This document shows, piece after piece, positions 1-34,160 of a stretch of 34,160 bases of DNA. Under the pieces are notes generated by a model that was not told the origin of the DNA, searched no databases, and saw nothing but the letters and a program-made list of their open reading frames with translations. Location: assembly GCA_028690485.1 (NCBI GenBank), contig JAQVBD010000014.1:1-34160 (forward strand). The letters run 5' to 3'. Made by a program: the position numbers and the translations under genes. Positions within the stretch are counted from its first letter, which is position 1; each line of letters opens with the position of its first letter. This DNA comes from Endomicrobiaceae bacterium (GTDB taxonomy: Bacteria; Elusimicrobiota; Endomicrobiia; Endomicrobiales; Endomicrobiaceae).

Positions 1-763
1 TTTTTACTATTTCAACATCCGGTTTTTTACTGTAAATCTTCAGACTTTTTCCTGCATAATCTATTGAAACATAACTGTCTTTTTGAAATATTCTAATTCT
101 TCTGTATTTATCCATAGAAACTCTGCTAGCTGACACATCTGCAACACAACCATTTGCAAATTTGATCCTAACCTTGGCTATATCTTCATTATTTGAAAGT
201 ATTTTTGCACCATGAGCTTCAAAGTGAACAACTTTACTTTTTACCAATGTTAATAATATATCAAGATCATGAATCATTAAGTCTAAAACAACTCCAATGT
301 GATTGGTTCTTGGATCGTAAGGCCCTAGCCTGTTAACTTCAATAAATTTTGGTTCTTTTATATATGGATATGCACCTATAACAGCCGGATTAAATCTTTC
401 AACATGTCCAACCTGTAAAACCAAATCTTTACTTCTTGCTATTGAAATTAATTCTTGAGCTTGTTCTACTGTTGAAGTAAAAGGTTTTTCTACCAAACAA
501 TGAATATCTGCTTCCAGCAATTGTTTAGCAACGTCATAATGATATGGTGTAGGAACAGAAACAACTGCTGCCTGAACTTTACCAATAATATCTTTAACAT
601 CTGTAAAATTTACACTGGAACAAGACTTTGCAATCTTTTCTCCTCTTTTTACATCTGCATCTACTACACCTATAAATTCAGAATTTTCATGTTGAGATAA
701 AATTCTTGCATGATGTTGACCAAGGGAACCGACACCGACTACTACTGTTTTGATTTTTGTCAT
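1..763 (-). CDS. Gfo/Idh/MocA-family NAD(P)-dependent oxidoreductase, GnnA-like (3' end cut by window edge)
   Basis: The first 254 residues are visible and the frame runs open off the left edge. A Rossmann NAD(P) motif, GVGSLG, lies at residues 10-15, and the family's EKP signature is at residues 92-94 (K93). Further on come VGHVERFNP and a DLMIHDLDI segment. From memory, those two motifs are typical of the oxidoreductases found in lipid A gene clusters, including UDP-GlcNAc 3-dehydrogenase (GnnA). The ATG overlaps the stop of the upstream aminotransferase gene as ATGA, so the two are probably translated together. Such pairs oxidise and then transaminate a nucleotide sugar: the predicted step here is oxidation of the C3 hydroxyl of UDP-GlcNAc in the cytoplasm. 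The family call is firm. The substrate is inferred from the neighbour and motifs; WbpB-like or inositol dehydrogenases are alternatives. Confidence 0.88.
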   Translation of the reverse strand, partial: MTKIKTVVVGVGSLGQHHARILSQHENSEFIGVVDADVKRGEKIAKSCSSVNFTDVKDIIGKVQAAVVSVPTPYHYDVAKQLLEADIHCLVEKPFTSTVEQAQELISIARSKDLVLQVGHVERFNPAVIGAYPYIKEPKFIEVNRLGPYDPRTNHIGVVLDLMIHDLDILLTLVKSKVVHFEAHGAKILSNNEDIAKVRIKFANGCVADVSASRVSMDKYRRIRIFQKDSYVSIDYAGKSLKIYSKKPDVEIVK

Positions 764-1851
764 TTTTTAAAACCTTTTATTGTTTTTATAATATAATCTA
801 TATCTTCACTTTTCAATGATGGGTGTACCGGAATAGATAATACTTCTTTTATTGCTATTTCAGCAACTGGACATAAACCTTTTTTATATCCTAAATTTTT
901 ATATAGAGGTTGTTTATAAATTACTTCAGGATAATAAACTCCGCAACCTATATCATTTTTTTGTAAATATTGTGCAAATTTATCTCTTAAACCTTTTTTT
1001 ATCCTCAATGTATATTGATGAAAGACATGAGTGCATTCTTTAGGGACAAAAGGAACTTCTATAAAATCAATATCCTTTAAACCTTCAGATAATTTCTTTG
1101 CATTTGAAATTCTTTTCTTTGTCCACTCTTCAATCTGTTCAGATTGAGCAATTCCCATAGCTGCACAAATATTTGTTAATCTGTAATTATATCCTAATAA
1201 AGTGTGTGTAGAGTGACCTGATCTTCCATGATTTATTATTTGTCTTGATAATTGATTTATTTTACTGTTGTTCGTAAGAACAATTCCACCTTCACCTGTA
1301 GTCATATTTTTTGTAGCATAAAAAGAAAATGCTCCTGCATCAGCAATAGCACCAACTGTTTTATTTTTATATTTTGCTAAATGTGCCTGACATGCATCTT
1401 CAATCAAAGCAAATTTATATTTCTTTTTTAACTTTAAAAGAGCATCCATATCACTTGCAAGACCATATAAGTGAACACAAATTACAGCTTTAACTTTTTG
1501 TGTTTTTAATATTTTTTCTACACTTTTAGGATCAATATTATAAGTTTTAGGATCAATATCAGCAAAAATAGGTTTTGCACCACAATAAAGAATAGAATTT
1601 GATGTAGCTATAAAAGTAAAAGGAGTTGTAATTACTTTATCCCCAGCTTTAACACCACAGGCAACAAGTGCAGTGTGCAATGCTGTTGTTCCATTTGAAC
1701 AAGCAATCCCATACTTTGCACCGGATAATTTTGCGAATTTTTGTTCAAATTGTTCAACATATTTACCACTGGCAATAATACCTGAGTCAATTACCTCATT
1801 TATTAATTGTTTTTCTTTTTTACCAAACACAGGACGAACTAAAGAAATCAT
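760..1851 (-). CDS. DegT/DnrJ/EryC1/StrS-family PLP-dependent sugar aminotransferase, GnnB-like
   Basis: This 363-residue protein is a complete fold-type I sugar aminotransferase. SNGTTALH at residues 52-59 binds the PLP phosphate, EDACQAH at 151-157 holds the Asp that contacts the pyridine nitrogen, and SFYATKNMTTGEGG holds the PLP lysine, K181. I chose the ATG at 1851 because a GGAGA ribosome site lies 5 bases upstream; a longer form would start at a TTG inside the inverted repeat at 1880-1921. The family transfers an amino group from glutamate to a nucleotide-linked keto-sugar. The ATGA overlap with a Gfo/Idh/MocA dehydrogenase suggests the two act in sequence, as GnnA/GnnB do for the 3-amino sugar of lipid A or WbpB/WbpE do for O-antigen sugars. 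The specific sugar is not shown by the sequence. Confidence 0.92.
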   Translation of the reverse strand: MISLVRPVFGKKEKQLINEVIDSGIIASGKYVEQFEQKFAKLSGAKYGIACSNGTTALHTALVACGVKAGDKVITTPFTFIATSNSILYCGAKPIFADIDPKTYNIDPKSVEKILKTQKVKAVICVHLYGLASDMDALLKLKKKYKFALIEDACQAHLAKYKNKTVGAIADAGAFSFYATKNMTTGEGGIVLTNNSKINQLSRQIINHGRSGHSTHTLLGYNYRLTNICAAMGIAQSEQIEEWTKKRISNAKKLSEGLKDIDFIEVPFVPKECTHVFHQYTLRIKKGLRDKFAQYLQKNDIGCGVYYPEVIYKQPLYKNLGYKKGLCPVAEIAIKEVLSIPVHPSLKSEDIDYIIKTIKGFKK

Positions 1852-1856
1852 TTTTA

Positions 1857-1861
1857 TCTCC
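1857..1861 (-). promoter_or_regulatory. Ribosome binding site deciding the aminotransferase start
   Basis: On the minus strand this reads GGAGA, 5 bases before the ATG at 1851. No comparable site precedes the upstream in-frame TTG at 1887, so the shorter 363-residue product is preferred. Confidence 0.75.
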
Positions 1862-1879
1862 AAGACACTTTTTAAACCA

Positions 1880-1921
1880 ATTCTCAAATAGTGAACTATT
1901 TTTTGTTCACTATTTGAGAAT
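1880..1921 (-). terminator. Perfect 17-bp inverted repeat; terminator-like hairpin or operator
   Basis: Arms 1880-1896 and 1905-1921 are exact reverse complements (17 of 17) around an 8-base loop. The element lies 27 bases past the stop of the outer-membrane protein gene and 28 bases before the aminotransferase start. On the minus-strand transcript it would form a very stable stem with an A-rich loop. The following sequence, TTGGTTTAAAAAG, is not a proper U-tract, so classical intrinsic termination is uncertain. It may instead stabilise the 3' end of the upstream mRNA, act as a partial terminator, or bind a dimeric regulator. Confidence 0.6.
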
Positions 1922-1948
1922 CAATAATTTATATTAAATATTCAACCT

Positions 1949-3025
1949 TTAAAATTTATAATTCAAATCTAATCTAAATATATCTAAAGGGTATTCATAG
2001 GTTATACCGTTATCTACAACATCTTGAGTAAATGAATGTACATAATTAATACATACATTCATAGTTTGAGTAATATCGTATCCTGCACCAATTGTAAAAT
2101 ACTGCATATTGTACATATCTATATTTGTTACACCGTATGAAGATGAATCTTTATAAATATTAGGGTCATTAAAGAAACCTAAATATAATGACAATTTATC
2201 TGTAGCAGTATATTCTGTACCAACTCTAAATTGAACTGTATCATCATAACTATCTGAAATCCATGAATATTTATTATATGAAACAGCAAAAGCAACATTC
2301 AAAGGATCAAGAACTCTGTAAGAAGCACCAAGTTCCATTGTCATTGGGTAAGTATATCCGTCTATAAAAGAAGGATTTGCTGCATTTGTTTCTTTTGGTA
2401 AGCCAATATAAGTTCCGCTTCTTAACATAAAACCTGTACTTAACTTTTCAACAGGTTTATACATTACACCAATATTTCCTTGGAAACCGCATGCGCTTCT
2501 TGAATAATCAACACCGGTTGCAACTAATTTGTCTTTCATTTCTATACATTCTACTCCAACACCTATGGAAAGTTTATCATTCATCTCTTTTGCAACAGAA
2601 ACATTATAAATCATAAAACTTTGTTCACCTTTAATTTTCAAACCGGCAGGCAATCCTGCTAAATTACCACCGCCGCCACCTGAAGCATAAGCTCCGACTG
2701 CTATTGTTGTAGTTTCATTAAATGGTGTAGAAAAAGCCATAAATGGAACCATAGCTGTTGTTTCATATTTTTGACCACTATTATCATCAGAAGTTGCATT
2801 ATTATTAAGATAAACAAGAGATGCCATAATTTTTTTGTCTTTTTGATAAGCAAGTCCTGCAGGATTCCAATAAATTGCTGTTAAATCATCAGCTATTGAT
2901 ACAAATGCTGTACCATAACCGGCTGCTCTTGCACCTGGTGTAATAAAAGGTCCTTTTGCATAAGAAAGGCTTGACATACTTACAACAAAAAAAGCAACTA
3001 GCATATAATTAACTAACTTTTTCAT
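1949..3025 (-). CDS. PorV/UPF0164-like outer-membrane beta-barrel protein
   Basis: The 358-residue product opens with a signal peptide (basic MKK, a hydrophobic stretch, probable cleavage after SYA near residue 23). The mature start carries GARAAGYGTAFVSIADD and then YWNPAGLA, the hallmark N-terminus of the PorV/UPF0164 family, related to FadL-type barrels. The rest alternates short strands with Gly/Asn turns, and the protein ends in YKF, an aromatic C-terminus typical of barrel insertion. Start 3025 was preferred over the ATG at 3037 because GGAGG lies 5 bases before it and overlaps the earlier ATG. An extended -10 promoter sits just upstream, and a strong hairpin follows the stop, so it may be expressed separately from dnaE. 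In PorV relatives the role is secretion or surface attachment; here the function is unassigned. Confidence 0.82.
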   Translation of the reverse strand: MKKLVNYMLVAFFVVSMSSLSYAKGPFITPGARAAGYGTAFVSIADDLTAIYWNPAGLAYQKDKKIMASLVYLNNNATSDDNSGQKYETTAMVPFMAFSTPFNETTTIAVGAYASGGGGGNLAGLPAGLKIKGEQSFMIYNVSVAKEMNDKLSIGVGVECIEMKDKLVATGVDYSRSACGFQGNIGVMYKPVEKLSTGFMLRSGTYIGLPKETNAANPSFIDGYTYPMTMELGASYRVLDPLNVAFAVSYNKYSWISDSYDDTVQFRVGTEYTATDKLSLYLGFFNDPNIYKDSSSYGVTNIDMYNMQYFTIGAGYDITQTMNVCINYVHSFTQDVVDNGITYEYPLDIFRLDLNYKF

Positions 3026-3030
3026 TCTTC

Positions 3031-3035
3031 CCTCC
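3031..3035 (-). promoter_or_regulatory. Ribosome binding site deciding the outer-membrane protein start
   Basis: A minus-strand GGAGG lies 5 bases before the ATG at 3025. It overlaps the in-frame ATG at 3037, which therefore cannot use it. This supports a product starting MKKLVNYML. Confidence 0.8.
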
Positions 3036-3053
3036 ATATTTGAAATTTTAAGT

Positions 3054-3062
3054 ATTATATCA
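3054..3062 (-). promoter_or_regulatory. Extended -10 promoter for the outer-membrane protein gene
   Basis: The minus strand reads TGATATAAT, a consensus TATAAT with the upstream TG of an extended -10 element. It lies in the 59-base gap after dnaE. No good -35 is seen at 16-18 bases, which an extended -10 can tolerate. The predicted leader would be roughly 20 bases, ending at the GGAGG ribosome site. AT-rich intergenic DNA yields such matches by chance, so confidence is moderate. Confidence 0.5.
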
Positions 3063-3084
3063 AAAATTTACAAAAATTATCGAA

Positions 3085-6000
3085 CTATATTTCATCGCTA
3101 TATTGTAATGTTGCAGCACTTTCGCCCAGCAATCCATCTAATTCTTTTATACATTCATCACTACACTTAACTGTATATTCAGTTTCAATTGAATAATCTC
3201 CATTCTGATAATCTTTTACATTAAGATACACTTTTGACTTGCCTGGATATTTTGAGATAATATTAATAATTTTTCCAGATAGTTCATCATCCAAAGCAAC
3301 TTCTGATATTTGTACATACAATGTAGCCAAAAATGGAAGATATTTCTTTTTAGATTCTTCTATAGAATAAATTTCTTCAACTGCTATTTTGACAAAACCT
3401 TTATTATTTAATAATTTTCCTTTAACAACAACAACATTTTTTTCTTTTAAACTATCGCCAAGTATTTTATAAGTTTTTGGAAACAATACACATTCTATAT
3501 TTCCATATAAATCTTCTATTTTAAAAGTTGCATATGCTTTTTTCTCTTCTTTTGTTGTAAGTTGTTTAACTGATGCTATCATACCGGCAACTCTTATTAA
3601 TTTAGCCGTTTTAAAATCAGTTCCTTCAGGCGGAACAGGTATTTTATCTAAACGATATTTTGAAAAAGCAATTAAATCTCTTTTATACTTTTCTAAAGGA
3701 TGTCCTGATAAATAGAAATCAAGAACTTCTTTTTCGTATTCTAACGATAATGTTTCATCTAATGGTTCAACAATTTTTTCTGTAATATTATTCTTATTAT
3801 TTGTTATTTCTGATGGTTCAAATAAAAAGCCTTGATCTGTTTCTAATTCTTTTTTTGTTTTTACAGCTGAGGATACAATTTGTTCAATATTTTCAAGAAT
3901 CTCTGCTCTTATTTGTAATTTATTTTTACTAAAGCTATCAAATGTTCCGGATTTCGCAAGAGATTCTATTGCTTTTTTATTTACAACTGACAAATCTACT
4001 TTTGAAAGAAAATCATTAAATGATTCAAATTTATTAAATTTTTCTCTAGCTTTTGATATTTCTTCTGCTGCGGCTTCTCCGACATTTTTTATTGCAAGTA
4101 ATCCATATCTTATATTTTTCCCTTCAACAGTAAATTTAGAACTTGAAAATTGTATGTCCGGCGGTAAAACTTTTATTCCAAATTCTTTTGCATCTTCTAT
4201 ATATTCAACTAGTTTTTTTACCTCTCCTGCCTTTGCTTTTGATCCACCTATTTCAGCATTAAGTAAAGCTGTCATATATTCCAATGGATAATGTGCCTTT
4301 AAAAATGCTGTTCTGTATGACACAAATCCATATGCAGCTGAATGTGATTTATTAAATCCATATCCTGCAAATTTTTCCATATTATCATATATTTTTTCTG
4401 CTATTTTTGAATCTATTTTCTTTTGTTTTGCACCTTCAACAAATTGAACTCTTTGTTTTTGCATTTCATCGTGATTTTTTTTACCCATAGCTTTTCTTAA
4501 ACCATCTGCTTGCCCCGGTGTAAAACCGCCAATTGCTATTGCCATTTTCATAACTTGTTCTTGATATAAAATAACACCATAAGTATTGTTTAATATAGGT
4601 TCTTGTAATGGATGATCATAAGAAATTTCTTTTCTTCCATGTTTACAATCTACAAAGACATCAAGCATACCTGCACCCATAGGGCCAGGTCTATAAAGTG
4701 CAATCAATGCAATAACATCATCTATGTTTGTTGGTTTTAATCTTCTGATAAGATCCTTCATTCCAGAAGATTCTAATTGGAATACTCCAAATGTTTTTGC
4801 TTCCTGCAGCAACTTATATGTTTTTTTATCTTCTAACGAAATTTTATCTATATCGAAATCTTTATTTTTATTTCTGATTAATTTTACTGCATCATCTATA
4901 ATTGTCAAAGTCTTTAAACCTAAAAAATCAACTTTTAAAAGTCCAAGTTTTGGAAGAACATTGCCGTCATATTGAGTTGTAATAACATCTTTGGCACCTT
5001 TTGAAAGTGGAGAATAATTTCTAATATCTTCATCTGCAACAACCATTCCAGCAGCATGCACACCAGTATGCCTTTTAATACCTTCAAGTTTACTGGCTAT
5101 TTTTATAAGTTCTGCTACATTTGGATCTGCTTTTATAGCTTTTTGTAATTCTTGTGATTCTGTAATCGCATCCGGGACAGATGAACCAAATGGAATAAAA
5201 TTTGCGATTTTTTGACCTTCAGGGGCTGAAAACCCTAAAGCTCTTGCAACATCTTTTACAACCATTTTAGATTGCATTGAACCATATGTTATAATTTGTG
5301 CACAGTTATTATGCCCATATTTATCTCTTACATATTCTATAACTTTGTCTCTACCAAAATCTGCAAAGTCTATATCAAGATCCGGCATAGATATTCTTTC
5401 CGGATTTAAAAATCTTTCAAACAACAAATCATATCTTAATGGACAAATATCTGTTATTCCTAATGTATATGCAACAATTGATCCGGCTCCTGACCCTCTG
5501 CCTGGACCAACGGGAATACCATGATCTTTAGAATATTTTATAAAATCCCATACAATCAAAAAGTAGGATGCAAACCCCATTTTATTGATAATTCCAAGCT
5601 CATGATTTAATCTGTCTGTATGCTCCTTTTTTACATTCCCGTATCTTCTGGTTAATCCTTCTCCGCATAACTTTTCAAGATAAGTTTCAGCAGTAAATTC
5701 TACAGGAACTGTATATTTTGGCAACAACAATTTATCTGTCTTTATCTCTAAATTTATTTTTTCTGCAATAACTAAAGTATTTTTTATTGCTTCCGGGACA
5801 TAATCAAATGTCCTTATCATTTCTTCTGGAGATCTATAGTAAAATAAATCTGAACCAAATCTCATTCTATCCGGATCATTAACAGTTTTATTCATGTTAA
5901 TACATAACAAAACATCATGATATTTTGCATCTTCTTTTTTTAAATAATGACAATCATTAGTCGCAACTAAAGGAATTCCGGTTTCTTTTGAAAGTTCCAT

Positions 6001-6591
6001 CAACGGAGCTATTATTTTTTTCTGTTCTTCTAAGCCATTATCCATTATTTCAATATAGTAATTGCCTTCACCAAATATATCCCTATATTCACTAGCAACT
6101 TTTTTTGCTTCTTTGATATTCCCATTTGTTAACAAACTTGCAACTTCACCGGCTAAACAAGCTGATGAACAAATTAAACCCTTTGAATATTTTGCAAGTA
6201 ATTCTTTATCTACTCTAGGTTTGTAGTAAAAACCTTCTGTAAATCCAAAACTTACCAAATGCATTAAATTTTTATACCCTTCTAAATCTTTTGCAAGCAA
6301 AATTAAATGATGATATCCGCCGGTTTCTTTATCTTTATCAAATCTGCTTTTTTTAGCAACATAAACTTCACATCCTATAATAGGCTTGATCCCTGAATCT
6401 ATACATGCCCAATAAAATTCCATAGCACCATACATATTGCCGTGATCTGTAATAGCAAGTGCTGGCATTTTATATTCTTTACCTATGAGATTAAAAAGTT
6501 CTAATGGTTTACCTTTCTTAGTTAATCTAACCGAACCATCTAATAATGAATATTCTGTATGATTATGTAAATGTACAAACTCTGCCGACAT
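3085..6591 (-). CDS. dnaE: DNA polymerase III subunit alpha (DnaE type)
   Basis: The 1,168-residue length matches the DnaE replicase. The N-terminal PHP domain (about 1-280) shows HLHNHTEYSLLDG at residues 7-19 and AITDHGNMYG at 46-55. The polymerase core carries GPGRGSGAGS at 362-371 and PDLDIDF at 403-409, giving catalytic D404 and D406. VDFLGLKTL supplies the third aspartate, D555. RHTGVHAAG (507-515), a HhH/tail region and a C-terminal OB-fold segment (about 990-1080) follow. It is the catalytic subunit of the chromosomal replicase in the cytoplasm. GGAG lies about 8 bases before the ATG. It is the last gene of the long run downstream of rsfS, 40 bases apart. Nothing looks broken. Confidence 0.98.
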   Translation of the reverse strand: MSAEFVHLHNHTEYSLLDGSVRLTKKGKPLELFNLIGKEYKMPALAITDHGNMYGAMEFYWACIDSGIKPIIGCEVYVAKKSRFDKDKETGGYHHLILLAKDLEGYKNLMHLVSFGFTEGFYYKPRVDKELLAKYSKGLICSSACLAGEVASLLTNGNIKEAKKVASEYRDIFGEGNYYIEIMDNGLEEQKKIIAPLMELSKETGIPLVATNDCHYLKKEDAKYHDVLLCINMNKTVNDPDRMRFGSDLFYYRSPEEMIRTFDYVPEAIKNTLVIAEKINLEIKTDKLLLPKYTVPVEFTAETYLEKLCGEGLTRRYGNVKKEHTDRLNHELGIINKMGFASYFLIVWDFIKYSKDHGIPVGPGRGSGAGSIVAYTLGITDICPLRYDLLFERFLNPERISMPDLDIDFADFGRDKVIEYVRDKYGHNNCAQIITYGSMQSKMVVKDVARALGFSAPEGQKIANFIPFGSSVPDAITESQELQKAIKADPNVAELIKIASKLEGIKRHTGVHAAGMVVADEDIRNYSPLSKGAKDVITTQYDGNVLPKLGLLKVDFLGLKTLTIIDDAVKLIRNKNKDFDIDKISLEDKKTYKLLQEAKTFGVFQLESSGMKDLIRRLKPTNIDDVIALIALYRPGPMGAGMLDVFVDCKHGRKEISYDHPLQEPILNNTYGVILYQEQVMKMAIAIGGFTPGQADGLRKAMGKKNHDEMQKQRVQFVEGAKQKKIDSKIAEKIYDNMEKFAGYGFNKSHSAAYGFVSYRTAFLKAHYPLEYMTALLNAEIGGSKAKAGEVKKLVEYIEDAKEFGIKVLPPDIQFSSSKFTVEGKNIRYGLLAIKNVGEAAAEEISKAREKFNKFESFNDFLSKVDLSVVNKKAIESLAKSGTFDSFSKNKLQIRAEILENIEQIVSSAVKTKKELETDQGFLFEPSEITNNKNNITEKIVEPLDETLSLEYEKEVLDFYLSGHPLEKYKRDLIAFSKYRLDKIPVPPEGTDFKTAKLIRVAGMIASVKQLTTKEEKKAYATFKIEDLYGNIECVLFPKTYKILGDSLKEKNVVVVKGKLLNNKGFVKIAVEEIYSIEESKKKYLPFLATLYVQISEVALDDELSGKIINIISKYPGKSKVYLNVKDYQNGDYSIETEYTVKCSDECIKELDGLLGESAATLQYSDEI

Positions 6592-6631
6592 TATACATCT
6601 CCTATTTATTTTGTAACATTGTTGAATTTTT

Positions 6632-7096
6632 TTATTTCTTTTTCTTTTTTATTACAGGTTTTCTTGTAGTTTTTTTTGCAATTGTTTTTTTAATTACTTT
6701 TTTAACAGTACTCTTCTTTTTAGTAATTGCTTTCTTTTTGATAATACTCTCTTCTTCTTTTTCAAACTGTGTCCATATTGTTTCAAGATTATATTGTTCT
6801 CTTATAGAAGGATTCATAATATGTACTATAAGCCCTCCAAAATCTAAAACTTTCCAATTTGTAGAAGAAACTCCATCTCTTCTAATTACCGGTACTCCAA
6901 AATCATATTTCAATGTTTTTTCAATTTCTGAAGCTATAGCATTTATTTGCGGTGTTGATGTTGCACTAACTATTACAAAATAATTTGCAAGTTCTGTTAG
7001 CCCTTGAACATCCAATAATATTGCATTCTCTCCTTTTTTATCTTCTGATATTTTGAGAGCTTGTTCTGCAAGTGTTAAAAAATTTATTTTTGTCAT
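6632..7096 (-). CDS. rsfS: Ribosomal silencing factor RsfS with lysine-rich C-terminal tail
   Basis: Residues 1-113 are a normal RsfS/Iojap domain: LLDVQGLTELANYFVI, then the IRRDG segment and WKVLDFGGLIVHIM. RsfS binds ribosomal protein uL14 on the large subunit and blocks subunit joining, which lowers translation in starvation. Family members are usually about 105-120 residues; this one has 154. The extra 35-40 residues (from about 117) are almost all Lys with Thr/Ile/Val, like a histone H1 or ribosomal-protein tail, and probably bind RNA or DNA non-specifically. GGAG precedes the ATG. It sits 9 bases after the LCP-like gene and 40 before dnaE. Its usual partners nadD and yqeK are in the same run. 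Confidence 0.95.
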   Translation of the reverse strand: MTKINFLTLAEQALKISEDKKGENAILLDVQGLTELANYFVIVSATSTPQINAIASEIEKTLKYDFGVPVIRRDGVSSTNWKVLDFGGLIVHIMNPSIREQYNLETIWTQFEKEEESIIKKKAITKKKSTVKKVIKKTIAKKTTRKPVIKKKKK

Positions 7097-7105
7097 ATTA
7101 ATCTC

Positions 7106-8197
7106 CTAATAACTTTTGTCTATTTTATCAAGTTTATCATATATAGTACAGTCTTTTCCCAATAAAACTGAAATATCAATAAAAGTTTTTTCAATCGGTC
7201 TAAATATAATTTCACCAGAATTTAAAATATTTTTTACTTTTACAGCTTGTTCATAATTATTTATTAAATCAAAAATTATAGTATATTCATGTATTTTATA
7301 TGAAGTAACCCCCCATTCATAAATATCAAATTTATTTTTTCTTAATTTATCAACAGCTTTACTTGCCAATCTATTTTTCGAAGAAGCATTAATTACTTCA
7401 ATTTTTACTTTATCATTTTGATTTTGAGCAAGATGACTTATATCTTTATCTTCATTTAAAAATTCTATTATTTCCATTAACCCTGCCGGCTCTAGTTCAA
7501 TTCTATTTCTTTTATTAATAGTTGGTATATCTGCAAATTGAATAGTATTCATATCAATATTTTTTATTTTAGAATATAGGAAAAAACTATCAGATAACTT
7601 AAAATTTGTTATTAAATAATTGCCTGCATCTAAAAATTTAATGAAATCAACTAAAATATATCTGTTTGTATTAGCAATAACATATTTAATTATTTTTATC
7701 ATATATACAATAGACAAAATATACTCTTTATTATTCACAAATTGTTCAAAATAATTATTTCCTAATTGTTTAATTATCTTTTTTTCATCAAATAACTTTA
7801 CAAATAATTGTAAAGTTTTTGTATTTGAAAGAACATAATAATTGATCTTTAATGTATTATCTAATAATAATTCTATTTCTTTTTTAATAAAATCAACTTG
7901 TTCATCTTCTTTTTGACTGAAAAACATTTCATTTAATGTCTGGGATTTCTTCTTCTTTTGCAAAATTGTTATTTTATCATTAATACATAGTACTTTTAAA
8001 CTTTTAGTTTTATGACAATATTGGAATAATACTAACTTTAAAGTATTTTGATTCAGATTATCAAAACCTTTAATAGCAACTAACACATTTATATTTTTAT
8101 GATTTTTTATACTGTATGATATATTTGAAATATTATTTAAATATTGGGACAACAATATGAGCACCAAAAATATACATAACAAAATTCTTTTAAACAT
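7106..8197 (-). CDS. Degenerate LytR-CpsA-Psr (LCP)-type membrane protein with LytR_C domain
   Basis: From the ATG at 8197 the product has 363 residues. One N-terminal membrane segment (about 5-20) precedes an extracytoplasmic part. NVLVAIKGF and the following strands recall the start of an LCP domain, which transfers lipid-linked glycans to the cell wall. However, the usual Asp-Arg motifs (such as R-x-D-T and the S-I-P-R-D segment) are absent, so activity is doubtful. The C-terminal 100 residues fit LytR_C: VKIEVINASSKNRLASKAV, ending in VLLGKDC. Start 8197 lies 4 bases after the yqeK stop; an upstream TTG at 8230 would overlap yqeK by 29 bases. LCP genes often sit between yqeK and rsfS, as here. 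The fold call is moderate. Confidence 0.65.
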   Translation of the reverse strand: MFKRILLCIFLVLILLSQYLNNISNISYSIKNHKNINVLVAIKGFDNLNQNTLKLVLFQYCHKTKSLKVLCINDKITILQKKKKSQTLNEMFFSQKEDEQVDFIKKEIELLLDNTLKINYYVLSNTKTLQLFVKLFDEKKIIKQLGNNYFEQFVNNKEYILSIVYMIKIIKYVIANTNRYILVDFIKFLDAGNYLITNFKLSDSFFLYSKIKNIDMNTIQFADIPTINKRNRIELEPAGLMEIIEFLNEDKDISHLAQNQNDKVKIEVINASSKNRLASKAVDKLRKNKFDIYEWGVTSYKIHEYTIIFDLINNYEQAVKVKNILNSGEIIFRPIEKTFIDISVLLGKDCTIYDKLDKIDKSY

Positions 8198-8201
8198 ATT
8201 T

Positions 8202-8780
8202 TTATTTATTGTAGTAATTCCAAATATCAATGATATCCGGATGTAACACTTGAAACTTTGACACTACATAGTTTATTTTATTTTGCAAAACAAGTTTGAA
8301 AGCTTCATCTAAATTTGATAATAATTTTTTCTTACTTATAAATCTTATTTTAAATTTTCTATCAGGCGATAAAGAATCAGCTACAAAAATAATTTTTTCA
8401 CAATTTGACATATTTACTCTGCCGACAGTATGATTTTTTATTGCATTGAGAATTTCTATATTTGTTATTTTAAATTTATTTTTTGCAATATCTGCTGCAA
8501 TATATGAATGTAAAACTTGAGGAGCATATAAAGATAAAAAATCAAAGTATTTTATCTTTATATTTTTATCTAAAATATATCTTTTACTTTCTTTTAAAGA
8601 CATATCTTTTGCACAATCATGTAATAATGCTGCGATTTGAACATTATAAATATTTTCACTATAATGCATTGCTAATTTTTTTGCAAAATTATAAACGTAT
8701 ATAGTATGATTATACCGTTCTAGTGATAACTTTTTATAGATATAATCAAAAATATTACTTTCTAAATTTTTACCAATCAT
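8202..8780 (-). CDS. yqeK: YqeK-type HD-domain phosphohydrolase (predicted symmetrical Ap4A hydrolase)
   Basis: The 192-residue protein has every metal-binding position expected for YqeK: H25 (NHT), the HD pair H54/D55 in LLHDCAKD, H91 in LHSYIAADIA, H117 in NHTVG, and D135 in KIIFVADSLSPDR. YqeK enzymes split diadenosine tetraphosphate into two ADP. The gene normally follows nadD directly, but here a 4.2-kb pair of Bat-type genes lies between. Its start overlaps the end of the upstream giant coiled-coil gene by 11 bases, so it depends on that transcript and perhaps on its translation. Confidence 0.93.
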   Translation of the reverse strand: MIGKNLESNIFDYIYKKLSLERYNHTIYVYNFAKKLAMHYSENIYNVQIAALLHDCAKDMSLKESKRYILDKNIKIKYFDFLSLYAPQVLHSYIAADIAKNKFKITNIEILNAIKNHTVGRVNMSNCEKIIFVADSLSPDRKFKIRFISKKKLLSNLDEAFKLVLQNKINYVVSKFQVLHPDIIDIWNYYNK

Positions 8781-11700
8781 TTTTCACTTGTTCTTCTACA
8801 TCGGTTTTCTTAATATGTACTTGTTCTGAATTAGAATATGAAGATAGTATTCTATTTACATCAGTTTTTCTTAAAGTAGTTTTGTTATTAACAGATGACT
8901 CATCTTTCATTGCTGGTTTTTCCTTGTTTTTAGATTTGGTATTATCATCCATATTAACATTAGCTACTATCAAATCTGCTGATTGAATTACAGAAGATAT
9001 GTCGTTTTGAAGATTTGATTCTTTTCTTATAAGAAGTATTTTATCATCAATTTTTTTTGAATTTGCTACTAATACTTTCTTTTCTTTTTTTATATTTTTA
9101 ATTTCTGCTTTTATTTTCTTTATATCAACAGACACATCTAAATCATCATTTTTCAGAAAATCATCTAACATAATAATCTTTTCATTTAATAACTGTAATT
9201 TACGTTCTAAATTCGCTTTTTGTTCTTTATATATTTTTTCTTTGGCTTTTCTTTGTTTATTTTTTGTATTTTCAATACTTTCTTTTAAATATTTTGCAAA
9301 AGCAATATTTTCTTTTGATATATTAGAAATTTTTTCTAATTCTAATATTTTATTTTGCATATCTTTTGTCATAGAAGATTGCAATTCTTTCTTTAAGTTA
9401 GCAATGTGTTTTTTATTTGTACTTGATTCTATTTGTTTTGATAATTGTGTAATATATTCTAATTCTAATATTGCATTTATTATTTTCATTCTATATATTA
9501 ATTTATTAAATTCTCTCAATTGTCCAATAGAAGATTTATATACATATACTATAGCATTTCTCGTTTTATCATAACTTTTACTTTCTTCAAAATTGTCATA
9601 ATTTCCAACATTTTCCTTATGTTCAACATTATACTTTGTTTTATATAAAGATTGCATCATATCTCTTGTTAAATTTTTCTTAGTATTATCATTTTCAACA
9701 GTAAGATAATATTTGACTAATGAAAGCTGCTTATCTACTAAGTCTTTTTCTAACATATCTAATTCATGTTGTTCTGTTTCTGAAAATTGATCTGTTAAAT
9801 TTTGTAATTCTTGAATTTGTTTTGTTATTTCTCTTTCGCTAATTAATAAAGAATCTAACTGTTCTTTTTGATACAATGATTTAGCAATAAGAGTTTGTCC
9901 CTGTCCATTTATTAAACTATTTTGTCTAAAGACATCATTATTTGTTATATATTCTTTTTCTTTTTCAAATTTTATCATCTCTGATTCTAAATCCATTTTT
10001 CCATTAAAAAACTCTTCTTTTACCATTTCTTGTTCAAATTCATTTATTTTCACTATTTGTTTTAATATTGATTCGATTTTATTAACATTATTCTTCATTT
10101 TTTCTGATTTTTTATCAGCATCTACAATAAAAATTTTTATAAATTCTTTTATATTATTTAATAAGCTTAATTCTGTCTCTTTTAATTTTTCTTGTTTATA
10201 CACTTTATCTTTCTCTAAAGTTGCATTAGATTCTTTAAAGTTAATATACATATGTTGATTTTCTTTGAGATAAACTATTCTTTCTTGAATTTCTTGAATT
10301 TCTTTTAAAATAACATTCATTTTATCTTTCTTATCTTTTGCATACTCCTCTTTGTCCTTGAACAATGCCAATTGATTATCAAAATAAGTCTTATTATCAT
10401 ATAAATGATTCTTATTAAATTGAAAATTATTAAAATAAAATCTGTTTAAAAATATCTTAAAAATCATACTGATTTTATTTTTGCAATTTATTTGTATTTC
10501 TTTACATATTTGTTTTTGCTGTTTTAAAGTTATAATATGTTGCGATGAATCAGGAAGCAGATTGTTTATATTATTTAAAATTATCTTTTTTTCTACAAAT
10601 TTTTCAGATAACTTCAATTTAATAATAGACTTGAAAGATTCAAGATTGTTAATATTATCTATACTTTGTTCTGTTAACATATTATATAACAGATAAAGAT
10701 TAGAAATTTTATCCTTATACTTTAAAACTTTATTTTGTAATATAATATATTGATTATAATCTGTGTTTTTTGACAATTTTGTATAAAAATCATTACCTTC
10801 TCCTAAAGTGTTTGATAGTTCTTTTTCCAATACTGATATTTGTTCTAAAACTTTATTCATATTTTCATAATTTACAAATTGTTCTTGGATATATACATTA
10901 CCAATAAATGATATTGCTTCAATTAATTTAAATGCTAAAATTTTTTGTTCTTGTGCAGTAGTACCAGTCAACGTTTTATTAATAAAAACTAATAAATCAG
11001 TTATACTCAATAATATTTCGCTATGATTCTTCATGAAAGTTTCATATTGTAACTGATTAATTTTATATTCTGAATCTCTGACAAATAAAATATTCCTTTC
11101 TTCTTTGTCATCTAATTTGTTTCGATTATCTTTAAAAATAGAATTATATATTACTCTAAATTGTTCACTTTGATCATTGTACTTATCTGCAAAAGTTAAT
11201 AATAAACTCTCCAATTTTTGTCTTTGTTCTGCTTGTTTTTCAATATTTAAAACTTCTTTAATAATCCTATCTTTACAATTTTCAAACATATCTATATTTT
11301 TTCTTGATTCAATAAATTTTTTATAAACATGTTTTAATTTTTCATCTATTTCTTTAAAAATAGCATTAAGGTTTGGACTATTTTCACTGACTCCAACAAC
11401 AGATTTTTTATATAATATTTTTGAATCTTCTAATTTTTTATATTCAGCTTTTGATATTTCTGATAAATATTTTATTTTAAACAACATATCTTTAGAAATT
11501 TTGGAATATTCATTTTGATACTCTTTATTTTTTATTGAGACATCATCGTTAACTTTATATTCGAAATTATCCATATCATTAATAGATACGATTTGCTCTT
11601 CTATTTTTTTTCTAGGTAACAATAAAATTTCATTGTTATATATTATTGGTCTATTCATATACTCAATCATTTCTATATTAAATTTGATATCTTCATCTGC

Positions 11701-12081
11701 AGAATTTAGCAATAAAGCCATATAATAATTTTCTAATGCTTCTTCATAATTTTCATACATAAAAGCAATATTACCAATATTAAAATATATCTCTGATTTT
11801 AAAGAATTAGATATATCTGTATCTTTCAATAAATCCATATATATTTTTTTTGCTTCTTCATGATTATTAATTTTAAAATTTGCATTGGCTAAATTGTACT
11901 TTAAAATATTCTTTTGCCCTTTATATTTAATAGCATTCTTGAATTTCTTTATTGCTGGAACAATTTTGCCTTTTTCAAAATCAACAACAGCTAAATTATT
12001 ATTAATCTGTATGATATTTTTTTGAACAAACAAACTCAAAAACAAAAAGAATACTACTAATATTATTATATTTTTTTTCAT
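8770..12081 (-). CDS. Giant BatC-like TPR/coiled-coil protein C2 (paralogue of 16004-20695)
   Basis: The 1,103-residue protein has an N-terminal membrane anchor or signal (4-19), about three TPR repeats (30-140, with KSEIYFNIGNI and YEEALENYYMALLLN), then some 960 residues of Lys/Glu/Asn/Ile-rich helical sequence. It ends in a short tail with NRILSS and final NDW. The TPR head aligns along its whole length with that of the larger C1 protein, and both tails end in Asp-Trp. There is no Walker motif, so it is not an SMC or Rad50 ATPase. The predicted site is the periplasm, tethered to the inner membrane. It overlaps the P2 gene upstream (ATGA) and yqeK downstream (11 bases). The head resembles BatC of aerotolerance operons; the long insert has no function I recognise. 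Confidence 0.85.
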   Translation of the reverse strand: MKKNIIILVVFFLFLSLFVQKNIIQINNNLAVVDFEKGKIVPAIKKFKNAIKYKGQKNILKYNLANANFKINNHEEAKKIYMDLLKDTDISNSLKSEIYFNIGNIAFMYENYEEALENYYMALLLNSADEDIKFNIEMIEYMNRPIIYNNEILLLPRKKIEEQIVSINDMDNFEYKVNDDVSIKNKEYQNEYSKISKDMLFKIKYLSEISKAEYKKLEDSKILYKKSVVGVSENSPNLNAIFKEIDEKLKHVYKKFIESRKNIDMFENCKDRIIKEVLNIEKQAEQRQKLESLLLTFADKYNDQSEQFRVIYNSIFKDNRNKLDDKEERNILFVRDSEYKINQLQYETFMKNHSEILLSITDLLVFINKTLTGTTAQEQKILAFKLIEAISFIGNVYIQEQFVNYENMNKVLEQISVLEKELSNTLGEGNDFYTKLSKNTDYNQYIILQNKVLKYKDKISNLYLLYNMLTEQSIDNINNLESFKSIIKLKLSEKFVEKKIILNNINNLLPDSSQHIITLKQQKQICKEIQINCKNKISMIFKIFLNRFYFNNFQFNKNHLYDNKTYFDNQLALFKDKEEYAKDKKDKMNVILKEIQEIQERIVYLKENQHMYINFKESNATLEKDKVYKQEKLKETELSLLNNIKEFIKIFIVDADKKSEKMKNNVNKIESILKQIVKINEFEQEMVKEEFFNGKMDLESEMIKFEKEKEYITNNDVFRQNSLINGQGQTLIAKSLYQKEQLDSLLISEREITKQIQELQNLTDQFSETEQHELDMLEKDLVDKQLSLVKYYLTVENDNTKKNLTRDMMQSLYKTKYNVEHKENVGNYDNFEESKSYDKTRNAIVYVYKSSIGQLREFNKLIYRMKIINAILELEYITQLSKQIESSTNKKHIANLKKELQSSMTKDMQNKILELEKISNISKENIAFAKYLKESIENTKNKQRKAKEKIYKEQKANLERKLQLLNEKIIMLDDFLKNDDLDVSVDIKKIKAEIKNIKKEKKVLVANSKKIDDKILLIRKESNLQNDISSVIQSADLIVANVNMDDNTKSKNKEKPAMKDESSVNNKTTLRKTDVNRILSSYSNSEQVHIKKTDVEEQVKNDW

Positions 12082-12992
12082 ATTGTTGAACTCAATATTT
12101 TTTTATTTTGCACAGAATTTTTTACAATAGTATTAATATTTGCCAAATCAGTCTTAATGTTTTCTTCTGTCAATTTTAAATCAGAAGATTTAATACTTGA
12201 ACATTTTATCAACAAATTAGATAAACATTTTATTATACTAGCTGATAATTCAATTTTAGATATTTGCATTATAATACTATCTATTGTAAGTTTACTTGTA
12301 TTAATATTATACTCTATCCTAATAAAATTTTTAATTATATTTAACATAGCCTCATATCTTGAATTGATATCTAAATTATCATCATTTAGCATAATTGATT
12401 CTATTTGAAATAATATCTTGTATTTTATTTTATCTTTATCATTAACTGACATATTTGTATGCTTTTTCAAATAAATAATAATACTGAAAATTAAATATAA
12501 TCCGAACAAAAGAATGATGTAGTAATATAGTGACTCTATATTTAGAGTTTTAACAGGCTTTATATCTTTTAAATGTTTTTCATCAATATTATCCTTTAAA
12601 ACATCTGTAACTTTCACAGAAACAGAATTTGTACTGATAAAATGCTCTTTTTTTTGATCATCAAGATAAACGAAATTAACAACCGGTAATTCTTTTTGCA
12701 TTGGATTAAAAGTTGTAGCAAGTATATTGACAATATATATACTATGATTCATTTTATCTCTACTTACAGCTATATTTTTTACATACCAGTTAGGAATACA
12801 ATCATATTCCGGTCTAATAAGTTCATAATTTTTCGGTAACATAAACTTAAATTCTATATTAACATTATCACCTATAGTAAAATCTTTTTTATCCATACTG
12901 ACATTGACTTCAATTTCAGCAAATATCTTTGCTGAAAAAATCATTAATGATAAAAAAATTATAAGTAATACTTTATTTTTTATATAAATCAT
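12078..12992 (-). CDS. BatD-like/DUF4381-like single-pass membrane protein P2
   Basis: The 304-residue protein has a signal peptide (about 1-25, cleavage near IFA), a periplasmic beta-rich domain (26-145), LKDIKPVKTLN just before a membrane segment (155-175), and a cytoplasmic helical tail. This layout, and the K-D-I-K...K-T-L stretch before the membrane, is shared with P1 (22701-23642), so the two look paralogous. The start overlaps the end of nadD by 20 bases; the ATG gives a full signal peptide, while the next Met would cut it in half. The gene runs by ATGA into the giant C2 gene. By position it is a partner of the MoxR/Bat system, perhaps recognising or anchoring the coiled-coil protein; no specific activity is known to me. 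Confidence 0.75.
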   Translation of the reverse strand: MIYIKNKVLLIIFLSLMIFSAKIFAEIEVNVSMDKKDFTIGDNVNIEFKFMLPKNYELIRPEYDCIPNWYVKNIAVSRDKMNHSIYIVNILATTFNPMQKELPVVNFVYLDDQKKEHFISTNSVSVKVTDVLKDNIDEKHLKDIKPVKTLNIESLYYYIILLFGLYLIFSIIIYLKKHTNMSVNDKDKIKYKILFQIESIMLNDDNLDINSRYEAMLNIIKNFIRIEYNINTSKLTIDSIIMQISKIELSASIIKCLSNLLIKCSSIKSSDLKLTEENIKTDLANINTIVKNSVQNKKILSSTI

Positions 12993-13551
12993 ATTCTTTA
13001 ATATATTCTAAGACTTTCCCCGGTAATTTATTTTTTACATCTTGATTTTTTTTAAACATATTTCTTATCATAGTAGATGATGTATCTTGCGCTGTTAAAT
13101 ATGAAATATTTGCATATTCATAATAAATACTTTTTTTATCTATATCAATATTAGGCCGTTTTATAACAATAAATCCATACTTTTGTGCAATGTAATCAGG
13201 TTTTTTCCATGTATCTAATTGGTTAAAAGAATCTGATCCTATAATCAATTTAACTGTATCATTCGGATATTTTTTTTGCAAATAATCCAATGTTATATAT
13301 GTGTATACAACACTGCCAGTATTTATTTCAAAATCATCTATTATAAAATCTTTTCTATTTTCTAATGCTAGTAATAACATTTTATATCTATGCTTATCAG
13401 AAACCTCTAATTTGTTTTTGTGTGGTGGCAAATATGCAGGTACAAAGATAACAAAATCTAACTTAAACTCATTAATAGATTGACTAGCAATTTCTAAATG
13501 AACATTATGCACCGGGTCAAATGAACCACCTAAAACACCTATATTAGCCAT
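12973..13551 (-). CDS. nadD: Nicotinate-nucleotide adenylyltransferase
   Basis: The 192-residue product shows the nucleotidyltransferase motif GGSFDPVHNVH (residues 8-18), PPHK near 42-45, and SSTMIRN near the C-terminus, the second ATP-binding motif (I/S-S-S-T-x-I-R). NadD makes nicotinate adenine dinucleotide from NaMN and ATP, the penultimate step of NAD synthesis in the cytoplasm. It starts one base after batE stops and overlaps the P2 gene by 20 bases. Its common neighbours yqeK and rsfS are further down the same run, separated from it by P2 and C2. Confidence 0.97.
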   Translation of the reverse strand: MANIGVLGGSFDPVHNVHLEIASQSINEFKLDFVIFVPAYLPPHKNKLEVSDKHRYKMLLLALENRKDFIIDDFEINTGSVVYTYITLDYLQKKYPNDTVKLIIGSDSFNQLDTWKKPDYIAQKYGFIVIKRPNIDIDKKSIYYEYANISYLTAQDTSSTMIRNMFKKNQDVKNKLPGKVLEYIKEYDLYKK

Positions 13552-13552
13552 A

Positions 13553-14287
13553 TTATATTTTCTCTATAGAATTTTTATCAATCCATCCACTAAAGCCATC
13601 AACTGAAAGTTTAATATTAACCCATCTACCCAACTCAGATAATACAATAACTTTTCTACCAGCTAAAACTGAAAATGCCCCATCCTCATTTTTTATCGGC
13701 TTATTTTTTACTTGTGTATCTGATAAAACAATAGCTTCCTCTAATATAACTTCATTATAAGCCTTCAAACATAATAATCCCGCATTTAAAAAAAACAAAA
13801 CTAAACATATTATTGAAATATTTAAAAAAAATCTTTGCTGTTTTAAAAAATATATGCCAATACTTATACACAATATAATTGTTAACAAAAAAACTATTAT
13901 TACTAATTCATTTAATGAAAGTATTAACTGTAATTTACTAACAATATGTTCTGCAATATTTTGCTCAGGTTCACCAGATAGTTGTGCTATGAAATTTCTA
14001 TTGTACTGTATATCTTTATCTCTTGGAGCTAATCTTAAAGCCCTCTCTATATTCAAAGAAGCTCTGCCTATATCGTTATTTCTATAATAAGAATTTGATA
14101 AATTATAATAAATATAAGGATTATTAAATCCATTTAAAATCATAAGTTCATATTCTTTTATACTGTTTTCATAAACACCATTTTGATATGATTCCAAAGA
14201 TTGAGATAATTGTTCTTGTGTCGGAACATTAGCATAAATTGGAATCAAACTAAAAAACAATAAAAAAATAATTAAAACTTTATTCAT
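13553..14287 (-). CDS. batE: BatE-type TPR protein with C-terminal SH3-like domain
   Basis: The 244-residue product has a signal peptide (1-19), about two TPR repeats (25-100, with NNPYIYYNLSNSYYR and ERALRLAPRDKDIQYN), two membrane helices (about 127-148 and 155-175) and an SH3b-like domain (184-244, with LGRWVNIKL and GFSGWI). This is the BatE arrangement of Bat operons. The SH3-like domain probably faces the periplasm and may bind peptidoglycan or a partner. The start overlaps the batD stop as ATGA, so the two are coupled. In Bacteroides and Leptospira the Bat proteins are linked to stress tolerance; the molecular role is unsettled. Confidence 0.85.
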   Translation of the reverse strand: MNKVLIIFLLFFSLIPIYANVPTQEQLSQSLESYQNGVYENSIKEYELMILNGFNNPYIYYNLSNSYYRNNDIGRASLNIERALRLAPRDKDIQYNRNFIAQLSGEPEQNIAEHIVSKLQLILSLNELVIIVFLLTIILCISIGIYFLKQQRFFLNISIICLVLFFLNAGLLCLKAYNEVILEEAIVLSDTQVKNKPIKNEDGAFSVLAGRKVIVLSELGRWVNIKLSVDGFSGWIDKNSIEKI

Positions 14288-16002
14288 AGCACTTTATCCA
14301 ATTCTTCTATAATATATTTAGTATTCCTATACGTATCTTCCATTTGTAATTTAGTAGTTTTTATATAACTAAATTGAAACAACTCACAATCTATTAAAAT
14401 TTTTTCTATATCAATTACCAAACTTTCTGAAATTTGAAATTTATTAAGATTTGATTTTATCTCTTCTTTTATCATATTAATATAGTCAGAATTTGTACAA
14501 GACTGCAAAAAAATTCTGATGGAAAGATTTATGTTAAAATAGAACTTTTCTTGATTTTCTTCTTGCATAGACTTATAAGCTTCATGTAAGTACTTCAATG
14601 ATTTTTTGTAACCAGCTTTTTTTTGTAATTTTACAATATCTCTTTGCATATATAAAACCATAATACGATATACAAGTGAGTAAATAAGAAACATAAAAAA
14701 CGGTATTAATATAAAAACAAACATCTTGTTTTTAATCAACATATGATGATATTGTTTTAATTTTATATCACTTTTAATCGGCTGAATAGATTTATCAATA
14801 TTTTGAGTATCAACATCACTTTGTTTTACTTCAATATCTTTTACATATACACCAGATGATATGTTAACTTTAATATCGTCTGTCTTAATATTTACATATT
14901 CTTTTGAATCAGGATCAAAATAAGAAAAATAGACTCCCGGTATTGTTTTTTCACCTTCTATCAAAGGTATAATCACAGATTTAAATCTTTTCGAATTAGT
15001 AAATCCTTTACTTTTTGTATACACAGATGTTGCATATTTTTTCATATCTGTTGGCAACTTAATCTCAGGTTCTGAAATAGCATTAATATTACCATTACCT
15101 TCAATTTGTACTGTTAAACTTATTGGTTCATTAATCACAACTGATTTTTTATCTACTGATGCAACTATAGAATATTTACCTACAGCACCTGTAAAATTTT
15201 CAGGTTTTCCTATTTCTGGCAATGGAAAAACTCGAACTGTAACAGGATTCGAATTTAAAGAATATTTTATTTTCTTTGCATTAAGAATCTTATTGAATTC
15301 ATTATTATCAACATCATCATATTTTAAATATTCTACTTTTACATTAGATGGATCTATGATTACATTGCCATCCCTCATCGGATAAAGTTTTGTAATAACT
15401 TCAAAAACAAAATAATTTTCACCATCAATCAATTTATATCCACTTTTTGTATTAGATTCACTTTTCCAAAAATCTTTAAACATTGGCAAAAAATAAGTTG
15501 GATTGGAAGCCAGATCAAATTTCGTAGAAAATTTTAATGTGTAATATATTTGTTGATTTACATATATGGAATTTATATCTATATATGCTTCAACAAAAAT
15601 ATTTTCATTACTTTTATTAGTATATGATGATTTTTTAGATTGTAAATATTTGACAACTTTTACATTTATTGGCTCAGACGTTATTTCTTTATCTTTATCA
15701 TAAACAACTATAGATGGAATTGAAAAGAAACCAATATTTTTCGGTGTTATATCATATGTGTATATATTTTTATTTCCTTTCTTATAATTCTTTTTTGGTA
15801 AAACTATAAAATCAGGCATTTTTGGCAATTCAAATTTATCCAAATTTTCAATATCATTTGAAATTTCAACTGTTAATGTCAATAATTTACCAAGTTCGAC
15901 TTCTCTTTTGTTTAAGAAAACATTTAAAATATCATCAGCAAATAATACTGTTGATATGAATAATAACATAATTACTAATATATTTTTTTTAAATTCAAAC
16001 AT
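14284..16002 (-). CDS. batD: BatD-type membrane protein with periplasmic Ig-like domains
   Basis: The 572-residue product starts with a signal peptide (1-22), followed by a large beta-rich periplasmic part (25-420). FTGAVGKYSIVASVD at residues 270-284 and VQIEGNGNI at 298-306 are hallmarks of BatD. One membrane helix (427-450) leads to a helical cytoplasmic tail of about 120 residues. BatD forms part of the inner-membrane Bat complex with the von Willebrand proteins BatA and BatB. Here it begins one base after the giant C1 gene and overlaps batE by 4 bases. P1 and P2 look like shortened relatives of this layout. Confidence 0.9.
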   Translation of the reverse strand: MFEFKKNILVIMLLFISTVLFADDILNVFLNKREVELGKLLTLTVEISNDIENLDKFELPKMPDFIVLPKKNYKKGNKNIYTYDITPKNIGFFSIPSIVVYDKDKEITSEPINVKVVKYLQSKKSSYTNKSNENIFVEAYIDINSIYVNQQIYYTLKFSTKFDLASNPTYFLPMFKDFWKSESNTKSGYKLIDGENYFVFEVITKLYPMRDGNVIIDPSNVKVEYLKYDDVDNNEFNKILNAKKIKYSLNSNPVTVRVFPLPEIGKPENFTGAVGKYSIVASVDKKSVVINEPISLTVQIEGNGNINAISEPEIKLPTDMKKYATSVYTKSKGFTNSKRFKSVIIPLIEGEKTIPGVYFSYFDPDSKEYVNIKTDDIKVNISSGVYVKDIEVKQSDVDTQNIDKSIQPIKSDIKLKQYHHMLIKNKMFVFILIPFFMFLIYSLVYRIMVLYMQRDIVKLQKKAGYKKSLKYLHEAYKSMQEENQEKFYFNINLSIRIFLQSCTNSDYINMIKEEIKSNLNKFQISESLVIDIEKILIDCELFQFSYIKTTKLQMEDTYRNTKYIIEELDKVL

Positions 16003-16003
16003 T

Positions 16004-19000
16004 TTACCAATCTCTCTGATTTATATTTATTTCTTGATTATTTATTTTCTTTTCATTATTTGGCTTATCCATATCACCATAAAAATTTAGAACTCTTTCT
16101 AAATCTTGATCACCAATTTTTAAACCTTTATCAGTATTTTCTTCTTTTTCTTCTTTTTGTTCTTTAATACTTTCTTTATCTTCTTCATCTAATTCTTGTG
16201 CTTGCAACATTGATTTCTCAAGAAGTTCAGAAGTCTTATTTTTTTCATCATTTAACTTATTTTCTTCATCTTTTAATTTTTCTAACTTCCTTTTGTTTTT
16301 TTCAACATCATTTCCATATGTTTTAGATTCTTTTTCCATATTTTTATATTGCATATTTGCTTTATTTAAAGAATCATTACTTAATAATTTAGAATTATAC
16401 TGTTGTCTTGCTTCCATAGTTTTAACTAAATCTTTTTCTGTCATTTCCATTTTATTTTCTAAATTTTTACTTCTTTTATTCTCGTACTGTTTTTTCAAAT
16501 TTTCTAATTGTTTTTCTAATTCTTTTTGTTTTTTTAAGATTTCTTGCATTTGTTGTTTTTGAGCTCGTAAAATATCTTGCTGTTTTTTCAATTCTTTGCT
16601 AATTATAGATTTTTCATTATCCGCCCATTTTTTGCCCTGCTCATTTCTTTGTTTTTCTTTTTCAGCTTCCATTTGATCATTCTTATTAGTATCTATTTTT
16701 TTATCAATATTTTTCATTTGTTCTTGCATTTGTTTCATTTTTTTTCTTAATTCTTGCGATTTAGATAATTTTTGTAATTTTTTTTCTTCATTAAGTTTCT
16801 TATTCTTATCATCCATTTTACTATTTGTTTCTTCATTAAGTTTTTCTTTCAAACTATTTATGTTATATTCAATCATTTTTTGCTGTTGTTTAAGTTGATT
16901 ATTGGTTTTTCTGATTTCTTCTTGTTGCTTTTTCAATTCATTTATAGCTTCTTCTTCTTGTTGCTTTTTTGCCTTATTAGTATCTGATATATTTTTTGAA
17001 ATTTCTTCTTTTTTGCTTTTTTGCACATTGTTTTTTTCTAATTCAGTTAGTATATTTTCTTTTGTCTTATCTTTAGCGGTTGCTAATTTTTGTTTATTTA
17101 ACATTTCTTTTTTGTTATTATTTTCTTTAATAGATTCCATTAAAGTATCTTGTTGTTTTAACATGTTATTTAAATCTTCTATCTTTGTTTTGTTTTTATT
17201 TTCCAAAGTTTTTTTCATTTCTTCTTCTTTTTGTTTTAACTCTTTTTTGTTATTTTCTAACATTTTGTCTTTTTGTTTTAGTTCTTCAATCTTTTTTTGA
17301 GTTTCTAGTTTTTCTTGAACATTTTGTTTGAACGATTCTAAATCCTTCAACAAACCATTTTGCTCTTTTTTCAATTCACTTTGCTCTTGTTCTATTTTCT
17401 CTTTTTCCTTCATCATTGAATTAATATTTTTCTTTAAATTTATTTTATCTAAATTATTTAATTTTTTTTCTAAAGATTCAACATGTTCCTGCAAAACCTC
17501 TTTATTTTCAATATTTTTATTTTTTTGATCTTCCGTTATTTTCTTCACTCCATCATTTAAGCTATTTTCTTTTGAATTTTGCATTTTTTCATTCATATTT
17601 TGAAGGTTTTTATATAATTGTTTTGTATCTTGTATCATTTTTTCTCTTTTTTCTTTGTCCGTTTCCTGTGTCATTGTCTTTTTTAATAAATCTATCTGTT
17701 TTTCCGTTTGTTTTATTTGTTCATCCATTAATCTATTCTTTTGATTTTCTGAAACTTTTAATTCTTCTTCAATATGTTTATTAAAATCTTCTTCTAGTTG
17801 GGATTGTTTTTCTTCTATTTTTTTTAGTTTTTCATTTTTGTCTTGAGAGTTTTGCTTTTGTGCTTTTAACAAATCATATTTATTAATTTGTTTTTTCATT
17901 AAAAATTCATCTTCTTTCTTATTTTTCAAAGAGTCTTCTATAACCTGCATATTTTTAGCATGTTCTTCTTTAGCTAATAATTGTTCTTCTATCTTTTTTT
18001 GATTCTCTTCATTTTGATTCATAGTCTGTTTTTTAAAATCTTCAATTCTATTATTTTTCATTTTCTTCATTTCTTTCTTTTCGTCTTCTAACAATTGTTC
18101 TTTTTTACTTAACTGTTTTTCTTTTGCCTGTAATTCTTCTAATTTTTGTGCTGCATTTGCATCATTTTCACTTTTTGACTTTAATAAATTTTTTTCAATA
18201 TTTATATCCATTTTTGCTTTTGAAATATCTTTATGTTGCTTTTCTAAATCTTTATATTTATCTGCCATTGATTTTTCAATTTCTGCTTTTTTGGACATAT
18301 CTGAGACTTGCTTATCTATTTGTTGATTGTAATTTTCAAATTCTTCTATTTGTTTAGAACTTTGTTGCTGAGCTGAAGACAATAACTGTTCTTGCATTTT
18401 TGTTTTTGTTTTTTTATTTAAAGTTTCTTGTAATTGTTCTAATCTGTTTTTGTCTTGTTGAATATTATCAGCTTTTTTGTTTTCTTTTTCTTTCTCTTGT
18501 TCAAGAAAAGATTGATACTTATCAAATTCTTGTTTTTTTGTTATATCTTTCAATTTATTAATTTTTTCTGTTAATAAATCTATTTGTTTATTATATTGCT
18601 GAGATATAACTTCTTTTTGATCAACAGCCTGTTTTTGGAGCATCATTGTATTATCAATTTTTTGTTCATAATCCATAACTTTAGTTGTTACATCATTTAA
18701 ATCTTTACTGTTCTCTTTATTTAATAGTTCATCTTGTTTTTTGGATAACTCTGTTTGTTTTTGTTGAATATTTTCCAAGTATTCGGATGTTTTGTCCATT
18801 TTTTTTGTAGTTTTTAGCTGTTTATCCAATACATTGTCTTTAATATCTAACATATTTTTTTCAATATCTAAATTCATTTGTTGTTGTTTATTGTTTAACA
18901 TTTTAATATCACTTGAAACATCATGTAATTCTTGTTTAACAGATTGCTCTTTTTGTTCTAAATTTTTAATTTGATTTTTTAATTGCTCTTTTTGTTTTAA

Positions 19001-20695
19001 ATCATTAGTATTTTTCATATCATTTTGAATATTCTGTTTTTCTTTAGATATTTCAGTCAATGAATTTTGGATAGACTCTTGTTGTTGAGAAAGCTGATTG
19101 ATCTGTTGCATATTTGAATTAGCTATTTCTTGATTTACTTGATACATTTCATTTAATATATCTGACTGACTTTGAGTTTCTTTAGAAATTATTTCTTGCT
19201 TTTGTAAACTTATTTGTTGTAAAGCATTTCTTACATATTGATTATCTTTTTGTGTTTGAGAAAATTCTTGATTTTGCTCTTGTGCTTGTTGCTGCTGCTG
19301 TTCACTAGAAGCATCTCCATCTGTTTGATTATTAGTTTGACTACTTGAAGTAGATTTTATTATATCTTCATGTTCATATTTATATTTTGATTTTTGCTTT
19401 TTTGGATCAGATACAGCATTAGGATCATTATATATTATATCTTTTTGTTCTTCTGCCAAATCTTTTTCATTAGTATAATCTGTAGTATTAAGATTTCTAA
19501 TAATAGTGTCTTTTTCTTCTTCAATTAGAAATTTTTTCTCATCACTAAAAGTTTTTTTAAGATAAGCTTCTATTATTTTTTTTGGATTTACAACTTTTTC
19601 AGGTCTGACAACTTCTTGAACTATATCATCTTCAATTTTTTCAAAGATTTCAATTTTTTGATTTGTTTTAGCTACATTTTCATTTAATTTTTTTTGCAAC
19701 TCTTGTTTCTTACGTTCTAATTCTGAAGAATTCATAAGTTTTTGTTGTAAATTTAAGTTTGCTTTTTTCTTTTCTTCTTTTAATTCTTCTTTTTTTTCAT
19801 ATAATTGTTTGACATCCTGCTCTAATTGTCCTTTTTTAGATTGATTGATTTCTTGTGTCATTTCTTTCTTTAATAAATCTATTTGATTTTCTGTTTTTTT
19901 CAATTGTTGTTCAATTGCTCTTTGATTTTCATCATCTGCTTTTTTCCCGGACTTTTTTTGCAAACCTAAATTAACTTGATTTTTAATTTTTTCTTCAAGT
20001 TGTTTCTTTTGTTCCATAATTGTTTGCTTTTCAGTTAATAAATTTTGTAATTCATCTTTTATATTTTGAGTACTCTCTTGTTTTAAATCTTCAACTTTTT
20101 CTTGTAACTGTTTATTTTCTTCAATTTTACTCTGTTTTTCTGTAGATATTGTACTTAAATTTTCATTTATCTGTTCTTTCTTTTCCGTTATTTTTTCTTT
20201 TTGCTGAAGTAAATCATTTTTCATCTCTTTGATTAACTCTTCTAAATCTTCCATTTTTCTAAACATATTAGCAATATATTCAATATTAAATTTAGCATCA
20301 AGGTCATTAGGATTAAGAGTCAACGAATTTTTATAATACACCAATGCTTCTTCATAGTCTTCTTTAAGAAAATATATATTGCCTAAATTATAATAAATCT
20401 CCGATTTAAGCAATGAATCAATATTATTATTTTGTAACAATTTTTCATAAGTAGTAATAGCTTTATCATAATTTCCAAATTTTAACTCAGCATTTGCATA
20501 ATTAAATTTTAGAATATAATTTTTATCTTTTTTTAAAATGAGATTTTTAAATTTATTTAAAGCCCCTTTAAAATTTTCTACCTGAAAGTCTATTACTGCA
20601 TAATTATTTTCTTTTTTTATACTTATGATATTATGATATATAAATAGAATAAACAAACTTGATACAATTAATAATATAAACTTTAATTTAGTCAT
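16004..20695 (-). CDS. Giant BatC-like TPR/coiled-coil protein C1
   Basis: This 1,563-residue protein has an N-terminal membrane anchor (about 5-22), three TPR repeats (about 31-145, with KSEIYYNLGNI and NPNDLDAKFNIEYI, the typical BatC end of the TPR block), then about 1,400 residues of Gln/Lys/Glu/Asn helix and a tail with LERVLNF and final QRDW. No proline occurs between codons 19403 and 16063, about 1,110 residues, and I see no cysteine. A 37-residue segment recurs twice (near 19793-19902 and 17605-17715) with 21 identities. The start at 20695 has AGGGA upstream and overlaps batB by 8 bases. It occupies the batC slot between batB and batD. Ordinary BatC is a few hundred residues, so this is a huge expansion. 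No ATPase motif is present. Confidence 0.85.
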   Translation of the reverse strand: MTKLKFILLIVSSLFILFIYHNIISIKKENNYAVIDFQVENFKGALNKFKNLILKKDKNYILKFNYANAELKFGNYDKAITTYEKLLQNNNIDSLLKSEIYYNLGNIYFLKEDYEEALVYYKNSLTLNPNDLDAKFNIEYIANMFRKMEDLEELIKEMKNDLLQQKEKITEKKEQINENLSTISTEKQSKIEENKQLQEKVEDLKQESTQNIKDELQNLLTEKQTIMEQKKQLEEKIKNQVNLGLQKKSGKKADDENQRAIEQQLKKTENQIDLLKKEMTQEINQSKKGQLEQDVKQLYEKKEELKEEKKKANLNLQQKLMNSSELERKKQELQKKLNENVAKTNQKIEIFEKIEDDIVQEVVRPEKVVNPKKIIEAYLKKTFSDEKKFLIEEEKDTIIRNLNTTDYTNEKDLAEEQKDIIYNDPNAVSDPKKQKSKYKYEHEDIIKSTSSSQTNNQTDGDASSEQQQQQAQEQNQEFSQTQKDNQYVRNALQQISLQKQEIISKETQSQSDILNEMYQVNQEIANSNMQQINQLSQQQESIQNSLTEISKEKQNIQNDMKNTNDLKQKEQLKNQIKNLEQKEQSVKQELHDVSSDIKMLNNKQQQMNLDIEKNMLDIKDNVLDKQLKTTKKMDKTSEYLENIQQKQTELSKKQDELLNKENSKDLNDVTTKVMDYEQKIDNTMMLQKQAVDQKEVISQQYNKQIDLLTEKINKLKDITKKQEFDKYQSFLEQEKEKENKKADNIQQDKNRLEQLQETLNKKTKTKMQEQLLSSAQQQSSKQIEEFENYNQQIDKQVSDMSKKAEIEKSMADKYKDLEKQHKDISKAKMDINIEKNLLKSKSENDANAAQKLEELQAKEKQLSKKEQLLEDEKKEMKKMKNNRIEDFKKQTMNQNEENQKKIEEQLLAKEEHAKNMQVIEDSLKNKKEDEFLMKKQINKYDLLKAQKQNSQDKNEKLKKIEEKQSQLEEDFNKHIEEELKVSENQKNRLMDEQIKQTEKQIDLLKKTMTQETDKEKREKMIQDTKQLYKNLQNMNEKMQNSKENSLNDGVKKITEDQKNKNIENKEVLQEHVESLEKKLNNLDKINLKKNINSMMKEKEKIEQEQSELKKEQNGLLKDLESFKQNVQEKLETQKKIEELKQKDKMLENNKKELKQKEEEMKKTLENKNKTKIEDLNNMLKQQDTLMESIKENNNKKEMLNKQKLATAKDKTKENILTELEKNNVQKSKKEEISKNISDTNKAKKQQEEEAINELKKQQEEIRKTNNQLKQQQKMIEYNINSLKEKLNEETNSKMDDKNKKLNEEKKLQKLSKSQELRKKMKQMQEQMKNIDKKIDTNKNDQMEAEKEKQRNEQGKKWADNEKSIISKELKKQQDILRAQKQQMQEILKKQKELEKQLENLKKQYENKRSKNLENKMEMTEKDLVKTMEARQQYNSKLLSNDSLNKANMQYKNMEKESKTYGNDVEKNKRKLEKLKDEENKLNDEKNKTSELLEKSMLQAQELDEEDKESIKEQKEEKEENTDKGLKIGDQDLERVLNFYGDMDKPNNEKKINNQEININQRDW

Positions 20696-21689
20696 TATTT
20701 CCCTTTTTAAAAATTGGTAAATATAATGCAAAACAAAACAGAATAAAACCTATAAATAAAAATATCTGATATTTATCTTCTCTTTGAACTTCTTTACTGG
20801 CTTCATCTTTTGCCTTATCCAAAGAATGTGCTATTTGTAATATTTTAAATATAGAATCTTTACTTTCTGAAAGGTTAATATATTCTCCGCCTGTTTCATC
20901 TGCTATATATTGTAATGTATCCTCATCTAATTTTGTTATAACAACATTACCATTCTCATCTTTAATAAAATCTATATATCCTTGCTGATCTCTAATAGGG
21001 ATTTTAGAACCTTCCGGATTACCAATACCAATAGTATAAATTTTTGTTTTATATTTTTTTGCTTTTTCTATTAGAACATGTAATCCGCTGTCATCATCTT
21101 CTCCATCAGTCACCAAAATAATTGCTTTTGCACCTTCCGGGATATCTGCTGTTCCGTTTAATGCTAAATCTAAAGCTTTTGCTATTTTTGTTCCGCCTAA
21201 CGGCATATCATCTATACTAATTGATTTCAAGAAATTATTTGCTGAAAAAACATCTAATGTTATCGGACACTTCCAGAAAGCTGTTCCTGCAAAAGCTATT
21301 ATTCCAATTTTATTTCCATTAAATCCTGCTATTAAATTTGATAATACTAATTTAGATGTTTCCAGCCTATTTGGGTTTAAATCTTCTGCCAACATACTTT
21401 TTGAAACATCCATAACAATAACAATAGTGGCTGCTTTTTTTGATATAAGTGTAGTTTTCGCACCATATTGAGGTCTTGCCAATGCAATTATTATGAAAAT
21501 CAAAGATAAAATTATTAAAATATTTTTTAACTTATATATGCCAATATTTAGATTTGATATCTTGTTTAACATTTCGAAATCAACAAATTTAGAAATATTC
21601 TTTTTCTTCTTATAAAAGCAGTAAAGTAAAAATACTGCAATAACAGGAATAATAAATAATAAAATTAAAATTTCTCTATTTTCAAACAT
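20688..21689 (-). CDS. batB: BatB-type von Willebrand factor A membrane protein
   Basis: The 333-residue protein has two N-terminal membrane helices (about 8-26 and 54-70), a vWA domain (88-270) and a C-terminal helix. The metal-binding MIDAS site is complete: DVSKS at 94-98, GGT at 165-167 and TDGED at 194-198. NPNRLETSK and FAGTAFWKCPIT mark it as BatB rather than BatA. vWA domains bind partner proteins through a metal ion and commonly work with MoxR ATPases. It lies one base after batA and overlaps the giant C1 gene by 8 bases. Confidence 0.93.
   Translation of the reverse strand: MFENREILILLFIIPVIAVFLLYCFYKKKKNISKFVDFEMLNKISNLNIGIYKLKNILIILSLIFIIIALARPQYGAKTTLISKKAATIVIVMDVSKSMLAEDLNPNRLETSKLVLSNLIAGFNGNKIGIIAFAGTAFWKCPITLDVFSANNFLKSISIDDMPLGGTKIAKALDLALNGTADIPEGAKAIILVTDGEDDDSGLHVLIEKAKKYKTKIYTIGIGNPEGSKIPIRDQQGYIDFIKDENGNVVITKLDEDTLQYIADETGGEYINLSESKDSIFKILQIAHSLDKAKDEASKEVQREDKYQIFLFIGFILFCFALYLPIFKKGNND
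20700..20704 (-). promoter_or_regulatory. Ribosome binding site deciding the C1 start
   Basis: The minus strand reads AGGGA, 4 bases before the ATG at 20695. The earlier in-frame start at 20731 would overlap batB by 44 bases and put charged residues before the membrane anchor, so 20695 is preferred. Confidence 0.6.
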
Positions 21690-21690
21690 A

Positions 21691-22689
21691 TTATGTTAAC
21701 TTCCTTAAAAAAACATTCTCTAGTAAAATCTTTAATAACAACAAACAAAGCAAACACCAAACAAATTTATCAAAAATCTCTTCATAACTAGTGAAGTTTA
21801 ATGATTGTATTTCTGTTTTTTCTAATTTATCTATTTCTTTAATAATACTTTCTAACATTTTTGTATTATTTGCTCTAAAATACTGTCCACCAGTCATTTC
21901 TGCTATTGCAGTTAATGTATTTTCATCTAAATCCTGTTCTTCAACTTTTACTAATTTCATTCCTGAAACAGGATCCATAACTTGATAATATGCTCCTTCC
22001 GGATCACCTGCACCTATTGTATATATTTTTATTCCTAAACTTTTAGCTATTTCCCCTGCTGTTATGGGATCTACTTCTCCAATGTTATTTGCACCATCAG
22101 TAATAAGTATAATAAGTTTACTTTTTGCTTCACTATCTTTTAACCTGTTAGTAGCTGTAACTATTGCTGAACCTATTGCTGTTCCATCAACCGAACTCAT
22201 ATTTGTAGTTGCTGAATTTAAAAGTTTTGTAACACTATTTATATCATTAGTTAACGGTGATTGTGTAAATGCCAGTCCGGAAAATAACACCAATCCTATC
22301 CTATCATGTGTCCTTGTTTTTACAAAATCAACAGCAATTTTTTTTGCTGCCTCTAATCTATTAATAGGTTCAAAATCTAGTGCTTCCATACTTGATGATA
22401 TATCAAGAGCAATTACTATATCTGTCCCTTGGTTGAGAACATCTTCTGTTTTTTCTCCTATTTGAGGTCTTGCCAATGCAATTATAAATATAATTAATAT
22501 TAAATAATTAATTATATTTAATAATGGATATATCTTCATCTTTCTTGATTTTTTTATACCATTAACAACATCATATTGAGAAAAATTTATTAAGTTTTTT
22601 TTATTATATTTATTTTTTATATACAAAAAAAACATCAGAATTAATAGTATCGGAAACAATAAAAAGAATATTGGTGTAGCAAAATGCAT
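21691..22689 (-). CDS. batA: BatA-type von Willebrand factor A membrane protein
   Basis: The 332-residue product has membrane helices at about 5-24 and 55-72, a vWA domain (88-285) and a C-terminal helix. The MIDAS site is intact: DISSS at 96-100, the DGT Thr at 170, TDGAN at 197-201. INRLEAAKKIAVDF and FTQSPLTND are typical of BatA. It follows P1 by 11 bases and precedes batB by one. With BatB it likely forms the inner-membrane, metal-dependent adhesion core acted on by the MoxR ATPase. Confidence 0.93.
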   Translation of the reverse strand: MHFATPIFFLLFPILLILMFFLYIKNKYNKKNLINFSQYDVVNGIKKSRKMKIYPLLNIINYLILIIFIIALARPQIGEKTEDVLNQGTDIVIALDISSSMEALDFEPINRLEAAKKIAVDFVKTRTHDRIGLVLFSGLAFTQSPLTNDINSVTKLLNSATTNMSSVDGTAIGSAIVTATNRLKDSEAKSKLIILITDGANNIGEVDPITAGEIAKSLGIKIYTIGAGDPEGAYYQVMDPVSGMKLVKVEEQDLDENTLTAIAEMTGGQYFRANNTKMLESIIKEIDKLEKTEIQSLNFTSYEEIFDKFVWCLLCLLLLKILLENVFLRKLT

Positions 22690-22700
22690 TTATGATACTC

Positions 22701-23642
22701 CTATCTTGTATCTTTTTTATCGGAAACAGATTGATGATATTTCTCAACCGTTTTCTTCGTTCGTTTAAAAACATCTAAAAAAGTTTCCATATTCAACATA
22801 TAATCAGAATATTTAGCTTTATCATAACTTTCAAATAAATAATAAATTTCGCTGAAATATTGATTGAAAATATTGTTTTTATCCTGTAATGACAACAAAA
22901 GCTCTGTTGTTGTTATTTCTTTTTTTTTAAAATGCGAAGCATTTACAATAAATTTTTTAAATATATTGCTCACTAAAAAATAATATTCTTTTATCTGTTT
23001 TTTTGAACAACTTTCATCAATGTTCAGATTATTCAATTTTCTAATGGCAATTTCGTCAGGTGTAAAACTATTTAAATTAATTATATTTAATATTTTATCA
23101 TATAAAACAGTTCGATATGTAAAAAATATAACATATACCAAAAAAACAATCGCAATAATGTAATAGATAAATGTAATAGATAATGTTTTTGGATATTTAA
23201 TATCCTTTATTGACTTTAATTCATCACTATTAAAAGTACTTTTAACTCCCATCGGAATCGAATTACTAAAAAACAAGAATTTTTCGCCAGCATTATAGTC
23301 ATCCTTATTAATATATGAGAAACTAATTTGCGGTATTTCTTTTATGCTCGTATCAAATGTTGTTATATCCATATTAAGTATATATTTATCATTTTCAATT
23401 ACATCTTTTTTAAACGATAAATCTACAATATCCCAACCATCAATCAATATATCCCCTTCATCTTGTAATAACATAGCAAATGAAGGAATAAAAATTTCTA
23501 CTCTAACCTTTACTTTATCACCTGTTATTATATTGTTTTTGTCTGCAGTCAAAACAGCTTTTGGAAAAGTTACAAAAGAAAAAACATTGATAACACTAAA
23601 CAATACTATAAAAAAACTGAAAATTAATTTATATTTATTCAT
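22701..23642 (-). CDS. BatD-like/DUF4381-like single-pass membrane protein P1
   Basis: The 313-residue protein has a signal peptide (1-22), a periplasmic beta-rich domain (about 28-140), SIKDIKYPKTLS immediately before one membrane helix (156-175), and a cytoplasmic tail of about 135 residues. The tail has YYFLVSNIFKKFI followed by TTTELLLSL, the pattern seen in DUF4381-like proteins of MoxR operons. It starts 2 bases after the DUF58 gene and ends 11 before batA. P2 (12078-12992) has the same layout, so the two look like duplicates. The role is unassigned; a scaffold between the DUF58/MoxR side and the periplasmic Bat proteins would fit its topology. Confidence 0.75.
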   Translation of the reverse strand: MNKYKLIFSFFIVLFSVINVFSFVTFPKAVLTADKNNIITGDKVKVRVEIFIPSFAMLLQDEGDILIDGWDIVDLSFKKDVIENDKYILNMDITTFDTSIKEIPQISFSYINKDDYNAGEKFLFFSNSIPMGVKSTFNSDELKSIKDIKYPKTLSITFIYYIIAIVFLVYVIFFTYRTVLYDKILNIINLNSFTPDEIAIRKLNNLNIDESCSKKQIKEYYFLVSNIFKKFIVNASHFKKKEITTTELLLSLQDKNNIFNQYFSEIYYLFESYDKAKYSDYMLNMETFLDVFKRTKKTVEKYHQSVSDKKDTR

Positions 23643-23644
23643 TA

Positions 23645-24544
23645 TTATCCTAACATTTTTCTTTTTTGTCTGTTACTAAAAAATTTTACCAACTGAGGCA
23701 AATAAGAATCTCCTGTTTTTAAATTTATAATATCAACAGAAGATTTTTTAAATATCTCTTTTTTGTTATTTTCCAATTGTTCAATTCTATTATAATAAGA
23801 TTTCATCATTTTTTTACTTGACGAATCTATAGTAAAAACTTTATTATATTCAGCATCATAAAAATCTATCATACCAATATTAGGAATATCTTTTTCTCTA
23901 GGATCTGAAATATTAATACATATTAAATCATGTCTTTTAGATGTTAACATTAAATCTTTTTCATAACCTATATCTTTGAAATCAGAAACTAAAAAAACAA
24001 CTGCTTTTTTTCTCCATATTTCATTTATTGCTTTTAGACCTGTAGATATTGATGTTTTTATTCCTTTAGGCTTAAATGACAGTAATTCATTGACCATTCT
24101 TAAAATATTATTTTTACCTTTTTTAGGGCGTATAACATGTTCAATTGTATCCGTAAAGGATAACATTCCAACTCTATCATTATTTTTAATTGCAGAAAAA
24201 GCGAGAACAGATACTACCTCTGCAGCTAAAGATACCTTCGTCTGATTTAAACTTCCAAATGATTGGGATGCCGACATATCTATAAGGAAAACAACCGTCA
24301 TTTCTCTTTCTTCAGTAAAAACTTTTACATAAGGTTTCTGTTGTCTAGCTGTAACATTCCAATCTATAGTTCTAATATCATCACCATGCTGATATTCTCT
24401 GACCTCAGCAAATTCCATACCTCTACCTTTAAAGGTACTCTGATATTTTCCGCCTAGTCCTTCATTAACTAGACGATTAGAACGAATCTCTATTTGCCTT
24501 ATTTTCTTTTTGACAATATCTGATGAATTCATTTTTTTGTCCAT
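23645..24544 (-). CDS. DUF58-domain protein of the MoxR operon
   Basis: The 299-residue cytoplasmic protein carries the DUF58 signature between residues 40 and 67 (GRGMEF, then VREYQHGDDIRTIDWNVTAR). A vWA-like fold follows, with a DMSAS metal-site motif (89-93) and a VSDFKD segment. DUF58 proteins are nearly always encoded next to MoxR ATPases and are thought to be their adaptors or targets. It starts 5 bases after the moxR stop. A second Met at residue 5 is a possible start, as no clear ribosome site separates the two. Confidence 0.93.
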   Translation of the reverse strand: MDKKMNSSDIVKKKIRQIEIRSNRLVNEGLGGKYQSTFKGRGMEFAEVREYQHGDDIRTIDWNVTARQQKPYVKVFTEEREMTVVFLIDMSASQSFGSLNQTKVSLAAEVVSVLAFSAIKNNDRVGMLSFTDTIEHVIRPKKGKNNILRMVNELLSFKPKGIKTSISTGLKAINEIWRKKAVVFLVSDFKDIGYEKDLMLTSKRHDLICINISDPREKDIPNIGMIDFYDAEYNKVFTIDSSSKKMMKSYYNRIEQLENNKKEIFKKSSVDIINLKTGDSYLPQLVKFFSNRQKRKMLG

Positions 24545-24549
24545 AATAT

Positions 24550-25548
24550 TTAAGGTATTGGAACACCTTCAAATACTCTTCTTATAATATCATCTGTTTT
24601 TAAAGATTCTGCTTCTGCTTCATAACTAAGATGTATTCTATGTCTCAAAACATCTTGCCCTATTATTTTTACATCTTCTGGAATAACAAAACTTCTGCCT
24701 TGTAAAAAAGCATAAGCTTTTGATGCAAGAGTAAGATTAATTGTTGCTCTTGGAGAACCTCCAATAGCAATAAGAGATTTTAATTCATTTAATCCATATT
24801 CTTCCGGCTGCCTGGTAGCAAAAACGATATCAACAATGTAATCTTTTATTTTATCATCTACATATATTTCATGGACTAAATCTTTTGATTTCTGGACATC
24901 ATCTAAAGATAATACCGGATTTGTTTTTAGTTTAATTTTCTGTGTCATTCTTTCCAATATAATTTTTTCATCTTTAATATTTGGATAAACAACATTAAGT
25001 TTTAACATAAATCTATCTAATTGCGCTTCCGGTAAAGGATATGTTCCTTCCTGCTCTATCGGATTTTGTGTTGCCATAACTAAAAAAGGTGAAGGCAACA
25101 AATAGGTTGTATCACTAATTGTGACTTGTCTTTCAGCCATAGCTTCAAGGAGAGCACTTTGCACCTTAGCAGGAGATCTATTTATTTCATCTGCAAGAAC
25201 AATATTTGTAAAAATTGGACCTTTTTTAACTGAAAAAGTTCCATTTTGGGGATTATATATCAATGTTCCTATTAAATCAGCCGGTAATAAATCAGGTGTA
25301 AACTGAACTCTCTTAAAATCTGCTTGAATTGCATTTGCTAAAGAATTAACTGCTAAAGTTTTAGCAAGTCCCGGTAATCCCTCTAACAAAATATGCCCAT
25401 CAGCTAAAAGACCTATTAACATTCTTTCAACTACATATTTTTGACCAACTAAAACATTTCCTATTTCTTCAATAAGTTTTGCTATCGTAGAACTTTCCTG
25501 CTTTATCTTATCATCTAACTCATCAATATTTATTTTTTCTTCCATCAT
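24550..25548 (-). CDS. moxR: MoxR-family AAA+ ATPase
   Basis: The 332-residue ATPase has Walker A GLPGLAKT (57-64), Walker B IVLADE (116-121) followed by NRSPAKVQ, sensor-1 TQNPIEQEGT (160-169) and the PEAQLDRFMLKL segment with the arginine finger, plus the C-terminal lid. MoxR proteins are chaperone-like ATPases that remodel or activate partners carrying vWA domains, here likely BatA/BatB. The start is either of two adjacent ATGs (25548 or 25545) behind AGGGGG; the second has better spacing. It leads the Bat block, 23 bases after proA, with DUF58 directly downstream. Confidence 0.96.
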   Translation of the reverse strand: MMEEKINIDELDDKIKQESSTIAKLIEEIGNVLVGQKYVVERMLIGLLADGHILLEGLPGLAKTLAVNSLANAIQADFKRVQFTPDLLPADLIGTLIYNPQNGTFSVKKGPIFTNIVLADEINRSPAKVQSALLEAMAERQVTISDTTYLLPSPFLVMATQNPIEQEGTYPLPEAQLDRFMLKLNVVYPNIKDEKIILERMTQKIKLKTNPVLSLDDVQKSKDLVHEIYVDDKIKDYIVDIVFATRQPEEYGLNELKSLIAIGGSPRATINLTLASKAYAFLQGRSFVIPEDVKIIGQDVLRHRIHLSYEAEAESLKTDDIIRRVFEGVPIP

Positions 25549-25571
25549 GCCCCCTAAAATTTAGTTATATT

Positions 25572-26837
25572 TTATTTTCTTATATTTCCATTCCCTCTAA
25601 CAATAAATTTTGTTGTTGTAAGTTCCCTTGCACCCATTACACCTCTTGCATGAAGCTTATTTGTAGAAATACCAATTTCTGCTCCTAATCCAAAAACGCT
25701 ACCATCGTGTAATCTTGTTGAAACATTGTGAAATACAGCAGCACTGTTGACTTCTTTCAAAAATTTTTCTGCTCTATCCTTATTATTTGTAATTATAGAA
25801 TCAGAATGCGCAGACCCATATCTGTTAATATGAGCGATTGCTTCTTCCAATGAATTAACAACTTTTATTGAAATAATCATGCTATGGTATTCTGTCATCC
25901 AATCTTCTTCTGTTGCATCAATTACATTTTTGACTATTTCTTTTGTAAGTTTACAACCCCTAATTTCAACACCAAAAAGTTCATATTGTTTACAGAGTTC
26001 AGGTAAAATTTTACTTGCAATATCTCTATGTACCAATACTGTTTCTGTTGCATTACAAACACCTGGTCTTTGACATTTAGCATTAACAGAAACTTTTATT
26101 GCCATATCTATATTTGAATCTTTATCAATATATGTATGGCATAAACCGCTGCCATGAGAAAGAATTGGAATTGTGGAATGTTGTTTAATAAAATCTATCA
26201 TTTTTTCGCCGCCTCGAGGAATTAATAAATCTATTAATTTATCAAGTTTTATTAATTCTGAAATAGCATTTCTGTCAACAATATCAATAAGAGTAATTGC
26301 ACCGGATGGCATTCCTGCAGATTCGCCGGAAGAAGATATAATATTTGCCAATATTTTATTTGAATTGATAGCTTCCGAACCACCTCTTAAAACGATGGAA
26401 TTACCGGATTTAATACATAATGCAGATGCATCAACGGTAACATTCGGCCTTGATTCATATATCATTGCTATTGTGCCAAGAGGAACTCTGACTTTTTGGA
26501 TATTTAAATTATTTTCTAGTGTTTTATTTTCAATAATTTCGCCGATAGGGTCTTGTTGTTTAACAATATTTCTAACACCTTCTATCATATCTGCAATTCT
26601 TTTTTCTGTCAGTGTTAGTCTATCAACAAGTGCACTATCCAAACCTGCATCTTTTGCAGATTCAACATCTATATCATTATGAAACAATATCTCTTTAATA
26701 TTTTTTTCTAAACCGTCTGCTATTGCTAAAAGGATAGCATTTTTCTGTTGAAAACTCATTAATCCAAGTTTTTGAGATGCTATTTTTGCAGAAGATACCT
26801 TTTTTACAACCAACTGCCTTATTTCATTTTCTTCCAT
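25572..26837 (-). CDS. proA: Glutamate-5-semialdehyde dehydrogenase (gamma-glutamyl phosphate reductase)
   Basis: The 421-residue length is normal for ProA. The catalytic cysteine C261 lies in AKCQRPGVCNATET, and the C-terminal family signature is LEEAIAHINRYGSAHSDSI. ProA reduces gamma-glutamyl phosphate to glutamate semialdehyde with NADPH, the second step of proline synthesis. The partner kinase gene proB is not in this window. It starts immediately after the aconitase stop with no gap and ends 23 bases before moxR. Adjacency to aconitase may reflect a glutamate-proline supply theme. Confidence 0.97.
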   Translation of the reverse strand: MEENEIRQLVVKKVSSAKIASQKLGLMSFQQKNAILLAIADGLEKNIKEILFHNDIDVESAKDAGLDSALVDRLTLTEKRIADMIEGVRNIVKQQDPIGEIIENKTLENNLNIQKVRVPLGTIAMIYESRPNVTVDASALCIKSGNSIVLRGGSEAINSNKILANIISSSGESAGMPSGAITLIDIVDRNAISELIKLDKLIDLLIPRGGEKMIDFIKQHSTIPILSHGSGLCHTYIDKDSNIDMAIKVSVNAKCQRPGVCNATETVLVHRDIASKILPELCKQYELFGVEIRGCKLTKEIVKNVIDATEEDWMTEYHSMIISIKVVNSLEEAIAHINRYGSAHSDSIITNNKDRAEKFLKEVNSAAVFHNVSTRLHDGSVFGLGAEIGISTNKLHARGVMGARELTTTKFIVRGNGNIRK

Positions 26838-28751
26838 TTATTTGATACTCTCTTTTATCCAATTTAACAATCCACCAGCAAATAAAATCTCTTTTTGTCT
26901 ATCTGTGAAAGTATAATTCAATTTTATATTCTTGTCATTAACTTTTACAAATAAATCGTTATTATTTTTTATAATTTCTTTTACATTGCAAAACTCTATT
27001 TCATCATCAAGCTTAATATTATCATAATCGCTAGGATTATTAAATGTTAAAGGGATAATTCCGAAATTAATCAAATTTGCCAAATGTATCCTGGCAAATG
27101 ATTTTGTAATAACAAACTGTACACCTAAATATCTTGGCGCAAGAGCAGCATGTTCTCTAGATGAACCTTGACCATAATTTTCTGCTCCTATAATAATTCC
27201 ATTTTTTACATTTTTAGCTCTTGCAACAAAATCTTTATCAACAGCACCAAATGTAAATTCAGATATTGCCGGCAAATTTGATCTTAAAGGAAGAATTTTT
27301 GCACCTGCAGGCAATATATGATCTGTAGATATATTATCACCAACTTTCAAAACAACTGTTGCATCTATAGTTTCTAACATCGGTTCAAATTTTGGTAATG
27401 GTTTTATATTTGGACCTCTAACAACATCTGTTGCATCTGATGAAGGTTTTTGAAAATGTTTATCATTAATATAAAATTTTTCCGGCAATTGTACTTCCGG
27501 CTTTTTGCCAAAATATTCCATAGGGTCTGTTATTTCACCGGATAAAGCTGCTGCCAATGCTACTTCCGGAGAGCATAAATATACTTGTGCATCTTTCGTT
27601 CCGCTTCTGCCTTCAAAATTTCTATTAAATGTTCTTAATGAAATAGCTTTCGTTTTAGGTGCTTGCCCCATACCAATACATGGACCACAGGCACACTCTA
27701 ATATTCTTGCTCCGGCATTTATAATATTAAATAATTCTCCGGAACTTGCAAGCATTGACATAACTTGTCTTGAACCAGGAGATAAAGTCAAACTTGTATT
27801 TTTGCTGATTTTTTTGTCTTTTAGAACTTTTGAACATAATATCATATCTGCCAACGATGAATTAGTACATGAACCTATACAAACTTGATCTACTTTTGTT
27901 CCTTTTAATTCTTTTACTTTTCTAACATTATCAGGACTATGCGGCATTGCAATTAATGGTTCTAACATATTTAAATCTATTGTCATTTCTTCATCATACT
28001 GCGCACTGTCAGCAGCAATCATTTCTACCCACACATTTTCTCTGTCTTGTTTTTTTAAGAAATCTTTTGTAATTTCATCTGAAGGAAATATTGTTGTTGT
28101 AGCTCCAAGTTCTGTACCCATATTAGTTATTGTTGCTCTTTCCGGGACCGATAAAGTTTTAACACCTTCTCCTGAAAATTCAAATATTTTGCCTCTGCCA
28201 CCTTTAACTGATAGAATTCTTAAAAGTTCTAAAATAATATCTTTTGCACTTACCCAAGGCCTTAATTGTCCTATTAAATTTACTTTAACTATTTTTGGCA
28301 TTGTTATATAAAATGGTTGTCCGGCCATAGCACAAGCTACATCAAGTCCGCCTGCACCGAAAGATAACATTCCTATTCCACCACCGGTTGGTGTATGAGA
28401 ATCTGAACCGATTAATGTTTTTCCGGGAATACCAAATCTTTCAAGATGAACCTGATGACATATTCCGCTTCCGGCGGGGGAAAAAATTATACCGTATTTA
28501 TTTGCTATTGTTTGTAAAAATTTATGATCATCTGCATTCTCAAAACCTGATTGTAAAGTATTATGATCAATATAACTAACAGAGAGTTCTGTTTTTACTT
28601 TTGGAACTTCCATAGCTTCAAATTGCAAATATGCCATTGTTCCGGTCGCATCTTGTGTTAATGTCTGATCTATTCTAAGACCGATTTCATTGCCAACTTC
28701 CATCGTTCCTGAAACTAAATGTTGTTTTATAATTTTTCTTGATAAATTCAT
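26838..28751 (-). CDS. Aconitate hydratase (single-chain, short type)
   Basis: The 637-residue enzyme is of the shorter aconitase type seen in Aquifex and clostridia, not the 850-900-residue AcnA/AcnB. The [4Fe-4S] ligands are C295 in CIGSCTNSS and C355/C358 in CACGPCIG. HxH-type and SDSHTPTGGG (116-125) motifs and the C-terminal swivel segment GQGSSREHAALAPRYLG are intact. It isomerises citrate to isocitrate through cis-aconitate. I chose the ATG at 28751 since GGAG lies 6 bases before it; the ATG at 28763 overlaps that site. A terminator for the previous unit lies upstream, so this gene probably begins a new transcript. Homoaconitase or isopropylmalate isomerase activity is less likely given the fused chain. 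Confidence 0.93.
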   Translation of the reverse strand: MNLSRKIIKQHLVSGTMEVGNEIGLRIDQTLTQDATGTMAYLQFEAMEVPKVKTELSVSYIDHNTLQSGFENADDHKFLQTIANKYGIIFSPAGSGICHQVHLERFGIPGKTLIGSDSHTPTGGGIGMLSFGAGGLDVACAMAGQPFYITMPKIVKVNLIGQLRPWVSAKDIILELLRILSVKGGRGKIFEFSGEGVKTLSVPERATITNMGTELGATTTIFPSDEITKDFLKKQDRENVWVEMIAADSAQYDEEMTIDLNMLEPLIAMPHSPDNVRKVKELKGTKVDQVCIGSCTNSSLADMILCSKVLKDKKISKNTSLTLSPGSRQVMSMLASSGELFNIINAGARILECACGPCIGMGQAPKTKAISLRTFNRNFEGRSGTKDAQVYLCSPEVALAAALSGEITDPMEYFGKKPEVQLPEKFYINDKHFQKPSSDATDVVRGPNIKPLPKFEPMLETIDATVVLKVGDNISTDHILPAGAKILPLRSNLPAISEFTFGAVDKDFVARAKNVKNGIIIGAENYGQGSSREHAALAPRYLGVQFVITKSFARIHLANLINFGIIPLTFNNPSDYDNIKLDDEIEFCNVKEIIKNNNDLFVKVNDKNIKLNYTFTDRQKEILFAGGLLNWIKESIK

Positions 28752-28757
28752 ATACAA

Positions 28758-28761
28758 CTCC
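28758..28761 (-). promoter_or_regulatory. Ribosome binding site deciding the aconitase start
   Basis: The minus strand reads GGAG, 6 bases before the ATG at 28751. The alternative ATG at 28763 overlaps this site and has no site of its own. Confidence 0.7.
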
Positions 28762-28897
28762 ATATTAATATTATTCTTTTTATTTTACTAAATTCAAAGA
28801 AATTTTTATAGATTAAGACCTCAATAATAAAATTTTGATTACTTGTTAAAAGAATTGATAAAAAATTTATCTTCTTTAAATTTTAATATTTGTAGTG

Positions 28898-28952
28898 AAA
28901 AAATCCAGTCATTAAGTATCGTAAAATTGCATACATTAAAGACCGGATTTTT
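28898..28952 (-). terminator. Rho-independent terminator after the GH94-like gene
   Basis: Arms 28899-28910 and 28941-28952 form a 12-bp stem on the minus-strand transcript with one G-U pair, followed by six T residues (28903 to 28898 read in reverse). The 30-base loop can itself pair (two 4-bp helices, TTAA and GTAT with ATAC), extending the hairpin. It lies 32 bases after the stop at 28985 and separates the purB/SGNH/GH94 unit from the aconitase unit. Confidence 0.8.
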
Positions 28953-28984
28953 AAAGTTATAATCCAAATATTCAAAGTGCTATA

Positions 28985-31900
28985 TTAAAAAATTACTGTT
29001 ATTGATTTTGCCTGTCTATTTCTTATATCTTGAGCAAATTGACCAATAACTTCACAACCATCAATTATATCCTTCTTTCCACTATTCCATACTATTTCTA
29101 TTTTTTTAATTTGGACTTCTGGTAAATAAGTACTTTTTTTTGATTTATTTACATAAATAATATCAGTTGTTGAAAACAATTTTGCGCTAAATTTACCATC
29201 TTTATCAAAATAGCTGGAATGTATAATTGGATTTAACTTAAAAATTAAGTTATTTTTACTATCTATAGTAAATGGTTTTTTGCCTAAAACAATTGTTATC
29301 CACATATCAATAAATTCTGCTGTTGAACCACTAAGTCTTGCAACAAAACCTCTGCCCCAATTTCTTTTATCAGGAAAAGCACTTGATGAAATAAATGACG
29401 AATTTTCCAAAATACTTCTGCCATAAATTTCCGGCTTCATAAAACAAGGGTTACAATTTTTTAATTCATTGAAGAAATCATCATAAAGACCTGCTTTTAA
29501 AAGCCCCAATATATATTTATATTCCATGTGCATAAAAATAGCTTCATTTTCAAGCCATCCAGGTAAAAACACTCTTGTCCTTCCAATTTCATTAGATTCT
29601 TTTAATAAACTATCACAAACTTTATACATCTTAAGCTCTTTATCATATAGTCCTGTTTTTTTCATAGATAATAAATGCTGTTTAACATTTTCTTTATTAT
29701 TCTCTGTTTTTGGATAATGAACTTCAGATTCTAAGAATAATGGCAAAGGATTTCTAACAAATTTTGACACTTTAACACAAGGTAATCCTTTAATACTTTT
29801 TTCATTATTTTTCTGGTATTTTACAGCTTCATATCTGAAATATGTAAAATACAGATTAGATTTTTTATCTATTGCTTTCTTTAATCCAATATTCATTTTT
29901 GCAACTGCTTTTTTTATAAAATCTAATATATCATCTAATTTTATCTCTTCTTCTTTTCCATTAATTCCAAATATTACAGATTTTCTATAATCTTCTCTTA
30001 ATGTAGTTGCCATATCCCAGAAATCAAATGATTCTAATTTTTTATCTAAAAGTTTTGATAATCCTTTAAATAATACTGCAACTTCTACAGGAACAAATGT
30101 TTTTTCATTTTTGTTTTCTTTAAGAATATTTTCGAAAAACAACATTAATCTCTTTAATTCAAATACTTCCGGTGTTGAAGAACCAAACAAACCAGGAAGT
30201 CCATTCAAAGAATCATACCAACCAGGCTTATCTGATTCCATTTCTATACCAATTCCATCCGGATCAAGTGATGAAAATTTAACTGTCATTAATGTAATAA
30301 ACTTTGATGCTAATGTAGTTGTATAAATATCGCCTTTCCCATTTTTTGTTCTTAATGCATTTGGATTTATTTTTCTTGTTTTAATAAGTGCTTCTTTTTC
30401 TTCTGATTTTGTTACAGAACCATATTGTCTTACAGAACCATCTGCAGTTAAAACATGTTTTCTGCATCTAGGCAATACATAGTGGTCACTATCGTAATAT
30501 ATGTAAGTTTTATCTTTAAAAATAAGGTCATTCATCTTTTCTGGATAAATAGAAAGATAACTTTCGACTAAATCTAAATTATATGTCCAATGATCTACCC
30601 AGTAACCTTCTCCATGACTAGCATCATTTACAGACTGTGAAGATGTAACTATTTTAGATATAAAATCTTCAATTTTTGATTTCGTTTTTATTTTTGAAGA
30701 TTCTAAAAACATTGCAAGCTGCCCAGGTTCAAATCCATTACTAAAAAATACTTTTAACTTATCTTCATCCTGTTTTGAATTTAAATCTTTAACTATATCT
30801 TTAAATTGATTGCTTTTTATGTCTAAAACATAATATGTACCTTTAACAACTAAAGGATTTCCACCATCTATCTGCATTAAATTATAAAATATTTTTACTG
30901 CACTATCTTCTAATTTTGGATTAAAGAAAATATCTTTTCTTCTGTTTTGGTTTACATCTCTATAGTTACCGTTACCTTGTGAATAATAACTTGGAGAAAC
31001 TTGGAAGTCATTATAATCTCTCTCTAAATCACCATGTTTTCTGGAAAAAACATAATATATAGATGTTTTGTCATTATAGTTAAATTCTATAGGTAATCCG
31101 CCTCTCATAACATTATCTAAATAATTTTGTCTGCAATACATATCGAATTCCGGCATTGCGGATTTTGTTGCCATATTATCTGTAATTGAATCTATAAGAT
31201 TTTTATTCTCTTGTTGCTTTGAATTAAAATATTTAGCATCCAATTTCTTTATATATTTATTTAATGATTCTACACTCTCAATATGTCCTACCATAGAATA
31301 TATTGTTACTTGTTTTGATGACTTTAAATTTTGTTTTATATATGAAAAAGCTGACGGGTATTTATTACTTGCAAACTGAGATTTAGGATATTTGAAATCT
31401 CCGTTAAACAAATTTTCCGGATATATAAAACTGTTATCTGCTCCAAATAGCATATCCGGATCAATTATAATATCTGCTTTCTTAACTTGCTTATCTTGAG
31501 TAAATGCATAGTAAAAATTACCTTCTGTAATTTCTACTACTTCCGGTCTGTCTTCAACTTCTACTTTTAATCTATAAAACGGAACACCGGTCTTGTCAAA
31601 GTTATCAACTGTTGCCCAAGCTTGTATAGTTGTTGACATATTTTTTTGTGCATATACATTTGTGTAATACGGTAATACTTTCGGCATACCATCTATTATC
31701 TCAATAGATATATCAGCTCTTGATATATTTTCTACAGTTACAGTTCTAAGAAGTCCTGCTAAAGGCTGGTTTGGCAAAGTAAAATACTTAACAATAGTTT
31801 TAATTCCTATAGTTTTGTTTATTTCTTCTATCGTAAGCTCAGAAGAAGAAATATACATATTTTGTTTAATATTTTCTATATCATTTGAATTATTTTTAAA

Positions 31901-32197
31901 AGGTTCATAACAAATTACTTCTTTAGATTTCTTTATTTTAAAAAAAGTTCTAAACCCAAAAGTACTAACTAAAGTATAAGTATTATTTGCCGGATAAAAT
32001 TCCATTATTGCATAATTTTTATTTTTAATACCAAAAGTGCTTATGCTTTGACCTCTATTTACATAATATGCCCACATTGGAATACCTTTAACTCCTGCTA
32101 TCCCAGGAAAAAAACTTGAAAATGTTGGAGCTAAATTGTAATTTTCAATAACAAAAACACCATCTTTATTTAAATAGTAATTATACTTACTGCCCAT
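28985..32197 (-). CDS. Cellobiose phosphorylase-like protein (GH94/COG3459-type)
   Basis: The 1,070-residue protein has no signal peptide, so it is probably cytoplasmic. The N-terminal part (1-330) is a beta-sandwich-like domain opening MGSKYNYYLNKDG. Then come GDLERDYNDFQVSP (389-402) and QGNGNYRDVNQNRRKD (407-422), GEGYWVDHW (529-537), and KPGWYDSLNGLPGLFGSS (657-674), which belong to the (alpha/alpha)6 catalytic region of the large COG3459 proteins. Asp656 or Asp662 is the likely catalytic region. GH94 enzymes split beta-glucosides with phosphate; the large COG3459 subgroup is mostly uncharacterised, so I do not name a substrate. GGAG precedes the ATG. It follows the SGNH hydrolase gene by 35 bases and ends before a terminator. 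Confidence 0.85.
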   Translation of the reverse strand: MGSKYNYYLNKDGVFVIENYNLAPTFSSFFPGIAGVKGIPMWAYYVNRGQSISTFGIKNKNYAIMEFYPANNTYTLVSTFGFRTFFKIKKSKEVICYEPFKNNSNDIENIKQNMYISSSELTIEEINKTIGIKTIVKYFTLPNQPLAGLLRTVTVENISRADISIEIIDGMPKVLPYYTNVYAQKNMSTTIQAWATVDNFDKTGVPFYRLKVEVEDRPEVVEITEGNFYYAFTQDKQVKKADIIIDPDMLFGADNSFIYPENLFNGDFKYPKSQFASNKYPSAFSYIKQNLKSSKQVTIYSMVGHIESVESLNKYIKKLDAKYFNSKQQENKNLIDSITDNMATKSAMPEFDMYCRQNYLDNVMRGGLPIEFNYNDKTSIYYVFSRKHGDLERDYNDFQVSPSYYSQGNGNYRDVNQNRRKDIFFNPKLEDSAVKIFYNLMQIDGGNPLVVKGTYYVLDIKSNQFKDIVKDLNSKQDEDKLKVFFSNGFEPGQLAMFLESSKIKTKSKIEDFISKIVTSSQSVNDASHGEGYWVDHWTYNLDLVESYLSIYPEKMNDLIFKDKTYIYYDSDHYVLPRCRKHVLTADGSVRQYGSVTKSEEKEALIKTRKINPNALRTKNGKGDIYTTTLASKFITLMTVKFSSLDPDGIGIEMESDKPGWYDSLNGLPGLFGSSTPEVFELKRLMLFFENILKENKNEKTFVPVEVAVLFKGLSKLLDKKLESFDFWDMATTLREDYRKSVIFGINGKEEEIKLDDILDFIKKAVAKMNIGLKKAIDKKSNLYFTYFRYEAVKYQKNNEKSIKGLPCVKVSKFVRNPLPLFLESEVHYPKTENNKENVKQHLLSMKKTGLYDKELKMYKVCDSLLKESNEIGRTRVFLPGWLENEAIFMHMEYKYILGLLKAGLYDDFFNELKNCNPCFMKPEIYGRSILENSSFISSSAFPDKRNWGRGFVARLSGSTAEFIDMWITIVLGKKPFTIDSKNNLIFKLNPIIHSSYFDKDGKFSAKLFSTTDIIYVNKSKKSTYLPEVQIKKIEIVWNSGKKDIIDGCEVIGQFAQDIRNRQAKSITVIF

Positions 32198-32232
32198 TAT
32201 TTTCTCCTTTATTATAAAATACTTTATTTATT

Positions 32233-33645
32233 TTATTGACATTCTAATAATTTTATCTTTTCTATTGTAAATATTTTTTTTATTATACAAAAATGGCATA
32301 AACAATTCTTTTTATGTTTCTGAACTACTTCATTAATTTTATCTATTACTTGCCTTAAATATTGTACACTATTTTTTTTATTTTTAAACATTGCAGTAAA
32401 AACAAGTTCACATGTATTTATATACAGTAACTTTTGTTTTTCCTCATCAGGTTCAACTTCTATTTCTTCCATTTTCAAAATATACTTTTCTATAATATTA
32501 GTATTATACATATCAATAATTCCAAATCTACATAAACCAAGAAATATTTCTCCTAATGCACACATATATGCATGTATCATATCAATATTTTTAAAATTCT
32601 CTACTTTCTTTATTTCTTCTTCAGTTATATCTTTATTAACAGCAATATTATATTTTTTTGATAACAAGCCAATAAACCCTTTTGCTATTATTATATTCGT
32701 CCTTATTCTTGGATGTATTTTGTCAATAAAAAAATTGTATCCGATTATTTCTCGTGAATTATATAATTCGTTAAAAATATCAACAATAGGTATATCGTGT
32801 TTTTTTGCAATTTCTTTAATAATATTATTTTGGTATATAGTTGGCCTTATTCTTATTGCATCAGCTTTCTTTTCTTCATTTGCCTTTAAATAAAAATTAT
32901 TTGCTTCTTTTATGTTATTTTGTTTTTCATAAATTTTACCTATTCTGTAATAAATATGAGCTTTTGCATTATCATATTTATTCAATATTTTATCACATTG
33001 AATAAATGATTGTTTGTATTGTTCTTTTAAAAACAAGTAATCTATGTTATCTATCTCTTTTTTAAATTCATTATTTTCAAATTGACTAATATTCCCCGGC
33101 ATAAAACCTGCATAATTACCTGCTATTGTTGACATATAAATATCATCATCAAATTTATTAGCTAATAATATAATCCTTTCATATTCATACTTAAAGTTCT
33201 TAACACCATAAATAATATTATTCAATAAACCACTAAGAATAAATTTTTGATTTATATACTCATCTTTGATATCAGCATAATCATTTGTACCAGCATATAA
33301 AAGAACAATCCCTCTTTGCAATGGATGCATATACTTATAAATTAAGTACCTTATATATTGATGAAATAATTTTTCACCCGGTTTTGCAAGAACAATTAAT
33401 TCGATTTTTTTGTTATCAATTTCATTATTAGCTATATATTTCAAAATCTTAGCATATGATATTTTGCCACTATATGGAACTCCATATGCAGATGACTCAC
33501 CTAAAGAATATACATATATTTTTTCATTGTTAGTCGGCAAATTTCTATATACAATCGGAATTGATTGTAATAATATTTCAAATAAAATAATTGTAAAAAA
33601 TATAATAATTAGTATGGATATAAAATAATATATTCGTTTTTTCAT
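32233..33645 (-). CDS. Membrane-anchored SGNH/GDSL hydrolase with TPR-like insert
   Basis: The 470-residue protein has one N-terminal membrane helix (about 5-25) and an exported SGNH domain. Block I is LGESSAYG with the nucleophile S51, block III is GTND (119-122), and block V is DKIHP with D308 and H311. Between blocks III and V an insert of roughly 70-80 residues (about 195-265) reads as two TPR-like helical hairpins (YYRIGKIYEKQNNIKEANNFY). A helical C-terminal region of about 140 residues follows. SGNH enzymes of this type act on acyl or acetyl esters of lipids or polysaccharides; the target is unknown. It starts 9 bases after purB. No clear ribosome site is visible. Confidence 0.82.
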   Translation of the reverse strand: MKKRIYYFISILIIIFFTIILFEILLQSIPIVYRNLPTNNEKIYVYSLGESSAYGVPYSGKISYAKILKYIANNEIDNKKIELIVLAKPGEKLFHQYIRYLIYKYMHPLQRGIVLLYAGTNDYADIKDEYINQKFILSGLLNNIIYGVKNFKYEYERIILLANKFDDDIYMSTIAGNYAGFMPGNISQFENNEFKKEIDNIDYLFLKEQYKQSFIQCDKILNKYDNAKAHIYYRIGKIYEKQNNIKEANNFYLKANEEKKADAIRIRPTIYQNNIIKEIAKKHDIPIVDIFNELYNSREIIGYNFFIDKIHPRIRTNIIIAKGFIGLLSKKYNIAVNKDITEEEIKKVENFKNIDMIHAYMCALGEIFLGLCRFGIIDMYNTNIIEKYILKMEEIEVEPDEEKQKLLYINTCELVFTAMFKNKKNSVQYLRQVIDKINEVVQKHKKNCLCHFCIIKKIFTIEKIKLLECQ

Positions 33646-33654
33646 TAAATAATT

Positions 33655-34160
33655 TTATTTTTTGAATACTCTTTTAAATATAAAATCTACATTTTTAAAA
33701 TGTGTTTTGATATCACAATCTCTTCTTATTTCTTTTTCCGATAAATATTTTTTCATTTCATCACTTTTTAAAGCAACTTCTTCTAGACTTATTTTATTTT
33801 CTCTTGCTTCAAATGCTAATTTTTGCATTATTGAATAAGCATTTTCTCTAGTTGATCCTTTGTCAATCAAAGATAATAACAGCGAACCTGAAAAAATTAC
33901 ATCCTTTGTTTTATCTAAATTAATTTGCATATTTTGAGGGTAAACATTCAGACCTGATAAAAGACCCTGCATTCTAACCAGCATATAATGTAATCCAATT
34001 GTTGCATCCGGCATTATTATTCTTTCCGTAGATGAATGACTAATATCTCTTTCATGCCATAAAGCTATATTTTCCATGGCGGTTACTGCATAGCCTCTGA
34101 GAAGCCTTGCAAAACCACAAATATTTTCCGATATTATAGGATTTCTTTTGTGTGGCATTG
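33655..34160 (-). CDS. purB: Adenylosuccinate lyase, C-terminal part (5' end outside the window)
   Basis: Only the last 168 codons lie in the window. They open with MPHKRNPI, the core of the fumarase/ASL superfamily signature (GSSxMPxKxNP), and continue with the IALWHERDISHSSTER segment typical of PurB. PurB cleaves SAICAR and adenylosuccinate in purine synthesis. The full protein is usually about 430 residues, so about 60% is beyond the right edge; the Met at 34158 is internal and not a start. The SGNH hydrolase gene begins 9 bases after its stop. Confidence 0.95.
   Translation of the reverse strand, partial: MPHKRNPIISENICGFARLLRGYAVTAMENIALWHERDISHSSTERIIMPDATIGLHYMLVRMQGLLSGLNVYPQNMQINLDKTKDVIFSGSLLLSLIDKGSTRENAYSIMQKLAFEARENKISLEEVALKSDEMKKYLSEKEIRRDCDIKTHFKNVDFIFKRVFKK

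Follow-up and report, generated by a model that had tools for sequence, protein, structure and literature searches.

Two probable giant BatC proteins of an Endomicrobiaceae bacterium, with greatly enlarged, predicted helical middles between conserved ends

The MoxR/Bat system is a bacterial membrane machine that is widespread and poorly understood, and is known from Bacteroidota, Spirochaetes, Planctomycetes, Elusimicrobiota and others. The window analysed here, a 34,160-nucleotide stretch of contig JAQVBD010000014.1 (contig C87 of genome G000), belongs to a member of the Elusimicrobiota with a genome of 1.63 Mb that is 96% complete, from a lineage that is a small group of gut bacteria. Its minus strand carries MoxR, DUF58, Y313, BatA, BatB, C1, BatD and a BatE-like protein, followed by nadD, X304, C2, yqeK, lytR and rsfS. 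The MoxR AAA+ ATPase (24550..25548; PF07726, 4e-65) has as its closest named record an Endomicrobium MAG (71%), which the operon tree places in the same family as the window operon. Next to it lie the DUF58 protein (23645..24544; PF01882, 2e-67), Y313, a small membrane protein of the Bat operon (22701..23642), and the VWA proteins BatA (21691..22689; PF07584 at the N-terminus) and BatB (20688..21689). C1, of 1,563 aa (16004..20695, ATG at 20695), sits between BatB and BatD (14284..16002; PF13584, 1.7e-25), the latter followed by the BatE-like TPR/TM/SH3 protein (13553..14287). C2, of 1,103 aa (8770..12081), is flanked by yqeK and by X304 (12078..12992), a paralogue of Y313 (31% identity, E 2e-16) found between nadD and C2. 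Both reading frames, their lengths and the head and tail motifs quoted in a preliminary description of the window are present as that description gave them.

C1 and C2 begin alike, with an anchor and a TPR head in aa 1-150 (20246..20695 in C1, with Pfam TPR_1 at 2e-12; 11632..12081 in C2, all on the minus strand). A head profile built from ordinary BatCs matches C1 at E 3.9e-30 and C2 at E 1.9e-27, so that the BatC head proposed for both in the preliminary description is borne out and the heads are not those of unrelated TPR proteins. The two heads are also collinear and similar to one another, as had been claimed (48% identity across ~143 aa, E 1e-27; hhalign 99.4%), and share the motifs NNYAVIDF and KSEIYYNLGNI in C1, NNLAVVDF and KSEIYFNIGNI in C2, all of which supports a paralogous relationship. 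Each protein has a single hydrophobic segment, at its N-terminus, and none elsewhere; as an AxA-like site is absent, this anchor is probably uncleaved. C1 occupies the BatC slot (batB-C1-batD, downstream of moxR) in four genomes (G000, G061, G063 and G064); C2 lies outside it, with X304 and yqeK as neighbours. The only NCBIfam family matched by C1 is NF047507 (TPR_BatC_Lepto; 2e-17, 63 bits), a Leptospira-specific model with a cut-off of 175 bits below which both C1 and ordinary BatCs (39-66 bits) fall; C2 gave no match to NF047507. Taken with the tails described below, C1 is almost certainly an enlarged BatC, and C2 very probably is one too. Literature searches found no giant BatC, and sequence searches of the PDB found no structure of BatC or of any Bat complex.

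The opposite ends of the proteins tell a similar, if less even, story. The tail of C1 (aa 1526-1563, 16007..16120, minus strand) reads KIGDQDLERVLNFYGDMDK...QRDW and that of C2 (aa 1070-1103, 8773..8874, minus strand) TDVNRILSSYSNSEQ...KNDW, with the motifs DLERVL...QRDW and DVNRIL...KNDW. Among proteins in the BatB-BatD slot of other phyla, 47 of 49 end in tryptophan, mostly as KDW or KNW; of other ORFs, 27 of 1,199 do. One of the two slot proteins that do not lies at a contig end, and the other is a split ORF. The ordinary tail pattern in those phyla, SKEDAERLLEAL..DEKKTQEK...K[DN]W, is one to which both C1 (KIGDQDLERVLNFYGDMDK...QRDW) and C2 (KTDVNRILSSYSNSEQ...KNDW) conform. When each tail was scored against a family-wide profile and compared with 1,000 shuffles in which the final two residues were held fixed, the score of C1 was reached by 5 shuffles (2-24 per 1,000 across the C1 tails), that of C2 by 17 and 9 per 1,000, and that of the C2 orthologue in G061 by 0 of 1,000. 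Against a profile of Endomicrobiaceae tails, C1 exceeds all 3,000 shuffles and C2 does not; a profile of operon-B tails (see below) does not by itself recognise the giant tails. The claim that both tails are BatC-like therefore stands for C1, and for C2 with the family-wide profile, but a simple pairwise comparison of the C2 and C1 tails fails to carry it (p 0.08), and with this modest statistic the C2 tail is the weakest of the links to BatC. A separate 12-residue helix predicted by AlphaFold at aa 1529-1540 falls exactly on the C1 tail motif DLERVLNFYG, and the [DN]W that follows a short helix, a universal C-terminal feature of BatC, resembles a docking motif.

What sets C1 and C2 apart is the distance between these ends. 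A BatC usually has about 200-500 aa, although this length does not define the family. The ordinary BatCs measured span 225-492 aa in other phyla (n=49), 257-467 aa in operon A, the counterpart of the window operon, of other Endomicrobiaceae (n=16) and 219-283 aa in operon B (n=10); on a log scale of length, C1 stands 9.0 SD and C2 7.2 SD above these 75 proteins. The hugely expanded linker of the preliminary description is supported. A head search of 251 Elusimicrobiota genomes returned no other frame longer than ~640 aa among strong matches, and the largest head-matching frames were 631 aa in 148 genomes of the Bacteroidota group and 624 aa in 118 of the Planctomycetota group. These genome sets are samples and not a census, and as far as they reach, the giant BatC is confined to one lineage. 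ORFs of 3,000 aa that came up in the phylum search matched through TPRs only, at E no better than ~1e-25, belong to other families and were judged unrelated.

The lengths are not assembly errors. In a congener (G061) both proteins are collinear with those of the window, at 1,507 and 1,104 aa and 64-67% identity, and in two genomes of another genus (G063 and G064) C1 measures 1,457 and 1,469 aa, with 36-41% identity over its full length. A third genus (G070) contributes a C1 of which the final 1,597 aa are present, on a contig that starts inside the gene, with a frame break at the edge; the full protein is probably near 1,950 aa. There are thus four complete copies of C1 (1,457-1,563 aa), and an orthologue of C2 was found in one congener. 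That C1 and C2 are unrelated TPR coiled-coil proteins placed in a Bat operon by chance, or artefacts of assembly, draws on the commonness of TPRs and on the position of C2 away from the BatC slot, but tail homology, the slot of C1, its NCBIfam BatC match and orthologues in independent assemblies largely refute this idea, and I consider it highly improbable.

Between G000 and G061, dN/dS in the inserts is far under 1 wherever dS can be estimated; the other insert parts have dN of 0.16-0.34 with saturated dS, similar to nadD and yqeK nearby. The inserts are under purifying selection, and their conservation between genomes with low dN relative to dS means that they are translated and selected. 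This bears on whether the enlargement is mere length drift of a flexible linker, neutral or weakly constrained and without a new function. Ordinary linkers already range from ~30 to 270 aa, internal duplications are present (see below) and the head evolves more slowly than insert A, all of which drift would accommodate. Against it stand collinear conservation over the full length, at 36-41% identity across genera, low dN/dS, an island of strong conservation, and the finding that all four complete copies still measure 1,457-1,563 aa; drift seems to me quite unlikely.

The C1 insert (aa 151-1515, 16151..20245, minus strand) appears from periodicity, conservation, selection and structure prediction to be made of amphipathic helices. 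C1 is rich in Lys (20%), Glu (15%) and Gln (12%), as the preliminary description had said of both proteins; in its insert, 23% of residues are hydrophobic and 12 of 1,368 are Pro or Gly, and the insert is conserved along its full length in an alignment with three other genomes. Hydrophobic residues recur every 3.5-3.6 positions, with a z of about 9 relative to shuffled sequences (8.9 near 3.6), the heptad-like pattern of a coiled-coil rod. The exception is a conserved island at aa 350-450 (19346..19648, minus strand; QEVVRPEKVVNPKKII ... KSKYKYEHEDII), which is not coiled-coil-like, has weak periodicity (z 2.1), was seen only in C1 orthologues among 150 genomes of the phylum, and has no relative in Pfam or the PDB. 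A match of C1 aa 1047-1180 to Csm3 in PADLOC (5e-5) was judged an artefact of composition.

AlphaFold, run on C1 aa 487-1563 with five sequences, returned a model of low to moderate confidence (pLDDT about 54-76, mean 61; pTM 0.24, against 0.25 for the second of the two models made) in which 88% of residues are helical. The predicted helices, of 75, 89, 49, 120, 102, 58, 30, 36, 119, 194 and 64 residues, are separated by turns rich in N/D/S/T. As one helix C1 would measure 205 nm, and these predicted breaks and the non-periodic island make the single rod of ~200 nm considered in the preliminary description unlikely. Folding into bundles, which that description had also offered, fits better because of the same breaks and island, and helices of ~5-30 nm in folded-back bundles would suit the periplasm more than a single rod. 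The same features weigh on the idea of a self-assembling periplasmic filament or mesh, in which helices of separate C1 molecules would pair with one another, with the Bat machine assembling or anchoring the resulting network as a structural element of the envelope. Long amphipathic Q/K/E-rich helices, and a length well beyond the depth of one periplasm (205 nm as a single helix), would suit such a network, but the N/D/S/T turn-like breaks and a duplicated hairpin unit point to folding within the molecule, and the C2 insert is no simple coiled coil; I regard the filament as unlikely.

The hairpin unit also hints at how the insert reached its size. C1 aa 263-315 (53 aa; 19751..19909, minus strand), which orthologues lack, is a copy of aa 992-1044 (17564..17722, minus strand), the source-type copy, with a Smith-Waterman score of 128 against a maximum of 95 in 1,000 shuffles, and a helix-turn-helix is predicted across this unit. 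No internal repeats came out of self-BLAST of either protein at E 0.1, although the targeted Smith-Waterman comparison did find this copy. In G070, C1 contains a 216-bp tandem repeat in 2.7 copies, and the 72-aa repeat aligns best to C1 aa 990-1052 with a score of 94 that lies within the shuffle range (maximum 105), making the link a positional one only. Because of the copy at aa 263-315 and the tandem repeat in G070, I infer that the C1 insert grows through duplication of helical-hairpin units.

The C2 insert (aa 151-1060, 8902..11631, minus strand) is of a different kind. It is predicted to be helical, and C2 is rich in K/I/L/E/N with 36% hydrophobics, so that the description of both inserts as Gln/Lys/Glu-rich holds for C1 and not for C2. 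Periodicity is clear only at aa 151-330 (z 5.8) and is z 0.7-2.4 elsewhere, so that C2 resembles a coiled coil in that part only. An AlphaFold model from two sequences has a pLDDT of 36; all that was taken from it is that 83% of the insert is helical. The C2 insert may be a folded helical domain instead of a spacer. One region, aa 240-360 (11002..11364, minus strand), resembles the C1 island, with a Smith-Waterman score of 92 against a maximum of 79 in 1,000 shuffles, a flattering value as the subregion was chosen; when the complete profiles of C1 and C2 were compared by hhalign, the heads alone aligned and the island match was not reported.

This likeness and the gene order of related genomes place C2 in time. 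The X304-C2 pair between nadD and yqeK is restricted to genus g1, and in G063, G064 and G070 nadD and yqeK are adjacent with no X304. Judged from these arrangements, C2 is shown to be the younger gene, evidently arising later than the enlarged gene in the BatC slot and duplicated together with X304 in one genus. Because C2 aa 240-360 resembles the C1 island, the sequences further suggest that C2 was copied from C1 after C1 had been enlarged.

The host genome holds a second Bat operon, operon B (contig C112, locus L007), with the order MoxR-DUF58-Sel1-Y-BatA-BatB-BatC-BatD and a BatC of 229 aa ending in NW. In a tree of MoxR, DUF58 and BatA, the giant-bearing operon A (g1, g12) is sister to the ordinary operon of other Endomicrobiaceae with support of 100, and operon B of g1, g12 and g13 forms a distinct clade. 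Genomes with operon A alone have an ordinary BatC, as do those with operon B alone, and all giants, the complete ones in G000, G061, G063 and G064 and the partial one in G070, occur in genomes that carry both; G074 and G075 carry both operons too, with C1 cut at contig ends. This dual-operon pattern amounts to five genomes in one clade and is one evolutionary event, not five. As these genomes also carry an ordinary second Bat operon, the pattern suggests that operon B assumed the ordinary task and freed operon A for a new role, a case of neofunctionalisation.

What might that role be? From their uncleaved N-terminal anchor, which is supported, C1 and C2 should be held in the inner membrane; the rest of each protein should therefore be periplasmic, as its homologues also imply, beside BatA and BatB, whose VWA domains they would face, a placement that is likewise supported. 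In the Bat-type VWA protein BB0173 of Borrelia the VWA domain is periplasmic (PMC5700661), and a single complex built from vWF and TPR domains of Bat proteins has been proposed (PMC3557215). The BatC linker would have become a helical spacer of 900-1,400 residues between the TPR head and a C-terminal docking tail: the head may dock onto the BatA/BatB(/BatD/BatE) complex and the [DN]W tail may bind a putative partner, and the insert, probably hairpin bundles of ~5-30 nm, may set the spacing and order of the partners at the two ends. By analogy with other MoxR-VWA pairs, MoxR would be expected to power the complex from the cytoplasm. That the giant BatC serves in the periplasm as a tether or scaffold, keeping the partners of its head and tail at a wider and defined spacing, has in my judgement even chances. 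A more elaborate version, in which one Bat machine of the two-operon lineage of Endomicrobiaceae now anchors and assembles a scaffold in the periplasm, made of hairpin-grown giant BatC rods with C1 and C2 as non-equivalent subunits, is doubtful. Alternatively, C1 and C2 could chiefly be what the MoxR-VWA machine acts on, clients or substrates and not its tethers, for instance surface or adhesive proteins that it would export or remodel. In favour of this, it is the insert that varies, and MoxR-VWA pairs like NorQ/NorD remodel a client protein (PMC9976466), but head and tail belong to an ordinary BatC component and C1 retains an uncleaved anchor, making a client role improbable.

The giants form a natural series in which both ends of BatC are kept and the middle is stretched four- to sixfold, and the second, unaltered operon of the cell serves as a control. 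In this series the conserved, putatively docking parts (TPR head, tail helix and [DN]W) stand apart from the spacer and become testable. The C-terminal [DN]W of BatC is also a precise short linear motif for partner searches.

Among known systems, NorQ-NorD and RavA-ViaA likewise combine an AAA+ MoxR protein with VWA partners as a motor unit, an analogy and not a membership, but lack BatC, BatD and BatE, and the available text of PMC9976466 and PMC10848872 describes no giant helical component. The closest relative is ordinary BatC, named from the Bacteroides aerotolerance (Bat) operon and represented by NF047507, which shares with C1 and C2 a signal or anchor, TPR head, charged linker, tail helix and terminal [DN]W, and with C1 the operon context BatB-C1-BatD downstream of MoxR-DUF58-BatA. 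Ordinary BatCs are 219-492 aa long (75 measured) with a short and poorly hydrophobic linker, whereas the inserts of C1 and C2 are 900-1,400 aa, 23-36% hydrophobic and conserved in sequence. The BatC of operon B differs from the giants in its normal size, its cleavable-looking signal peptide and its place in a separate clade of the operon tree. Finally, TolA and Omp-alpha are membrane-anchored helical spacers that join two binding modules and span the periplasm; they are far shorter than the giants, and the likeness, which is one of description, is to the arrangement that C1 and C2 may have adopted.

The Bat system is undergoing loss in a reduced lineage of Endomicrobiaceae, since the Bat operon of one reduced relative (L168, G041:C18:56000-62318) is split into short frames with many stops and a search for MoxR, the AAA+ ATPase encoded at the start of the operon, returned no matches in several small genomes of the family. 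In another relative, G075, which carries both Bat operons, the MoxR frame of operon A (the operon of the giant BatC proteins) is short at 262 aa, has an altered C-terminus and lies close to the contig start (L174:118-906, G075:C53), reflecting either decay or an assembly error.

Two other proteins of the window were also searched. The 1,070-aa protein (28985-32197) had no match in Pfam at 0.001, and the 470-aa membrane protein (32233-33645) gave a weak GDSL-lipase match and a TPR match, both under the cut-offs.

The window's genome, besides operon A, also contains a second, ordinary Bat operon, operon B (L007:8555-17106, contig G000:C112), whose BatC is 229 aa long and ends in NW. ORFs of 2,346 and 2,405 aa adjoin the BatD gene of operon B in G069 and G074 (L157 and L163) and found no match against the Bat reference set. 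Within operon B of the window's genome, a gene for a Sel1-repeat protein (L007:13896-15146) is inserted 3' of DUF58. Full copies of this protein span 385-912 aa, a large spread among relatives (L007, L155, L156, L157 and L161); the Sel1-repeat protein is another part of a Bat operon with variable repeat length.
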